Source: Bacillota bacterium (lineage in GTDB: Bacteria > Bacillota > Clostridia > Christensenellales > UBA1242). From it: a DNA stretch of 64,000 nucleotides. The stretch covers positions 62,001 to 126,000 of the forward strand of contig WRCD01000003.1 in NCBI GenBank assembly GCA_009784185.1. Direction: 5' to 3'. Both the position numbers and the translations under genes were made by a program. The notes beneath the pieces were generated by a model. The model did not search any database, had not been told where the DNA came from, and saw only the letters and a list, made by a program, of their open reading frames with translations. Shown here piece after piece: positions 1-64,000 of the stretch. How positions within the stretch are numbered: the stretch's first letter is position 1; each line of letters opens with the position of its first letter.

Positions 1-1
1 G

Positions 2-814
2 CTTAATGTCGGAGTTGGCACCGGGGGCAGGCTTGTACAACTGGTCCGAAACTACCGAAATGTCGTGGAAAAACCTTATGCTCTCCGTACCTACGGCAGC
101 ATAACTGTAAGTAACTACATACTTACCAAACACATCGGGAGCAGGCGTAAATGTCAAGAAACCGTCCGTGTCCAACTCAAGGTCCTGATTATCGTGAGAA
201 GGCTTCTTTACGTTTATAATCGGCTTAGGATTTCCCGGAACCGGTTCGCCTTCCGGGTCTAAAATTTCGGGCCATGGCAAGGTTATAAGTTTGCCCGGAA
301 TTGTTTTAATAGGCAAAATATGCTCTGAGTTGGTGTTAAAGTTAAACCTTGGAGTAATCCCATTTATTTTAATAGTAATGCTCTGGCTGGTTTTTACCTG
401 ATTGGCTGCGGTTACAGAATAGTTAACGGTAAAGGTGCCTATTCTTCCTGCCGGCAGTTCAAAGTAGTTAAAAAATCCTGTGTTGTCCCACAATATTCCG
501 CTATTCTCATTTACACTGCTGCCATACTCATCATCGCTTCCTATTACGCGGAACGCGCTGTCACGAACCTCGGTAAAAAGAATACCGCCCGAAAAATCCA
601 CGTCCGGCAGTCTTATTTTGTGTTCAGCATCTATTACATCCTCATACTCATATTCCGAAATGTAATCCTTGCTTATAGTAAGCCACTCGCCCACGGCGGG
701 AGGCTGATAAGTGCTGCTTGCGGCGGACACAGTGCCGAATGGATTTGCCAGCCCCAGCGAAAGCACAATTGCAAGCGCTACTACTGCTCCGGTAATTTTG
801 CTTAAAAACTTCAT
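2..814 (-). CDS. Secreted surface protein, C-terminus beyond window edge
   Basis: An open frame of 271 codons starts with ATG at 814 and runs off the left edge without a stop, so the C-terminal part is missing. An AAGGAGA ribosome binding site sits just upstream. The first ~33 residues form a signal peptide (Lys near the N-terminus, a long hydrophobic stretch, then a VSAAS cleavage region). The rest is rich in Thr, Val, Asn and Pro and looks like beta-sandwich (cadherin- or Ig-like) extracellular segments; one segment around residues 215-250 (DTDGFLTFTP, VTYSY) resembles the tandem cadherin-like fold of bacterial adhesins. No enzyme motif is seen. It is probably exported and displayed or released. 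The secreted nature is well supported; the fold is inference. Confidence 0.75.
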   Translation of the reverse strand, partial: MKFLSKITGAVVALAIVLSLGLANPFGTVSAASSTYQPPAVGEWLTISKDYISEYEYEDVIDAEHKIRLPDVDFSGGILFTEVRDSAFRVIGSDDEYGSSVNENSGILWDNTGFFNYFELPAGRIGTFTVNYSVTAANQVKTSQSITIKINGITPRFNFNTNSEHILPIKTIPGKLITLPWPEILDPEGEPVPGNPKPIINVKKPSHDNQDLELDTDGFLTFTPAPDVFGKYVVTYSYAAVGTESIRFFHDISVVSDQLYKPAPGANSDIK

Positions 815-989
815 CAATAAGTCTCCTTAAATTGTTAGATAATACACTCTATAATATACCAAACCACCCGGTCTTGTCAAGAAATAAACAGTATAATTCG
901 GGTTAAAAACCTAAGATTTAATTTAATTTTTGTTTTCGTCACAATCTTATGCTAAGTAGTTTTGTCGAAATATGGTTATATTGCGTAAA

Positions 990-1020
990 AACAAAACCCC
1001 GTACCCGGGGTTTTGTTTTA
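990..1020. terminator. Bidirectional hairpin terminator
   Basis: A GC-rich hairpin (ACCCCG / CGGGGT around a TAC loop) is flanked by AAAACA on the left and TGTTTT on the right, so it can end transcription from either side. It lies downstream of the small Cys-rich gene read on the minus strand. The surrounding 815-1033 holds no other gene; 815-850 carries the ribosome binding site and promoter region of the surface gene to the left. Confidence 0.6.
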
Positions 1021-1033
1021 AGCAGCCTGATTA

Positions 1034-1255
1034 TTAGCAGGTGTGACAGTGCTTTTTGCTTCTGCAAACACAGAAGAACAACAGAAGTATTGCAATTGTG
1101 CAAAGGTCAATGCCGCAGAAACAGTCAAGCAATCCGCAGTTGAACAATACAAACAATAAAACAAGAAGTATAAGCACGTCGCAGCTTGAGTTGTGTCCAA
1201 ACAGACCGCAGCCGCAGCCGCCTTCTCTTCCCATACCGAATAATTTGTCAAACAT
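1034..1255 (-). CDS. Small Cys-rich membrane-associated protein (73 aa)
   Basis: The ORF has a perfect TAGGAGGTCC ribosome binding site and an ATG at 1255, which makes it a real gene despite its size. It has 11 cysteines in 73 residues. It opens with MFDKLFG, then GCGCG, then two hydrophobic stretches (about residues 27-44 and 48-65) separated by CGLLDCFC, and ends KKHCHTC. A second tiny Cys-rich gene at 9348-9527 opens similarly (MFFNLFG) and also has a strong ribosome binding site, so the two may form a lineage-specific family. The function is unknown. Metal binding, a spore or envelope component, or a disulfide-linked peptide are all possible; nothing in the sequence decides. Confidence 0.6.
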   Translation of the reverse strand: MFDKLFGMGREGGCGCGLFGHNSSCDVLILLVLLFVLFNCGLLDCFCGIDLCTIAILLLFFCVCRSKKHCHTC

Positions 1256-1400
1256 CTTTAGGACCTCCTAAATTTTTAATGTAACGTAAACCTGATGGAT
1301 ATGTAAAATCCTTTTACAATGTGTTTTTGGTTTTTCTTTTGTGTTTGTAGAATACACCTACCTTACCATTGTATTCCCTGCTTAAAAAAATGTGTCATTT

Positions 1401-2084
1401 TTAAAGCTTTTTTGCTGCTATATTGCCGCTGCTCGGATCAATGATTACCGACAGTTCTGCACCCTGCGTGTTTATAAACGACACAAACCAGTAATGGACT
1501 CCGATTGCTTTTTCGGGGTCGCTGATTATTTTTACATAACATTCTGCAGTAGTTTTATCGCCAGAAAGCAATGTGTTAAGCTGCGGCTCAACTGCCGCTA
1601 CCGCCAGCTGCAAAGCCTTAGTGCTGTTTATTACAAACCCGGATGATACACAGACCAGCTCTGCCTGCTGGCTTTGTCCGTTTAATGTAACAATGACCAC
1701 AATTGTGTCCGCATCGCTTACGGTTGTGCCTATATCAGCCGACTGGGTGGTATCAAACGGGCTTTGCTCCAATCTGCCGTTGTAAGCCTTAGCGTTTACT
1801 CTAACCTCATATTCCAGGCTGCCGGCAAAAGCCAGATTCTTGGGAAACACCGAAACAATGCCAAAGTTTGTTTTTTTGCCGCTGATTCCGTCTAAAACAT
1901 AGTTTGCCTCACGCTGTCCGCTTGTAAAGGTAATAAGATAGTCGGTAGTCTGCCCCTCAAAAATATTATGCCGTATTTCAGACAGGTTGTTTTCAAAATA
2001 GTTTAACATGGTTTGCCCGCAGCCCGAAAATGCCAGCGTACACGCTAAAACCACGCCAAGTAAACCAAAAAAGATGTTTTTCAT
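1401..2084 (-). CDS. Lipoprotein of unknown function
   Basis: A 227-residue protein with a type II signal peptide: MKN, a hydrophobic core and the lipobox FSGC with Cys at about residue 22, so the mature protein should be lipid-anchored on the outer face of the membrane (the window also encodes Lgt). A purine-rich GGGGGAT/AGGGAT sequence precedes the ATG. The mature part is mixed alpha/beta with no motif I recognise. The C-terminal ~70 residues (LQLAVAAVEPQL, then YWFVSFINTQGAELSVIIDPSSGNI) resemble PepSY-like or YpeB-like repeats in length and in the VII/DPSSG pattern, but this is only a resemblance. It is followed by the GLUG protein on the same strand, about 150 bp further upstream in transcription. 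Confidence 0.7.
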   Translation of the reverse strand: MKNIFFGLLGVVLACTLAFSGCGQTMLNYFENNLSEIRHNIFEGQTTDYLITFTSGQREANYVLDGISGKKTNFGIVSVFPKNLAFAGSLEYEVRVNAKAYNGRLEQSPFDTTQSADIGTTVSDADTIVVIVTLNGQSQQAELVCVSSGFVINSTKALQLAVAAVEPQLNTLLSGDKTTAECYVKIISDPEKAIGVHYWFVSFINTQGAELSVIIDPSSGNIAAKKL

Positions 2085-2191
2085 ATATCCCTATCCCCCA
2101 AATTGTTTTAGATAGATAAATATATGATGCAATAACCTGCATTAATGATAAAACGACAAAAAAAGGCCGCCCCGCTCCAGTAAATTTGTCT

Positions 2192-2238
2192 GGAGCGCAG
2201 CGACCCTAAATTATTCATTATTCACTATTCATTATTAA
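2192..2238. repeat. Family B repeat: GGAGCG core with heptamer tail
   Basis: The core GGAGCGCAGCGACC is followed by an AT-rich tail that repeats every 7 bp (ATTATTC units with point changes). Related cores occur at 10184, 41269, 44755, 42600 (reverse) and 49180 (reverse). The tail runs up to the stop codon of the GLUG protein. Confidence 0.6.
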
Positions 2239-3420
2239 TTATATTAAGTCCGTTGCAAACACCTTAAGTTCGGGATAATACGATTGTGTTGCAGTATTCG
2301 GCCGCTTTACCCACGCATTGCCCAGGCCGGTCATGTATAATGTCAATGTGTCATTTATTAACATCTGACTCATTGTGCGCGCGGTACCTGTACCTGATGC
2401 GCCACTTGTGGTTGAACTATAGTAGCAGTTGATTATTTGAGTGGTGTTTCCAGAACCTGCTACTCCGCCTTTAAAACTGGCGTTTCCGGTAATACTTCCG
2501 ACATTGTAGCATCTTTCAACGCGCCCACCCATGTTTCGCACTGTTCCTGCAACACCACCTAAAACATGGTTGTCCACACCATAAATATTGCCCATGTTGT
2601 AGCAATCAACTAATGAACTAGTGGCTACGGCAAGTGCGCCCGCTATTCCTCCCGCATTGGTTTGCTGTGTGCCAGAAACCGAGATACTTGCCGTATTATA
2701 ACAGTTGGATATTGTGCCTATGCCCATGTATCCTACTATTCCTCCTGTACCGGTTACCTGTGAAGAGGTGTTATAGCCTGTTATATTAACGTCAAGGTTA
2801 TAGCAGTTGGCTATTTTGCCTTCCTCCACGCGACCTGCAATCCCACCTTGATGACGAACTCCACGTATAAAACCATGCCTAACCCCTAAATTCATAACCT
2901 CACCGCCATTTATGTCGGCAAAAAGGCCATTACGGTCTTGGGGAGAGCCTGAACTTGAAATCATTATATAGATTCCACACACGCTATAACCCTGTCCATT
3001 AAAACTTCCCTTAAAAGCATTGGCGGGATTGGTACTGTTGTTTATGAGCCCAATAGGCGTCCATTGGTTTAGTCCCGTGGTTGTTTCGTTCCAGCTTTGC
3101 CAGTTGGTTGTATCGTTTAAATAAATATCCTGGGTCATGGCGTAGAACTTAGTGCTGGAGTTGTAGTCTCCGCCGTTTGTGCCGTCTGCGGCATTAGTGT
3201 TTATCACCTGACGCAAAAACGCCAGCTGCTCACCGGTTGATATTAAGTATGGACTGGCGGATGTGCCTGTTCCGCCCGCAAACTGCGAGGCAACGCCTCC
3301 CGACCATATGCTTGCAAGTGTTGTGCTGGTTACCCATGCCATTACCGGTGTAAGCACCAGCACAAACAAAAAGGCCAGGACACCGGCAATACTAATATTT
3401 TTGTTCACATATTCCTGCAT
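2239..3420 (-). CDS. GLUG-repeat surface protein
   Basis: A 393-residue protein with an N-terminal signal anchor (about residues 10-32). The N-terminal part carries ASPYLISTGEQLAFL, a segment typical of proteins with GLUG repeats, in which a list of beta-helix coils follows. At least five GLUG-type units (GGIAG/GGIVG, a short spacer, then NCYN) are spaced about 30-35 residues apart between residues 190 and 330. GLUG repeats (as in bacterial IgA-protease and adhesin families) form right-handed beta-helical rods. No LPXTG signal or C-terminal membrane helix is present, so it is held, if at all, by the N-terminal helix. The 1322- and 1760-residue proteins in this window use the same N-terminal plan. 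An adhesin role is inferred. Confidence 0.8.
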   Translation of the reverse strand: MQEYVNKNISIAGVLAFLFVLVLTPVMAWVTSTTLASIWSGGVASQFAGGTGTSASPYLISTGEQLAFLRQVINTNAADGTNGGDYNSSTKFYAMTQDIYLNDTTNWQSWNETTTGLNQWTPIGLINNSTNPANAFKGSFNGQGYSVCGIYIMISSSGSPQDRNGLFADINGGEVMNLGVRHGFIRGVRHQGGIAGRVEEGKIANCYNLDVNITGYNTSSQVTGTGGIVGYMGIGTISNCYNTASISVSGTQQTNAGGIAGALAVATSSLVDCYNMGNIYGVDNHVLGGVAGTVRNMGGRVERCYNVGSITGNASFKGGVAGSGNTTQIINCYYSSTTSGASGTGTARTMSQMLINDTLTLYMTGLGNAWVKRPNTATQSYYPELKVFATDLI

Positions 3421-3448
3421 AACTTACCTCCAACTTGTATATCTTGTT

Positions 3449-3874
3449 TTATTTGTCATACAATTTTATTCTGTCTGCGTATTTACCGCCTAAAAAACCG
3501 GTATTAAAAAACACATCCGTAATTTTTATTGCTTCTCTTTCTTTAGTTAATCTTCCGGCTAAAACAAGAATGTTTGCATCATTGTGCTCACGTGCCAGCC
3601 TGGCCACATTAACGCTGCTGCACAGGGCTCCCCGGATACCTTTTTTACGGTTAACCGCAATACTCATTCCAATTCCGCTGCCGCATATTAAAATGCCTTT
3701 ATTGCCCGGGCTTTTAAGCACTTCCGTCACAACTGAACCGGCATATTCGGCATGATTGCCCGGCGTATCATCCTTTGCACCCAAATCAACAAATTCAATC
3801 TTGTTTTTGGTTAAATGCTTTACAACCGCAAACTTTAACTTAGTTCCGCCATGGTCATTTCCGATGTAAATCAT
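3449..3874 (-). CDS. rpiB: Ribose-5-phosphate isomerase B
   Basis: RpiB interconverts ribose 5-phosphate and ribulose 5-phosphate in the pentose phosphate pathway. At 141 residues it has the family length. The start MIYIGNDHGG contains the Asp-His pair of the active site (D7, H8), CGSGIGMSI holds the catalytic Cys at about residue 64, and AREHNDANIL with LAGR are the other family signatures. Its ATG overlaps the stop of the upstream phosphatase gene by 4 bp (ATGA), so the two are translationally coupled. The pairing of a YwlE-type phosphatase with RpiB is the same as ywlE-ywlF in Bacillus subtilis. Some RpiB relatives act on allose or galactose phosphates; the neighbour makes the ribose enzyme the best call. 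Confidence 0.93.
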   Translation of the reverse strand: MIYIGNDHGGTKLKFAVVKHLTKNKIEFVDLGAKDDTPGNHAEYAGSVVTEVLKSPGNKGILICGSGIGMSIAVNRKKGIRGALCSSVNVARLAREHNDANILVLAGRLTKEREAIKITDVFFNTGFLGGKYADRIKLYDK

Positions 3875-4317
3875 ATTATCTCCCCTTTGCTCAGCCTTTT
3901 TAAAAGCTCTTCAATTGCCGCAAACAGATATTCAGCAACAATTTTATAAAACCGGATGCCTTTGCCCAACGGGTCAGGTATATCCCTGCCTCCAATAAGC
4001 TCGGTTAAAGCATATGAGTTTTTACACCCGCCTATTGCAATTTTAATCTCATGCGACATACTTATAACCAAATCGGCAGCCGCAATGTCTTCCGGGTTCA
4101 GTTGTTTTGCAGTATAACCGCCGGATTTTATTCCCAGTCCGGCCAGTGCCTGCACCGCTTCTGCTGGCATGGCACTGCCGGGCTCAACGTACAGCCCGGC
4201 ACTCTCTGCCGAAATATCGTACCCGTTTTTGTTTATTAAATGCCCGGCAATCTTCTCTGCCATTGCCGACCTGCAAGTATTGCCGGTGCAAACAAATAAA
4301 ATCTTATAGGTTCTCAT
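3871..4317 (-). CDS. ywlE: Low-molecular-weight phosphatase, YwlE-type (protein-arginine phosphatase)
   Basis: A 148-residue low-molecular-weight phosphatase. The P-loop CX5R is CTGNTCRS (Cys10, Arg16), and the general-acid loop is the DP of IPDPLG near residue 117. In this family a Thr in the fifth P-loop position (CTGNTCR) marks the YwlE arginine phosphatases, whereas tyrosine phosphatases have Ile or Leu (GNICR). YwlE removes phosphate from arginines modified by McsB, so it would act in protein quality control. The coupled rpiB gene downstream matches the B. subtilis order. No mcsB is in the window, so the substrate is inferred from residue choice and context. Confidence 0.85.
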   Translation of the reverse strand: MRTYKILFVCTGNTCRSAMAEKIAGHLINKNGYDISAESAGLYVEPGSAMPAEAVQALAGLGIKSGGYTAKQLNPEDIAAADLVISMSHEIKIAIGGCKNSYALTELIGGRDIPDPLGKGIRFYKIVAEYLFAAIEELLKRLSKGEII

Positions 4318-4326
4318 GCCTGTTCC

Positions 4327-7300
4327 TTAATGTGTTTTTCTGTCATCGGTGCTGCCAAAACTGTTAATGTCCACCGAGTTCCTGCTTTTGCGTGAAGCCA
4401 GTGCCGCTCTGCGCTTATAGCCTTTTTTGTTTTGCGTAAACCAAACAGCAGCAAAAGCAATTATGCCGGCAGCCAAAACCGAGCTTGCAACAATAATAAC
4501 TACCATCCAGTTAACATCCTGCTCAAACAGCGCAATTACAACCAGGTCGCCGCTTGCAGCAAACGTATGCTCTCTGGCATCACTAACAATTACGCCGTTT
4601 ATCTGCCAGCCTACAAAGTTGTATAAATTGGCGGGCGTTGCCGTTAATGTAACCGTTTGGCCAATGTCGTAGTCTCCGGAGCCGGTTACCGAGCCAAAGT
4701 TAGTGTTGGTCATATTTACGGTAATATGAGCCTGTTTTATCAGGTGTGCCGTAAACATAATGTCTCCGGTAAGCTCAAACGCGTGAAGTGCATTAACCAT
4801 ATCATCTGCCAGGCCGCTGCTGGACCAGCGCACAAACCGATAGCCGGGGTTGTTTGCGGCGCTTATAACAACCATTACGCCTTCGTCATAAAAGTCCTCA
4901 CCGCTTAAATTGGCACTGTCTGCCAAAATCAGCTCAAGCGAAACATAAAACTGCTTTACAAATTTCGCTTCAATTTCAGTATCGTCTTCTATCAAAAACT
5001 CCAGCGTTGCCTCGCTTGATAATAAATCTTCACCTATATACCATCCCGCAAACCTGTAAGAATGGTAGGCGTTGGCAGTAAAGCTGTAGGTAGCGTTATA
5101 GGTGTATAGTCCGTCGGCAGTTTGGCCGGCTATTAATCCTGCAGCATCAATGTTTTTAACTATAGCTACCGCAAAACTTGCAAGTCTGAACTTTGCTACA
5201 ACCGTAAAGTTATCTGTTATTTCAACCACAAGCACGCTGCCGAGTGTTGCAGACACAGGCGCTCCGTTTACATACCAGCCGTCAAAAACATAACCGTGAT
5301 TTGCAACCGGAGACAGCCCTATTACGTCGTAGAAATAGTAGTAGCTGCCCGTAACAGGGCTTCTGCTTGCTTCAACCGTACCATGTGCCGCATTTTCTGC
5401 AACAAAGGTAAGCGTACGCTGTAAAAGCTGGAATTTGGCTGTAAGCACCAAATCCGAATAAATATCAAATACATACGCCATGTTTTTTGTAAGAAGTGTG
5501 CCGCCGTTAAACAAGCCTAAAAATTCATATCCGTTGTTAACCGAAATATTAAGGGTTACTTCTTCCCCGTGTATATATATTCCGTCTTCATTTGTCTGGC
5601 CGATTATGCCGCCAACAATTCCGGTAATTACTCCAAACTTTTCATCATCACGTACTATTGCAAGTGTTTCCTTACGCTCGGTAAAAACCGCTGTAAACGT
5701 AATATCATCAATGATAGTTATCAGCTTTTCGGCCTGCTCGGCACCGTTATAAACACTTCCGTCACTGCCTTCCCATCTTACAAACACGTAACCGGCACCC
5801 GGTGTGGCTTTAATGGTAATCTGCTGGTTAAACCCGGCAAAATACTCTGTTCCGCCCGTACCCGCTTCCACAATTTCTGCCGTTCCGCCTGTGCCGGCGG
5901 CAACCGTAACCTGTATCTGCTGCAAAGCAAACACCGCAACCAAGCTTATGTCACTTGTTACGGTAAAAGAATAAGTGGGGTTTTTGAATAAAATCATTGG
6001 AATGTCGTCTATAATCCAATAGTCAAAATAATATCCGCCCGCAGGAGTTGCAACCACTTCAACCGTGCTGTTGTATTCTTTACTGCCGCCGCCGCTAACC
6101 GAACCGACCGTGGGGTTGCCTCCGTATACACCAACTGTTACCAGCACCGATTCGGGTCCGCAAATAGCCCGTATAATTACACTCTCGGTAACATACCATG
6201 TGCTTTCATGTGTCGGGTCCGACTCAGAAGGCATAATAAAATCGTAATCCGCACCATTGCCGGCAAGTGTGATACGCCAGCCGTAAAACACATAGTTAGT
6301 ATCAATGTTCACGCTAAAAGTAAGTTCATGATTGTATGCATACTCTCCGTCCGTGCCGGTTATTACAGCGCCCGGGTCTGCAACAAAAGTAACAGTGTTG
6401 GAAAGCAGTACAAACGATGCATACACAATTGTATGACCGGTAACTTCAATTGTAAGCACTTTTGTAGTTGGGTCCAAGCTGTAATCCAGCCCTTCATTTT
6501 CGGGCTCGTCCAAATCATAGCCGTTTACTCTCCATTTGTTAAAGGTGCTTCCAAGCTTAGCCGTAGGAGTAAACACAAGCGTATCGTCATAATTTATATC
6601 CGAGTCGTTGGCTGCAGGGCTTCCGTTTCTTGTTACATCAATGGTTCCCCGGCTGGTATCACCCGACATATAATTTAAGAAATAGTCAATAAGCTCAAAA
6701 TGCGCCACCAGCCGGATGCTTCTTGCTGCCTGAAAGTTGAAAAACGGTTCTTTAAACAAAAACTCCTGTATCTGGTTTGCCGGCAATATAGGATTACCCG
6801 CCGCATCGTAAGCTTTCCATTCTTTAAACTTGTATTTGTCGGCATTGCTTGCGGTTGCGGTGATTGAAATCTCATCACCCATTAAAAAGTAATTTGTGCC
6901 TTCAATTACGGGCGCTTTGTTCTTGCCGCCTTCCTCAAACTGAACGGAACCCATAGTATTGTCGTCACTTTCGGCGTCCACACACAGCATAGGATAAACA
7001 TTGTTAAGCATAGGATATCCGCTGTTGAAGTTACCCACTATTTTCCATATAAAGTTTATGTCGTTGGTTGACCAATGGTCGTCCATATACGGAGGGGTTC
7101 TAAAACTCCAGCCGCCAACCACGTAATTGTTGCGGTTTCTTAAGTTGTCCAGATTATTGCCGTCACCATACGGATTGGCGTTAAAAAACTGTGCGCCCAG
7201 CCCATCGCTGTAATAATGGTTGTTTGCCGGAACGATGGTAAGTAAAGCCTCGTCGGTTGACCATTGCGCCACATCTCCAACAATTCCGCCTATATTAAAC

Positions 7301-8295
7301 GCCTGAGAACCGGTTCTTGTTATGTTGGCAATTGAGTAATTATTGCGGATAACTATTAATTCATTCATATTGGTTGTGCCGCTAAAGCCCGCAAGCCCTA
7401 CAATTCCGCCAACCGTGGCATTGTTTTGTTTTGCCGTAATGTCAGCGTGATTATAGTTGTTAAACACGCTTGCTCCGTCATAAAGTGCACCCACAAGGCC
7501 GCCCACAAAATTGTTGCCGGAAATATTGCCCGTAACATATGTTTCGTTAATACCTGCACTTGCGGTAAACGGCGTAAGCGGACCTACTGACGGCTGCCCG
7601 GAATGGAAATTAGAAATAGTGGTATTATCCCCCACCATTGCACCTGCAACCGCACCCACATAGTCCGCCTCAACATCTATGTATACATTATGGAAACCTA
7701 CCCGGTATATACCCGTCATAGGCCCGTCATTTTTAACATAGCCCAAAAATCCTACGTAACCAGCCGGATACGCCTCTGTGTCAACTATGGTTAAGTCAGC
7801 AATGGTTATACCAAGATCCGCCATAAGCGGTGAGCCCGAGCCGTTAACGTTTGTAGAGTTAGCTCCGGATATAAACCCGCTGAACGGATTAGCTAATGTC
7901 CCAACCGGCACCCATTGCCTGCCGGCAAGACTAATATGGTTTGTTATATTGTAATATGCGCTTCTGTAATGTGCCGAATTTTCTCCGGTTTGTGTGTGAA
8001 TAAAACTGTTTGATTGATGTACCAAATATGAAAGCAATGCCAGCTGGTCGGCCGTTGCTATTTTATAAGGGTCCGAACTTATACCGGCGCCGCCGTCAAA
8101 CTCCATACCGCTAAAATCCAAATCAAGCCAGGTACCGCTAACCTCGGGCACGCTGCTGCCTGCGGAAGAAATTAAAAGCGGACTATCACGCCCCGGCAGC
8201 GTAAACCATAAACACGAGATTGCAAAAACTGCAACAAGCCCGCTTAACATTAATCCTTTTAGATTAACCCTTGCCGTTTTACTCAATACTGGCAC
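4327..8295 (-). CDS. Giant surface protein with GLUG region and ten InlB-type B repeats
   Basis: A 1322-residue protein. It begins with a membrane-spanning signal (residues ~12-32). Residues ~50-440 form a GLUG-type beta-helix (GGLVG, GGIVG, NNYN motifs). Residues ~450-1255 hold about ten repeats of ~75-85 residues, each with a central FxGW/FDYW/FVRW element followed by a VAxF or TAKF strand; this is the divergent InlB B-repeat (bacterial Ig-like, beta-grasp) pattern. A C-terminal helix (WMVVIIV...VWF, about residues 1258-1280) is followed by a basic tail, so both ends point to membrane anchoring with no sortase signal. The start codon at 8295 has an AGGTGCC-type site upstream. It is likely a stalk-like adhesin; ligand unknown. 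It is transcribed toward the phosphatase gene, 10 bp away. Confidence 0.85.
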   Translation of the reverse strand: MPVLSKTARVNLKGLMLSGLVAVFAISCLWFTLPGRDSPLLISSAGSSVPEVSGTWLDLDFSGMEFDGGAGISSDPYKIATADQLALLSYLVHQSNSFIHTQTGENSAHYRSAYYNITNHISLAGRQWVPVGTLANPFSGFISGANSTNVNGSGSPLMADLGITIADLTIVDTEAYPAGYVGFLGYVKNDGPMTGIYRVGFHNVYIDVEADYVGAVAGAMVGDNTTISNFHSGQPSVGPLTPFTASAGINETYVTGNISGNNFVGGLVGALYDGASVFNNYNHADITAKQNNATVGGIVGLAGFSGTTNMNELIVIRNNYSIANITRTGSQAFNIGGIVGDVAQWSTDEALLTIVPANNHYYSDGLGAQFFNANPYGDGNNLDNLRNRNNYVVGGWSFRTPPYMDDHWSTNDINFIWKIVGNFNSGYPMLNNVYPMLCVDAESDDNTMGSVQFEEGGKNKAPVIEGTNYFLMGDEISITATASNADKYKFKEWKAYDAAGNPILPANQIQEFLFKEPFFNFQAARSIRLVAHFELIDYFLNYMSGDTSRGTIDVTRNGSPAANDSDINYDDTLVFTPTAKLGSTFNKWRVNGYDLDEPENEGLDYSLDPTTKVLTIEVTGHTIVYASFVLLSNTVTFVADPGAVITGTDGEYAYNHELTFSVNIDTNYVFYGWRITLAGNGADYDFIMPSESDPTHESTWYVTESVIIRAICGPESVLVTVGVYGGNPTVGSVSGGGSKEYNSTVEVVATPAGGYYFDYWIIDDIPMILFKNPTYSFTVTSDISLVAVFALQQIQVTVAAGTGGTAEIVEAGTGGTEYFAGFNQQITIKATPGAGYVFVRWEGSDGSVYNGAEQAEKLITIIDDITFTAVFTERKETLAIVRDDEKFGVITGIVGGIIGQTNEDGIYIHGEEVTLNISVNNGYEFLGLFNGGTLLTKNMAYVFDIYSDLVLTAKFQLLQRTLTFVAENAAHGTVEASRSPVTGSYYYFYDVIGLSPVANHGYVFDGWYVNGAPVSATLGSVLVVEITDNFTVVAKFRLASFAVAIVKNIDAAGLIAGQTADGLYTYNATYSFTANAYHSYRFAGWYIGEDLLSSEATLEFLIEDDTEIEAKFVKQFYVSLELILADSANLSGEDFYDEGVMVVISAANNPGYRFVRWSSSGLADDMVNALHAFELTGDIMFTAHLIKQAHITVNMTNTNFGSVTGSGDYDIGQTVTLTATPANLYNFVGWQINGVIVSDAREHTFAASGDLVVIALFEQDVNWMVVIIVASSVLAAGIIAFAAVWFTQNKKGYKRRAALASRKSRNSVDINSFGSTDDRKTH

Positions 8296-8318
8296 CTCCG
8301 CTTTTGGTGTTTGTTAAT

Positions 8319-9245
8319 TTATCTTTTGTTGGATGCTTTAATCGGGAACTCAACTTCCAGGTCAGCATTCTGAACGTAGCCTAAATACTCAGGCGCAAAT
8401 CTGACGCCCTTTATCCTAAAACCGTCACCGTGAAAGTCCGAGCCGCCGGTTTTAAGCAATTTATTTTTATCGCAGAACTCCTGCATCCACAAGCAATGCT
8501 CCAAACTAAACTTTTTATGTATACACTCAAAACCGTCTAAAATTTTTAGTTTAGTCAAATCTTCAACAAGTTTGGCCGGGTCTTTTTCGCCGTACACTTC
8601 AAACGGGTGTGCAAAACTGGTAATTCCGCCCGCTTTGTGCACCCTGGCACAAACATCTTCAATGGTGGGCGTATCCGATATTATATTATAACAATGAAAC
8701 AGTGCTCCCGGCTTAGCTACATGGTCACGGTAAAGGTTGTCGGTTCTGGCAATTCCGTAATGCAGGTAAATCTTCTGGTTTTCGGGATACTTAGCCAGGT
8801 CATGGAAAAACGTCTTCTGTGCCGATTTGTATTTAGGACTAAACGCAAGCCCTTTAGTAAACTTAAACCCCAGCCCGGCCGCCAATGCCTTTAGTTTTTC
8901 CAGCCTTTTTTCTTCCAGCCCGTACTGATATTCCTGATGTAATATATCAAATTTAGCAAGTGTATCCAAATCAAAGTCGTAAGCAAGCAGCTCATATTTT
9001 TTGCCGTTAAAAGTTACACCAATTTCACAGCCGTCTATAATTTTGCCCGTATAGCCAAACCGGTCCTTATTGTTACGGAGCTCATATTGCGCCATGAGTA
9101 AATCATGGTCGCAAAACGCTATAACTTCCAGGCCTCTGACTTCGGCAAACCGCAACAGCTCGGGCACCGTATATGTACCGTCGGAATATTGCGTATGTAT
9201 GTGCAGGTCAATCAGCTGCCCGTTCCGGTAAAGTCTGTTAAGCAT
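8319..9245 (-). CDS. PHP-domain phosphoesterase
   Basis: A 308-residue protein of the PHP superfamily, metal-dependent phosphoesterases that include nucleoside-3',5'-bisphosphate phosphatases and histidinol phosphatase. The metal ligands are visible in order: HIHTQYSDG (H15, H17, D22), AFCDHD near residue 46, SFAHPF near residue 217 and SDFHG near residue 272. The canonical TDHD is CDHD here. An AGGAGC ribosome binding site precedes the ATG. The substrate is not evident; YciV/TrpH-like 3'-5' nucleotide or RNA phosphatase activity is the family's usual role. Confidence 0.85.
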   Translation of the reverse strand: MLNRLYRNGQLIDLHIHTQYSDGTYTVPELLRFAEVRGLEVIAFCDHDLLMAQYELRNNKDRFGYTGKIIDGCEIGVTFNGKKYELLAYDFDLDTLAKFDILHQEYQYGLEEKRLEKLKALAAGLGFKFTKGLAFSPKYKSAQKTFFHDLAKYPENQKIYLHYGIARTDNLYRDHVAKPGALFHCYNIISDTPTIEDVCARVHKAGGITSFAHPFEVYGEKDPAKLVEDLTKLKILDGFECIHKKFSLEHCLWMQEFCDKNKLLKTGGSDFHGDGFRIKGVRFAPEYLGYVQNADLEVEFPIKASNKR

Positions 9246-9322
9246 ACTTTTATATTGCTCCTATTGCCTTAATTTTACAATAAAAAAACAAATTAATCAA
9301 CAAAATGGAAGACGGATAAAAA

Positions 9323-9347
9323 AATTCCCCTTTGCAGGGGAATTAAT
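9323..9347 (-). terminator. Terminator hairpin AATTCCCC/GGGGAATT
   Basis: An 8-bp perfect stem with a 6-nt loop lies immediately after the stop of the 59-residue Cys-rich gene and is followed on the minus strand by a run of T. It has the same ends (AATTCCCC, GGGGAATT) as the long family A repeats and looks like their minimal form. Confidence 0.75.
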
Positions 9348-9527
9348 CTAGTCTCTCCAGGGAACAGGGCAGCAGGCACCGTCACGCCCGTCTCTCAGCT
9401 CTGTAAAGCCGCCGTTTCCAACATTCCAGTTTTCATGGCAGCATCTGCAACACCAAGGCCTGCAGCAGTGCTGTCTGCAGCATGACCTGCAGCGGCAGCA
9501 GCCGCAGCCAAACAAGTTAAAAAACAT
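9348..9527 (-). CDS. Cysteine-rich micro-protein (59 aa, 14 Cys)
   Basis: A short ORF with an ATG at 9527 behind a TAGGAGA site at the right spacing and a terminator directly after its stop, so it has the layout of an independent gene. Fourteen of 59 residues are Cys, mostly in CC pairs within residues 8-30 (GCGCC, CRSCC, HCC, WCCRCC), with Arg and Trp between them; a CC pair recurs near the C-terminus (GACCPVPWRD). The middle (residues 31-50) has no Cys and is Asn/Gly rich. There is no signal peptide or long hydrophobic stretch. The opening MFFNLFG parallels MFDKLFG of the 73-residue protein at 1034-1255. I know no family for it. Metal storage, spore coat cross-linking or a secreted ribosomal peptide are possibilities only. 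Confidence 0.65.
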   Translation of the reverse strand: MFFNLFGCGCCRCRSCCRQHCCRPWCCRCCHENWNVGNGGFTELRDGRDGACCPVPWRD

Positions 9528-9577
9528 ACATTTTCTCCTAAAAACACACTTGCCGGGAGGTTACTTTCCCGACTAGT

Positions 9578-10120
9578 TCAGTTTATGCCGGAGTAAAAGA
9601 AAAAGCCTGCAATTTTGTGAATTCCCATAAGCACCAGCAGCAGCCCCGGCAGCCAAAAAACCTTTTTTATAAATTTGGTTAGTCCCCATTTGCCTGCAAC
9701 CAAGCCTATTATCATAAGCACAAATCCCGCAGCGGCAAAACAACCCGATACAAACCAGATACTTTGGTTCTCTAAAGATAATCCGAGTGCCGCGGCAGCA
9801 CCGTCAACCGACAGTGCCAGCGCTAAAAAAGTGGTCTCAACAAGACCGAACTGCGGCTTCTGCCCGCTGTCCGCATTTTTTAAACTGAACATATTGCGTA
9901 TGCCTATAATAATGAAAACCGCCCCGCTTATGAGCGCTTCTATCCCAAGTTGCAGCAGGCTGCCTATGTAACCTGCAAGCAGGCAGACGCCGAACGTAAT
10001 CAGCGCAATATAAGCTAAAACAAAAGCGCTTTGCCGCTTTTTAAGCCCCAGCATTACGCCTACAAACAGCGCATCCAGGCTAACCAGAATTGCCGTAACC
10101 GCCACAAACCACCAGTCCAT
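9578..10120 (-). CDS. MntP/YtaF-family membrane transporter (putative Mn2+ efflux)
   Basis: A 180-residue integral membrane protein with six predicted helices arranged as two repeats of three. Each repeat carries the family Asp in its first helix: SLDALFVG (D16) and SVDGAAAALG (D106). This is the MntP/DUF204 pattern; MntP exports manganese. The related sporulation protein YtaF belongs to the same superfamily and cannot be excluded. A hydrophilic loop around residues 82-95 separates the repeats. No manganese riboswitch (yybP-ykoY type) was recognised upstream. Confidence 0.8.
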   Translation of the reverse strand: MDWWFVAVTAILVSLDALFVGVMLGLKKRQSAFVLAYIALITFGVCLLAGYIGSLLQLGIEALISGAVFIIIGIRNMFSLKNADSGQKPQFGLVETTFLALALSVDGAAAALGLSLENQSIWFVSGCFAAAGFVLMIIGLVAGKWGLTKFIKKVFWLPGLLLVLMGIHKIAGFFFYSGIN

Positions 10121-10150
10121 ATGTAAACCCTCTTGCTAGCAGTGTATGTC

Positions 10151-10221
10151 AAGTAACAAGGAACAGTGAACAAGTAACAAATTGGAGCGAAGCGACCCGC
10201 AGTTGTTACCTGTTCCTTGTT
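10151..10221. repeat. Family B repeat, complete hairpin copy
   Basis: This copy is nearly symmetric: AACAAGGAACAG and GTAACAA on the left, the GGAGCGAAGCGACC core, then TTGTTACCTG and TTCCTTGTT on the right. It can fold into a hairpin with the core at the tip. Its right arm encodes the last residues and the stop codon of the membrane protein at 10206. The arms show 7-bp periodicity. Confidence 0.65.
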
Positions 10222-10772
10222 TTTTCTACAAAACTAAAGTGGTCGTTTTTAAGCTTTACGCTGACCGTTTGGTTAACCTCAAGCTTGCCTCTGTAAAACA
10301 GCTTTGCGGTATCCTGCTTTTCCTGCCCGCTTTTTGTATAAGTAATTTCGTAAAAATTAAAACCCAATATATTTAAAAACGGATTTATATAAAACAGCTT
10401 GTTTTTTACATAAACGATTCCAACAAAAATAATGATAAACACAAATACGCTAAACATACTTACCTTGGTAAGGTCAAAACTAAGTGCAAATAATATAAAG
10501 ATGCTAAAGTATCCTAAAAAATGCTGGTCGGTAATGTTTTTGCTGTCCGTAATTTTTATCTCGTCGGCTTTATCTTTGTTCCAAACAATATTCCACAACA
10601 ACCCAACCACCCCGCAAGCAATCAGCAATGCCAAAAACGCAAGCACGCAAAAATTGAGCACGCTTGGCTCCACATTTCCAAAAATCATGTCTACGGCAAA
10701 CTTAACCTGAATTAAAAAATACATTGGGATAAACGCACTGAAATACAAACTTATGTCTTTTAATATTTCCAT
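10206..10772 (-). CDS. Membrane protein of unknown function (188 aa)
   Basis: A 188-residue protein with about four predicted membrane helices (residues ~8-28, ~42-63, ~90-106, ~110-125) and a basic, beta-rich C-terminal domain of ~60 residues that should face the cytoplasm. No family was recognised. The last residues (KTRNR and stop) are encoded by the arm of a family B repeat, so the present C-terminus was probably set by repeat insertion. It is followed on the minus strand by the MntP-like gene. No ligand or catalytic residues are evident. Confidence 0.6.
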   Translation of the reverse strand: MEILKDISLYFSAFIPMYFLIQVKFAVDMIFGNVEPSVLNFCVLAFLALLIACGVVGLLWNIVWNKDKADEIKITDSKNITDQHFLGYFSIFILFALSFDLTKVSMFSVFVFIIIFVGIVYVKNKLFYINPFLNILGFNFYEITYTKSGQEKQDTAKLFYRGKLEVNQTVSVKLKNDHFSFVEKTRNR

Positions 10773-10802
10773 GAAAATATTATGGACTAATTAATAAATA
10801 AA

Positions 10803-10920
10803 AATTCCCCTCTATAAGAGGGGCGCGACGCGTAAGCAAACAGCGTGGGGCGCTGTTTGTGGCCCAAGCGGGCTAGGGCTGTGCCCGACGCCGGAGGCAA
10901 GCGAAGCAGACGGGGTGTGG
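10803..10920. repeat. Family A palindromic repeat (copy 1)
   Basis: It starts AATTCCCCTC, forms a short hairpin with GAGGGG, contains several inner hairpins and ends GACGGGGTGTGG directly against the stop codon of the SDR gene. Only the left boundary carries the AATTCCCC arm; other copies have GGGGAATT at the far end. Confidence 0.7.
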
Positions 10921-11778
10921 TTACGGCAAAATATCCTCTAAAACCTTTTTAATTTGTTCTTGTTCGGACTCTATAAAAAGCGCCTTGTGCAAGTTTTTGA
11001 ACTTTGGCCTGCCCCATACTCCTAAGCATCTTGGGCCAACCAGCTTATCATCCGGCACAGGTTTTATTGCTGCCAAAATGGCGGATAACGCCGCAGTTTC
11101 GGCAGTGTGAAAAAGCCGCTTACCAATTGCGTGCGACAGCTTGCTTTTCTTGCCCATAATATCGCTTGGCACACAGCCCGGGTGAGCAATTGCATATTGC
11201 ACATTTGGATAGTTTTTTAGGAATCCCTCTTTCATTGCAACCACCGCCAGGTTAAGCAACCGTTTGCTTCTGGAATAAGTCTTAATCGGCTTAATCAAAT
11301 TATCTCCCCTAACATCACTCCAATCTACTTTACCAAACTGATATGACAGTGAGCTTTGAAAAACAACCGTGCTGTTAGGATTTTTATTCAACAAGGGGGT
11401 TAGTTTGGCAGTAAGATATACCGTGCCGGTAAAGTTAACCGGATATGCCCATTTGTTGCTGATTACGCCTGCATTGTTTATCAGGTAATTGATACTCTTA
11501 TCTTTAACCGCATCAACAAACGCGTCTACAGAATCGTTGCTGCCCAAATCAATTTGGTAAATGCTGATTTTGCTCTCGTCGTAACCAAGAGACACCAACT
11601 CCGCCTTTGCGCCGTTACCTTCCTCCATTGTTATACTCGGCAGAACAACATTAGCCCCAAGCACTAAAAAACCGGCAGCTATCTGCTTACCTATTGCGCC
11701 GGACGCACCGGTAATTACAGCGGTCTTCCCGTCCAATCGTACAAATTTGCTTAAATATTTTACATTCTTTTTCTTCAT
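10921..11778 (-). CDS. Short-chain dehydrogenase/reductase
   Basis: A 285-residue NAD(P)-dependent oxidoreductase of the classical SDR type. The Rossmann motif TGASGAIG begins near residue 23, NNAG lies near residue 105, and the catalytic Ser (QSSLSYQ region), Tyr and Lys appear in order with YSRSK near residue 170. The C-terminal region (HPGCVPSDIMGK) matches SDRs resembling retinol dehydrogenase or protochlorophyllide reductase-like enzymes. The substrate is unknown. It lies 17 bp downstream of a small lipoprotein gene on the same strand and ends at a family A repeat. An AAGGAGAA ribosome binding site precedes the ATG. Confidence 0.88.
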   Translation of the reverse strand: MKKKNVKYLSKFVRLDGKTAVITGASGAIGKQIAAGFLVLGANVVLPSITMEEGNGAKAELVSLGYDESKISIYQIDLGSNDSVDAFVDAVKDKSINYLINNAGVISNKWAYPVNFTGTVYLTAKLTPLLNKNPNSTVVFQSSLSYQFGKVDWSDVRGDNLIKPIKTYSRSKRLLNLAVVAMKEGFLKNYPNVQYAIAHPGCVPSDIMGKKSKLSHAIGKRLFHTAETAALSAILAAIKPVPDDKLVGPRCLGVWGRPKFKNLHKALFIESEQEQIKKVLEDILP

Positions 11779-11795
11779 AAATTTTCTCCTTAATG

Positions 11796-12263
11796 CTATG
11801 GGGCTGACGGATTAACAGGATTTGCTCCGCCGCTAAAAGTCTTTGCCTTGTAATAGGCGGTGGGGCTTCCGTTACTGCCGCTAAGCAGCGTTATTATCTT
11901 TGTGTTTTTATCATAGATGATATAGTATTTTTTCCAGGCATCAACAAGCCCGAATAAATCTGTACCTTGTTTAGTTTTAAACTCAAAGTAGCCGCCGTGT
12001 TTACTGTCGTGTTTAATGCCTCCGTCTCTGTTTAAATTGCTGTCTGTAATCTGACCGCCGTTAAATCCGCTGTGCAGCGTAACTTTATTGCCTTTTACGG
12101 TAAAAATCATCACGTTTTCGGTAGACGCTATAAAACTGCCTTGCGAGTCACAAATAGCAAAGTCGCCGTCCGGAATCCCCAAGCGATTACTGCACGCCGA
12201 CATTGTAAGTACGGTAATTGCCATAAAGCACAAAACAAGTGAAACTGATAAAAATCTTTTCAT
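11796..12263 (-). CDS. Small lipoprotein of unknown function
   Basis: A 155-residue protein with an N-terminal lipoprotein signal: MKRF, a hydrophobic stretch and the lipobox MSAC with Cys at about residue 24. The mature part is beta-rich with repeated turns (NKVTLHSGFNGG, NTKIITLLSGSNG) and a C-terminal Ala/Pro/Ser tail. It looks like a small beta-barrel or lipocalin-like domain, but no family was recognised. The SDR gene follows 17 bp downstream, so the two are probably cotranscribed. The gene upstream, an MgtE-like protein, is divergent across 69 bp. Confidence 0.65.
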   Translation of the reverse strand: MKRFLSVSLVLCFMAITVLTMSACSNRLGIPDGDFAICDSQGSFIASTENVMIFTVKGNKVTLHSGFNGGQITDSNLNRDGGIKHDSKHGGYFEFKTKQGTDLFGLVDAWKKYYIIYDKNTKIITLLSGSNGSPTAYYKAKTFSGGANPVNPSAP

Positions 12264-12332
12264 GGTTAAACTCCAACGCGTGTATTATGCCCTATTGAGA
12301 ATTATTTTGTCAAACAAAGAAATAATAAAATC

Positions 12333-13004
12333 ATGGAAAACCATAACTTAGAACCAAGCCTTAAAGGCGAATGCACCCATTGCAAAAGCCTGGCCAAAGA
12401 CCTGAGCCCCGAGATGTACAAGGCTGCGGGCGTTGGCTACAGCAAAAAGACGGGAGACCGGCCTTATCTTAAAACATCCGTTTGGCGGCATACCGCTTCG
12501 CGCCTGCCATGGCTGATATTTTTAGTGTTTGCCGCACTTCTGGCGGGGCTATTGGTAACCTATTACGAACAGTCGTTTTTGCGCCTGCCTATTCTGGTTG
12601 CTTTTATCCCGATGCTTATGGGAATAGCCGGTGCGGGCGGAAGCCAATCTGCCACCGTAATTATCCGCAGTTTAGCTATTGGCGAGCTGACACTGAAAAA
12701 ATACTTTCTTGCCCTTTTAAAAGAGCTTTGGATTTCGCTCTTGTGCGGTGCGGCAATTGCCGTTGTAGGCTTTGCTTATATAATAATAACCGAACAGCTG
12801 CATTGGCAGCTTGGGCTGGTGCTGGGTCTTGGCCTGATGGCAACAATAGTTTTTGCAAAGCTATTAGGCATAACCTTGCCTATGCTTGCAAAGCTTGTGC
12901 GTATTGACCCCGCATTAATATCTTCTCCGCTGGTTACCATTATTGCGGATATATTCGGAATATTTATTTACTTTACCTTTGCCCAGGCAATTTTGGGGAT
13001 ATAG
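12333..13004 (+). CDS. Stand-alone MgtE-type divalent cation transporter membrane domain
   Basis: A 223-residue protein corresponding to the MgtE membrane domain (SLC41-like). The signature PMLMGIAGAGGSQSAT with RSLAIGEL lies around residues 87-112; about five helices follow. Full MgtE proteins of ~450 residues carry an N domain and paired CBS domains before the membrane part; here only ~45 hydrophilic residues precede it, including a CTHC pair. In MgtE the cytosolic domains gate the pore on Mg2+, so this form would lack that gate or use a partner. A separate CBS-pair protein is encoded at 41320-42042. Half-sized SLC41 domains usually work as dimers. No Shine-Dalgarno site is visible and AATAAT lies six bases before the ATG. 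Confidence 0.82.
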   Translation: MENHNLEPSLKGECTHCKSLAKDLSPEMYKAAGVGYSKKTGDRPYLKTSVWRHTASRLPWLIFLVFAALLAGLLVTYYEQSFLRLPILVAFIPMLMGIAGAGGSQSATVIIRSLAIGELTLKKYFLALLKELWISLLCGAAIAVVGFAYIIITEQLHWQLGLVLGLGLMATIVFAKLLGITLPMLAKLVRIDPALISSPLVTIIADIFGIFIYFTFAQAILGI

Positions 13005-13592
13005 TTATAAAATTGGTGTTGGAGTTGTCTTTCCGCTGCGCAACAGCCCGGGATGCAAATTCTGTCTTTGCTCCGGCTGAAGGGTATCTATGGTTTGTTG
13101 TACTGTAGACAATATAATCTTTCCATTTGGCAGCACCTTAACAAAGGTGCCGGGTTCAAAGGTGGCGCAAAAAACCTGTCCTTGGTCTCTGTATGGCTGC
13201 AATATGCCGGTTAATGAGTCTAACAGCCCTGCTTCAAACTCATTCATGTTGTTTTTGTCTCGCATACTTGACGACGAAACAAGTTTTACTTCTTTTATTA
13301 CAGCAGGAGCACCTCCTTTCTCTATATCAGTTAAAAGATTCTTCAACCCATCCATGTGCCTGTGTAAATAAAATGAGACAGAAAAAGGAGCTGCGTGAGA
13401 AACAAAACGGTGCAGCTTACCTGCAGCCTCTGCAACCACTACTGTGGCTATGCAACGGCTGAGGCCGTAAGTGCCCACAACGGTTTTGTCGTCAGAGGCA
13501 ATACCAAACTCGCCGGTTTCCACGTCTAAGAGCTTAGCAGAGCGGTAGTATTTATCTAAAATTCTTCTTTTCTTTTCTGCCCAGTCGTCCAT
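13005..13592 (-). CDS. Unknown protein, possible CheD-like fold
   Basis: A 195-residue soluble protein with no signal peptide. Residues ~38-75 (TYGLSRCIATVVVAEA, then RFVSHAAPFS) recall the active-site layout of CheD-type deamidases, in which GLGSC carries the Cys and a nearby AH carries the His; the spacing here is similar but the sequence is far from typical CheD. No chemotaxis genes are present. The C-terminal ~40 residues are Gln/Pro-rich. It is convergent with the MgtE-like gene: the two stops abut at 13004/13005. It lies 31 bp downstream of the transporter fusion gene and may be cotranscribed with it. Function unknown; the CheD idea is a weak inference. Confidence 0.5.
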   Translation of the reverse strand: MDDWAEKKRRILDKYYRSAKLLDVETGEFGIASDDKTVVGTYGLSRCIATVVVAEAAGKLHRFVSHAAPFSVSFYLHRHMDGLKNLLTDIEKGGAPAVIKEVKLVSSSSMRDKNNMNEFEAGLLDSLTGILQPYRDQGQVFCATFEPGTFVKVLPNGKIILSTVQQTIDTLQPEQRQNLHPGLLRSGKTTPTPIL

Positions 13593-13623
13593 TTTTACTT
13601 CCTTAGTTTTATTAATAGTCCGG

Positions 13624-16593
13624 CTACGAATATTCTCCTGTTTTCCTTTTCTGCAGTTCGCTCAAAAACTCTTGTCTGGTAAGTTTTACCAGTTTTGCAT
13701 CAAGCCCAAGATTCGTGTCCGTAATTTCAGCACCCGCCCAGTTTGGCAAAACAAAATTGTTTGATTCGTCCTGACTATAAAACTCAAACTCTGCCCGTAT
13801 AAGGCCCTTATATTGGTTTTTGTAAATCTTTATAGTTGTTCTCGGATAGCCGGCCACCCTGTAGCTTGTCCGCTTAATACTTGTTTTACAGTCAATAATG
13901 AGTTTTAAAAACTCTCGTCTGGAAATTGCGGCTTTAGTTTTTTCATATGTGCCATTCGGGTTTAAAACCTTTGTTTCCATTTCATATTTATTGTTTTTTC
14001 GTTGCACTCTTGTCTGGTTGTTTGGGTCGTTGCCTGTAAAAAACCGCTCATATGCTTTTCTGCTGCCCTTTTCCAGCTTAGGCATTTTCTTAACTAAAAA
14101 CTTGCGCTCAATTTCAACTATTGGTTTTAACCGCTTACCGCCTTCAATGCTCTTCAATATCCAGGTTACGCTTACAAGTTTGTTGTCCAGGTCATTGTAT
14201 TCGTTTTGCTGAGCTTCAACATAGCCTTTAAACACATCTGCTTTATCCGGATGTGTTTGCGCCAGTTCGCCTGCCCGTTTCTTTATTGATGCCATGGCAG
14301 AAGCGCTGTCCATGTTGTCGGAACCCTCACCAAAGTCCGTTTCAACAAGCTCTAAGCCCGCCTCGTCAAACAAAGCCCGCCAATCTTTTTCGGTTAAAAA
14401 CTCATATTTGGTTTTCACATCATCCCGAGTAAGGTCATCCGGCAGATAACTTTCATCAATTAAAATATATCCTCCCGGCCTTACGGTTGCCTTAAGTTTG
14501 TTTAAAGTTTCAAGCGGGCTGCCCAGCACATTGCCGGATGCTCCGAAAATTACAACGTCATAACCTTTTTCCGTTTTTACATACTGATTTATATCTCCCA
14601 CTTCAAAACGGCATGAATATCCAACTTTGTGTTCTCTCGCTTTGTGTTTAGCAAATTCAATAAATTCGGGGATAATATCCACACCCTTAACCTTTGCTTT
14701 CATGGCCTTGGCAAGTTTAACCGACACCGCGCCCTTGCCGCAGGCAAGGTCTAAAATTTTTGCCCCCTTACCTAAGTTGGCGTGTTTAGTAATTAATCCC
14801 GCCATAACGCTTGGGTCGCTGCCAAGCTCCCAGAAGTCTTGCAGCAGATACGGAATATGCGGCAATATTTCGGCAGAGTTTGCGGTAAGCGAAGTCAGCA
14901 GTTTTTCCTCAACTTTTTTCTCAACCGCCACTTTTTTAATTTTAGAGCGCTTGGTATCTATACCGATTAAAACCCGGTCTATATTAACAAGATGGTCGGA
15001 AATGCTCTTTAACGCTGTAATGGTTGCGTAAAAGAATTCGGCCGCCTCGCTTCTGCAATTTCCGTCTTGCAGCCGTTTTATGTGAGAATTAGTAATTTCA
15101 TCCTTCATGGAATCAATCTTTTCTTTCAGCTTGAGATTCTTGTTTTTTACTCTATAATAGTTGTTTAAAAGGTCAGAGTCCAATCCGGCTGTAAACATTG
15201 CCATAACCGCATTAAACATTTCGGCAACTTCCGCGCGTGACTCCTCCGAAAAGTCAACATTAACATCCTTCTTTTTTAAGGCATTGTCCAAGAGAATTAT
15301 TGCCTGGTCACCTATACGCTCCAGGTCGTTGAGCACGTGCTGAAGCCCGGCCGTCAGCTTCTGGTCTAATGCAGAAACAGAAGTGGCCCCTATTTTAATC
15401 AGATAATCCGAAATTGATTTCGACAAGGCATTTATTGCCTGCTCCTCTTTTTCAATCTTAATGTTCTGCGTCATGTCATTATTAACAACTGCGGAATAAG
15501 CAAGGACAATATTCTCTTTGGCTTTCTGCCCTATATAGTTAATGGCCTTAATGGCTTGAAGCATGGCAACCAGCGGGGTTTTAAGTAATTTCTCATCTGT
15601 ATATGAGGCAATTATGCTCTCTTCCGAATTAGGCTTGTCTTTTATTAAGAAACAGATAAATTTGTTAAACGGCTTAATAAACCAGATTAATATTGCTACC
15701 GAAATTACATTGTTTATCAGCGGGAACAACGCAATTTGCCATACAGGGCTTTTAATTACGCTGGCATAGGCCGGTATTATAATATCTTTCAGCGGCCAGA
15801 TAACTGCGGTAAACAAAACCGTACCAAACACGTTGTACATCAGGTGCGTAAGTGCAGCACGCTTTGCGTTGCGGTTGCCGCTGAGAGATGCTAAAAGCGC
15901 CGTAAAGCAGGTGCCCATTTCGGTACCCAGGGTAAGAAACATTGCGGTCTCAAAATTTATTATGCCGGTTGCAACCATGCTGATATAAATTGCCATAGAA
16001 GCGGTTGATGACTGGATTATTATTGTAAACAGTGTACCAAGCAATATCAACAACAGCGGAAACTGCACCACCTCAAACAGGCCGATAAAAAAGTTTCGGA
16101 GCACGTCATATTCACTAAACGCGCCGCTCATAAGATGAAGGCCTACAAAAAGTATACCCACGCTCAACAATATATCGGCCGCCAGTTTAACCTTGTCTTT
16201 CTTGGATATCATTTTTAAAACGACACCTACAAGAGCCAGCGCCATAAATACCCATTTCACTTTAAAAACCGATAACCCAACCATCAGGTTTGTAAGTGTT
16301 GTGCCGATATTAGCACCCATAATAATACTGGTGGCCTGAAACAATGACAAAATGCCAACGCCCACCATGCCTACTGTCATAACAGTAACTGCCGTAGACG
16401 ATTGGATTAATGCTGTAACTCCCGTACCAATACCCAGCCCGGAAAAACGGTTGTTGCCGATTTTCTTAAACATGGCGCGCATTTTATGTGTGGAGTTTTT
16501 ACGCAGGCTTGCAGACAGCATACTGATACCGGCAAGGAAGATACCTATACCGGTAAGAAGCGCAAGTATTGCATAAATTATATCCCAATTCAT
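13624..16593 (-). CDS. Na/phosphate cotransporter - PhoU - methyltransferase - CYTH fusion
   Basis: A 989-residue protein with four domains. Residues 1-320 are a Na/Pi-cotransporter (NptA/SLC34-like) with two inverted repeats, each with QSST (residues 64-67 and 194-197) and ANIGTT near 94. Residues ~345-545 are helical PhoU-type repeats, as in YjbB-like transporters. Residues ~565-815 are a class I SAM methyltransferase with motif I LDLACGKG (614-621), a GVDI acidic end of strand 2, and RPGGYILID. Residues ~825-985 are a CYTH domain beginning EIERKF (827-832), with the alternating charged strands of inorganic triphosphatases. The first two domains often occur together; the last two are an unusual addition. 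It is a single open frame without interruption. The combination suggests phosphate or polyphosphate homeostasis at the membrane. Confidence 0.88.
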   Translation of the reverse strand: MNWDIIYAILALLTGIGIFLAGISMLSASLRKNSTHKMRAMFKKIGNNRFSGLGIGTGVTALIQSSTAVTVMTVGMVGVGILSLFQATSIIMGANIGTTLTNLMVGLSVFKVKWVFMALALVGVVLKMISKKDKVKLAADILLSVGILFVGLHLMSGAFSEYDVLRNFFIGLFEVVQFPLLLILLGTLFTIIIQSSTASMAIYISMVATGIINFETAMFLTLGTEMGTCFTALLASLSGNRNAKRAALTHLMYNVFGTVLFTAVIWPLKDIIIPAYASVIKSPVWQIALFPLINNVISVAILIWFIKPFNKFICFLIKDKPNSEESIIASYTDEKLLKTPLVAMLQAIKAINYIGQKAKENIVLAYSAVVNNDMTQNIKIEKEEQAINALSKSISDYLIKIGATSVSALDQKLTAGLQHVLNDLERIGDQAIILLDNALKKKDVNVDFSEESRAEVAEMFNAVMAMFTAGLDSDLLNNYYRVKNKNLKLKEKIDSMKDEITNSHIKRLQDGNCRSEAAEFFYATITALKSISDHLVNIDRVLIGIDTKRSKIKKVAVEKKVEEKLLTSLTANSAEILPHIPYLLQDFWELGSDPSVMAGLITKHANLGKGAKILDLACGKGAVSVKLAKAMKAKVKGVDIIPEFIEFAKHKAREHKVGYSCRFEVGDINQYVKTEKGYDVVIFGASGNVLGSPLETLNKLKATVRPGGYILIDESYLPDDLTRDDVKTKYEFLTEKDWRALFDEAGLELVETDFGEGSDNMDSASAMASIKKRAGELAQTHPDKADVFKGYVEAQQNEYNDLDNKLVSVTWILKSIEGGKRLKPIVEIERKFLVKKMPKLEKGSRKAYERFFTGNDPNNQTRVQRKNNKYEMETKVLNPNGTYEKTKAAISRREFLKLIIDCKTSIKRTSYRVAGYPRTTIKIYKNQYKGLIRAEFEFYSQDESNNFVLPNWAGAEITDTNLGLDAKLVKLTRQEFLSELQKRKTGEYS

Positions 16594-16695
16594 AAGTTAT
16601 ATTATAACATAATATTACCCATTAGCAAAACAAAAAGGGCTTGGGGTCTTTACTGAATACTCCGGCTGCAATTTAATACATTTTTCATTTTTCTG

Positions 16696-16724
16696 TTGAC
16701 AAGGCTCAAGTTTAATGATATTAT
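16696..16724 (+). promoter_or_regulatory. Promoter of the tRNA operon
   Basis: TTGACA and TATTAT are separated by 17 bp, a strong housekeeping promoter about 100 bp before tRNA-Ala. The leader from 16740 holds an 11-nt copy of the tRNA-Ala 5' end (GGGGGCATAGC at 16743) followed by unrelated sequence. The rest of 16594-16695 shows nothing clear. Confidence 0.8.
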
Positions 16725-16825
16725 TAGCCTGTTATTCTCATGGGGGCATAGCGATTCGCCTGCGGCGAAAATCGTTTCCCCTCAAAAGCAGTTTGTTGCC
16801 AGCAAGCTGCAACCAACTTTTTCTC

Positions 16826-16902
16826 GGGGGCATAGCTCAGCTGGCTAGAGCGCCTGCCTTGCAAGCAGGAGGTCGTCGGTTCAATTCCGACTGTCTCCAC
16901 CA
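16826..16902 (+). tRNA. tRNA-Ala (UGC)
   Basis: A complete 77-nt cloverleaf. The acceptor stem GGGGGCA pairs with TGTCTCC (with G-U pairs), the D arm is GCTC/GAGC, the anticodon stem CCTGC/GCAGG encloses a loop with TGC, the T arm contains TTCAATT, and CCA is encoded. It is the first gene of the operon read from the promoter at 16696. Confidence 0.95.
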
Positions 16903-16967
16903 GATAATATAAGCTGCCGGTCGCAAGGCTGGCACTTATGTTAAAAATCCTTAACTTAATAATTTAC

Positions 16968-17007
16968 GGAAGTGTAGCTCAGCTGGTTAGAGCACCACCC
17001 TGATAAG
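16968..17007 (+). pseudogene. 5' half of a split tRNA-Ile (GAU), left attachment site
   Basis: Acceptor strand GGAAGTG, D arm and the 5' anticodon strand CCACC are followed by CTGATAA, after which the tRNA sequence stops and element DNA begins. The missing half, with the matching CACTTCC acceptor strand, lies at 29791-29828. Joining the halves at the shared CTGATAAG gives a perfect 77-nt tRNA-Ile. The gene was therefore cut in its anticodon loop by integration and is no longer functional. Confidence 0.9.
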
Positions 17008-17137
17008 TATATACTATAACATTCAAGTATTACTTAAAAGGGTATCCCAGAGTTCATTTTTACCACATTTTAGACCGATTTTAACTCTCGTGAAAAAATG
17101 TGTAATAAAAATGTGTAATGGTATGTTAAAATGGTGT

Positions 17138-17163
17138 AACTTTTCTAACTTTTGTAGCTTCTC
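17138..17163. repeat. Left arm-type site of the element
   Basis: CTAACTTTTGTAGCTTCTC here is matched in inverted orientation by GAGAAGTTACAAAAGTTA at 29645-29664 near the other end. AATGTGTAAT units are also present at both ends (17097, 17111 and 29613). This is the expected position for integrase arm binding sites; the role is inferred. Confidence 0.55.
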
Positions 17164-17199
17164 CAACATGACAGATGTAAAGTCATAAAAACATAACAT

Positions 17200-17276
17200 A
17201 GGACTGTAGCTCAGCTGGTTAGAGCACCACCCTGATAAGGTGGGGGTCGGTGGTTCGAGTCCACTCAGTCCTACCA
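17200..17276 (+). tRNA. tRNA-Ile (GAU) carried by the element
   Basis: A complete 77-nt tRNA: acceptor AGGACTG/CAGTCCT, D arm GCTC/GAGC, anticodon stem CCACC/GGTGG around CTGATAA (anticodon GAT), T arm with TTCGAGT, and encoded ACCA. It lies inside the element, 192 bp from the left junction. It matches the split host tRNA-Ile exactly in 63 consecutive nucleotides; only the five outer acceptor pairs differ, and all five are compensated. It also contains the CTGATAAG core. It likely replaces the host tRNA that the insertion destroyed, read from the host promoter at 16696. Confidence 0.95.
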
Positions 17277-17304
17277 AAAAAGCCTGTAATTACAGGCTTT
17301 TTTT
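17277..17304 (+). terminator. Terminator after tRNA-Ile
   Basis: A perfect palindrome AAGCCTGTA/TACAGGCTT with a T run follows the tRNA CCA end directly. It closes the tRNA transcript and also separates it from the integrase gene, which is read toward it on the minus strand. Confidence 0.85.
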
Positions 17305-17355
17305 ATTGGTTTTATCAAAAGTTTAAAAATAGTAACTATTACACTTATTACACAT

Positions 17356-18804
17356 TTAATTATTTACTGCTAACTTCCTGCAAAATACTTCGTTAATTTT
17401 AGTTGCTGCTGTTTCATCTGCTTTCTTTAAAGCATGAGAGTATATATCCAAAGTTATAGATGATTTTTTATGTCCTAATCTCTTTGCTATTGTAGTAATA
17501 GGAACACCTGCATTTAATAAAATTGTTGCGTTAGTGTGTCTTAACGAATGGGCAGGAATTTGTCTTAATCCATATTCTAATAAAGATTCTTTAAGCCAAT
17601 GAAAATGTGTGTTTCTTGTTCTTGTTTTTCCATCTGACCTTGTAAATAAATAATTAGTATTAGCCCACAAATCACCATGAAGTTCTTTTTGCTCTAACCA
17701 CCACACACGATATTCTTTTAAAACTTCAACCAATTGTTCTGGCATTGTAATTGTTCTTTTAGAGCTGTCTGTTTTTGGGTCATCGCTTTGTGATTCAAAT
17801 TCTTTACTATAATAATTATATGCTTGCCTAACTGAAAGCTCATTTGTTTCAAAATTTATATCGCACCATTCAAGCCCACAAACTTCTGCACCTCTTAATC
17901 CTAAAAATATCATAATTGAATAAACAGCTTTCTTCCTTATGTCTTTTTCACTCATAATTTTTAGCACAAATTCAGTTGCTTCTTCCTCGTTGAAATAAAC
18001 CATTTCTTTTTTACTGCCTTTTATTGAGTCAGTATAATCTTTTGTGGAATAGTTTTCTTTTATGATTTTCTTCTTTTTAGCATCAGATAAAATCGCAACT
18101 AATATTCTTCTCACACCTGCATTTGTCGCTTTTGCGTATTTACATATTTCTTGCTTATGTTCAAAGTATTTGTTAAATGATAGTTTGAAATGCTTGCAAA
18201 TCTTTTCGGCAACTTCCATACCGACTTGACTGCCTGCTTGCCTTACTAAAAATAAGGTTGTTCTGCTAATGCCACAATCGTTTGAAATATCTTTTACTTT
18301 TAATTTTTTATCTTCAATTATTTTATCAAGTTCAGCTATTTCTTCTTTAACAAAAACAATATTTTTAGTGTAAGTTCTCGTGCAAAGCCAATCATAAAAC
18401 TTTTGAATCATAGTTGGTGTTAAATTTCTAATTAGCAAGTTTGCAGGAAATTCTTTTTTAAATAGTTTTAGAGCTTCTTTTGCTCTTATGTAATAGTTAA
18501 ATCCACTTGGATTTTTGATTAGTATTCTTTCAGCCCATTCTTCTGCATACTCAATAAACTTTACATTTTCATTTATAATTTTGACTACAATGCCTTTTGA
18601 AGCTTCTTCAACATAATCTTCATATTCTCTCATAGCTTTTTTCTTTGCGTTTTTAATAGCTTCGTTATCGTTTAAAATTTCAATAGGTATTTTCCATACT
18701 TTTGAATAAAGTTTATGTGCTTGCGTTTCAGGGTCTTTGCCATTGACAAAGAACCTGAAAGCATAAACATTACCTTTGGAGTTTTTTCTTTTTACTGCGT
18801 GCAT
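17356..18804 (-). CDS. int: Tyrosine-family site-specific integrase with inserted HTH
   Basis: A 482-residue tyrosine recombinase. The catalytic residues are all present: R304 (LGLRGAEV), H419 and R422 (HSLRHT), H445 (LGHKKSS) and the nucleophile Y455 (DIYSHAL). The N-terminal ~70 residues are the arm-binding domain and residues ~80-150 begin the core-binding domain. Residues ~158-215 look like an XRE-type helix-turn-helix (VKDISNDCGISRTTL, then a KICKHFKLSFNKYFE tail) lodged inside the core-binding domain, which makes the protein about 90 residues longer than usual. It lies next to the left attachment site, as expected. It should cut at the CTGATAAG core in tRNA-Ile. An AGAGGG site precedes the ATG. 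Confidence 0.95.
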   Translation of the reverse strand: MHAVKRKNSKGNVYAFRFFVNGKDPETQAHKLYSKVWKIPIEILNDNEAIKNAKKKAMREYEDYVEEASKGIVVKIINENVKFIEYAEEWAERILIKNPSGFNYYIRAKEALKLFKKEFPANLLIRNLTPTMIQKFYDWLCTRTYTKNIVFVKEEIAELDKIIEDKKLKVKDISNDCGISRTTLFLVRQAGSQVGMEVAEKICKHFKLSFNKYFEHKQEICKYAKATNAGVRRILVAILSDAKKKKIIKENYSTKDYTDSIKGSKKEMVYFNEEEATEFVLKIMSEKDIRKKAVYSIMIFLGLRGAEVCGLEWCDINFETNELSVRQAYNYYSKEFESQSDDPKTDSSKRTITMPEQLVEVLKEYRVWWLEQKELHGDLWANTNYLFTRSDGKTRTRNTHFHWLKESLLEYGLRQIPAHSLRHTNATILLNAGVPITTIAKRLGHKKSSITLDIYSHALKKADETAATKINEVFCRKLAVNN

Positions 18805-18815
18805 AATTTTCCCTC

Positions 18816-19010
18816 TTACATTTCATTTAGATATCGAAGTAAATCATCGTAATTAACTAAAATCTTGTTTCCGCTTTTAAAATGCTTTACTTCTTTTTTG
18901 TTGCATAACTCACGAATAAATCATTCGGTTATACAAGTCTGTGGGTCAAGTTCTTTTATTGCTTTCAAACTTTCGCCAACAGTTTTTCTACGAGCAACTT
19001 TATCTTGCAT
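18816..19010 (-). pseudogene. xis: Excisionase gene with in-frame TGA in place of Trp
   Basis: From ATG at 19010, behind a perfect AAGGAGGTAAAGAA site, the frame reads 64 codons to TAA at 18816 but has TGA at 18921-18923 (codon 30). The translation has the form of small MerR-like excisionases of integrative elements: a conserved basic N-terminus, CITE-stop-FIRELC, then a HFKSGNKILVNYDDLLRYL segment. In such proteins I would expect Trp at the stop position (TEWFIR), one base from TGG. TGA is used as a normal stop elsewhere in this genome, so this is most likely a nonsense mutation that disables excision. The gene overlaps nothing and sits 11 bp before int, in the usual xis-int order. Confidence 0.75.
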
Positions 19011-19076
19011 TTCTTTACCTCCTTTTTTTCTGCGATAATTACTAATACACTTGCAGAAAGTAAGGTTTTAATTATT

Positions 19077-19105
19077 TTGACAAAATACAAATTTGCTTGT
19101 ATAAT
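19077..19105 (+). promoter_or_regulatory. Consensus promoter for the regulator at 19155
   Basis: A perfect TTGACA and a perfect TATAAT with 17 bp between them. It drives the + strand gene starting at 19155 and is divergent from xis-int; regulation of both directions from this 140-bp gap is likely. Confidence 0.85.
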
Positions 19106-19154
19106 AGGATTATATTACACATTTAAAAAATCGTAAACTGTGGGGGTAAAAATT

Positions 19155-19820
19155 ATGAGTTCGTTTGCAAAGGCATTGAGGAAGATAATAAATGACAACA
19201 ATATAAAACAAGTGGCATTAGCAAAAGCCATTGGAAAAACGGTGAACGCAGTCAATTCTTGGGTTACTGAAACAGAAGATTTAGAAACAAGACCACAATG
19301 GCATGATGAAGTTCAAAACCTCATGAAATTTCTTTATGCAAACGCAAAAGATTTTTACCCGTGCGAGCTTTTTGGAATTGATAGAAATGAATATGAAAAT
19401 GCAGTTTTAGAAAATGCTATGAATAACGCAAAAGCATTTATTGAACAAGAAAAAACAAATCTTGCAAAGAGAGATAAGGCTTTAATTTATGAAGAAATAA
19501 AAAGAGGTAAACAACAGCTTGAAAAAGAATATAAACAAAAACTTGCTGAACACAAAAAACTAATTGAACAAGAGCTTAAAGAAAAATATCATGTTGAAAT
19601 GCTTGAATTTTTAAAAACTAATGAAGTAAAAAATGACAAACTATTTTATAGATATATTGACTTAGTAAAAGACCCTGAATTTATGCAGTTGTTAATAAAT
19701 ATAAAAGAAGGTGCGAAATTTCCAAGTGGCTTATCATGGTATTACAAACTAACAAAACTTAGCGAAGAAGAATCACTAAGGCTTGCAAAAATAATAAATA
19801 GATATTTAAGAGCAAGTTAA
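19155..19820 (+). CDS. XRE-type regulator with long coiled coil
   Basis: A 221-residue protein if started at ATG 19155; a GTG at 19140 would add five residues, but GGGGGT lies at ribosome-binding distance from the ATG. Residues 1-45 form a helix-turn-helix of the XRE type (VALAKAIGKTVNAVNSWV). Residues ~85-160 are a charged coiled coil (EQEKTNLAKRDKALIYEEIKR region). The C-terminal ~55 residues are helical. It has the position of a phage-type repressor: divergent from xis-int and behind a consensus promoter. It probably controls lysogeny-like maintenance of the element. It ends 4 bp inside the end of the convergent gene at 19817. Confidence 0.75.
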   Translation: MSSFAKALRKIINDNNIKQVALAKAIGKTVNAVNSWVTETEDLETRPQWHDEVQNLMKFLYANAKDFYPCELFGIDRNEYENAVLENAMNNAKAFIEQEKTNLAKRDKALIYEEIKRGKQQLEKEYKQKLAEHKKLIEQELKEKYHVEMLEFLKTNEVKNDKLFYRYIDLVKDPEFMQLLINIKEGAKFPSGLSWYYKLTKLSEEESLRLAKIINRYLRAS

Positions 19821-20089
19821 ACCGAGCCACCAAGTTCAATTTTTCTTTTATCAATTAAATATGTAATTGCTGACATTAAATCCCAGTCAATAGGCGAAGA
19901 AGATTTATTAGTAATAGCAACAATAAAATCTCGTAAATTTTGCAACCCTGTGAGTTTCATTTTTTCAAGTTCAAAAACTCTATTGATGAGTTTTATTTCT
20001 CGTTCTTCTAAAACACCTCGTGCAATATCTCTATTGTTCCTGTAATGGCCTTTAACTTCCATATACATTTGAAAATTAGTCTTTATCAT
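19817..20089 (-). CDS. Unknown small protein (90 aa)
   Basis: A 90-residue, mostly helical charged protein. It overlaps the next upstream gene by 14 bp, so it belongs to the same minus-strand operon that starts with the small HTH protein at 20476. No domain was recognised. Its end overlaps the convergent repressor-like gene by 4 bp. Composition is AT-rich like the rest of the element. Confidence 0.55.
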   Translation of the reverse strand: MIKTNFQMYMEVKGHYRNNRDIARGVLEEREIKLINRVFELEKMKLTGLQNLRDFIVAITNKSSSPIDWDLMSAITYLIDKRKIELGGSV

Positions 20090-20270
20090 TTAACACCTCG
20101 TTTAAAACTTTTTTAATTTCTTTCTTTTGACTCTGTGTCATTTTGATTCTGTAAGGCAATACGATTTTGCAATTACAATTATCGCAACACCTCGCCTTTG
20201 GGTTACAGTTTACCGGTGCAGGATTATTTCCATATTTGCCACAGTCCTTTTTGCATAAACAACATTTCAT
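20076..20270 (-). CDS. Small zinc-finger-like phage protein (64 aa)
   Basis: A 64-residue protein with nine Cys in its first 34 residues: MKCCLCKKDCG, then YGNNPAPV, then RCCDNCNCK, then a basic helical tail. The pattern (CCLC, YGNNPxPV, RCCDxCN) is one I associate with small proteins of clostridial phages and mobile elements, where the Cys pairs would bind zinc. The role is unknown. It overlaps its neighbours on both sides by 4-14 bp, which shows cotranscription. Confidence 0.65.
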   Translation of the reverse strand: MKCCLCKKDCGKYGNNPAPVNCNPKARCCDNCNCKIVLPYRIKMTQSQKKEIKKVLNEVLNDKD

Positions 20271-20476
20271 TTCTTTTCCTCCAACCCTAAAAGATAATCA
20301 CAACTAACTTTTAACTTCTTGCAAATTTTATATAAATGATTAGCTCTTGGTTTTGATTTATCACTTAACCAATTATTCAGCCGATACTCGCTTATGCTTA
20401 TAAGCTTTGCAAATTGCTCGTTAGTTAGGTTGTGTTCTGCTATGGTTTCAGTTAATCGTTCAATAAATAATTTCAT
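20267..20476 (-). CDS. XRE-family regulator
   Basis: From ATG at 20476 this gives 69 residues (MKLFIERLTETIAE to LGLEEKK), the size of a minimal XRE repressor: helix-turn-helix FAKLISISEYRLNNWLSDKSKPR and a C-terminal CDYLLGLE, as in many phage Cro/CI-like proteins. A longer frame from 20554 exists but has no start signal. There is no Shine-Dalgarno site; TATAAT lies exactly six bases before the ATG, so the mRNA is probably leaderless. It heads the 20476-19817 operon. Confidence 0.8.
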   Translation of the reverse strand: MKLFIERLTETIAEHNLTNEQFAKLISISEYRLNNWLSDKSKPRANHLYKICKKLKVSCDYLLGLEEKK

Positions 20477-20637
20477 GGTTTTATTATAAATAGTTTGATT
20501 TTTAAAGGACATAGTTTTGAGCAACTTTGCAGAAAAAAAGCTCTGCCTAAGCAAAGCTTTTGAGGGGAAATGCTATTAACAATTTTGTTTAACAACTGAC
20601 ACATGAGCCAATTCGTGCTACAACTAATTTAGTCTAT

Positions 20638-20985
20638 TTAGTTCCTGAATATCATCGGCCAGAAATTTATAGCATATTTTCTTGTTGGGTGTTTTATAAC
20701 AATGTTTGCCACATACTGAACAAGAAAATCGTTATCTCTATTTTCTAAAATGAAAGCAAGCATATCAACATTAAAAGAATCAGGTGCAATTCTTTTAATT
20801 GTGTTCGGCAAGATAATTCCTAAAACTTGATTAGCACAAGACTCATCAAAAACATTACTTGCTATTTCGGTCACGCAGTTAGGCACTTGCACGCAGTAAC
20901 CAATCCAACCCAAACCCTCTTTACCTTTGCTATAAATTACTTTTGTTAAAACATTATTTTTAATTTTTAAATGATACATAAGCAT
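20638..20985 (-). CDS. Unknown protein with a BspA-like leucine-rich segment
   Basis: A 115-residue protein. Residues ~33-70 contain VPNCVTEIASNVF and LPNTIKRIAPDSF, which fit the LRR_5/BspA-type repeat (x-P-x-x-V/I-x-x-I-x-x-x-A/S-F). With only two units it is far shorter than typical BspA proteins. There is no signal peptide, so it acts in the cytoplasm if expressed. The ATG overlaps the end of the upstream 56-residue gene by one base. Function unknown; it may be a protein-protein adaptor. Confidence 0.55.
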   Translation of the reverse strand: MLMYHLKIKNNVLTKVIYSKGKEGLGWIGYCVQVPNCVTEIASNVFDESCANQVLGIILPNTIKRIAPDSFNVDMLAFILENRDNDFLVQYVANIVIKHPTRKYAINFWPMIFRN

Positions 20986-21155
20986 TAACCATTAAAGCTC
21001 TTATATAAATTGCTTATAAATTTTCTTAATGCTTTTGGGTCTTTTTGCTTTACAATGCTTAAAAACTTTTCTCGTATTTGTTTGTCTAAATCGTCCATTA
21101 TTTCATTCATTAAAACATCTACCAAAGCAGTATCAAATGTTTCTACTTCTTCCAT
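20985..21155 (-). CDS. Unknown small acidic protein (56 aa)
   Basis: The start is taken at ATG 21155 because a GGAGGTATATC site lies directly upstream; a longer frame to 21197 has no such signal. The 56 residues (MEEVETFDTALVDVL onward) are mostly helical with charged faces. No family was recognised. It is coupled by a one-base overlap to the next gene. Such small helical proteins are common in phage control regions. Confidence 0.5.
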   Translation of the reverse strand: MEEVETFDTALVDVLMNEIMDDLDKQIREKFLSIVKQKDPKALRKFISNLYKSFNG

Positions 21156-21186
21156 GATATACCTCCATGTTTGGATTATATATCGC

Positions 21187-21211
21187 AAAAAAACCAAAGG
21201 ACACCCTTTGG
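21187..21211 (-). terminator. Terminator of the membrane zinc-ribbon gene
   Basis: CCAAAGG/CCTTTGG stem with ACAC loop, followed on the minus strand by seven T. It lies 30 bp after the stop of the 353-residue gene. Confidence 0.8.
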
Positions 21212-21241
21212 CAAAAAATTTGGAAAAAAGTTTTTTAAGCT

Positions 21242-22303
21242 TTATTCAGGTTTCATAATTGCTTTGCCACAATGATAACAATGTATTGATTCGCCTTTAT
21301 TCTTCCCACCACATTGACCACAATAAACATGAGGTAAATCTTTTTTAACTTCGTTGTAGTTTTCAATGTTAATAGTTACTTGTGTTTTTTCGTTTTCAGG
21401 TGCATTAGGCAAATCTTCAATATTAGTCCAACTATATTCACATTGAGGACATTTGCGAGTTAGTTCGTATTCGTGGTGTGTTCGTTTTAGAGTGTATATT
21501 GCCATTAGTTCAATTTTGCCTGTTTTCTCGTAGTATTCTTTAATGTGTTCAGTATTAACAACTTCATATTTAGGTTTATACTTTCCATCAGTCAAGCCAC
21601 CCCAACCAGTATCATCAAATCGTTGAGCATAGCTTGCAGGTTGTTTAATTGTTTTATTGTCATAGTGAGTGCGTATAAATTTTTTATCTAAAACTTCAAT
21701 ATGTTCCTTTCCACACTTAATGCAAGTATCGTATAAATTTTGATTAGTGCTTGCAAGATTCTTTTTGCTCTTACTACCTATAACTGCCATTTGAAACCAT
21801 AGAAAAGGCAACACTAACCAACCAACAATAGAGGCATAGAATATCCAAATTGTTTTCTTAAATTTTGCGTTTTCGCTTGGCATTTCTTTATATAGTTTTG
21901 ATTGTAAAAACCATTCTTTTTGTTGTGCAGTTCGTTCAACTTCCATAATGCTTTGAGTATTCTTTTCAAGAATTCTAAATATGTGCCAAACCATTGTGCC
22001 AAAAATAGGTGGGCAGAAAGCAAGCCATAAACCGACTTTGCTTTTACTCTTGTTCTGTTCATTTTTTGGTTGAGCATTTTTCAGTTGTTTCTTTTTCAAA
22101 AATATTATGACAGAAACATAACAAATTATAAAAACAAAAGTAACAGGCAAAACAATTGAGAGATAAGTAACAGGATTCATCCAATACCACCCACCATGTT
22201 CTATTTTCTCAAAAGAAGGCCATACCATTAAACCAGCAAAACATAGCAAAAGAATTATCGGTAACACATAAATTAGAAACTTCTTTTTACCACTCATAAA
22301 CAC
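21242..22303 (-). CDS. Membrane protein with zinc-ribbon motifs
   Basis: A 353-residue protein. Two N-terminal helices (about residues 8-27 and 40-66) and two more around residues 90-107 and 150-172 place it in the membrane. The soluble C-terminal half has paired Cys: CIKC (~195), CPQC (~290) and, at the end, YCGQCGG plus HCYHCGK, which is a classical zinc ribbon. Similar membrane/zinc-ribbon proteins occur as uncharacterised cargo in clostridial elements. It has its own terminator and an AGAGGTG site before ATG, and it diverges from an XRE gene at 22457. Function unknown. Confidence 0.65.
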   Translation of the reverse strand: MFMSGKKKFLIYVLPIILLLCFAGLMVWPSFEKIEHGGWYWMNPVTYLSIVLPVTFVFIICYVSVIIFLKKKQLKNAQPKNEQNKSKSKVGLWLAFCPPIFGTMVWHIFRILEKNTQSIMEVERTAQQKEWFLQSKLYKEMPSENAKFKKTIWIFYASIVGWLVLPFLWFQMAVIGSKSKKNLASTNQNLYDTCIKCGKEHIEVLDKKFIRTHYDNKTIKQPASYAQRFDDTGWGGLTDGKYKPKYEVVNTEHIKEYYEKTGKIELMAIYTLKRTHHEYELTRKCPQCEYSWTNIEDLPNAPENEKTQVTINIENYNEVKKDLPHVYCGQCGGKNKGESIHCYHCGKAIMKPE

Positions 22304-22330
22304 CTCTTTTTTTAAGTATAATACATGGTT

Positions 22331-22347
22331 TGTCGAAGTGTGTCGAA
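22331..22347. promoter_or_regulatory. Direct repeat, candidate operator
   Basis: TGTCGAA occurs twice, 10 bp apart, one helical turn, between the divergent membrane-protein and XRE genes. It overlaps the promoter region of the minus-strand gene (TATTAT at about 22321). It is a reasonable site for the XRE protein encoded next to it; this is inference from position. Confidence 0.45.
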
Positions 22348-22456
22348 AACAATGTATTTGATATTTTTTATTCTATCAAAAAAATCATTAAAAGTAAATT
22401 AGATTTCCTACACAGGTAGGCTTATTGCAGTAGGCGTAAAATAGTAAAATATATGT

Positions 22457-22729
22457 GTGAAAGAAGAAAAGACTAAAACATTAACGCAAGCAGTAGCTGA
22501 ACGAATTAGAGAACTGTTGCACCAAAGCAATATGACTCAGTATAAGTTTGAACAAGTCAGCGGTATCTCGCATGGCCATTTAGGCCATATTCTTTATGGT
22601 CGCAAAAGTGGAAGTAATAAAACAATGTCATTCACAACAGTAGTGTTAATTGCCAAAGGCTTTAACATGACATTGGCACAATTTTTAGACAGCCCAATTT
22701 TTGATTACAGTAACTTTGACATTGAATAA
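22457..22729 (+). CDS. XRE-family regulator (90 aa)
   Basis: A 90-residue protein starting with GTG at 22457. Residues ~10-65 form an XRE helix-turn-helix (MTQYKFEQVSGISHGHLGHIL, with GRKSG after it), and the rest is a short acidic tail. No Shine-Dalgarno site is visible; TAAAAT ends six bases before the GTG, as in other probable leaderless genes here. It is divergent from the zinc-ribbon membrane gene, with TGTCGAA repeats between them. It could control that gene or the restriction system that follows on the other strand. Confidence 0.75.
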   Translation: MKEEKTKTLTQAVAERIRELLHQSNMTQYKFEQVSGISHGHLGHILYGRKSGSNKTMSFTTVVLIAKGFNMTLAQFLDSPIFDYSNFDIE

Positions 22730-22832
22730 TTTTTATATATCATTTGGAGTCATAGGGTTAACCATGTTAAACGAAAATAGTTAAGTTATAGAAACTTATT
22801 AGGTTAATGTTTAAATTAAAATAGAGTAAAGA

Positions 22833-22858
22833 AAAAGTGGCTTTGACCACTTTTGTTT
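22833..22858 (-). terminator. Terminator of the restriction-modification operon
   Basis: AAAAGTGG/CCACTTTT stem with a 6-nt loop and flanking T/A runs, just after the stop of the specificity gene. Confidence 0.8.
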
Positions 22859-22861
22859 TAC

Positions 22862-23797
22862 TTAAACTAAATCTGCATAAGGTAATGATTTTATGTAATT
22901 TTCCATGTATAACCAATCTGGCTTTTTATCTTTATCAACAGGCAATTTCAAAATGGTGTTTCGTATTTTAATTTGATTAGATTTTCTACCATAAGAATAT
23001 CTATAACATTCTTGGTTGAATAGTGTTACAAAAAATAAAGCGATATATTTTGTCATATTAAATTTAGGTGTAAGTTTTTCAACATGGTCGCTGGCAGAAA
23101 AATCTTCTTCCTGATAAGCACACGAACCCAACACAGCACTATCAATAGTTAAAACATTTCCTTTCTCGGTTGAGAAATTATAAAATCCTTCAATGCCATT
23201 GTTTCCAGCTTGTGTAGTTACATAAGGATATTTGCCTTTTCCATAGTTTTGCAAATCTTCTATTTTGGTTGTTTTTGTTCCAGTTACTTTAAATAAATCA
23301 TTCACTAAAAACTCTTCCCATTGGGTTGTATTAGTATCTAAAATTTGTTTATTTATTTTTGAATTTACTTTTTCAACTTTGTATGCACCAATTACTTTGT
23401 TACATTCTTCCAAACTCGGCAAATCAATCTCTGGTAATGTTTTATTCGCCGCTCTTCCATAGCTGTAACGATAAGCATTTTGATTTATAACCATTGCATA
23501 AAAAAGTTTCTGCTCAAACGACAGTTCAATTTTTGGAGTTAGAACATACAAATCTCTTCCACTATAATAAGGCTCTAATTGAACAAAAGTAGAGAGAACA
23601 GAGCCACTTGTTGCACAGCTTAAAGTTCCTGCTTTTTGTGGCTCAACTCCATCAATTAGTTTCACTCTTGCTACAACACCATTGTTTTGACTTGTTCTTG
23701 CTACAAAATTTATGCCATCAGGTGCAGTAGTTTCTTCGCAACGCATTAGTTCTAAATTGACACCATATTTTAAATCAAACAAATCTTTAACTTTCAT
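22862..23797 (-). CDS. BcgI-like specificity subunit (two target recognition domains)
   Basis: A 311-residue DNA-specificity protein from ATG 23797 (a GTG-preceded longer start at 23809 is possible). It has two target recognition domains: residues ~1-150 and ~165-311, each ending in a shared YRYSYGR segment followed by a short helix-forming strand. The C-terminal DWLYMENYIKSLPY is typical of specificity units of BcgI-type and type IIG systems. It overlaps the methylase-nuclease gene by 11 bp. Size and order match the B subunit of BcgI (about 340 residues). Each domain should read half of a bipartite DNA target. Its sequence gives no direct clue to the target. Confidence 0.85.
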   Translation of the reverse strand: MKVKDLFDLKYGVNLELMRCEETTAPDGINFVARTSQNNGVVARVKLIDGVEPQKAGTLSCATSGSVLSTFVQLEPYYSGRDLYVLTPKIELSFEQKLFYAMVINQNAYRYSYGRAANKTLPEIDLPSLEECNKVIGAYKVEKVNSKINKQILDTNTTQWEEFLVNDLFKVTGTKTTKIEDLQNYGKGKYPYVTTQAGNNGIEGFYNFSTEKGNVLTIDSAVLGSCAYQEEDFSASDHVEKLTPKFNMTKYIALFFVTLFNQECYRYSYGRKSNQIKIRNTILKLPVDKDKKPDWLYMENYIKSLPYADLV

Positions 23798-25652
23798 TGT
23801 TGCCACCATTCTTGACTAAATATGCCAAATAATCTCGCACAGTTTGTTCAAAGTTATTTTGTGTTATTTTAGAATAATCAGTTTTCATGTATGCTTCACA
23901 AAGCCATTCATCATCAGCAGTTACACATTGAAGAGCAGATTTACCATCTACAACTTTTTTCCCTTCGTATAAATCTAACCATTCTTTTTTAATATCGTCC
24001 CATCTGTTAAAGTAATCAATTCTACCCATCTTCTTTCTTTTCACAAATCCATCATCTTTGCAATATCCAAAGAAAGTAGGTTTTGTTGAATCATGTGGTT
24101 TATGTGCTTCCCAAACCATTACACAAACATTCACACCAGTTGGATAAAAAATATCATCAGGCATACTGAACACTGCTTTTAGAGTATGGTTTTTAAATAG
24201 CTTTTGGCGAATCTCTTTAAACTTTGTTCCAATGGCACAGCTCATTGGAACAACTGCAACAGCTAATCCCCTTGGCACAAGATAATTTAATAATTGCTCA
24301 ACAAATTCTAATTCGCTTTTATCTTCTTGTGCATAGGGTGGGTTAATAAGTCCTAATGATAATTGTTTGCTTTCTAGCTCTTTTTTTGTAGCAGCACTAA
24401 AACAATCTCCATGAATAATATTTGATTTTCCATCTTTACGAATAATCATATTTGTAATTGCAAGAGTGTATAAATCTATATCCAACTCAACACCATAAAG
24501 ACTAGTCTTTTTAATATTTTCAATTTCTGTTGCATTAGCTTCTTTGCACATTTTGGCCATAGCAGTAATAAGGAACGATGCCGAGCCACAGCAAATGTCA
24601 ATTACTTTACTGTTCTTATTTACTTCGCCTAAATCACACATAAATTCTGTTAAATGTTTGGGTGTTAACACTATGCCGAGACCTTTACCATCACCACCAC
24701 TATATTTAATAAACTCATGGTAGAAAATGCTAAGTGCATCTTCTGTGTATTCATAGTGATTCATCATTGGCAAAATTCTCATTTCTAATTGCTCAATAAA
24801 CCATGCAAGAGAACCACTCTCGCCAAGTGGTAATGCTTTTAGTTTCTCATTTGTTTTAACTTTTCTAAAAGAAGTTTTAATGCTGTCAATTTTCTCTCGC
24901 CTAATATTACTGTTATCCAATACCTGTTCAATAGAACCAATTAAAGTATCTACCAATGGTTTAAATGTTTTTATATCGTTCCATGTATTTCTAAAATCTG
25001 CATTCTGCAAACCAATTAAAATACCTGCTATAAAAATTGGTTTGTCTTTTTCAGAAATTTTAATTTGTCTTAATTTTTCGTGCATGATTAAAGACATTTC
25101 TCTAATTTCTTGTAGGGAGAATTTTCTTTCAAGCTTCTTTCCATTAGCAAGATTTAAATAGTTTAAAGGCTCTAATATAGTATCTTTTGCTTTCTTCAAT
25201 TCTTGTGGAGTTTCAAAACCTTTTTTCCAATAAAAAGTATTAACTTTAACATTGTCTTTTGTAGTGCCACTTACTGCAACAGCCAAAACATTATAATCTT
25301 CTTTTAAATGTTTTGCATAAAACAAAGCACCATCAACAGCATACTTTTGTGGCATATTCATTGTAGGACTAATATGTTCTTTTGTTGATCTTTTGCACTC
25401 AATCAATAAGATTGTGCTTTTGTCTTCGCTAAAAGTTGCAATATATTCTGGCTTTGCTTTTCCATTTCCAACTGTATCGTAATCTTCAATGTTACAAATA
25501 ACAGGCTTTCCACCCATAGCTCTTAACTTTGTTGTAATAGTGTCAAAGCCACTTTTTATGTCGCCTTGTGGGAATATGTAACCAAACTCGTTTTCGCCGA
25601 GCTGAACACCCATTTCTTTTAAAACAAATTCTTCGGTATATCTTTCGCTCAT
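23787..25652 (-). CDS. BcgI-like restriction nuclease / N6-adenine methyltransferase
   Basis: A 621-residue fusion. Residues ~1-150 form a PD-(D/E)XK-type nuclease domain: KPEY at 68-70 and IECK at 84-87 (E69, E85, K87). A helical linker follows. Residues ~300-600 are a gamma-class N6-adenine methyltransferase with TPKHLTEFM (~330), motif I IDICCGSASFL (351-361) and the catalytic NPPY (437-440). Motif I has CCGSAS rather than the more common PACGSG. The layout and length match the A subunit of BcgI (type IIB), which cuts on both sides of its site and needs the separate specificity subunit encoded downstream. It protects the element's host from phage and may stabilise the element by post-segregational killing. 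Its ATG overlaps the stop of the RHH gene. Confidence 0.88.
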   Translation of the reverse strand: MSERYTEEFVLKEMGVQLGENEFGYIFPQGDIKSGFDTITTKLRAMGGKPVICNIEDYDTVGNGKAKPEYIATFSEDKSTILLIECKRSTKEHISPTMNMPQKYAVDGALFYAKHLKEDYNVLAVAVSGTTKDNVKVNTFYWKKGFETPQELKKAKDTILEPLNYLNLANGKKLERKFSLQEIREMSLIMHEKLRQIKISEKDKPIFIAGILIGLQNADFRNTWNDIKTFKPLVDTLIGSIEQVLDNSNIRREKIDSIKTSFRKVKTNEKLKALPLGESGSLAWFIEQLEMRILPMMNHYEYTEDALSIFYHEFIKYSGGDGKGLGIVLTPKHLTEFMCDLGEVNKNSKVIDICCGSASFLITAMAKMCKEANATEIENIKKTSLYGVELDIDLYTLAITNMIIRKDGKSNIIHGDCFSAATKKELESKQLSLGLINPPYAQEDKSELEFVEQLLNYLVPRGLAVAVVPMSCAIGTKFKEIRQKLFKNHTLKAVFSMPDDIFYPTGVNVCVMVWEAHKPHDSTKPTFFGYCKDDGFVKRKKMGRIDYFNRWDDIKKEWLDLYEGKKVVDGKSALQCVTADDEWLCEAYMKTDYSKITQNNFEQTVRDYLAYLVKNGGNNES

Positions 25653-25810
25653 TTGTTACCCCCTAAATCTTTTTCTATCAATTCGTTAATGTATGAGTTT
25701 ATGCTTTTTCGTTTTCTAAACTGCTTTAATTTTTCTTGCATTTTGTCATACAAAGCAGGGGTCATTCTAACTGTAAAAGACTCTTTATCTTTTTCAATTT
25801 TTTGTTTCAT
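25649..25810 (-). CDS. Ribbon-helix-helix regulator of the R-M operon (53 aa)
   Basis: A 53-residue protein from ATG 25810 with a GAGGTAG site. KESFTVRMTPALYDKM is the beta strand and first helix of a ribbon-helix-helix DNA-binding fold, and SINSYINELIEKDL is the second helix. Its TGA stop overlaps the methylase start (ATGA), so it is the first gene of the restriction-modification operon. A palindrome TATGAT-n3-ATCATA lies between its -10 box and ribosome binding site. It is probably an autorepressor that sets R-M expression, in place of the usual HTH controller protein. Confidence 0.8.
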   Translation of the reverse strand: MKQKIEKDKESFTVRMTPALYDKMQEKLKQFRKRKSINSYINELIEKDLGGNK

Positions 25811-25823
25811 ATTGCTACCTCAA

Positions 25824-25848
25824 TATGATACCATCATACCACTTTATA
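25824..25848 (-). promoter_or_regulatory. Palindromic operator and -10 box before the R-M operon
   Basis: A perfect 6-3-6 palindrome (TATGAT, ATCATA) at 25824-25838 lies just downstream of TATAAA (minus strand, 25843-25848). A protein bound here would block transcription start. The RHH protein encoded 14 bp away is the natural candidate. Confidence 0.6.
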
Positions 25849-25958
25849 TTTTTTAAAACAAACAAAATTTGACAAGTTTTTACAAAGTTATAGTTTATAT
25901 TAAACAATCAATTTCCATTGAATAGGGTTGACCCTGTGAATCCTAAATGAATGTTTTG

Positions 25959-26498
25959 TTACTCATTTAACAAATCAAATATACTTATCTTTTTTTCGTG
26001 TTCCTCAAACCAAGTTTCAACTACACGATTTTTAGAATCGTATTTAGTGCATTTTAAAAGATAACGATTTTTTGTTAATAACAAATCTTCTCGTGGTATG
26101 TTGTCGCATAATTTAAATTGTTTTTGGTCGTTCTCAAAGGCAGTAAGATAATCTTCTGCCGATGATAATTCTTTTATTTCTGCATTTTTAATGTGTTGCT
26201 TTAAAAGTTCAATATTTTTGCTTGCGTTTTCTTTTGCTTTAAAAGCAATAAAGATTTTTCCAAACCAGTCGTGCCTGTCTGTATTATACAGCCAAGCACG
26301 CAGTTCGCAGTCTTTAAACTTTTCTTTTAATTTACTTACACAGTCGTTCAATAAAACTAAATTGAGATTAGTAGTTGTGCAAGCACCTTGTTTGTTATAC
26401 CAATAATAATTGAACTTAAAACTTATCAAATAATATGATTCAAAAGTTTCAGTTTCAAATATGCTTTTTACTTCTTCTTTTTCAATTCTCATTTTCAA
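25959..26498 (-). CDS. Unknown element protein (179 aa)
   Basis: A 179-residue soluble protein, mixed alpha/beta, with a Tyr/Trp-rich stretch at residues ~20-40 (SYYLISFKFNYYWYNKQG) and a helical middle. No family was recognised. It follows the winged-helix gene by 12 bp on the same strand, so it belongs to the replication operon. It could assist replication or partition; nothing proves it. Confidence 0.55.
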   Translation of the reverse strand: MKMRIEKEEVKSIFETETFESYYLISFKFNYYWYNKQGACTTTNLNLVLLNDCVSKLKEKFKDCELRAWLYNTDRHDWFGKIFIAFKAKENASKNIELLKQHIKNAEIKELSSAEDYLTAFENDQKQFKLCDNIPREDLLLTKNRYLLKCTKYDSKNRVVETWFEEHEKKISIFDLLNE

Positions 26499-26510
26499 TT
26501 TTCCTTTCTT

Positions 26511-26840
26511 CTAAAATGGTATGTCATCTTCGTTTATCGGTTGTGGTGCTTGTTTAGAAATTTGCAGTTTATCTAAATGCACTTTAATTTGTCGCCACTT
26601 GCTTTTTGGTTTAAGAATTTCAAAAATGCCTAACTTCCTCAACCATTCTTTTGACCTATCAAATGTGCTTTGTGATATGTTTCCTATTGGCAATAGTTCA
26701 TTAGAATTCGCCCAACAATAGCCCCAATCGTTTTGTGTATAAGAATATACTTTTGCAAGAATAATGAGGTCGGTTGGAGAAAGTCTTTTGTCAGCTTGCC
26801 ATTCGTTTGGAATCCAAACGCCTTTTTCTTTTACTTTCAT
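26511..26840 (-). CDS. Winged-helix replication protein (HTH_36-like)
   Basis: A 109-residue protein whose residues ~5-85 fit the winged-helix domain of phage and plasmid replication initiators (GVWIPNEWQADKRLSPTDLIILAKVYSY... within that span, then the recognition helix QSTFDRSKEWLRKLGIFEI). The C-terminal tail DDIPF resembles the acidic tip found on single-stranded DNA-binding proteins. It lies beside iteron-like repeats (26859-27048) and the SF3 helicase gene, so it probably binds the origin and recruits the helicase. An AAGGAAGTAACA-like site precedes the ATG. Confidence 0.7.
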   Translation of the reverse strand: MKVKEKGVWIPNEWQADKRLSPTDLIILAKVYSYTQNDWGYCWANSNELLPIGNISQSTFDRSKEWLRKLGIFEILKPKSKWRQIKVHLDKLQISKQAPQPINEDDIPF

Positions 26841-26858
26841 TGTTACTTCCTTTTACTG

Positions 26859-27048
26859 AGTCAATTTGACTTAGTGTTAATGTTTTATTTTAATTTTTTA
26901 TTTTCTTCTAAAAATGCCTCCACTCATAACTACTCAAATCTTTAAATTGTTACTTAGTCAATTTGAGTAGGTTCTGGTGTGGTATATTTATATTATCTTA
27001 TGGTATATAAGCATAGTCATTTTGACTTACTTAAAAGCCATTTTGATT
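26859..27048. repeat. Iteron-like repeats, candidate replication origin of the element
   Basis: Four copies of a 13-bp near-palindrome: AGTCAATTTGACT at 26859, AGTCAATTTGAGT at 26956, AGTCATTTTGACT at 27015 and AGCCATTTTGATT at 27036. The last two are spaced 21 bp (two helical turns). Very AT-rich DNA lies between them. A fifth similar copy is at 29039 inside a gene. The gap lies between a winged-helix gene and an SF3 helicase gene, the usual place for a plasmid or phage origin. Confidence 0.65.
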
Positions 27049-28090
27049 AAGTAAAGCTAAACACTTCAAGAGCTTTATCGTTAAATGGTAAATACTTATC
27101 TATCAAGCTCCAAACCTTATCAAAGTTATCTTTATTAAATGCTTTGAAACCATGCTCTTTACAATACTTCGCATAATCTTCATAATCTCTCTCGCCACAT
27201 TTAGAAACAGGGCTTTCAGCTAATAATTTTTTAATTGTCATAACCTCTAAATCTTTAATAGCTTGTTTGTTAAATTTAACTTTTTTAAGTTGATAAATGA
27301 GCTTGCCAATTTCCTCTGCATTGTTTATGTATTTTTCTCTAAACTCATCGTAATCGCATGGTAGTTCCATTTTCTTATCAAAATAGAATATGACAAACCT
27401 ACGCAATACACCCTCATCAGTAATATCAAGTATTAAAGGATTATTAGTGCAGAAAACAAAGTTTGCCTCGTTCCTGCATTGAATAGGCCTAATAAACTTT
27501 CGTTCCATGCTTATTTTTCCACCTGTTGCCATTGACTTGATTAGACCAACCATATCGCCAAAACTTTCTCGCCCTAAATCATCGCCACCAACAAACAATT
27601 TTCCAATTACTTCGCCCAAATTAAACCTGTTTGATAATTGTTTAACTGTTAACGAAACACTATAATTTTGAAACAAGTTTTTTAGTATATCTATAAGCTG
27701 TGATTTTCCTGCCTCTGCAATTCCATGAAACACATAAATCTTTTCGCTTTTGTGCATTACAATATCGTAAATCACTTGTTCCCAGTCAATTTGAGGATAT
27801 TGTTTTTTTAGCCAATTCAAAATATATGATTCGCCCTCAATGGCAGGAATTGAATTTATAAAAACTTCTCTCGGGTTTTTATCTTCACATTTGTTATGTT
27901 CACAAATGGTTTCTTCAAACCTATCTAAATTGTTTGGTTGGTATCTGCCAACCTTTAATGCAATTATATCTCGCATTTTTTGTCTGCTTACAAGCTCGTA
28001 TTTGCTGTTATAGAAAAAGCCATTATAAAACTTGAATGGTTTATGTTCAGCAAGCATTGTGCAAACATCATCAACTGTTGGTTTTGCCAT
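27047..28090 (-). CDS. SF3-type (DUF5906-like) replicative helicase
   Basis: A 347-residue superfamily 3 helicase. Walker A is GIAEAGKS (residues 123-130), Walker B is LFVGGDDLG (~170), and sensor 1 is the FCTNNP segment (~215), with an Arg finger region DEGVLRRF after it. The N-terminal ~100 residues and the C-terminal ~80 residues are specific to phage/plasmid primase-helicases of the DUF5906 group; the primase part found in P4-like proteins is absent. It should unwind the origin as a hexamer. The stop codon overlaps the last iteron-like repeat. It follows the 103-residue gene by 2 bp. Confidence 0.85.
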   Translation of the reverse strand: MAKPTVDDVCTMLAEHKPFKFYNGFFYNSKYELVSRQKMRDIIALKVGRYQPNNLDRFEETICEHNKCEDKNPREVFINSIPAIEGESYILNWLKKQYPQIDWEQVIYDIVMHKSEKIYVFHGIAEAGKSQLIDILKNLFQNYSVSLTVKQLSNRFNLGEVIGKLFVGGDDLGRESFGDMVGLIKSMATGGKISMERKFIRPIQCRNEANFVFCTNNPLILDITDEGVLRRFVIFYFDKKMELPCDYDEFREKYINNAEEIGKLIYQLKKVKFNKQAIKDLEVMTIKKLLAESPVSKCGERDYEDYAKYCKEHGFKAFNKDNFDKVWSLIDKYLPFNDKALEVFSFT

Positions 28091-28092
28091 TT

Positions 28093-28404
28093 TTAGTTTT
28101 CCTCCTTTGGTTTATTTTCGTATTCAGTTTCAACAAACTGTCCGTCAATGTCATAAAAATCACAGCGGTTATAATGTTCGGTTGTGTAATTAAAAATGAT
28201 ATGTGTAATCCCACAATCTCTAAAATGTGTGCTTAAAATTCCTTTTATAATCCACGAATTTGCTCCGACTGAATTACCAAAGCAAATTAAATCGCCAGCA
28301 TTATCATACAAGTCGTGTAAGGCTTTATTTGCCTCGTTATAAAAACTTACCGTAAAAAATGGAACTTTTGGCAGTTTTTCTCTTTTAATTTTTGTTTCTT
28401 TCAT
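28093..28404 (-). CDS. Unknown element protein (103 aa)
   Basis: The start is set at ATG 28404 because AAGGAGAA lies 9 bp upstream; a longer frame to 28446 lacks such a site. The 103 residues are mixed alpha/beta with no known motif. The middle (LICFGNSVGANSWIIKGIL) suggests a Rossmann-like or nucleotide-binding turn, though this is weak. It precedes the SF3 helicase gene by 2 bp and is surely cotranscribed with it. Confidence 0.55.
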   Translation of the reverse strand: MKETKIKREKLPKVPFFTVSFYNEANKALHDLYDNAGDLICFGNSVGANSWIIKGILSTHFRDCGITHIIFNYTTEHYNRCDFYDIDGQFVETEYENKPKEEN

Positions 28405-28439
28405 TTTAAAATTCTCCTTATTTTTTGCCCTCTTGGGGC

Positions 28440-28471
28440 AGGCCACTTAATTACAAATTTTTAAGTGGCCT
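28440..28471. other. Perfect inverted repeat between operon genes
   Basis: AGGCCACTTAA and TTAAGTGGCCT (11-bp stem) flank a 10-nt AT loop, followed on the + strand by GTTTTTG. A second small hairpin (GCCC/GGGC) sits at 28428. Both lie between two minus-strand genes. It may be a terminator for + strand transcripts or an attenuator. Confidence 0.5.
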
Positions 28472-28478
28472 GTTTTTG

Positions 28479-29138
28479 TTAACATGGAAAGCCATCATCA
28501 TCGAAGTTTGGAATATATCTTTTTTCTTCTACTTCTTTGTTTTCGCTTTCTTCAAAATCAATAACTTCAATTTCTTCGCTTTCAGTTAACGAGTGAATAG
28601 GTTTATATTCATCACTAACAATTTCAGCTTTAACAAGCTCTTTCAATTCGCTAATGCTTTCAGTTTCAAATTCAATAAAATCAAAAGCCTCTTTTAATGC
28701 CGAGAAATTTCTATTAGAACTTACCGACATATCAATATTAAATTGTTCTAAAATATCTTTAAAGAATGGCGATTTTGGTAATACGAATAAAACATACAAA
28801 TCTATTTGCTGAAACTTCGGTTTGAAGTTGCCATTATATTTTGAAAAATCTTTTTCAACTGCCCAACGCACATATTTAAACCTGTGTGGAATGTGATAGA
28901 GAGCAGAAATCAATTTATCAAAGTTTCTAATACTTTGCTCCACTCGTTGATTATAGAAACTAAACTTAACGAGTTTTATTGATTCGCTTTCACTTTTAAA
29001 TGGTGTGAAACCATATTTGTTTTTAGAGTGTGTTACCGAGTCATTTTGACAATGTGTTAACCACTCTTTTTTAATTACTTCAAATAAATTATTCATTTTC
29101 TTTTTCCTTTTAATAATTTTTGATTTTTTCTTAACCAA
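28479..29138 (-). CDS. Unknown replication-region protein (219 aa), TTG start
   Basis: The best start is TTG at 29138, because a perfect AAGGAGG lies 6 bp upstream; an internal ATG at 29096 with AAAGGAAA is the alternative and a longer frame to 29282 has no signals. The product begins with a very basic stretch (KKKSKIIKRKKKM), then a soluble domain (residues ~15-150) with a Trp/Tyr-rich beta pattern, and ends with a long acidic tail (residues ~165-219). It is the first gene of the replication operon. No family was recognised; a DNA-binding or initiator role is only a guess from position and charge. Confidence 0.6.
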   Translation of the reverse strand: MVKKKSKIIKRKKKMNNLFEVIKKEWLTHCQNDSVTHSKNKYGFTPFKSESESIKLVKFSFYNQRVEQSIRNFDKLISALYHIPHRFKYVRWAVEKDFSKYNGNFKPKFQQIDLYVLFVLPKSPFFKDILEQFNIDMSVSSNRNFSALKEAFDFIEFETESISELKELVKAEIVSDEYKPIHSLTESEEIEVIDFEESENKEVEEKRYIPNFDDDGFPC

Positions 29139-29248
29139 GCAAAACCTCCTTATTTTTTGCTCTATAATGCTATACACTTGCAAAAAATATGTTTTAGAAA
29201 AATAATTGAAACTACTGTTTTGCTTGTATGAGTTAAATTTACATAAAA

Positions 29249-29279
29249 AAATTGACCCAAGTGAATCGTGGGTCAATTT
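29249..29279. other. Perfect 11-bp stem palindrome upstream of the replication operon
   Basis: AAATTGACCCA and TGGGTCAATTT enclose a 9-nt loop. A run of seven T follows on the minus strand, so it can act as a terminator in that direction, but no minus-strand gene ends here. It shares TTGAC with the iteron-like repeats. It may be a regulatory or origin structure. Confidence 0.5.
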
Positions 29280-29310
29280 CAATAAAAATTTAATATATCT
29301 ATTAAGTAAA

Positions 29311-29339
29311 TTTACAGAGATAAAGTTTTATGATATAAT
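29311..29339 (+). promoter_or_regulatory. Promoter with start site at the ATG (leaderless)
   Basis: TTTACA, 17-bp spacer, TATAAT. Transcription should begin at about 29346, the A of the ATG, so the mRNA would have no leader. Confidence 0.75.
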
Positions 29340-29345
29340 TTGAAC

Positions 29346-29612
29346 ATGGAAAAAGAAGTTAAAAAGCATACCTTTCTCACACCTGATGGTGCAGAGGTAA
29401 AATATACCTTATTAGAAGTAGATGACCTTGCCAATAATCCAAACACAAGAGAGCTTGGCTTATATTACTTATCACAATGGTTTGACTTAAAAGGCAGACC
29501 TCACAGAGATAGAGAAGATAAAGATATGAGCAAAAGATTTAATAGTTTAGTGGAAAAAGGTTTAATTGATAAGCATGGCAATATACTGCCCACTAAAAAA
29601 AGCAAAAAATAA
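29346..29612 (+). CDS. Small unknown element protein (88 aa), leaderless
   Basis: An 88-residue charged protein from ATG 29346 at the right end of the element. TATAAT ends six bases before the ATG and there is no Shine-Dalgarno site. Residues ~40-80 (LGLYYLSQWFDLKGRPHRDREDKDM in part) look like a helical DNA- or protein-binding domain. It is one of three + strand genes in the element; the others are regulators. It may be a control or maintenance protein; no family was recognised. Confidence 0.6.
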   Translation: MEKEVKKHTFLTPDGAEVKYTLLEVDDLANNPNTRELGLYYLSQWFDLKGRPHRDREDKDMSKRFNSLVEKGLIDKHGNILPTKKSKK

Positions 29613-29642
29613 AATGTGTAATGAAAAAATGTAATACAAACT

Positions 29643-29665
29643 TAGAGAAGTTACAAAAGTTATAG
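29643..29665. repeat. Right arm-type site of the element
   Basis: GAGAAGTTACAAAAGTTA is the inverted counterpart of the left arm at 17138-17163. It lies 120 bp inside the right junction. The stretch 29613-29783 has no gene. Confidence 0.55.
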
Positions 29666-29783
29666 ACACTACAAAACTTATGTGATATACTGAACTTACA
29701 GATTTGAACACACAACCTACACGAGTTATAAAACCTATTAGCTTTATAGAAGTAAAAAAAGTTAAAACGGGATTTAATTATAA

Positions 29784-29828
29784 CTGATAAGGTGGGGGTC
29801 GGTGGTTCGAGTCCACTCACTTCCACCA
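29784..29828 (+). pseudogene. 3' half of the split tRNA-Ile, right attachment site
   Basis: The core CTGATAAG is followed by the 3' anticodon strand GGTGG, the variable loop, the T arm and CACTTCC-ACCA. The acceptor strand pairs exactly with GGAAGTG at 16968. The sequence before the core is element DNA that cannot form the 5' half, so this half is orphaned. The original operon terminator (AAACTGC/GCGGTTT with T run) follows at 29833-29855. Confidence 0.9.
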
Positions 29829-29954
29829 TATGAGAAACTGCTTTGGCGGTTTTTTGTTTTATGTAATGTTTTTGTTGTAAAAATTTTTGTATAACGCTAT
29901 AATGTAACGAGCTTGATAATTGATAATTACAAATAAATTTTTAAAGGAGAAAAT

Positions 29955-31508
29955 ATGGAAATTAAAAAGAGGACACCAATTTTGGCAACTGCAATGATGG
30001 TTGCTGTGGCAATGGTGGCAGGACTGTTTGGCGGTGGCTTAATAAACGCACCTATAACGGTTTATGCGGCAAGCAGCGGTGCTACAATTGATGTAAATGA
30101 TTCAACCACGGCAAGCGGAACAGGCTGGACATATTCATCAAACGCATTCACCATAGAGGATGGTGCAAATGTTACTATCACCGGCACCACCACTACAAAC
30201 AGGATTATTGTGGCTGCAAGTGCTACGGTAGATATTACCTTGGATAATGCAGATATCCAACCAGCAGCCAGTATGGCTTTTGATATTGCCAATACTTCCA
30301 CTGTTAATTTAACGCTTGTTGGTGCTAACATATTAAAATCGGATGGCGGCGTTCGTGCAGGGTTAAGAGTACCCGCCGGCGCAACACTTACAATAGGCGG
30401 CAATGGCAGTCTTACGGCAACCGGCTCTGGCGGTGCAGGTATAGGACAGGTTAGCGGCAGTGGCGCTTCAAACGCCGGAACCATTATAATAAACAGCGGC
30501 ACAATAACTGCCAACGGCGGCACCAACAGTGCGGGCATAGGCAGTGGCAGCGGAGCAAGCGGCTCCGGCGGAGATATTACAATTAACGGCGGAGTTGTAA
30601 CGGCTGCCGGTCATCAAAACGGCTCCGGCATAGGAGGGGGACAAAACTGCTCCGGCGGAAATATTACAATTAACGGCGGGACGGTAACGGCCATAGCAGG
30701 AGGCAGCGGAACTTCATCGGGCATAGGCTGCGGCACCGGCGGAGCTGATAACGGAACGCTTGTTATGAACGGCAACGCTTTTGTTACTGCGTATTCCGCC
30801 AGCGTTGCAAACTCGTTAACAGCAAACACAGACGGTGTTGTAAACGGTGTATTGTTTAAAGGACTTCAAGGTTCGGTGTACGGTTCGGTGTATTTATTTA
30901 ACAATGCAACTGTGCCGGCGGGCCGCACCCTTACAGTTCCTTCAAACACTTTTCTTACCGTTGACAGCGGTATTACTTTAACAAACAATGGAACAATCAA
31001 TGTGGCTGCACAAGGAAAGCTTGTTGTGCTTGGCAGCATATCGGGCGGTGGCACATCGGGAATTAATGCCAATTCGTCTGTAGTGTTAAAACTTTTGTAT
31101 AATCCTGGCACAAATGGTGCCGGCGATGCGCGCACAGAATATAGTTCAAGCCTTGCAGGCGCAATTTACACCCGAGACGGTTACACGCAAACGGGCTGGT
31201 CTGTAAATGCAGACGGCAGTACAAAAGACCACGACTTAAACATAATAATTCCAAGTTTATCAATTGGCACACTTTATCCCGTGTGGACTCTAAATCATGT
31301 TTGCGACCCTTGCGAACTTGACCATTGCGATGACGGCGATTGTCCGGTATGCGGCCAGCCTCATTGCCCGGACCCATCCGCACATGATGACAATGGCTTG
31401 TCCGGCGCTGCAATTGCGGGAATATCCGTAGGTTCTACAGCTGCGGTTTGTTTGGGCGGCAGCTTTGCGCTTTGGTGGTTTGTTTTAAGGAAAAGGAAGA
31501 TAGCATAG
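29955..31508 (+). CDS. Secreted beta-helix surface protein with InlB repeat and C-terminal anchor
   Basis: A 517-residue protein. A signal peptide covers residues 1-38 (cleavage after VYA). Residues ~40-330 are a Gly/Thr/Asn-rich right-handed beta-helix with repeated ITINGG and GSGIG turns. Residues ~365-430 match a Listeria-Bacteroides (InlB B-type) repeat (LLYNPGTNG, YTQTGWS, LYPVWT). A Cys/Asp-rich segment follows (CDPCELDHCDDGDCPVCG), perhaps metal binding. A final helix (GLSGAAIAGISVG...FVL) and the tail RKRKIA anchor it in the membrane. AAAGGAGA precedes the ATG. It lies just outside the right end of the element. Confidence 0.83.
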   Translation: MEIKKRTPILATAMMVAVAMVAGLFGGGLINAPITVYAASSGATIDVNDSTTASGTGWTYSSNAFTIEDGANVTITGTTTTNRIIVAASATVDITLDNADIQPAASMAFDIANTSTVNLTLVGANILKSDGGVRAGLRVPAGATLTIGGNGSLTATGSGGAGIGQVSGSGASNAGTIIINSGTITANGGTNSAGIGSGSGASGSGGDITINGGVVTAAGHQNGSGIGGGQNCSGGNITINGGTVTAIAGGSGTSSGIGCGTGGADNGTLVMNGNAFVTAYSASVANSLTANTDGVVNGVLFKGLQGSVYGSVYLFNNATVPAGRTLTVPSNTFLTVDSGITLTNNGTINVAAQGKLVVLGSISGGGTSGINANSSVVLKLLYNPGTNGAGDARTEYSSSLAGAIYTRDGYTQTGWSVNADGSTKDHDLNIIIPSLSIGTLYPVWTLNHVCDPCELDHCDDGDCPVCGQPHCPDPSAHDDNGLSGAAIAGISVGSTAAVCLGGSFALWWFVLRKRKIA

Positions 31509-31629
31509 AAGCTGAGCAACTTTAATTGCAACGGAAAAGGCGCAGGCCTTTTTTGTTTTGCGTAAGCACCTTATAGACTCGTTATACATAAACTTTATTA
31601 ATAGCAATCTATTAATGAAGGAGAAACTT

Positions 31630-32520
31630 ATGCATTGCGCAAATACAATTATTACATATACAATTAGACCAAACGACACATTACACCAGCTGGCAAAAGA
31701 ACATAATACAACCGTGATGGACATTATGTCACGCAACCCAAGCATTGACCCATACAATCTGCAAATAGGAAGCCAGATTTTAATCTGCCCGGGCAACCCG
31801 CAACCGGTGTTTCCGCCGGTTATGCCTGAACCGCCTATCGGCACATTGCCGCCGACCGGAGTTGTTCCGCCTCTGCCGCCTATTGGAATGCTGCCGCCAA
31901 GACCGCCGGTGTTTCCGCCAATATTCCCGCCTGTAAGGCCTCCGGTTACACCTGTGCCGCCTATAGGAACTATATGCCCGGATATGAGCAAGCGCATAGC
32001 GCTGATTAATCTTATGCGGCTTGTTTGGAGCCAGCACGTGTATTGGACCAGAATGCTGCTGTTATCTATTGCGCACCGGCTGCCCGACCAGACAGCAACC
32101 ACAAACCGCCTTATGCAAAATCCCGGTGATATTGCAGCAGTATTCGGCAGATTTTACAATAGAGATGCGGCTAAAAAAATTGCAGACCTGTTAACCGAAC
32201 ACTTAAACATCGGCGGTCAGATTATGGTTGCCGTGCGCGACGGCAATACCGCTGAGACCGACCGGCTGAACAAAGCATGGCACCGGAACGCCGATGAAAT
32301 GGCGCTGGCATTTGCAAATCTGAACAGTCATTACGGTTTTAACGACCTGAAAAATATGCTGTATAAGCACCTTGAGCTGACCACCAAGGAAGTCAGCAAT
32401 CGTATGGCCGGCAACTTCCCCGCTGATATTGCTGCATTTGATGAAGTTGAAAAAGAAGCACTGGATATGGCCGATTACTTTACATCGGGACTGATTAAGG
32501 AATTTCCCAACCAGTTTTAA
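31630..32520 (+). CDS. LysM protein with Pro-rich linker and helical C-terminal domain
   Basis: A 296-residue protein from ATG 31630, chosen because AAGGAGA lies 7 bp upstream. Residues ~5-55 are a LysM domain (YTIRPNDTLHQLAKEHNTT, ending GSQILICPG), which binds peptidoglycan. Residues ~58-115 are a Pro/Gly-rich linker. Residues ~118-296 are a helical domain (RLVWSQHVYWTRM, later KNMLYKHLELTTKE) that I recognise from clostridial proteins often mislabelled acetylglutamate kinase; it has no kinase motif. There is no obvious signal peptide, which is common for LysM proteins acting at the spore surface. A spore or cell-wall role is inferred. Confidence 0.78.
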   Translation: MHCANTIITYTIRPNDTLHQLAKEHNTTVMDIMSRNPSIDPYNLQIGSQILICPGNPQPVFPPVMPEPPIGTLPPTGVVPPLPPIGMLPPRPPVFPPIFPPVRPPVTPVPPIGTICPDMSKRIALINLMRLVWSQHVYWTRMLLLSIAHRLPDQTATTNRLMQNPGDIAAVFGRFYNRDAAKKIADLLTEHLNIGGQIMVAVRDGNTAETDRLNKAWHRNADEMALAFANLNSHYGFNDLKNMLYKHLELTTKEVSNRMAGNFPADIAAFDEVEKEALDMADYFTSGLIKEFPNQF

Positions 32521-32537
32521 TAAAAATCATAGCAAAT

Positions 32538-32656
32538 AATTCCCCTTCCTTGTGAAGGGGTGGCACACGAAGTGTGACGGGGTAGCCGCCGAAGGCGCAA
32601 AATATTTTTCACATACCCCGCCCCTGCGGGGCACCCACAATATCCTAAAGGGGAAT
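32538..32656. repeat. Family A palindromic repeat (copy 2)
   Basis: It starts AATTCCCCTTCC and ends AAAGGGGAATT. Inner segments GACGGGGTA and TACCCCG are complementary. It separates the LysM gene from the DUF5131 gene; a second copy lies just beyond that gene. Confidence 0.75.
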
Positions 32657-32662
32657 TTTTGT

Positions 32663-32692
32663 TTGCAAAATAATACCTATATGCTATACAAT
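32663..32692 (+). promoter_or_regulatory. Promoter of the DUF5131 gene (leaderless)
   Basis: TTGCAA, 18-bp spacer, TACAAT, ending six bases before the ATG at 32699. It starts right at the edge of the family A repeat. Confidence 0.6.
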
Positions 32693-32698
32693 ATCTCC

Positions 32699-33442
32699 AT
32701 GGGCATAATATGGAATTTATGGCACGGTTGCATTAAGCACAGCGAAGGCTGTGCTAATTGCTATGTTTATCGCGGCGATGCAAAAAGAGATGTGGACAGC
32801 ACAATAGTGCGTAAAACATTAAAGTTTAATTTGCCCGTTGCCAAAAACAGAAAGGGCGAATACAAATATAAGCCCGGCAGCTTTTTTTACACCTGCTTTA
32901 CATCCGACTTTTTGCTGGATAAAGCCGATGAGTGGCGGCAAGAGGCCTGGGATATGATAAGAGAGCGCAATGACTGCAGGTTTTTGTTTATAACCAAACG
33001 CATTGAGCGCTTTTTAGAATGTGCTCCGCCCGATTGGGGCAACGGCTGGGATAATGTAATTGTGTGCGTAACCTGCGAGAATCAAAAGCAGGCCGAGTTA
33101 CGCCTGCCTATATTTAAAGAACTTTCGATAAAACATAAAGTAATTATAAACGAACCGCTGCTTGGTCCAATTGACTTAAGCAAATATCTTGATGACACCA
33201 TTGAGCAGGTTGTGGTGGGCGGCGAATCGGGCGACACTGCCAGAGTTTGTGATTACAATTGGGTGCTGGATATACGCGCGCAATGTGTTGCAGCAAATGT
33301 AAGTTTTAATTTTAAGCAAACCGGCACTTTTCTCATTAAAGACGGGAAAAAGCACACAATCCCACGCTACCTGCAGCACGCGCAAGCCAAAGAAGCTAAT
33401 ATTAGCTTTGCGGGCGCCGGTGAAAATTATTTGCAAAAATAA
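32699..33442 (+). CDS. DUF5131 (phage Gp37/Gp68-like) radical-SAM-like protein
   Basis: A 247-residue protein from ATG 32699. The N-terminal WHGCIKHSEGCANCY has three Cys (C11, C18, C21) in a CX6CX2C pattern able to hold a 4Fe-4S cluster, as in the DUF5131 / Gp37-Gp68 family, which is related to radical SAM enzymes. Other family marks are TCFTSDFLL, FLFITKR, VCVTCENQ, VVGGESG and the C-terminal FKQTGTF. Biochemical function of the family is not established; members occur in phages and in bacteria. No Shine-Dalgarno site is present. The gene lies between two family A repeats, which suggests it may have been moved as a unit. Confidence 0.83.
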   Translation: MGIIWNLWHGCIKHSEGCANCYVYRGDAKRDVDSTIVRKTLKFNLPVAKNRKGEYKYKPGSFFYTCFTSDFLLDKADEWRQEAWDMIRERNDCRFLFITKRIERFLECAPPDWGNGWDNVIVCVTCENQKQAELRLPIFKELSIKHKVIINEPLLGPIDLSKYLDDTIEQVVVGGESGDTARVCDYNWVLDIRAQCVAANVSFNFKQTGTFLIKDGKKHTIPRYLQHAQAKEANISFAGAGENYLQK

Positions 33443-33443
33443 A

Positions 33444-33586
33444 AATTCCCCTCGCAAAATTCTCCTTTAAGATAAAGGAGTACCGCCGCAGGCGGGGAGG
33501 TATGTGATAACGATATGCTTGGCAGTATCACATACCCCGTCTGCTCCCGTTGGTCGCATCCACCCACAATATCATAAAGGGGAATT
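33444..33586. repeat. Family A palindromic repeat (copy 3)
   Basis: It starts AATTCCCCTCGC and ends AAGGGGAATTT. The inner arms GGTATGTGATA and TATCACATACC form a strong stem. This copy is longer than most (143 bp). Confidence 0.75.
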
Positions 33587-33618
33587 TTGGCAAGCGCTTT
33601 TATTACTTTAAACTTCTA

Positions 33619-33671
33619 CCTGGGGGATTGCTTCGTTTGCGGGCTTCGCAGGTCAGGCTCGCAATGACAGC
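33619..33671. repeat. Repeat of the CATTGCGAG/GAAGCAATC type
   Basis: Read on the minus strand it runs from TGTCATTGCGAGCCTG to GAAGCAATCCCCCAGG, the ends of a small dispersed palindromic repeat seen in many bacteria. It overlaps the last five codons and stop of gltX. Confidence 0.55.
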
Positions 33672-35308
33672 ACTTTATCGAATCGCTTTCTCATCTCTTC
33701 TTTACCAAGCAGCTTAATTATCTGATATAAATCCGGCGTTTGCGTGCTGCCGGTTAAGGCCACCCTTATTATTGTACTTATATCTCCGCAATGACCTTTG
33801 TAGCCCGACGGGTTTTGCTTAAACTCTTTCACTTCGCGTGCAAAGCCTAATTCAAATGCTAAGTCTTTAATCCTGCCAAACCATGTTTGCTGGTCGTCAT
33901 CTGCATGATAAATAGCCGGGTATCTTTCCAGAACTGCTCTAATATCGCCTTTACTGTATTGTGCCGGAAAAACAATTGCATTGTAATCATGCAGCGCGTT
34001 AAACATATAACTAAACAGCCTTGAAATATCCGCCCAACAGGCAATATCTTTGTGAGGACGCTCTTTTTCTCTGTCTATATTAAACACCGCGGTTGCATAA
34101 GCTTTATCTGTTTTTAATATTTCTGCAAACTCGAGATTATAGTTTTTAGCCCACTCCAGTGCCTTTTCATACACTTGGCTTGCAGTAAAACTAGCCACCG
34201 TGTTCTTGCATACATCGCTTAGCTTAACCATATCAAACATTGCGCCGCCGGCGCTGGTTTTACTTAAATCTATTTTAAATTCGTTTGTATCTGTCTTTGG
34301 GTTTTTAGCACGCCAGTCTTCATAATCACTATTAATGATATTCAGCAGATAATCGTGTACCCCTTCCATAGGATAACCCTGCTCCAAAAAGAAGTCGGCT
34401 CTTGCTTCAGGATCCTTGCGCTTGCTTAACTTACGCTTTATCTCCCCCTCTATTTTTAAAAGCGGCGAAATATGCGCGTACTTAGGCGGAACAAATCCCA
34501 ACGCCTCAAAAATCTGAAGGTGCTCAGCCATGCTCGGCAGCCATTCATCTGCCCGCAGCACTAACGTCGTGCGCATTAAGTGATCATCTATTGCATGCGC
34601 AAAGCTATACGGCGGCAATCCGTCAGACTTTATCAACACAACATCGTTCTGGTTTTCGGGCACATCCCGCTCACCGCGGATTACATCATATGTCTTAATC
34701 CGGCGCTCTACACTTCCCAAGCTTTTTAGTCTAAGCACCCACGGCATACCTTTGTTTAATTTTTCAGTAATCTTATCCATAGGAGCATCGCGCCATTTGG
34801 CATACCTGCCCCAATAGCCAATCAAAGCTTTTCTTTTCTCCTGCTCTGCTCTCATTCCCTCAAGTTCCTGGCTTGTACAAAAACAAGGATAGGCTTTGCC
34901 CTGCTCAACCATCCATTTAGCGTATGCCCTGTACATCTCCCGTCTGTCACTTTGCTTGTATGGACCGTAATTGCCTTTGTTACTTCCGTCACTGCAATAG
35001 CCCTCGTCAAAAACGATACCAAACTTGCTAAAGTTGTATGGCAGGTCAAAAGAGGCATTCTCAACCTCACGCTTCTGGTCGGTATCTTCAATACGCAGAT
35101 AAAATACCCCGCCTGTCTGGCTGGCAATCCTCATGTTGGCCAACGCCGTATTTATGTTCCCGATATGCAAAAAGCCCGTCGGGCTTGGCGCAATCCGGGT
35201 TACTTCGGCACTCGGCCCCAGGCTTCTTGGCGGATACATTTTTTCGTAATATTCCGGCGCATTTTTCACGTCAGAAAAAAGCATTTCGGCTAGTTTAACA
35301 TTGTCCAT
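33653..35308 (-). CDS. gltX: Glutamate--tRNA ligase
   Basis: A 551-residue class I synthetase that charges tRNA-Glu. The start ATG 35308 fits the AAAGGA site better than the ATG two codons earlier at 35314. The HIGH motif is SPTGFLHIGN (~45), KMSKS is KRKLSKRKD (~295), and RIEDTDQKR lies in the Rossmann fold (~75). The length exceeds the typical ~480 residues, as in the longer clostridial form. A repeat overlaps the C-terminal codons (VLSLRA and stop). The upstream gene on the same strand is a lipoprotein; no T-box was recognised in the short gap. Confidence 0.93.
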   Translation of the reverse strand: MDNVKLAEMLFSDVKNAPEYYEKMYPPRSLGPSAEVTRIAPSPTGFLHIGNINTALANMRIASQTGGVFYLRIEDTDQKREVENASFDLPYNFSKFGIVFDEGYCSDGSNKGNYGPYKQSDRREMYRAYAKWMVEQGKAYPCFCTSQELEGMRAEQEKRKALIGYWGRYAKWRDAPMDKITEKLNKGMPWVLRLKSLGSVERRIKTYDVIRGERDVPENQNDVVLIKSDGLPPYSFAHAIDDHLMRTTLVLRADEWLPSMAEHLQIFEALGFVPPKYAHISPLLKIEGEIKRKLSKRKDPEARADFFLEQGYPMEGVHDYLLNIINSDYEDWRAKNPKTDTNEFKIDLSKTSAGGAMFDMVKLSDVCKNTVASFTASQVYEKALEWAKNYNLEFAEILKTDKAYATAVFNIDREKERPHKDIACWADISRLFSYMFNALHDYNAIVFPAQYSKGDIRAVLERYPAIYHADDDQQTWFGRIKDLAFELGFAREVKEFKQNPSGYKGHCGDISTIIRVALTGSTQTPDLYQIIKLLGKEEMRKRFDKVLSLRA

Positions 35309-35323
35309 TTTCATGTCCTTTTA

Positions 35324-36370
35324 TTAAGGGGCAAGTGCGGCTACTCTAAGGCACAGCTGCTGATATATTGCACGCATGCCTGCCTGCTCTCTGCTGACGA
35401 ATTCAACAGTCTTATTGTAGTACACCTGCTCGTTTTGTTTCAACGAATAATTTACGTTGTTATAAACATTTTTTACTAATCTGTAATCAAAGCGGTCCAG
35501 CGCATCATTTACCAAACCAAGCTCTGCATAATAGTTCTTTTCGTATTTCACCGTTTTGTTGTAGTATTCAACTATAGCATCTACGGCCGGCGATGTGATT
35601 GTTGGAATGGTTATAGCCTCAACTGCCTTAAACTCGCCGTAAACCAACAGGAAATTACTTAACGTTTCAAACTTCAAATAATCACTGTCGCCAACAAGCA
35701 GCATATCGGTTTTAGCATAAACAGCCGCAAATTCCACCACTTTTTTAATCATGTCCAACTTAATCAGTCCGGATGTCAGCGGTTGCTCTTTGTCATAACC
35801 TACAAAGATATGTGTTTCATAAATATTTAAAAATTGTACGGACATCTCTGTTGCCGCTAAATTCAGCTCCTTAAATGCAGATATAAGCTTACCTAATCTT
35901 TCCAAATCAAAACTGCCGTTTGCATCAAAAGTGTTCCGGCCCTCAATCTCTTTTTTAATTTGCTTAAAGTCTTTTAACCGGCTTTCCATATTGGCCAGTT
36001 TGCGGCCAAAGTCGGTGGCTACCCCGTTTGGCACATTGCCGGCATCCAGCGCATGAGCATATATTTTTAATGGCAGCATACTTGCTGTAAACACTGTATC
36101 CAATTGTGCCCAAGCGTTGGTATAAACTTTGGACAACACTTTAAATTTGTCATTTGGCCCGGTCAGGCTTATAGCGGTAGCAACAACGTCTTTGTATATA
36201 ATATCAACTCCGCCCGCAGCCGAAAAAATATCCGGATTATCCGTTAAAATTTGTTTGTAAAGCGCTCCTGCCTCGGCAAAGGTATAATTGCGCTCAAAGC
36301 AGCCGCTAAAACCAACCGCTATTACGGATAAGCAAAACACAAACGCTAACGATAGTACCAGTTTTTTCAT
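35324..36370 (-). CDS. Lipoprotein of unknown function (348 aa)
   Basis: A 348-residue protein with a lipoprotein signal (MKKLVLSLAFVFCLSVIAV, lipobox FSGC, Cys ~24). The mature part is almost entirely helical with many Lys, Asn, Tyr and Leu, like a long helical bundle. It shares this character with the membrane-anchored protein encoded 29 bp upstream, so the two probably form a pair at the outer face of the membrane. No known family. It ends only 16 bp before the gltX start. Confidence 0.65.
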   Translation of the reverse strand: MKKLVLSLAFVFCLSVIAVGFSGCFERNYTFAEAGALYKQILTDNPDIFSAAGGVDIIYKDVVATAISLTGPNDKFKVLSKVYTNAWAQLDTVFTASMLPLKIYAHALDAGNVPNGVATDFGRKLANMESRLKDFKQIKKEIEGRNTFDANGSFDLERLGKLISAFKELNLAATEMSVQFLNIYETHIFVGYDKEQPLTSGLIKLDMIKKVVEFAAVYAKTDMLLVGDSDYLKFETLSNFLLVYGEFKAVEAITIPTITSPAVDAIVEYYNKTVKYEKNYYAELGLVNDALDRFDYRLVKNVYNNVNYSLKQNEQVYYNKTVEFVSREQAGMRAIYQQLCLRVAALAP

Positions 36371-36399
36371 AAAACCCCTCCCTGTAAATTCCGGATTAA

Positions 36400-37323
36400 C
36401 TAAAACAAAAAGTTGTTAATTATTGTCAGATTGGCTTTTACTGCCGACTCCGGCAAGCCCGCAATGTATGCATTCTTGTTTGCACTATCAAAAAATGCTG
36501 TTTTGTCGGCGAGTGCTATGGCGGATATGGTTCCGGCAAACTCAACAACAGCAGCATTTCCGGTTGGAAAACCGCTTGCAAATCCGGTAAGCGCATTGTT
36601 TTTGTACATATCAACTATAATGTTTAACTCAGTTACAAAACCAATTGCGCCGCCTTTAGCCGCAGCCAATGCAGTTATTGTTGGTTTCGCCTGCAGCTGG
36701 ATTGCTTCCAGTAAACCATTTTCAAAGTCAATCTTGGCAGCACCGTTAAATACATATTTAATTACATACGGGCGCAGCAAAACATTAACCTCGTTAAGCT
36801 TTACCGTAACATCATACAATCTGTTTACAACATTAAGGTATTGGTTTTTCTGATCGGTTTTCTGGCTTTCGGTAGGAGTAATGCTTTCAAGCGACTTGCT
36901 GTTGTTGTAAAATTTTCTGCCCGAATCACCTGCCTGATTTATTGTCCCGCGAAGTTCGTTTATCTTTTTAACAATAGCGTCCGTGTCTGCATTGGTAGTA
37001 TTTGTACAAAACAGCAGGTTTCTGCCGTGCGCTTCGTAAAACAGCAGCTCGGCCTTGTACATAGAATACACGTTACTAAACTCGCCGTTTGCATTCAGCC
37101 CAACGTCGGTTAAATAGTTTTTCTGTTCGGAAGTGCTTGCATTTTCGTTAATATACTGATTAAAAATTTTGTAAGACTCAAGAGAATTCATCTGAGTGTA
37201 GGCATTATATACCCGGTGATTGTCGTCCTGTCTGGTTAAAAAGAAAGCCACAACTGCTGCAATTGCAGCAATTGCCAATGCCGCAATTGCTATACGCAAT
37301 ATCAACTTCATAGTATTCGACAT
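36400..37323 (-). CDS. Membrane-anchored helical protein (307 aa)
   Basis: A 307-residue protein with one N-terminal helix (residues ~6-28) and a long extracytoplasmic part of helices (YTQMNSLESYKIFNQYINEN and similar within it). Cys occurs once. No family was recognised. It is followed 29 bp downstream by the lipoprotein gene, which has a similar helical composition. The ATG is preceded by GGAGGGAT. Confidence 0.65.
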   Translation of the reverse strand: MSNTMKLILRIAIAALAIAAIAAVVAFFLTRQDDNHRVYNAYTQMNSLESYKIFNQYINENASTSEQKNYLTDVGLNANGEFSNVYSMYKAELLFYEAHGRNLLFCTNTTNADTDAIVKKINELRGTINQAGDSGRKFYNNSKSLESITPTESQKTDQKNQYLNVVNRLYDVTVKLNEVNVLLRPYVIKYVFNGAAKIDFENGLLEAIQLQAKPTITALAAAKGGAIGFVTELNIIVDMYKNNALTGFASGFPTGNAAVVEFAGTISAIALADKTAFFDSANKNAYIAGLPESAVKANLTIINNFLF

Positions 37324-37382
37324 AATCCCTCCGCCGCTTTATTTTGCATTACAGTGTATCATAATTCCTTACTCTTGTCAAA

Positions 37383-38081
37383 CTAAATGATTTTCAAAAC
37401 CATTGCCATATTAAACTTATTCCATGGTTCCTCAGCTGTGTCCGGAAACGCTCTAAACGTCATAATGCGTTCGGTTGTTGGGTGAACCAGCTTAACATCA
37501 GTCAGCCACATAGCCAGCCTACTGCCCGCAACCGGCTTGCCGTATATTGCATCGGCATATACCGGCGTGCCGGATGCTGCCAGCTGGCAGCGCTCATGCC
37601 CGGGGGCTGCAGCATTGCTTTTAAGCTTCAACAACGCAAGACCATCCATCCGGCCCACAACCGAATAATCGATTTCTGCAGTCAGCGCCCCGGTTGTATA
37701 TTGCGGAACCAGCTCCAGCCGTTTGCCGTCATGTGCCGGTTTCAGATAATTGGTCCGGCGGCCGCTGTTCTGCTTGGGCACGCCTACCGTAACACAATAA
37801 TAAGCAAGTTCAAAATTTTCGTCTGCAACATTAATCTGTTCGTTCAGCCTGTTAAGTGCTTTAGCGGATTTACAAAAAACCACAACTCCGCCCGCAGGCT
37901 TATCTACGCTGTACAACGGCACACAAAAACTTTTACCCGCTGTAGTCTTTCCGCAGGACAAATGCTCCTGCACCTGTGTGTTTAAATCACGCTCACCCTT
38001 ATTAGAAACCACGCTGATTCCATGCGGCTTCAGCGCAACTAAAAGATGATTGTCTTCATGTAAGACTATAAGAGATTCCAT
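37383..38081 (-). CDS. RluA-like pseudouridine synthase homologue with altered active site
   Basis: A 232-residue protein of the RluA family size. The N-terminus (LIVLHEDNHLLVALKPHGISV) is the usual start of these enzymes, and YSVDKPAGGVVVFCKS aligns with the catalytic HRLDxxTSGLLLFAK block. The catalytic Asp is kept, but the His-Arg-Leu before it is Tyr-Ser-Val, and the usual TGRxHQIR segment reads NAAAPGHERCQL. PVYADAIYGK matches the conserved DPLYG region. It may be a divergent enzyme or an RNA-binding protein that lost activity. The family A repeat just upstream ends GGGGTGTGTT before the ATG and may serve as ribosome binding site. Confidence 0.75.
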   Translation of the reverse strand: MESLIVLHEDNHLLVALKPHGISVVSNKGERDLNTQVQEHLSCGKTTAGKSFCVPLYSVDKPAGGVVVFCKSAKALNRLNEQINVADENFELAYYCVTVGVPKQNSGRRTNYLKPAHDGKRLELVPQYTTGALTAEIDYSVVGRMDGLALLKLKSNAAAPGHERCQLAASGTPVYADAIYGKPVAGSRLAMWLTDVKLVHPTTERIMTFRAFPDTAEEPWNKFNMAMVLKII

Positions 38082-38083
38082 AA

Positions 38084-38129
38084 CACACCCCGTCGGGCTT
38101 TGCCCGCCACCCCTCTCTAGAGGGGAATT
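38084..38129. repeat. Family A repeat (copy 4, half length)
   Basis: CACACCCCGTC to AGAGGGGAATT, i.e. only one end of the full repeat. It lies between ileS and the RluA-like gene and abuts the start codon of the latter. Confidence 0.7.
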
Positions 38130-38142
38130 TTTGGTTGCTAAT

Positions 38143-41100
38143 TTAATTGTTTTTTCGTTTTATTAGAATAGTGATTGGCGCATCGTCCTCAATTACGCAA
38201 GTGGTGTCCGGACTATCTATCTTTGTAACCTCGCTCAATGTTTCCGTGCAGATATACTCCAGCCATTGCTTGGGATAATTCCCCCGGATTTCTATCTGGA
38301 TAGTTTCCATAATCTGACAGTTAAGGCTCTTCCGGGCATCCTGAATGTTGCGCACAATTTCGCGTGCAATACCCTCGTCTTTAAGCTCGGGCGTAATTGT
38401 AAGGTCAAGCGAAACAACAATTCCGCCTTCACTAATTACGTGCAGCCCCTCTTTAGCCTGGTAAGAGACTAGAATATCGTCGGAATCCAGCGCAATTGCC
38501 TGGCCGTTTATGTCCAGTTCATAACCGTCTGAAACTGCCTTAAACTGCCCGCCTCTAATCTGATTTGCAACAGCAGGAAGTTTTGACCCGAGTTTTGGTC
38601 CAAGCCTGGTAAAATTGGGGACGTATTTCACCTCAGCAATAAGATTAACGTCGTCTAAAATCTTAACTGTTTTTACGTTTAATTCTTCTGCAATAATTGC
38701 AGTTGCTTTTTTAATTGCTTCTGCATTTTGCTGCGCGGTAAGCACAACCTGCAGTTTGCTTAGCGGCTGCCGGTTTTTAACGCTGTTCTTGTTTCTTAAA
38801 GCTCGCGCCAGTTTAATAACATTTTGTACTACCTCAACTTCCAGAAGAAGCTTTTCGTCACTAAACCCTTGCGGAATTACAGGCCAGTCCGCCAAATGCA
38901 CACTTTCCTGTCCGGTTAAGTGCTGATAAAGCCTTTCCGAAATTACCGGCGCAACAGGAGCCAAAAGCCTGCATATATTAACCAGCACATAGTAAAGAGT
39001 TTCGTATGCCCGGCGCTTGTCATCACCCATTCCGTCGGCCCAGAACCGCCTGCGCGAGCGGCGGATATACCAGTTTGTGAGTCCGTCAATCAGCGGCAGC
39101 AAATGTTTTACATATTGGTCAATCTGGTAATTGTCCATTGCCTTTGTTATGCTGCATTCTGCATTATACAATTTTGCCAGAATCCACCTGTCCAGCTGAT
39201 TTTGCGAACTTGGGGTATGCTTATCGTCTCCGTAAAATTCATCAATATTGGCGTAGGAGGTAAAAAAGCTGCAAGCATTATAAAACGGCAGAACAACTTG
39301 CTGCAGCGCATCCTCAATGCCGCTGTCTTCAAACACCACATCTCCCAGCAGCATTGCATTGCTCTGGTACAGATATAGCCTGTATGCATCAGTGCCGTAT
39401 TTACGCATTAATTCCATTGAGTCGGTGTAGTTTTTGCTTGATTTGCTTAGTTTTTTGCCTTCCTTATCTAAAAGCGTACCATGTACCAGACAGTTTTTAA
39501 ATGCAGGCTTGCCAAACAACGCTACCGCCAGAACGTGCAGTACATAAAACCAGCCCTTTATCTGCCCGGGGTACTCCACAATAAAATCACACGGGTAATG
39601 ACTGTCAAACCAATCTTTATTCTCAAACGGATAATGTTTTTGCGCAAAAGGCATACTTCCGGCCTCAAACCAGCAGTCCAACACCTCGGGCGTGCGTCTA
39701 AACGTGCCGCCGCACTTGCATTTAAAGGTAACTTCATCAACATATTGCCTATGCAGGTCGGTTAGCCGCACCCCGCTTACTTCTTCAATTTCGGCAGCAC
39801 TGCCCAAAACTTTTTCACTCTGACATGAATCACATTTCCACACCGGAATAGGAGTGCTCCAATACCGGTTGCGTGAAATGTTCCAGTCACGAGCGTTCTT
39901 AACCCAGCTGCCAAATCTGCCTTCCTTTACCGCCTCCGGCACCCAGTCGATGTTTTCGTTTTCCTGCATTAGTTTATCTTTAATCTTTTCTATATTAAAG
40001 TACCATGCGTTCATTGCCTTATATATCAACGGAGACTTGCATCTCCAGCAATGCGGATAATTGTGCACAAGGCTTCCGTCCGCAATTACTTTGCCATTTT
40101 GTTTTAAGTGCCTTAGCACCTGATTACTGTTTTCCACAACACCAAGCCCCGCAAAATCCGCAACCTCGGCAGTAAACCGCCCTTTTTCATCAACCGGACA
40201 AACAAACGGAAGACCTGAAGCCTTACCTGCCCAATAGTCATCCTCACCAAAACCGGGCGCAATATGAACAATACCTACACCATCGCTGCACGATACAAAC
40301 TCGGCTGCAATTACTCTGAAAGCGCCTTCTTTGTTTTTATCGGCAAAATAATCAAATATGGGTTCATAAACTGCCCCTATCAATGCGCTTCCCGAGCACG
40401 ATTTAACTACTGCGGGCTTTTCTCCAAACACTTTTGGGTATCTTGAAACAGCTGAAGCGCCTGCAACATAAACAGCGTCTTCAACTTCAACGTAAGAGTA
40501 TTCTAAATCCTTATTAACAGCAAGCGCCAGATTGCTCGGCAATGTCCAAGGTGTAGTTGTCCATGCCAACAAATAAACCGATTTGCCGTTAAGCTCCTCC
40601 TGCGTTTTAAACCTTGCAATGCACCATGTATCCTGCTTTGGCCGGGTTGAGTCCGACTCACGCGTATCGGAAATTGAAAGCGCGGTTTCGCACCTGCAGC
40701 AATACGGAGTAACCCTGAAATCCCGGTAAATCAGCCCCTTGTTGTAGCATTCTTTAAACGCCCATAACACACTTTCCATAAACTTAAAATCCATGGTTTT
40801 ATATGAGTTGTCATAGTCTACCCAGCGGCACATTTCCCGGATATACCGTCTCCAGGCTTCGTTGTTTCCGGACACCACGTTAAAACAGGCCTCATTAAAC
40901 CTGGCTATTCCGTACTCGGCTTCAATCTGACGTTTATCGGTTATGCCCAGTACCTTTTCTGCCTGGGTTTCGGTAGGCAGACCGTGACAGTCCCACCCCC
41001 AGACACGGTCTACCTTAAAGCCGCGCATAGTCCAATATCTTGCAACCATATCTTTAATAAAAGATACTAAAACAGTGCCATGGTGAGGTGTGCCCGTAGG

Positions 41101-41247
41101 AAAAGGAGGTCCGTCATAAAACACCACCTCTTTTCCGCTTTGTTTATTAAGCGACTTTTCAAAAGTTTTATCGGCTGCCCAAAAATCCAGCACTTCGTCC
41201 TGGATTTTAACTAAATCGGGCCTGCCCTCTAAATTGTTGTATTTCAT
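38143..41247 (-). CDS. ileS: Isoleucine--tRNA ligase, eukaryote-like type 2
   Basis: A 1034-residue class I synthetase that charges tRNA-Ile. The HIGH motif is PTGTPHHG (50-57) and the KMSKS motif is KKLSKSSKN (~598). Block choice (FYDGPPFPTGTPHHG, WGWDCHGLPTE, the long C-terminal domain) fits the type 2 IleRS found in eukaryotes and in some bacteria, which in known cases resists mupirocin; type 1 would read YANGxIHIGH. CxxC pairs near 183, 410, 475 and 510 are probable zinc sites. Drug insensitivity is a family inference. A family B repeat lies directly upstream, and no T-box leader is visible. Confidence 0.93.
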   Translation of the reverse strand: MKYNNLEGRPDLVKIQDEVLDFWAADKTFEKSLNKQSGKEVVFYDGPPFPTGTPHHGTVLVSFIKDMVARYWTMRGFKVDRVWGWDCHGLPTETQAEKVLGITDKRQIEAEYGIARFNEACFNVVSGNNEAWRRYIREMCRWVDYDNSYKTMDFKFMESVLWAFKECYNKGLIYRDFRVTPYCCRCETALSISDTRESDSTRPKQDTWCIARFKTQEELNGKSVYLLAWTTTPWTLPSNLALAVNKDLEYSYVEVEDAVYVAGASAVSRYPKVFGEKPAVVKSCSGSALIGAVYEPIFDYFADKNKEGAFRVIAAEFVSCSDGVGIVHIAPGFGEDDYWAGKASGLPFVCPVDEKGRFTAEVADFAGLGVVENSNQVLRHLKQNGKVIADGSLVHNYPHCWRCKSPLIYKAMNAWYFNIEKIKDKLMQENENIDWVPEAVKEGRFGSWVKNARDWNISRNRYWSTPIPVWKCDSCQSEKVLGSAAEIEEVSGVRLTDLHRQYVDEVTFKCKCGGTFRRTPEVLDCWFEAGSMPFAQKHYPFENKDWFDSHYPCDFIVEYPGQIKGWFYVLHVLAVALFGKPAFKNCLVHGTLLDKEGKKLSKSSKNYTDSMELMRKYGTDAYRLYLYQSNAMLLGDVVFEDSGIEDALQQVVLPFYNACSFFTSYANIDEFYGDDKHTPSSQNQLDRWILAKLYNAECSITKAMDNYQIDQYVKHLLPLIDGLTNWYIRRSRRRFWADGMGDDKRRAYETLYYVLVNICRLLAPVAPVISERLYQHLTGQESVHLADWPVIPQGFSDEKLLLEVEVVQNVIKLARALRNKNSVKNRQPLSKLQVVLTAQQNAEAIKKATAIIAEELNVKTVKILDDVNLIAEVKYVPNFTRLGPKLGSKLPAVANQIRGGQFKAVSDGYELDINGQAIALDSDDILVSYQAKEGLHVISEGGIVVSLDLTITPELKDEGIAREIVRNIQDARKSLNCQIMETIQIEIRGNYPKQWLEYICTETLSEVTKIDSPDTTCVIEDDAPITILIKRKNN

Positions 41248-41268
41248 AATTGTATCCTTTATCCCATC

Positions 41269-41321
41269 GGAGCGCTAGCGACCCACAACTGTTCCCTGTT
41301 CCCTGTTACTTGTTCCTTGTT
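41269..41321. repeat. Family B repeat with heptamer tail
   Basis: GGAGCGCTAGCGACC core, then GTTCCCT-GTTCCCT-GTTACTT-GTTCCTT units of 7 bp. It fills most of the gap between the CBS gene and ileS; the CBS stop codon lies at its end. Confidence 0.65.
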
Positions 41322-42042
41322 ATACCGCATAATTCTCAATAATGTCGTTCATGTCAATAATATCAGCCGCCGTAACTATACCTGTAGGCGATTGCAGGTA
41401 ATTACCCTGCGGAGTAATAACAATTACCTGAAGTTTGCGTTTGGTAAAAAACAGGTCCATTGCTTCCTGAATGGTAAGCTTTTCGCTGCGTATGCAATAA
41501 TACGTGTTAATGTCGTCTTCACGTAAAACAGTGCTTACGGGAGTATTGCTTATATAATCGTTGATATCTGTGCCAACAGAAATTTTTGCGCCGAGTTCAT
41601 CAATCAGGCGGTTAGGGTTAATAACCCCCACCAGCATCCCGTCTTTGTATATCGGTATAGTTCTGAATCCCGTTTCTCCAATTGTTTCTATGGTTTTTCT
41701 AATACTGGTGTTGTGCCCGAGTATTAAAACATTCTTTTTAGCAATGCTGTTCATAATAAGCGGAGGCGTACTTACAAGCCTGGCAATCTTTTCCATTTCC
41801 TCAACTACTCTCTGGTGCGGCTCGGCAATTACCCTGTTTTCGTTGGAGTTGTGTACAATTGCGTTTCTGAGGCGCGCGTAGTCTATCAGCTTATCCTCGT
41901 ATTTACGCACAACGGCGTTGTGAGACACGCTTCTGCGAATCATGTCCGAAAACGTCATATTACGCTTAAACCCGTGCACCGAGCGCAGGGTCTGGTCAAT
42001 TACATTATAACTGTTTATAAATCGTGTTGCATTTGTACTCAT
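41320..42042 (-). CDS. CBS-pair protein with HEPN-like N-terminal domain
   Basis: A 240-residue protein from ATG 42042, chosen for the AGGAG site; a longer frame to 42144 would be encoded by a repeat. Residues ~1-95 are helical and contain LRNAIVHNSNENRVIAEP, as in HEPN-like or DUF4145-like domains. Residues ~100-235 hold two CBS motifs (GFRTIPIYKDGMLVGVIN and LQVIVITPQGNYLQSPTGIVT regions), which usually bind adenine nucleotides. The protein may sense AMP/ATP or c-di-AMP. It might act in trans with the CBS-less MgtE-like protein at 12333, but the genes are 28 kb apart and this is speculation. Its stop codon borders a family B repeat. Confidence 0.78.
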   Translation of the reverse strand: MSTNATRFINSYNVIDQTLRSVHGFKRNMTFSDMIRRSVSHNAVVRKYEDKLIDYARLRNAIVHNSNENRVIAEPHQRVVEEMEKIARLVSTPPLIMNSIAKKNVLILGHNTSIRKTIETIGETGFRTIPIYKDGMLVGVINPNRLIDELGAKISVGTDINDYISNTPVSTVLREDDINTYYCIRSEKLTIQEAMDLFFTKRKLQVIVITPQGNYLQSPTGIVTAADIIDMNDIIENYAV

Positions 42043-42055
42043 ATTAACTCCTAAT

Positions 42056-42174
42056 AATTCCCCTCTACAAGAGGGGCGGCAAACCGCCAGGTTTGACGGG
42101 GTGTGGATAGAATAAAAATTATTTAAGCAACCACACCCCGCCACTCCGTGGCACCCCTCTTATAGAGGGGAATT
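42056..42174. repeat. Family A palindromic repeat (copy 5)
   Basis: Full-length: AATTCCCCTCTACAAGAGGGG at one end and CCCCTCTTATAGAGGGGAATT at the other, with GACGGGGTGTGG and CCACACCCCG inside. Each end is itself a hairpin. Confidence 0.85.
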
Positions 42175-42240
42175 TTTTATAGTTTATCACATTCCCCCAA
42201 AAAACACAAACTAAGCTAGCCACAAATTTGGGAAATTAAC

Positions 42241-42269
42241 TTGCAAATCGTTTGTTTCTGATGTATAAT
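42241..42269 (+). promoter_or_regulatory. Promoter of the SRP RNA gene
   Basis: TTGCAA, 17-bp spacer and a perfect TATAAT. Transcription would begin about seven bases later, at the 5' strand of the RNA's closing stem. Confidence 0.85.
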
Positions 42270-42274
42270 ACTAC

Positions 42275-42546
42275 CGTTGTGCTAGGCGGGGAGCTAGCGG
42301 TGCCCTGTTATCTGCAATCCGCTACAGCAGAGCCGAATGCCGTTTGCGGCAATAGATTTTGGGAAAATGTATCCAAAATTCAGCGTTGAGTATAAGGTCT
42401 TGTGCAATTTAATATTGCGAATCATGTCAGAGCCGGAAGGCAGCAGCATTAAGCAAACCATTAAGTGTGCCATGAGGTTACTTTATAGGAGCTCGAGTCT
42501 TGGGCGGCAGTCCTGATTGATATTGACAAGGACGGATGCACAACGT
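42275..42546 (+). ncRNA. ffs: Signal recognition particle RNA, large bacterial form
   Basis: About 271 nt. The 5' region GTGCTAGGCGGGGAGCTAGCGGTGCC within it is the Alu domain typical of Gram-positive SRP RNA. Domain IV appears as GTCAGAGCCGGAAGG followed by CAGCAGCATTAAG, with the GGAA tetraloop at 42435-42438. The ends GTTGTGC and GCACAAC pair to close the molecule. It binds Ffh and targets membrane and secreted proteins to the translocon. A consensus promoter and a terminator frame it. Confidence 0.93.
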
Positions 42547-42555
42547 TTAAAAAAA

Positions 42556-42580
42556 ACCAGGCGTAAGCCTGTTTTTTTTA
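42556..42580. terminator. Bidirectional terminator after SRP RNA
   Basis: CAGGC-GTAA-GCCTG with A runs before and T runs after. It serves the SRP RNA on the + strand and can also end the minus-strand transcript of the 20-codon ORF at 42694. Confidence 0.85.
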
Positions 42581-42581
42581 A

Positions 42582-42616
42582 TTATAAATTATAAATGGTT
42601 GGTTGCTTACGCTCCA
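42582..42616. repeat. Family B repeat, reverse orientation
   Basis: AATTATA heptamer-like tail followed by GGTTGCTTACGCTCC, the reverse complement of a GGAGCG-n-AGC(A/G)ACC core. It lies between the terminator and the tiny ORF. Confidence 0.5.
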
Positions 42617-42631
42617 AAGCTGGACTTGTCG

Positions 42632-42694
42632 TCAGAATTCCCCTTTATCGCTCCATCTTCTGCCTTTAGCGGCATCTCTATCTGCATCTGACAT
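42632..42694 (-). CDS. Very small ORF (20 aa) with full expression signals
   Basis: ATG at 42694 is preceded by AAAAGGAGGGC and by a promoter (TTGACA at 42748-42753, 16-bp spacer, TATAAT at 42726-42731, minus strand). The 20 residues MSDADRDAAKGRRWSDKGEF are followed by TGA. The last codons (GGGGAATTC) look like the boundary of a family A repeat, so the gene may have been longer and cut by repeat insertion. It could be a leader peptide, a small regulatory protein or a relic. Confidence 0.5.
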   Translation of the reverse strand: MSDADRDAAKGRRWSDKGEF

Positions 42695-42761
42695 AACTAT
42701 GCCCTCCTTTTGTGCTTATATGGCAATTATAATACACGCACCCACATTGTCAAGGGCTTTT

Positions 42762-43766
42762 CTAAATTTTAAGACTTACAATTCTAATTTTATCAAAATT
42801 TTTTCCGATTAGTCCGGGTATGCTTACATTTACTGTTTCAATGCTATGTTTTTCCAACTGTGATTGCGACAGCACAGTGGTTTGCAATCGGTTCCCCGTT
42901 TTCAGCAGTGCGCCGCAAGCTATCCAAAATTTCATAGTTGAGGTTTTTGTGCTGCCTACCACCAGCCTTTCCCTTCTCGGTGCCTGCCGTAGGTTTGTTG
43001 CAATCATAATTTTATCGTCCCGCCCGCGGATATAACCGGTGGCGCGTTTTGCTTCCAGATATGCGTCATGCAAACAAGCAATCTTCTGCCGCCAAAGCGG
43101 GTCAGCCTCCTGTCCGGATTTTAACTTGCAGTTTAACTCAATCATGCGCTTCATGTTTGCGGAAAGACCTTTTTCTTCAGGCTTCGGCTGCGTTTCCAGC
43201 TTTTCACCAATTGCGTTCCAAAAAGCAGATTCGCTGGCAAATCTGCTGCTTACGGTGGTCACGGTTGTGTAAAGATTTTTAGGTTGATAATGTTTTAAAA
43301 ACTTAATCACTTTTTTATACGAACTTATATACGCTTCAATATCTTTCCGTGAAATGTTGTTAAGTTTACAAATAATAATGTCATCAAGGTAATAGTCAAG
43401 CAACACTCCGGGCGCATAAATTTTACAAATCGGAGCAAGCCATTCGGTGTAATACATATGTGAAAACAGCTCTGCCCAGTCTGCCTCCGGGGCTTCCGGA
43501 AGACGCCATAGTTTGTAGCCGCCATGCGGAAAAGTTATGTTGATTGGTAAGTTGTTGTCCACATTGTAGTTAATTGCGGTTTCAATGGTTTTAATATATT
43601 CTGCACTAACCGAGTATTTACGGAATTTATGGAAAAGCAACCGCCTTTTAATGTCTTGTTTTATGTCTCCTGTTAATTGAATGTTTTCGTCTGCGGCTTT
43701 TATTCTATGAAGTTCGTCTGTTATAAATTGATTGTACATTTTACTCGCATAATTCCACTTTGACAT
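42762..43766 (-). CDS. Unknown protein, possibly DIT1/PvcA-like (334 aa)
   Basis: A 334-residue soluble protein. Residues ~75-130 (INITFPHGGYKLWR, then DWAELF, then YYTEWLAPICKIYAPGV) form a block with conserved aromatic and acidic positions that I associate with uncharacterised proteins distantly like the L-tyrosine isonitrile synthase (DIT1/PvcA) fold. The C-terminal part is basic (RGRDDKIMIATNLRQAPRRERL). There is no signal peptide. The function is not established. It follows the DivIVA-like gene by 11 bp on the same strand, so the two are probably cotranscribed. Confidence 0.6.
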   Translation of the reverse strand: MSKWNYASKMYNQFITDELHRIKAADENIQLTGDIKQDIKRRLLFHKFRKYSVSAEYIKTIETAINYNVDNNLPINITFPHGGYKLWRLPEAPEADWAELFSHMYYTEWLAPICKIYAPGVLLDYYLDDIIICKLNNISRKDIEAYISSYKKVIKFLKHYQPKNLYTTVTTVSSRFASESAFWNAIGEKLETQPKPEEKGLSANMKRMIELNCKLKSGQEADPLWRQKIACLHDAYLEAKRATGYIRGRDDKIMIATNLRQAPRRERLVVGSTKTSTMKFWIACGALLKTGNRLQTTVLSQSQLEKHSIETVNVSIPGLIGKNFDKIRIVSLKI

Positions 43767-43777
43767 GAGGTAAATTT

Positions 43778-44623
43778 TTAACCGTTTTTCAACTTCTCCT
43801 CGTAAAAGTCAAAGGCTTTCATAATGTCTTCAAGGCTTTCGGTTGGGTTTATGGCTTCCTTCAGGTCAAACCCTTTTTGCTCGTTTATGTAATCTTTCAT
43901 CTGAATTGGTATAATGGCTTCAAAAAACGCATTGTGCTTTGGTGTCTGGCCAAATGCCCTGGGGAGCGTGTTTTGTTCGGTGGTTAAAAACTCATCTGCC
44001 GGGCTTGGGCCGCTTGGCGTAATAGTCATGCTTATTTTAGCCAGGCGCTTGGCTTCATCCGCAAACTGGTCTTTTACGCTTTGCTCCGCCAACTGCTGCT
44101 GCGGCAGCGGAATTTTGCATACAAGCCGGTTTTCGGCAGTTAATTTTGTTTGGGAGTAACTTGGAGTGCTGCCCATTTTACTAAGCAGCATTTTAGCGTG
44201 GCTCTGCCCGCCCTGCCCTGCAGTCAGCGTTTGCGCTATGGCAATCTGAAACTCGTCAATCAGTGCCGCCACTTCATCGGTTATCATACATTTGCCGTAT
44301 CTGCCGGTTAATTTTTCTAAAAGCGTTTCCCATTTCTGGTACAAAATCCTGACGCGCTTTATTTCAAGCCCGTACAGGTTTCTTGCCGATTCCTCAATTT
44401 GCCTTGCCTTTTCAACCGCAGAAACAAGCGCAAACGAAATCTGCGATTCTTTACCTTCAAACTTATCCAAACTGCACTTAACTTCTACCAGTTCCTGCTT
44501 GAGTTCATGTATAATTGCCTGCTGCATTTTCAGCTTTTCGTCGTTCTCCAGTTTTAGCTTAAACAGAAAGTTATCCACTTCAGATGTGGAATACCCGTTT
44601 TTTTCTAAGTTGAATTTGCTCAT
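43778..44623 (-). CDS. DivIVA-like coiled-coil protein
   Basis: A 281-residue protein. The N-terminal ~60 residues (FNLEKNGYSTSEVDNFL, then a coiled coil) match the DivIVA/GpsB N-terminal domain, which binds curved membranes and recruits cell-division and wall-synthesis proteins. The pattern NGYSxxEVDxF is diagnostic. Residues ~30-110 are coiled coil; the C-terminal half is less ordered, with Pro and Ser. It lies between lgt (upstream, across a repeat) and the 334-residue unknown. A GAGGACA site precedes the ATG. Confidence 0.8.
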   Translation of the reverse strand: MSKFNLEKNGYSTSEVDNFLFKLKLENDEKLKMQQAIIHELKQELVEVKCSLDKFEGKESQISFALVSAVEKARQIEESARNLYGLEIKRVRILYQKWETLLEKLTGRYGKCMITDEVAALIDEFQIAIAQTLTAGQGGQSHAKMLLSKMGSTPSYSQTKLTAENRLVCKIPLPQQQLAEQSVKDQFADEAKRLAKISMTITPSGPSPADEFLTTEQNTLPRAFGQTPKHNAFFEAIIPIQMKDYINEQKGFDLKEAINPTESLEDIMKAFDFYEEKLKNG

Positions 44624-44643
44624 ATGTTTGTCCTCTTTTAATT

Positions 44644-44806
44644 AATTCTCCCTTCCCGCCAATGGAGTACGCCGGCAGGCGGGAGGGTTGTGTTCTTTTC
44701 TCATCACAACCCCCGGCACTCCCGTGCCACCCCCTTTGCTAAAGGGGGAATTTTGGAGCGTAAACGATCCACAGTTGTTACCTGTTACCTGTTCCTTGCT
44801 CCTTCC
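44644..44806. repeat. Family A (copy 6) followed by a family B repeat
   Basis: AATTCTCCC at 44644 to GGGGGAATT at 44752 is a diverged family A copy with AGGGTTGTG/CACAACCC arms. GGAGCGTAAACGATCC begins at 44755 and is followed by GTTACCT-GTTACCT-GTTCCTT units. The B tail encodes the last residues and stop of lgt. Confidence 0.7.
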
Positions 44807-45626
44807 ACGGCAGCACCTGGTCAGCCGGCCACTTGCCTTGTTTGCGTCTGACCAATATGTACACAAGCAGCGCAGCTCCGCCAGCAATGCAAATTGCACT
44901 TACAACCTGTGATATTTGTAAACTGCCGGCCATAAGATTTTCAAGCCGCACAAACTCCAATACAAACCGCACCGCACCGTATAATATAAAGTAACAGGCT
45001 ACAACAATGCCCCTTATGCGGGTTTTAATCAGCAGAAGCAACAGCACACCAAAAATTACAAAGTTTGCCATGCTCTCATAAAAGAAAGTTGCCATATGCC
45101 ACTCTGTTCCAATCTCAACCGCCCAAGGAAACATCTGCCAGGCCGGGTTGGTTATCTCCAGCCCGTATACCTCGCTGTTTACATAGTTGCCCCAGCGCCC
45201 GATTGCCTGTCCTAAAATAAGACATGGCGCAACCACATCCGCAACTCTCAGATAATTAACTTTTTTTATGTAACACCAAACAGCCAGGCCAATTGCACCG
45301 CCAATAACTGCTCCGTATATGGCAATTCCGCCGTCCCAGATTGCAAATGCCCTGTCCCACGGTCCGCCGTTGAATATTAAAAAATACAGCCTGGCTCCGA
45401 TTACTGCCGGAATAAACAGCCACAGTATCAGTTCCAGCGGCAGGTCACGTTTAAACCCCCGGTAGCATGCAATAAAAACCGCCAGCACAGCCGCCAGCCC
45501 CAGCCCCGCTCCAATGATGATACCATACCAATGAACGGGAAAGTCGAATATTCTAAATGCTATTGTTGGATCTAAATCCGCTGTGATAAAGTTTATTTTA
45601 TATACCTCCCCCGCCGATGCGGGCAC
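44778..45626 (-). CDS. lgt: Prolipoprotein diacylglyceryl transferase
   Basis: Lgt adds diacylglycerol from phosphatidylglycerol to the lipobox Cys of prolipoproteins, needed by the lipoproteins in this window. HWYGIIIG (~33), the family signature GRWGNYVNSEVYG (~140), WHMATFFYES (~180) and seven membrane helices are present. The start is uncertain: GTG 45626 has almost no spacing to its AGGAG, whereas GGGGAGG lies 8 bp before an ATA codon at 45596 that would begin the protein at the usual place (INFITADLD). The C-terminal EQGTGNR is encoded by a family B repeat. Confidence 0.92.
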   Translation of the reverse strand: MPASAGEVYKINFITADLDPTIAFRIFDFPVHWYGIIIGAGLGLAAVLAVFIACYRGFKRDLPLELILWLFIPAVIGARLYFLIFNGGPWDRAFAIWDGGIAIYGAVIGGAIGLAVWCYIKKVNYLRVADVVAPCLILGQAIGRWGNYVNSEVYGLEITNPAWQMFPWAVEIGTEWHMATFFYESMANFVIFGVLLLLLIKTRIRGIVVACYFILYGAVRFVLEFVRLENLMAGSLQISQVVSAICIAGGAALLVYILVRRKQGKWPADQVLPWKEQGTGNR

Positions 45627-45734
45627 TCCTAAGTATAGCCCACCGGGACAATTTTGTCAACCCGGTGTATAATTTAATAATTAAACATTTTAGCGAAAAA
45701 CAGAAAACAACCGGTTACCCGATTGTTTTAATTT

Positions 45735-46832
45735 TTACGACGCAGACTTTCCGCCGCCGTGCACCATTTCAGGAGCATTTTTGGCTGGACCCTTGTTGTC
45801 AGCAGCTGCTTTTGCAGCCTCATCCGGTTTTATGCCCAAAATTTCGTTTGCTTTGTTTTTTGCTTCGCTTTTGTATGCACTGATATTTTCCGGAGTTATA
45901 GTATATACTTTTACTTCCGGCTCCATATTGTTTGCTATACTTTCGGAAGTGGACACATTCTCTTCAATTCTAACCCTTCCGCTCTCAAGCAGCTTTTCCA
46001 CGCTTTCAGATATTGCATATCTTGCTAAAAATGTTTCAGCCTCGTTCTTTCCAAGCAGTTCCAGCATGGTTTCAGGTGACCTGCCATCGGAATATTCAAG
46101 CACAACTTTTGCCTGGTACGAACATTTTTTAGAGTTCTTTGCAACATCCTCAGGAATTTTTGTTTTAATAATCTTGAATGCTTCATTAGCTTCGGCACGA
46201 TGTTTTTCTATATCTAAGTAGCTCTGTCTTATTTTAGCGTCCGTGTTTTCCTGCTCGGCTTTTTGCTGCCGGCCTTCTGTTTTTTGCCGGTCACGCTCTA
46301 CCAGCCCGCCGGTAGACAGCGACCCCTTTTCATAGTATTCTCTGCGCTGGTCTTCACGCGCCAGCCCTTTTCTGACCGCCTTGTCGTAAAGCCTGTCCAG
46401 TTTTCTGCTCCATTTTGCGGCACGGCCATTAGTGGCTGCAATCAGACCGTTTTCAGCATCTTTAGAAAGCCTTCTGAATTTTGCCATTTTGTTAAAGAAC
46501 CTGGTCTTGCGGTTTGCAAACCATAATCCAAGTCCGCCAAGAACCGAACCCAAGCCCACAAGCAAAACACCAAGACTGTTTGCAAACAGCCAGCTCATAA
46601 AGCCTGCTCCGCCAATTAATCCAAGCAAGCCGCCGCCCAGTAAAAACCCGGTTCCTATCAGCAAGGCACCAAAAAAGCCCGCAACGCCTATACCAATTTT
46701 ATCCAGGCGCAAGCGGTTTATGTTTTTCCTTTCGCCAACTTTGGCATTATAATCAGCCATAAGCACGCCCTCAGCGTCTGCAATTGCTCTGTCGGCTTCA
46801 TCGTCCGCCCTTAAATATCCAAATCGAGCCAT
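45735..46832 (-). CDS. Membrane protein with glycine-rich helices (365 aa), unknown
   Basis: A 365-residue protein. Two adjacent hydrophobic stretches (residues ~46-75 and ~83-105) rich in Gly and Leu form a helical hairpin. The rest is basic and charged, with coiled-coil character at residues ~140-240, and a C-terminal Ala/Lys/Gly-rich tail. No signal peptide. No known family. The next gene upstream on the same strand (46918-47892) is similar in plan, with two helices near the N-terminus and a large soluble part, so they may be functionally linked. Confidence 0.6.
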   Translation of the reverse strand: MARFGYLRADDEADRAIADAEGVLMADYNAKVGERKNINRLRLDKIGIGVAGFFGALLIGTGFLLGGGLLGLIGGAGFMSWLFANSLGVLLVGLGSVLGGLGLWFANRKTRFFNKMAKFRRLSKDAENGLIAATNGRAAKWSRKLDRLYDKAVRKGLAREDQRREYYEKGSLSTGGLVERDRQKTEGRQQKAEQENTDAKIRQSYLDIEKHRAEANEAFKIIKTKIPEDVAKNSKKCSYQAKVVLEYSDGRSPETMLELLGKNEAETFLARYAISESVEKLLESGRVRIEENVSTSESIANNMEPEVKVYTITPENISAYKSEAKNKANEILGIKPDEAAKAAADNKGPAKNAPEMVHGGGKSAS

Positions 46833-46917
46833 TTGTTCAGCCCTCCTCTTCTGTTAAAATTATACCACTAATAAAACCGGAAGTCAATATCTATTGTAAA
46901 ATAAACTATTATTATAA

Positions 46918-47892
46918 TCACCATGCTCTGTCTTTTGTTTCTGCTCTGAGTGCGGCATTTCGAGCAACAAAACTTTTAAAGTTTTTCTGCCCGATATAAT
47001 TGGCATATTCCGTTTCAGCTTCTTTTTTGTCTTTCATGCTTATAGTTATATCACTAAAATACTGCTTTCCGCGAGTGGCTACTTTTGCCGGAAACATATC
47101 AAACACTCCATAAGCCATCTCTCCCAGCGCTGCGGATACAACTGTGTGTTTCTGAGCCTCGTTTTCAATATCGTAGGTTATACTCGTTTCATCCACACAA
47201 TCTATGGATAGCTCTTTACGGACCTCCTGATTATCCTCATCAATTGCATATCCAAAATAATCGGAGTTAAAGTCAACAGCCGCCTGAATGTCACACAGCT
47301 GCCTGTCTTCATTAATGTTTAGTTTCAGCTCGGCGGGCTTAACCGTGTACCCTTTGCCCAGCGCTTTTCTAACCTGTCTGGCGTGTTTTGCAGCATGTTT
47401 TTTATAATGCTTACGCAGAGCCTCGTAATCTCTTGCTAAAAGCTTGTCCTCAATTTCTTTGGTGCGTTCATGATACAAAACGCCCAGCTTGTCGTACAAC
47501 AGGTAGTCTACTTCGCCTCTGGAAAATACGTCCTGCTCCATAAGCGTATGCACGCTTTTCATTATGTCCTGCTCTAGCACAAGCTTTGATTTATCCGATA
47601 ACGGCAAGCCCTTTTTGTCTGTTCCGGAGTTATATATATCCAGGCTGTCGGTAAGCCTGTTTATTGCAAGCGTAAATTTAGTATCATGTCGTGCTGTATA
47701 GAGCCCCCCCCCAGCAAAAATAGCCAAAGCTAAACTTGCAAACCTTATAATCGGCTCATCTACCGTAGCCGCAATATACGCAAGTGCTCCTGTGCTGGCA
47801 GCCCTAATGCCCACAGTTGTTTTTAATGATTTCATCAGCTGCTTTGCTTCCTGCTGCCCTTCAATCGTCTTTTCTTCAATAGTTCCTGTCAT
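46918..47892 (-). CDS. Membrane-associated protein (324 aa), unknown
   Basis: A 324-residue protein with two short hydrophobic segments at residues ~30-46 and ~52-68 and a large charged soluble domain. Residues ~85-200 are helical with many Lys and Asp; the C-terminal ~100 residues look beta-rich. No motif was recognised. It is transcribed in the same direction as the 365-residue gene 85 bp downstream. A run of C at about 47707 lies within the coding region near the codons for the second hydrophobic segment. AGGTGGTAG precedes the ATG. Confidence 0.6.
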   Translation of the reverse strand: MTGTIEEKTIEGQQEAKQLMKSLKTTVGIRAASTGALAYIAATVDEPIIRFASLALAIFAGGGLYTARHDTKFTLAINRLTDSLDIYNSGTDKKGLPLSDKSKLVLEQDIMKSVHTLMEQDVFSRGEVDYLLYDKLGVLYHERTKEIEDKLLARDYEALRKHYKKHAAKHARQVRKALGKGYTVKPAELKLNINEDRQLCDIQAAVDFNSDYFGYAIDEDNQEVRKELSIDCVDETSITYDIENEAQKHTVVSAALGEMAYGVFDMFPAKVATRGKQYFSDITISMKDKKEAETEYANYIGQKNFKSFVARNAALRAETKDRAW

Positions 47893-47959
47893 TTTTCTAC
47901 CACCTTTTTAAGTTGGTTTAAGTTTATCACATAATAGAAAAATGTCAATACCTCTATAA

Positions 47960-47985
47960 AAAAAGCCCCCGGGATGAGGTGCTTT
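47960..47985 (-). terminator. Terminator after mazF
   Basis: AAAAGC/GCTTTT hairpin with a C/G-rich middle and a run of T on the minus strand, directly after the stop of the toxin gene. Confidence 0.6.
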
Positions 47986-48333
47986 TTAGTTGTAAAATCC
48001 CAAACTAAGCAACAGTGCCTTGTTTACCTTGTCCATGGTCAGCTTATCCAACTCGCCAATCCGCTCGTTAAGCCGGCGCTTATCTAATGTGCGGACTTGT
48101 TCCAGCAGCACAACAGAATCCTTTTCCAAGCCATATGTAACGGCGCTTAATTCTATGTGAGTCGGAATTTTGGCTTTAGCCAGCTGGCTGGTTACGGCTG
48201 CCGCAATAACAGTGGGGCTGAATTTGTTGCCCACATCGTTCTGGATTATTAACACCGGCCGCACCCCGCCCTGTTCACTGCCTACCACCGGACTGAGGTC
48301 GGCGTAATACAGCTCGCCCCGCTTTATTTGCAT
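47986..48333 (-). CDS. mazF: MazF/PemK-family mRNA interferase toxin
   Basis: A 115-residue ribosome-independent endoribonuclease of the MazF (EndoA/NdoA) type, full family length. The N-terminal [25 protein letters not shown] is spread over the first strands (residues ~4-29) with the catalytic Arg after GGV, and AVTSQ (~47) holds the active-site Thr-Ser. [15 protein letters not shown] (~72-86) is the second conserved block. It follows the 67-residue antitoxin by 8 bp. The position downstream of acpS resembles the acpS-alr-ndoAI-ndoA region of B. subtilis, although alr is missing here. Confidence 0.92.
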
Positions 48334-48341
48334 AACTAAAA

Positions 48342-48545
48342 TTAATTTTCCTTTAACCAGTTTTCATATTCGTTCAGTTCGTCTAATCCCTCATCAAACG
48401 CCAAACCAAGCGCATCGTAAGCCTCAATGCTTCTTGCGTACACGTCCAGTATCTCGCTCTCCGGCATTATATGAGACTCTGCCGTAATAATGTTACTGCT
48501 CTTTTTTGATAGCTCTTTGTTTAGCTTACCCGTGACTTTGCCCAT
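48342..48545 (-). CDS. Antitoxin of the MazF module
   Basis: A 67-residue acidic protein placed directly before mazF, as is usual for the antitoxin. The N-terminal ~25 residues are basic ([18 protein letters not shown]) and could bind DNA; the rest is acidic and helical ([21 protein letters not shown] within it) and would wrap the toxin. It does not clearly look like MazE or the ribbon-helix-helix antitoxin of Bacillus, so the class is open. AGGAGAG precedes the ATG. Function is inferred from position. Confidence 0.7.
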
Positions 48546-48583
48546 GTTAATTCTCTCCTGATATTGTTGTTTTAAACCTATTT

Positions 48584-48703
48584 ATTCCCCTCTACAAGAG
48601 GGGTGGATGTCGAGCGATAGCGAAGACAGACGGGGTGTGGCTAACGCGAGAGGTTGTGCAACCACACCCCGCCCTTCGGGCACCCCTCTTATAGAGGGGA
48701 ATT
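48584..48703. repeat. Family A palindromic repeat (copy 7)
   Basis: Full-length copy: TTCCCCTCTACAAGAGGGG to CCCCTCTTATAGAGGGGAATT, with GACGGGGTGTGG and CCACACCCCG. It lies between acpS and the antitoxin gene. Confidence 0.85.
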
Positions 48704-48712
48704 TCTGCCAAC

Positions 48713-48738
48713 AAAAAAGCACCGTTTAGGTGCTTTTA
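48713..48738 (-). terminator. Terminator after acpS
   Basis: AAAAGCACC/GGTGCTTTT stem with a short loop, followed by T on the minus strand, 14 bp after the acpS stop. Confidence 0.8.
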
Positions 48739-48751
48739 TGTTGCGTAGATA

Positions 48752-49135
48752 TTAATTTATTATGCAGACCGCAATTGCCATTTCGGACGAATGCGATATA
48801 CTGGCTTCAAGCTGGGTATAGCCAAGTGCGCTGTAATAGTTTTTAGTTTTGCCTTTAAGCGTAACTACCGGCGCACCACAGGTGTCCGGAAGCACCTCAA
48901 TTTCGTTAAGCCGCACGTGCTGGCTGCTTAGGCCCGTGCCAAGTGCCTTGCTTACAGCTTCTTTGCAGGCAAACTTGCCCGCCACGCGCTCATATGCCTT
49001 AGTGGATTTCAATGCACCTATATGTTCGCGCTCAAGCTTGGTAAAATAGCGTGTTAAAAACTTAGGCTCCTTTTTAAGCAGCTTCTCAATCCTGGATACG
49101 CTTACTATATCCGTTCCTACTTTTATTGCTCCCAT
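48752..49135 (-). CDS. acpS: Holo-[acyl-carrier-protein] synthase
   Basis: AcpS transfers 4'-phosphopantetheine from CoA to a Ser of acyl carrier protein, needed for fatty acid synthesis. At 127 residues it has the family length. VGTDIVSVSRI carries the Mg-binding D9, FACKEAVSKALGTG carries E59 with the conserved KEA, and SISHSSEMAIAV is the C-terminal signature. The gene precedes the antitoxin-toxin pair, but a family A repeat and a terminator separate them. AGGGGTAATGGG precedes the ATG. Confidence 0.93.
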   Translation of the reverse strand: MGAIKVGTDIVSVSRIEKLLKKEPKFLTRYFTKLEREHIGALKSTKAYERVAGKFACKEAVSKALGTGLSSQHVRLNEIEVLPDTCGAPVVTLKGKTKNYYSALGYTQLEASISHSSEMAIAVCIIN

Positions 49136-49149
49136 TACCCCTCCCGAAA

Positions 49150-49199
49150 CAATTATAAATTATAAAATATCAATTATTGGTCGCTCCGCTCCGGAGAAA
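49150..49199. repeat. Family B repeat, reverse orientation
   Basis: AATTATA heptamer-like units followed by GGTCGCTCCGCTCC, the reverse complement of the GGAGCG-n-AGCGACC core. It ends next to the recX stop codon. Confidence 0.6.
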
Positions 49200-49200
49200 A

Positions 49201-49815
49201 TTATTCAAATTCAATATCCGTCAATCTGCTTAGCGCCTGCTTAATTTCGCTAAAGCTAAAGCCACGGCCTGCCAGCCTGCGTGATACCTTACCTAAGTTC
49301 TCCCGTGTCAGCTCCTTGTTGCGCAAAAACTTTTGCGCCAGAAGCAAACAACTCTCGCTTCCGTCGTGTTCAGCCAGCGCCGCATCAATAGTTTCTTTAC
49401 TTACGCCCTTGTGTAATAAATCATAGCTTAACTTGCGCTTGCCGCTTCCGCTGCTGTATGTGCGCACAAAGCTTTCGGTGTAAGTCTCGTCGTTAATGTA
49501 TTTGTATTCTTTTAGTTTGTCTATAACAGAATTTACAACCGGTGTCAGATAGCCTTTCCCCAATAAATAGTTTTTAATCTCGCGCTCGGTTTTCAGGCGG
49601 CTGCTTAAGATACCTATTGCCCGTTCAAACGCCGTGCCGGCATCCGATTCAAGCTGAATCCGTTCCAGCTCCTCAAGAGTTATTTCCTGCCCGAGTTTTA
49701 ATTTGTGCTGCATTACGGTAAGCGTTTGCAAGCCGCAAACAAAACTACCGTCCAGATATACACTGGTGCGCTGTTTGTTTTTCTTTTGAGCGGATAACTC
49801 GGTTATGGTTAGCAT
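49201..49815 (-). CDS. recX: RecX regulatory protein
   Basis: A 204-residue RecX-family protein, which binds RecA filaments and limits recombination and SOS activity. The family features are the three-helix repeats: RAIGILSSRLKTEREI (~65), LKEYKYINDETYTESFVRTY (~107) and the C-terminal VSRRLAGRGFSFSEIKQAL (~180). The first ~50 residues are a beta-rich extension common in Firmicutes RecX (SVYLDGSFVCGLQTL). It is followed downstream by acpS. No LexA-type box was noticed in the short upstream gap. Confidence 0.88.
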   Translation of the reverse strand: MLTITELSAQKKNKQRTSVYLDGSFVCGLQTLTVMQHKLKLGQEITLEELERIQLESDAGTAFERAIGILSSRLKTEREIKNYLLGKGYLTPVVNSVIDKLKEYKYINDETYTESFVRTYSSGSGKRKLSYDLLHKGVSKETIDAALAEHDGSESCLLLAQKFLRNKELTRENLGKVSRRLAGRGFSFSEIKQALSRLTDIEFE

Positions 49816-49913
49816 ATGCCCATTATACCCTACTTGCCTCTACTTTTGCAACTTGTATATACAATTTTGTTTTTAAATTGATGATTATATGTTATACTTT
49901 AGAAGTAGAATGG

Positions 49914-50033
49914 AATTCCCCTCTACAAGAGGGGTGGATGCGACCATAGGGAGCAGACGGGGTGTGGCGGGGAAGCAGTTAGCTTGAGAGACCACACCCC
50001 GCCCTCCGGGCACCCCTCTTATAGATGGGAATT
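49914..50033. repeat. Family A palindromic repeat (copy 8)
   Basis: AATTCCCCTCTACAAGAGGGG to CCCCTCTTATAGATGGGAATT with the GACGGGGTGTGG/CCACACCCCG inner arms. It fills the gap between the divergent recX and Fe-S scaffold-like genes, so their promoters must lie at its edges. Confidence 0.85.
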
Positions 50034-50056
50034 ATAAATAGAAGGAAAACAACAAA

Positions 50057-50761
50057 ATGAGCATGACAAAGGGAAAATCCACCAATCCTGCAATAAACTA
50101 CAGTTGTGTGGTACGGCAAGGTACCAGTCACGGTCCGTGCCCTATTCCGCAAGAAGGAAGCTGGACAAAGAGCAAAGAAATAAAAGATATAAGCGGTCTT
50201 AGTCACGGCGTGGGCGGCTGCGCTCCAAGGCAGGGCGCCTGCAAGCTTACGCTTAATGTAAAGCGCGGCATTATAGAGGAAGCATTAATCGAAACGCTCG
50301 GCTGCAGCGGAATGACGCACTCGGCCTGTATGGCCGGTGAAATAATTAAGGGCAAAACTCTTTTGGAGGCACTCAATACCGATTTAGTATGTGACGCAAT
50401 AAACGATGCTATGAAAGACATTTTTTTTCAGCTTGTATACGGCAGAAGCCAGAGCGCATTCAGTGCGGGCGGACTTGAAATAGGAGCCGGCATTGAGGAG
50501 CTTGGCAGCAGTCTGGTATCGCAATTCGGCACGGTGTATACGGGAGAGCAGGGCGTGCGGTATCTGCAGACCACCGAGGGATATATTACTAAAGTGGGGT
50601 TGGATAAAAACGACGAAGTTATAGGCTACGAGTTTGTTAACCTCGGCAGATTTATGCAGAAGCTGAAGCAAGGCAAAACATATGATGAGGCATATGAGCA
50701 AAGCATGGGCACATACGGCAGGTTCAGCGAAGCGGTTAAGATAATTGACCCACGGGATTAA
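50057..50761 (+). CDS. NifU/IscU-like iron-sulfur scaffold homologue (clostridial type)
   Basis: A 234-residue protein of a clostridial group annotated as iron-sulfur cluster assembly scaffold. The N-terminal half has HGPCPIPQEG, GGCAPRQGACKL and GCSGMTHSAC, placing Cys at positions comparable with the cluster ligands of NifU-N, although spacing differs from IscU. The C-terminal ~90 residues (YITKVGLDKNDEVIGYEFVNLGRFM, TYGRFSEAVKIIDPRD) are specific to this group. It is paired with the GGGtGRT gene downstream, an association I know from many Clostridia. Neither protein has a proven function that I know of. AAGGAAAAC precedes the start. Confidence 0.82.
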   Translation: MSMTKGKSTNPAINYSCVVRQGTSHGPCPIPQEGSWTKSKEIKDISGLSHGVGGCAPRQGACKLTLNVKRGIIEEALIETLGCSGMTHSACMAGEIIKGKTLLEALNTDLVCDAINDAMKDIFFQLVYGRSQSAFSAGGLEIGAGIEELGSSLVSQFGTVYTGEQGVRYLQTTEGYITKVGLDKNDEVIGYEFVNLGRFMQKLKQGKTYDEAYEQSMGTYGRFSEAVKIIDPRD

Positions 50762-50770
50762 AACGAAGAA

Positions 50771-50922
50771 AATTCCCCCTTTAGTTTATAAACCCAGGCT
50801 ACCTCTTCTAACAGAGACGCGAGCCTGTGCAAAGGGGGTGGCGGCTGAAAGCCCGCCGGGGGTTGTGACAAAAACACAACCCTCCCGCCTATCGGCGTAC
50901 TCCCTTGGCTCAAGGGAGAATT
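50771..50922. repeat. Family A repeat (copy 9) with an insertion
   Basis: AATTCCCCCTTT begins the repeat and its partner AAAGGGGG follows only after ~45 bp that hold a separate CAGGCT/AGCCTG hairpin. The second half (GGGGGTTGTG, CACAACCC, GGGAGAATT) is normal. So one terminal hairpin loop has received extra DNA. It sits between the Fe-S scaffold-like and GGGtGRT genes, which belong together. Confidence 0.75.
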
Positions 50923-50942
50923 ATTAGAGTAGGAGGGGTATC

Positions 50943-51947
50943 ATGAGCAATGAATTATTTGAAGGATTCCATTTGAGGAAAGGCAAAATAGGTGCCATGC
51001 TTGGCAAGTACGGCTTAACATCATTAGAAGAGTGCCGGCAAGTCTGCCTTAAATACGGAATTGATGTTGAGGCGGAAGTAAAACGCGTTCAACCAATAGT
51101 ATTTAATAATGCTGTATGGGCATACACGCTTGGTGTGGCTTGTGCTATAAAAGCCGGCGTTAAAACCAGCAGGCAGGCAGCAGATATCTTAGGTGAAACG
51201 CTTCAAAACTTTTGCGTGCCGGGGAGCGTGGCCGAAGCACGCGAAGTGGGAATCGGGCACGGCAGACTTGCCGGCAAACTGCTGGACGAAAAAACCAACT
51301 GCTTTTGTTTTATTGCAGGGCATGAAAGCTTTGCAGCCAGCGAAGGCGCAATCGGACTTGTTACTAATGTAAACAAATCACGCACCAAGCCCCTTAAGGT
51401 GGTATTACTGGGTTTGGGCAAGGATGCGGCATATATAATCAGCCGTATAGGCGGCTTTACCTTTTGTGACACCGAATTTGATTACGCTAATCAAAAATTA
51501 AAGCTTGTAAAAGAAAAGGCTTTCAGCAGCGGAGCACGTGCCAACGTACGGGTATATGGCTGCGACAGTGTTATGGAAGGTGTTGAGGTTTGCAAATCGG
51601 AGCAAGTGGATGTATCCATTACCGGCAACAGCACTAACCCAACCAGATTTCAGCATCCGGTTGCGGGCACGTATAAAATGTGGTGTGTGGATAATGGCCG
51701 GGATTATTTCTCTATAGCCTCCGGCGGCGGCACCGGCAGGACGCTCCATCCGGACAACATGGGTGCAGGGCCTGCCAGTTACGGCATGACGGATACCATG
51801 GGCAGAATGCATGCCAGTGCACAGTTTGCAGGCAGCAGCTCGGTGCCAGCCCATGTAAACATGATGGGCTTTATAGGCATGGGTAATAATCCGATTGTAG
51901 GGGCAACTATAGCGCTCTCTGTAATGATTGAACAAAAAGCGAAATAA
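50943..51947 (+). CDS. GGGtGRT family protein
   Basis: A 334-residue protein of the GGGtGRT family, named from SGGGTGRTLHPDNM (~255). Other conserved blocks are GLGKDAAYIISRIGGF (~158), SITGNSTNPTRFQHP (~222), YGMTDTMGRMHA (~280) and GFIGMGNNPIVGAT (~312). It is soluble with no signal peptide. The family is widespread in anaerobic Firmicutes next to the NifU-like gene, as here, but its reaction is unknown. The nucleotide-like loop GLGKDA and the GGGTG loop suggest a ligand-binding Rossmann-like fold. AGGAGGGG precedes the ATG. Confidence 0.88.
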   Translation: MSNELFEGFHLRKGKIGAMLGKYGLTSLEECRQVCLKYGIDVEAEVKRVQPIVFNNAVWAYTLGVACAIKAGVKTSRQAADILGETLQNFCVPGSVAEAREVGIGHGRLAGKLLDEKTNCFCFIAGHESFAASEGAIGLVTNVNKSRTKPLKVVLLGLGKDAAYIISRIGGFTFCDTEFDYANQKLKLVKEKAFSSGARANVRVYGCDSVMEGVEVCKSEQVDVSITGNSTNPTRFQHPVAGTYKMWCVDNGRDYFSIASGGGTGRTLHPDNMGAGPASYGMTDTMGRMHASAQFAGSSSVPAHVNMMGFIGMGNNPIVGATIALSVMIEQKAK

Positions 51948-51948
51948 C

Positions 51949-51975
51949 AAAAACCACCCGGGCGGGTGGTTTTTT
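51949..51975. terminator. Bidirectional terminator between convergent genes
   Basis: CCACCC/GGGTGG stem flanked by AAAAA and TTTTTT. It ends the GGGtGRT transcript and the HipA-like transcript from the other side; it touches the latter's stop codon. Confidence 0.88.
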
Positions 51976-53191
51976 ATCGCGGCGTCAGCGGTCTCGGTCC
52001 TATTTTGTTCAGCAAAGGATTAATAAACTTAGGTTCGGGAGTTTTGGCAAGCTCAGTTTCGGGAGCAACTCTGTGCATGGCCTCTCTAACCGAGCGCAAA
52101 GCAAGCAGCGCGCCGTTTTTAAAGTTTGCCGCTATGCATGGAGATTCGGTGGTGGTATGCATGGCTGCCAAATCCGGAGCCGGTTCGTTTTGCAACGCAA
52201 ACGGCTTAGCAGCCGCTTTTACGGCTTCTACAAACATTTTGCCGCCGTCTTTACTTACAGTATTATATAAGTTTTTTACCCAGCCGGTTATTGCGGGATT
52301 AGCAACAATGGTTTTTGCAATTTCATTGCTTAATAAATTCAACTTCTGTTTGGAAGTCAGGTTTTCATCTTTTGTAAAATCATATCTGTCAAACTTCTTC
52401 TCAAGCCCGAATCTGCGCGAGCCTACAATCAAACCCGCAGTTTCGTCTTCTGTCCAGAATCCGGCAATATCCCGATACTTTTCCGGCCGCCTTAAGTTAG
52501 AAACGCATGCCAGAAGCGAGTTGTCAAACAACGGACAAAGGTCAATGCGCCCGTTTCCAAGATTTTGTTTAAACACTATATTGCCCGGATGACGGTCGGT
52601 CTGGATGGTTAAGAGGTCAAAGAAATACATTTTAAACAAATCCAGTTTTACTCCGGCAGAATCGTCGGCTTTTCTGATTTTTGACGCAAGACTTACTGCA
52701 CTGCACGCTTCATTATAATGAGTGGAAGAATCCGCGGTATAAAAAACCGGGTCAAGGTTGTTTATGTTTAACAGCTTTTCCGCAGTCAATGGCACTTCAA
52801 TGTTTTTGTTGTAAATAAAATCAGACAGTAAATCAGGCATAAACTCCGGAGTAAAGGTCGTAATCGGATAAAGCGGATACCCTGTCATGTGCTCATATTT
52901 ATCGCTTACAGCATGGTATTGCACACAGTTTATCCCCAGTTTTGCAGCTAAGTGGGACGCCATAAGCTCACCTATTATTTCTGTTACCCTGCTGACACGC
53001 GGCTGTTTGTAAAAATATTGTTTGCCGTCTGCTGTTTCAACAACAAACTGCGAAAATCTTTGAGAGTGCCTGTTGTTAAGATATACAATTCCCTCGCAAA
53101 CCCGCATATCAAAGTCAAGCTCGCTTGCTTCGTCTGCTCCGCCAATCGGCGTTATCTTTACCGGAAAAAACGACTGCGGTTTTATAGCCAT
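51974..53191 (-). CDS. HipA-like Ser/Thr kinase-fold protein
   Basis: A 405-residue protein from ATG 53191 (AGAGG eight bases upstream; a GTG at 53200 is the alternative). It has features of HipA/PI3K-like kinases: YFYKQPR (~50) for the ATP-binding Lys, EIIGELMASHLAAKLGI (~65-82), the catalytic loop TIQTDRHPGNIVF (~205) and the metal-binding LCPLFDNSLLA (~230). No HipB-like antitoxin gene lies next to it, so it is not clearly a toxin. The C-terminal ~90 residues are not conserved. The target is unknown. The kinase fold is well supported; activity is inference. Confidence 0.75.
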   Translation of the reverse strand: MAIKPQSFFPVKITPIGGADEASELDFDMRVCEGIVYLNNRHSQRFSQFVVETADGKQYFYKQPRVSRVTEIIGELMASHLAAKLGINCVQYHAVSDKYEHMTGYPLYPITTFTPEFMPDLLSDFIYNKNIEVPLTAEKLLNINNLDPVFYTADSSTHYNEACSAVSLASKIRKADDSAGVKLDLFKMYFFDLLTIQTDRHPGNIVFKQNLGNGRIDLCPLFDNSLLACVSNLRRPEKYRDIAGFWTEDETAGLIVGSRRFGLEKKFDRYDFTKDENLTSKQKLNLLSNEIAKTIVANPAITGWVKNLYNTVSKDGGKMFVEAVKAAAKPFALQNEPAPDLAAMHTTTESPCIAANFKNGALLALRSVREAMHRVAPETELAKTPEPKFINPLLNKIGPRPLTPR

Positions 53192-53248
53192 TGCCTGCAC
53201 CTCTTGTGGATAATTATATCATGTTTTTGAATTTAGTCAAGATTTTAA

Positions 53249-53283
53249 CAAAAAGACTATGCACCCGGCATAGTCTTTTTTTA
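53249..53283. terminator. Bidirectional terminator
   Basis: GACTATGC/GCATAGTC stem with ACCCG loop between A and T runs. It ends the 1760-residue gene read on the minus strand and insulates it from the HipA-like gene. Confidence 0.88.
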
Positions 53284-53292
53284 TGTTTTCAA

Positions 53293-58575
<5,283 letters not shown>

Positions 58576-58652
58576 AATTAATAAACTCCTCTTTGGTTAT
58601 TGCATTCATTATATCACACATAACTTAACTTGTAAATACTAAAATCAAAAAA

Positions 58653-58682
58653 ACTTTGTGTGTTTCGGCACAAAGCTTTTTA
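58653..58682 (-). terminator. Terminator after the 605-residue gene
   Basis: CTTTGTG/CACAAAG stem followed on the minus strand by seven T, 32 bp after the stop at 58715. It separates this gene from the 1760-residue gene. Confidence 0.85.
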
Positions 58683-58714
58683 CCCTTTCTCGTTGCGTTT
58701 TGTTTTTGTTTTAT

Positions 58715-60532
58715 TTAAGCTCTGACCATTTTGGGCGGTTGGTTATCCCTGCCGGTCATCCTGTTTGAGCAATTAAGCTCTTTAGCGTTTAACCCCGCAA
58801 ACGGGTCGTTTTGGGCAAACCTGTCGTTAAAAGGTTTTAAAATCTTTTTAACTTCATTAAACAAGGCACGGCCCGTAATTCTTTCAACCGCAGAAAACTC
58901 CGGCTCTTTGGCAGCATTTTCTGCCCATTTACACCATACCAGCTCTCCAAACTCGTCTCCCCAAAACTCTTCGGGCGTCTTATATTTCTCCCCCAGCTCT
59001 ACGTGCAGTTTGTTGGCACCGTATTGAGCAAGTCTAAGAATTCTGGCCATATCCTTTTCCACAAACTCTTCTTTGCCGTCTATTATTTGCTTTACCTTAA
59101 AACCCTGTCCATAGCCGAAACACTCACAATTGTTAACCATGGTATTCATTGTCTGATTAATTTTGGCAATAATAAACGCATCTTCTTTGGGAGTCAGGCT
59201 CACTCTTAAATCCTCAAGCTCGGTCAAAACCAAAAACCCGGTACGCAAGGCGTTTACCGTCTCATATTTTTTGTCCCTAAATTCCCGGCTCTCCTGCTGA
59301 AGCTCTTTTGCTTGCCTGTGCAGTTTGCGCGCATTTCTATGGCGGTATTTTTCGTCAGAATTCTTTAATATCTTGTACTCCTCTACCGCCGGAGAAGAGT
59401 CGTTTTTAATAGTTCTTAATACCTTTGTTTCATAAATATCATACCAGAATCTTGGTAAACTTAAAGCCTTTTCGTTTGCTGCAACAAGCGGCTCGTCTGT
59501 ATTCCATGTGTTTACTCCCGTAAACTTTCTGCCAACTGCAAAAAGCAAGTCAACGGCGTTAAATAATCCGGTTGTCCTCTTCCTCAGCTCTTCTGCCAGC
59601 GGTGCCTGTGTGGCGTCGTCCTTAATTGCCAAAAACTTTTGCTCTTGTTCCATTGCCGCATCATAATATATCCTGCACAAACCATTCCATTCTTTAAGTT
59701 GCAATCTGCTAAACTTATCGTCTATTTCAATGGCCTCCATAGAACACCGGTAGTCATGCAGTTTCGCCCTATCGTCTTTATTCAGATTTTTAACATAACT
59801 CAATATGGTTTCTACAACATCACTTTCCAGCATTTCTACCGTAAGTTTTATATCTTCTGCATCATTCCCCAGCGGATGCCCAACTCCTGCACCTTTGCAT
59901 AAGAGTATAATTTTTTCCATTTCAAGAATTTCCATCTTGTCAAAAACTTCTTCGGTGTTTGGTATAAGCTTGTAAGACAGCCCCTTTAAGTCCTCAAGCC
60001 ACTCAGTGTCAGCAAAGCGGCCCTCCTTTTCATCTAAACCCATATATCCGTTTTCGCCGTTTATGGGAGCGGGATTCTGTATACCGTTGGCAGGTGTTGC
60101 ACGCGCTTGTTTTCTTGCCTGGTTTGCTGCCGCAATTGTATCGTCCGGTTTTGGAACCGCTGCGCCGGTAAACACAAACTTTTCACGCATGGCAGCTATT
60201 TCGGCCTCCAATCTTTTTTCAGAGGTTAAAGCATACCAAATTTTCCTAAGCGCCGCAGGAGCGGCTGCAAAAAGCGGTTCAACCTGCTGAGTAATTATGG
60301 CCGCTACAATAGAAGCATACGCCGTATAGTCAACAGCTGTTTTCAGCTTGTCTTTTGTTTTAACTACGGCAATTTGACTGTTGTGGGAGCCATACTCATC
60401 TGCCTCAACAAAAATCTGATGGGCAAGGTGTTCGTACCAGAACCTTCTGAAGCCCTTAAAATGAAAGTACTTTCTTGTACTCCGCTTACCCCAGCCAAAT
60501 GGCGCATCAACAGTTGTGTTATCTTCCGCCAT
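58715..60532 (-). CDS. Large unknown protein (605 aa)
   Basis: A 605-residue, mostly helical and highly charged protein with no signal peptide. A weakly hydrophobic segment lies at residues ~68-100 (YTAYASIVAAIITQQVEPLFAAA within it). Residues ~115-165 form an Ala/Lys/Pro-rich linker, and ~370-430 a strong coiled coil (KLHRQAKELQQESREFRDKKYE region). The C-terminal ~150 residues contain NCECFGYGQGFK. No family was recognised. It has its own ribosome binding site (AGGATATTT) and terminator, so it is transcribed alone. It may be a structural or scaffold protein; nothing in the sequence settles this. Confidence 0.6.
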   Translation of the reverse strand: MAEDNTTVDAPFGWGKRSTRKYFHFKGFRRFWYEHLAHQIFVEADEYGSHNSQIAVVKTKDKLKTAVDYTAYASIVAAIITQQVEPLFAAAPAALRKIWYALTSEKRLEAEIAAMREKFVFTGAAVPKPDDTIAAANQARKQARATPANGIQNPAPINGENGYMGLDEKEGRFADTEWLEDLKGLSYKLIPNTEEVFDKMEILEMEKIILLCKGAGVGHPLGNDAEDIKLTVEMLESDVVETILSYVKNLNKDDRAKLHDYRCSMEAIEIDDKFSRLQLKEWNGLCRIYYDAAMEQEQKFLAIKDDATQAPLAEELRKRTTGLFNAVDLLFAVGRKFTGVNTWNTDEPLVAANEKALSLPRFWYDIYETKVLRTIKNDSSPAVEEYKILKNSDEKYRHRNARKLHRQAKELQQESREFRDKKYETVNALRTGFLVLTELEDLRVSLTPKEDAFIIAKINQTMNTMVNNCECFGYGQGFKVKQIIDGKEEFVEKDMARILRLAQYGANKLHVELGEKYKTPEEFWGDEFGELVWCKWAENAAKEPEFSAVERITGRALFNEVKKILKPFNDRFAQNDPFAGLNAKELNCSNRMTGRDNQPPKMVRA

Positions 60533-60631
60533 AAATATCCTCCGTATACATTACTCAAAGTGTACCATATAAGAACTTAAAAGTAAATAGCTAAATTCAA
60601 CTATCAATTATAAATCTCGGCTAGTTGCTTT

Positions 60632-60658
60632 ACAATCATTTACAGTAAATGTTATAAT
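60632..60658 (+). promoter_or_regulatory. Promoter of the 95-residue gene (leaderless)
   Basis: A TTTACA-like -35 (about 60629), a spacer of about 18 bp and a perfect TATAAT at 60653-60658. The ATG at 60664 lies at the expected transcription start. The spacer contains a small palindrome (ATTTACAGTAAAT). Confidence 0.65.
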
Positions 60659-60663
60659 GAAAT

Positions 60664-60951
60664 ATGAATTTGAAGTTAATAACAGAAACAGAAAGCAAAT
60701 CCGGCGCTTCAATGACTGCCTTTCACAAAGACGGCAGAAAGACAACTGAAGAAATTGGCAAAATTGTTGAAACAGCATACGAATGCCCGTGCGGAAAAGG
60801 CAAAGTTGCTTTAACCCAGGAAAAGATACCGGGGTATTATGATTGGTGGGCAAAAATCGAATGTGCCGACTGTGACAAAAAATACGAACTAACATGGGGC
60901 AAGGGAGTAGTTCCGGGCCAATCACCGATGATTAAAGAAAAGACACGCTAA
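60664..60951 (+). CDS. Small zinc-ribbon-like protein (95 aa)
   Basis: A 95-residue protein with two Cys pairs, CPC at 41-43 and CADC at 67-70, a spacing suited to one zinc site. The N-terminal ~35 residues are a basic/acidic helical segment; between the pairs is DWWAK. No family was recognised. There is no Shine-Dalgarno site and the -10 box ends five to six bases before the ATG. The last six codons and the stop lie inside a perfect 19-bp inverted repeat that should be its terminator. A nucleic-acid-binding role is possible. Confidence 0.65.
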   Translation: MNLKLITETESKSGASMTAFHKDGRKTTEEIGKIVETAYECPCGKGKVALTQEKIPGYYDWWAKIECADCDKKYELTWGKGVVPGQSPMIKEKTR

Positions 60952-60972
60952 TCTAGCGTGTCTTTTCTTTAA
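60932..60972. terminator. Perfect 19-bp inverted repeat overlapping a gene end
   Basis: TTAAAGAAAAGACACGCTA and its exact complement are separated by three bases. The left arm codes for the last residues of the zinc-ribbon-like protein and its stop. With T-rich ends on both sides it can stop transcription from either direction, including rRNA operon read-through. Confidence 0.75.
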
Positions 60973-60989
60973 TGAAAATCCGGCAACGA
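60973..60989 (-). repeat. Extra copy of the 5S rRNA 3' end
   Basis: TGAAAATCCGGCAACGA is identical to the 3' end of the 5S gene and its flank at 61152-61168, about 180 bp away. It is followed by a GGAGCG-type repeat core. It looks like a remnant of a duplicated or deleted second 5S gene. Confidence 0.5.
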
Positions 60990-61120
60990 ACCTAGTCCGG
61001 AGCGCAGCGAAGGACCAGAGCGTGCCGGCAAACTTTTTATAAAATTTGATGACAGGCGCTTGCGCATACAGAAAATTTTGTAAAAGAGTTGTGCGTTGCC
61101 CAGCAACGCACATTTTCGTA

Positions 61121-61150
61121 AAAAAGCCACGTATTTCTACGTGGCTTTTT
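61121..61150 (-). terminator. rRNA operon terminator
   Basis: A 13-bp stem AAAAAGCCACGTA with its complement and TTTC loop lies just after 5S on the minus strand. A second strong hairpin (GTGCGTTGC/GCAACGCAC, 61091-61111) follows. Confidence 0.9.
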
Positions 61151-61155
61151 ATGAA

Positions 61156-61274
61156 AATCCGGCAACGACCTACTCTCCCAGCCAACTGCTCGGCAAGTAC
61201 CCTCGGCGCTGAAGAGCTTAACTTCTGTGTTCGGAATGAGAACAGGTGGACCTCTTCGCAATAATCACCGGAAA
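61156..61274 (-). rRNA. rrf: 5S ribosomal RNA
   Basis: About 118 nt. The ends TCCGG and CCGGA pair. Conserved internal segments are CCGAACACAGAAGTTAAG (loop B/C region) and GAGAGTAGGTC near the 3' end. It follows 23S on the minus strand, as in a normal rrn operon. Confidence 0.93.
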
Positions 61275-61302
61275 TGGATGAATGTCTACATAATTAGGTT
61301 TT

Positions 61303-61364
61303 GCGCCCTTCGGGCGGCTACCCCGTCACGCTTACGCGTGCCACCCCTTCGGAAAAGGGGAATT
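61303..61364. repeat. Family A repeat (copy 10) in the 23S-5S spacer
   Basis: GGCTACCCCGTC, a GCGTG/CACGC hairpin and CCCCTTCGGAAAAGGGGAATT. It is a half-length copy located between 23S and 5S, so it is transcribed as part of the rRNA precursor. The rest of 61275-61494 is AT-rich spacer, with no gene seen. Confidence 0.75.
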
Positions 61365-61494
61365 ATTGTGAGTACACTCACAACTGCATAATAATTGATT
61401 TTTGATTTTTTGTCAACAAATATAACAAAATTTTGCAAACATGCGCATTTAATCAGCCAATCCATATCAACCCAAACTAAAGTTTGGATTCAGA

Positions 61495-64000
<2,506 letters not shown>

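Follow-up and report, generated by a model that had tools for sequence, protein, structure and literature searches.

A mobile element that splits the sole tRNA-Ile(GAU) gene of an uncultured gut Clostridia genome and carries a replacement

A 12.8 kb element in the genome of an uncultured gut Clostridia (1.16 Mb, 93.9% complete) very probably splits the sole tRNA-Ile(GAU) gene of its host without restoring it and supplies a replacement of its own, by a system that is general in this bacterial family. The element lies in the window, by which we mean the whole stretch of 64,000 nucleotides that was analysed. A sequence-only reading had proposed the core of this account, namely that the host gene is split and left unrestored and that a substitute with the same anticodon can be read from the host promoter. 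This core is now supported by 18 elements with two identified ends.

We propose that the tyrosine integrase of the element would recombine the 8-bp attP core CTGATAAG with the sole tRNA-Ile(GAU) gene of the host, within its anticodon loop. As attP lacks a tRNA 3' half, the host gene is split and lost. Just inside its left end the element carries a complete tRNA-Ile, oriented like the host gene and followed by a terminator. Transcription of this tRNA probably starts at the host tRNA-Ala/Ile promoter and runs through the broken 5' half, and the carried copy would replace the lost tRNA. Once transcribed, processed and charged, it would make the cell dependent on the element, which would be stabilised thereby. 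We infer this need of the cell for the element on what we consider sound grounds.

The split host gene and the carried tRNA

The element ends and the tRNA genes around them comprise the following features.

16696..16724, + strand: promoter-like site ahead of tRNA-Ala/tRNA-Ile, TTGACA-N17-TATTAT (11/12 matches)
16826..16902, + strand: host tRNA-Ala(UGC), first of the tRNA pair (ARAGORN, Rfam)
16968..17007, + strand: broken 5' half of the host tRNA-Ile(GAU), acceptor GGAAGTG (GGAAGTG...CCACC CTGATAAG), read from the sequence; joins with 29784-29828
17000..17007, + strand: left copy of the crossover core, 8 nt, CTGATAAG
17008..17199, + strand: 192-bp spacer with arm-type repeats AAAATGTGTAAT at 17095 and 17108 (10-mers in common with the right end)
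17168..17186, + strand: hairpin ATGAC-AGATGTAAA-GTCAT, leader of the replacement tRNA (same motif ahead of tRNA-Ile elsewhere in the family)
17200..17276, + strand: complete replacement tRNA-Ile(GAU), acceptor AGGACTG (ARAGORN; Rfam, 70.8 bits)
17276..17303, + strand: intrinsic terminator behind the replacement tRNA
29611..29634, + strand: right-end arm-type repeats AAAATGTGTAAT / AAAAATGTAAT
29784..29791, + strand: right copy of the crossover core, CTGATAAG
29784..29828, + strand: broken 3' half of the host tRNA-Ile(GAU), acceptor CACTTCC (CTGATAAG GTGG...CACTTCC ACCA)

The 8-nt core is the sole sequence common to both host halves. Joining the halves at this core gives a tRNA-Ile(GAU) that ARAGORN accepts, which bears out the claim of a cut in the anticodon loop. 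Neither end of the element encodes a full tRNA, so the host gene is restored at neither. The whole tRNA-Ile(GAU) that had been placed 192 bp within the element was found there, and it is identical to the joined host tRNA over positions 6-68 (63 nt), as the sequence-only reading had it. Its acceptor stem had been described as differing in five outer pairs, each compensated; the compensation holds at every changed pair, but only three pairs differ (positions 1, 3 and 5 with their partners), pairs 2 and 4 being the same.

The terminator claimed behind the inner tRNA was recovered as an intrinsic one. The only forward promoter-like site is the one ahead of tRNA-Ala, in agreement with the inner tRNA being readable from the host promoter, and no promoter-like site was found on the + strand of the spacer. 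Rfam hits on the leader other than tRNA were judged to be due to chance. The spacer and the right end have 11 10-mers in common where 0.55 were expected, and the predicted attP junction of the element reads TTTAATTATAA-CTGATAAG-TATATACTATAAC.

Across the whole assembly there is one full-length match to tRNA-Ile(GAU), the inner tRNA, and no other was found; as the assembly is only 94% complete, a second tRNA-Ile could be missing. The GGAAGTG acceptor, sought as the mark of an empty site, was absent from all other genomes of the family (309 genomes), and the searches turned up no second genome of the same genus.

The same anatomy in related genomes

The window element and 17 more have both ends on one contig, the broken 5' half being separated from a 3' half by 4-18 kb. 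In each of these 18, rejoining the halves yields an intact tRNA whose anticodon matches that of the inner copy. The targets cover seven anticodons: Ile-GAU, Thr-GGU, Thr-CGU, Arg-ACG, Arg-CCU, Arg-UCU and Lys-CUU. Controls for the acceptor match yielded one hit in reversed sequence, an expectation of 0.45 from shuffles and hits for 3 of 62 decoy acceptors. The replacement was the sole full-length tRNA-Ile(GAU) match in 12 of the 14 genomes checked, the exceptions being G087, with two such matches, and G270, where the contig breaks within the tRNA.

Two unrelated groups of integrases replace tRNAs. Group I, to which the window element belongs, is a single integrase clade that acts at all seven anticodons (support for the in-family clade, 100/99). 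Group II consists of mobilizable elements that act at tRNA-Ile and encode an integrase and a small Xis-like protein; a MobL relaxase was identified in the group II element L239, with homologues in five other elements. The window integrase has ~30% identity to group II integrases over some 200 residues.

A broken half beside the adjacent tRNA accompanied 34 of the 38 in-family group I integrases in an automated test, and 36 by eye, while the same test returned one chance hit among nine out-of-family relatives. We rejected the view that tRNA replacement extends to every relative of the integrase, as those outside the family are found next to intact tRNAs and lack a broken half. Among extended group I loci, a verified 3' half was missing in 9 of 20. 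The joined halves of G094 were not a valid tRNA, and the group I locus L085 has a core-only site with no tRNA half.

These relatives bear on how the elements arose. An integrator that restored its target tRNA may later have gained a whole tRNA, after which the tRNA half in attP decayed, leading to the same end state. The intact tRNAs beside out-of-family relatives are consistent with this route, as is a T-arm and acceptor-like segment between the broken half and the inner tRNA in group II spacer types 3, 4 and 5 and in the group I element of G145. Conversely, no such segment was seen in the window spacer, and we find the route as easy to believe as to doubt. If the succession described below is confirmed, the evolution of tRNA-dependent from restoring integration, an open question of a 2024 phage study, becomes directly testable.

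Nested succession and the acceptor stem

Tandem fossils of 5' halves ahead of one full tRNA-Ile were found in 65 of 309 genomes, representing 13 of 42 genera. Since each replacement tRNA contains the same target, a new element would insert into the tRNA of its predecessor, and such nested arrays would result. At one locus, L238, the expected inner 3' half was not found. Over 71 units, spacer type was informative about the acceptor that came in (mutual information 1.61 bits against a permutation mean of 0.34, p = 2e-4) and scarcely so about the outgoing one (0.65 vs 0.50). Spacer and inner tRNA are one unit, and the changed acceptor stem marks the element type that brought the tRNA.

The changed acceptor may alternatively have been selected for its own sake, either because it stops the carried tRNA pairing or recombining with the host half, or because it blocks rival elements from rebuilding the tRNA with the wrong acceptor strand. 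This would fit with the compensation of every change in the window and with the wide variation of tRNA-Ile acceptors across genera, where tRNA-Ala acceptors hardly vary. Still, the acceptor stayed the same in 23 of 71 successions, above the 14 expected by chance if the acceptors before and after were independent, and for Arg and Thr elements the differences can extend over the entire tRNA. We therefore consider such selection unlikely, and the 23 unchanged successions led us to reject acceptor change as a requirement for tRNA-Ile.

We rejected as very improbable a history in which an ordinary element inserted into the upstream member of a tandem pair of host tRNA-Ile genes, the inner tRNA never having been the element's. 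The window tRNAs are only 232 bp apart, start to start, as tandem genes might be. Yet it is the downstream and not the upstream acceptor that spacer type predicts, the spacer repeats recur at the far end of the element, and related integrases are flanked by the same layout at tRNAs of six other anticodons. Moreover, excision would take the inner tRNA along, given its position between the two cores. Least probable of all is that assembly or binning produced the structure. Breaks at such repeats are frequent in metagenome-type assemblies, and the contigs of several relatives end there, but the window junctions, at 17007 and 29784, are both internal to a contig of 134 kb. The recurrence of the window structure with matched halves in 18 elements from many assemblies excludes chance as well as assembly error.

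Transfer RNA genes are usually seen as places where mobile DNA docks passively, and no part of a genome is considered more conserved. Under non-restoring integration with a carried replacement, the reading we prefer, docking would destroy an essential tRNA, the guest would supply a new one and the next guest would repeat this. If this is confirmed, mobile elements would have provided one bacterial family with its tRNA-Ile and other tRNAs, one after another, and the fossil halves would record their order of arrival. This would represent a natural addiction mechanism without a toxin, and it is a warning that tRNA trees and annotation pipelines may go astray. We regard it as evenly balanced whether, in this family of small-genome gut Clostridia, essential single-copy tRNA genes are now the property of mobile elements, each of which would make the cell depend on its own tRNA until a newcomer displaces it, with a tRNA set that turns over by succession and an addiction device that anchors elements with defence genes.

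Gene content and known systems

The following genes were predicted on the 12.8 kb element.

17356..18804, - strand: tyrosine integrase, 482 aa, with an inserted HTH domain, convergent with the tRNA (PF00589, PF13443; PHROG integrase)
19140..19820, + strand: possible transcription regulator (weak PHROG match)
20267..20554, - strand: Cro/C1-type HTH repressor-like protein (Pfam/PHROG)
22457..22729, + strand: HTH protein (PF13443)
22862..23809, - strand: restriction-modification specificity subunit (PF01420, PADLOC Specificity_II)
23787..25652, - strand: type IIG-like restriction-modification methyltransferase (PF02384, PADLOC REase_MTase_IIG)
26511..26840, - strand: replication initiation-like protein (weak PHROG matches)
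27047..28090, - strand: primase/helicase-like protein, DUF5906 (PF19263, PHROG DNA primase)

Searches with Pfam and PHROGs matched no phage structural or packaging genes among the scanned element ORFs and no relaxase among the scanned window ORFs. Megablast of the element against phage records gave no meaningful match, IMG/VR contained no relative when searched by architecture pattern and by integrase, and a plasmid search with the integrase retrieved distant integrases only (<60% identity).

PICI phage satellites are ~13 kb long and have an integrase, repressor-like HTH proteins, replication or primase genes and defence cargo, and lack capsid genes. The window element resembles them in its size, in its integrase, repressor-like and replication genes, in its defence cargo and in that no capsid genes were found, but no packaging or interference module was recognised in it. 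The MobL integrative mobilizable elements of group II occupy this tRNA-Ile site too and leave it in an equivalent state, whereas the window element is without a recognised relaxase.

Islander-type tRNA islands (PMC4383910) likewise combine a tyrosine integrase, a crossover in a tRNA gene and tRNA fragments at the ends. However, they rebuild their target from island sequence, while the window element rebuilds nothing. In phage-related sequences of Sinorhizobium meliloti, an inactivated host tRNA gene is replaced by a carried isoacceptor, and the authors suggest that such replacement diversifies tRNA genes (PMC11476347). That case is alphaproteobacterial and phage-related, and nested succession is not described in the sections of the paper drawn on here.

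The principle is already known from tRNA-dependent lysogeny in actinophages (PMC10865867). These temperate actinobacteriophages (Fionnbharth, LeBron, Gaia and others) target Lys-TTT, Ile2-CAT and Leu-CAA; mutants were made in key cases, and the authors speculated that a carried tRNA could serve a second element as attB. They have in common with the window element a tyrosine integrase, a core in a host tRNA gene (8-17 bp there), the lack of restoration, a carried tRNA of the same isotype and putative arm-type sites flanking attP. The window element also targets the sole tRNA of its kind, as in tRNA-dependent lysogeny, but with no structural or packaging match among its scanned ORFs and no relative in IMG/VR it does not qualify as a temperate phage. 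The present elements, known from sequence alone, further differ in comprising non-phage and mobilizable elements, in residing in uncultured Clostridia, in affecting Ile-GAU, Thr, Arg and Lys tRNAs, and in leaving nested takeovers as fossils. What is new here is the scale and the recursion of tRNA replacement.

The split host tRNA-Ile and its replacement

The tRNA genes and gene halves at the insertion site are as follows.

16826-16902, tRNA-Ala(UGC)
16968-17007, 5' half of the other tRNA-Ile, upstream of the inner one, last bases CTGATAAG
17200-17276, full tRNA-Ile(GAU), the inner tRNA
29784-29828, 3' half of tRNA-Ile, first bases CTGATAAG

Fused at their common core CTGATAAG, the two halves give a tRNA-Ile(GAU) that passes ARAGORN, which confirms the sequence-only reading that they rejoin into a proper tRNA. 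Its claims that the inner tRNA equals the rejoined host tRNA over 63 consecutive nt and that all acceptor changes are compensated also hold; the changed pairs number three (1, 3 and 5), not five as it had counted. Both junctions are internal to a 134 kb contig, with no assembly break at the element ends. The inner tRNA is the single full tRNA-Ile(GAU) in the source genome (1.16 Mb, 94% complete), and from this single-copy status the host may depend on the carried gene. The earlier reading was right in substance.

A good promoter-like site lies upstream of the tRNA-Ala, none was found on the plus strand of the 192-bp spacer, and the inner tRNA, as previously noticed, is closed off by a terminator. 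From this arrangement, the inner tRNA-Ile is probably read from the host promoter. On the minus strand, 17238-17371 matches the Rfam antisense RNA HPnc0260 marginally above the gathering score, overlapping tRNA and terminator, probably by chance.

The element encodes a tyrosine integrase of 482 aa, convergent with the inner tRNA, in which a Cro/C1-type HTH sits between the core-binding and catalytic domains. It further encodes HTH repressor-like proteins, a weak match to a replication initiator, a primase/helicase-like protein (DUF5906) and a type IIG-like restriction-modification pair; neither phage structural genes nor a relaxase were recognised among the scanned ORFs. The repeat AAAATGTGTAAT occurs at both ends (11 10-mers in common, against 0.55 expected from shuffles), as would be expected of arm-type sites.

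An integrase clade that replaces tRNAs

Relatives of the window integrase within the family, here group I, occur in 71 of the 309 genomes surveyed and form one clade (support 100/99), within which the target isotype switches repeatedly. They adjoin tRNA-Thr(GGU), Thr(CGU), Arg(ACG), Arg(CCU), Arg(UCU), Lys(CUU) and Ile(GAU). With few exceptions, group I loci have the layout of the window element: a 5' half broken in the anticodon loop is separated by ~115-230 bp of spacer from a complete tRNA, behind which lies the convergent integrase gene. The broken half was found at 34 of 38 loci by an automated test and at 36 by eye, the exceptions by eye being a locus cut by a contig end and L085 (genome G208). 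The latter has the core CTCCTAAG upstream of tRNA-Arg(CCU) without a tRNA 5' half, and is perhaps a secondary attachment site. Among nine out-of-family integrase relatives, the automated test gave one match, judged to be chance, and no broken half was seen by eye.

Of 20 extended group I loci, 10 had an acceptor-matched 3' half 4-16 kb away that gave a valid tRNA on joining, a count that leaves out G094, where the joined tRNA is invalid. Eight tRNA-Ile elements bring the complete cases to 18. As these were selected for having both ends, the controls (one match when the sequence was reversed, 0.45 expected from shuffling and 3 of 62 decoy acceptors) address false matches, not prevalence.

Turnover at the tRNA-Ile site

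We scanned the 309 genomes, from 42 genera, for a tRNA-Ile 5' half with the D-arm of the next tRNA 52-82 nt behind it. This pattern was present in 65 genomes and 13 genera; searched for across GTDB species, it matched uncultured Clostridia and Christensenella MAGs, such as Candidatus Onthoplasma and Caccopulliclostridium. The 76 distinct units (broken 5' half, spacer and next tRNA) could be sorted into spacer types, most with one incoming acceptor, that of the carried tRNA, and mixed outgoing acceptors, those of the broken halves.

Incoming acceptors by spacer type
Type 1a: AGAGATG, 14/20
Type 1c: TGGATTG, 4/4
Type 2: TGGCTTG, 12/12
Type 3: AGGATTG, 19/19
Type 4: TGGCTTG, 4/4

The mutual information of spacer type with incoming acceptor was 1.61 bits (permutation mean 0.34, p 2e-4), and with outgoing acceptor 0.65 (permutation mean 0.50), which argues that spacer and carried tRNA are one mobile unit. 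From genus to genus the tRNA-Ile acceptors differ greatly, in contrast to the nearly constant tRNA body and acceptor of the adjacent tRNA-Ala. Since 23 of 71 successions retained the same acceptor (14 expected), a difference is not required; in Arg and Thr elements the entire tRNA can differ. The nearest match to the window's AGGACTG tRNA, one base different, is the tRNA-Ile adjoining tRNA-Ala in G022, from another genus of the family, which suggests capture from a relative.

Serial 5' halves were found in G019 (two), G087 (three) and G270 (five or six). Were every incoming element to insert into the tRNA of the one before it, the innermost 5' half would be expected to match the first 3' half downstream. 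This was observed on single contigs in the window, G145, G139, G076, G181, G296, G089 and G087, and halves on separate contigs agree with it in G030, G016 and G017; it fails on a single contig in G088, where the outer half alone matches.

Two other tRNA-Ile structures were seen. Near position 1017 of L103 (G012 C7) lies a damaged chimeric tRNA-Ile (acceptor 5' AGAGATG, 3' CAATCCT), possibly a recombination scar. In L106 (~7013 and 15196) and L244 (~18791), cttgacgggcggtt-ATAAGGTGG precedes a 3' half, in two cases ~190 bp behind a full tRNA-Ile with the same acceptor; these are a different, shorter insertion or remnant.

A second element group and published precedent

Group II comprises mobilizable elements at tRNA-Ile with spacers of ~60 bp, unrelated to group I. 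They encode an Xis-like protein of 84 aa, and most also a MobL relaxase. Because their integrase (~444 aa) is a different one, with 30% identity to that of the window over ~200 residues, tRNA replacement has either at least two origins or a tRNA module that was transferred between the groups. Transfer would fit a leader hairpin common to tRNA-Ile units of both groups. At 15-25 nt upstream of tRNA-Ile (window 17168-17186; L041, L042, L049, L051, L056, L057), this hairpin (GAC-AGNTGN(N)AAA-GTC, with a variable stem and a conserved loop) occurs inside elements of both groups and also ahead of tRNA-Ile genes that have no broken half. In L269 and group II spacer types 3, 4 and 5 (e.g. L239, L156, L251), a T-arm plus acceptor-like segment between broken half and replacement tRNA may be what is left of the 3' half from an ancestral attP of the restoring kind. 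Group II cargo includes candidate defence genes; those of L239 (G089), at 710-4708 and 11025-12923, match the families of a MkoA-like AAA helicase and of PDC-S56.

In actinophages, tRNA-dependent lysogeny with cores of 8-17 bp has been described and tested, and its authors speculated that the carried tRNA may serve as the next attB (Guerrero-Bustamante and Hatfull 2024, PMC10865867). A Sinorhizobium study reports tRNA genes of integrated phage-related sequences replacing host ones (PMC11476347). The literature searched, with most subscription literature outside reach, held no report of nested successions, non-phage elements replacing tRNAs or family-wide turnover. The window system is a variant of this published principle that is non-phage and recurs strongly.
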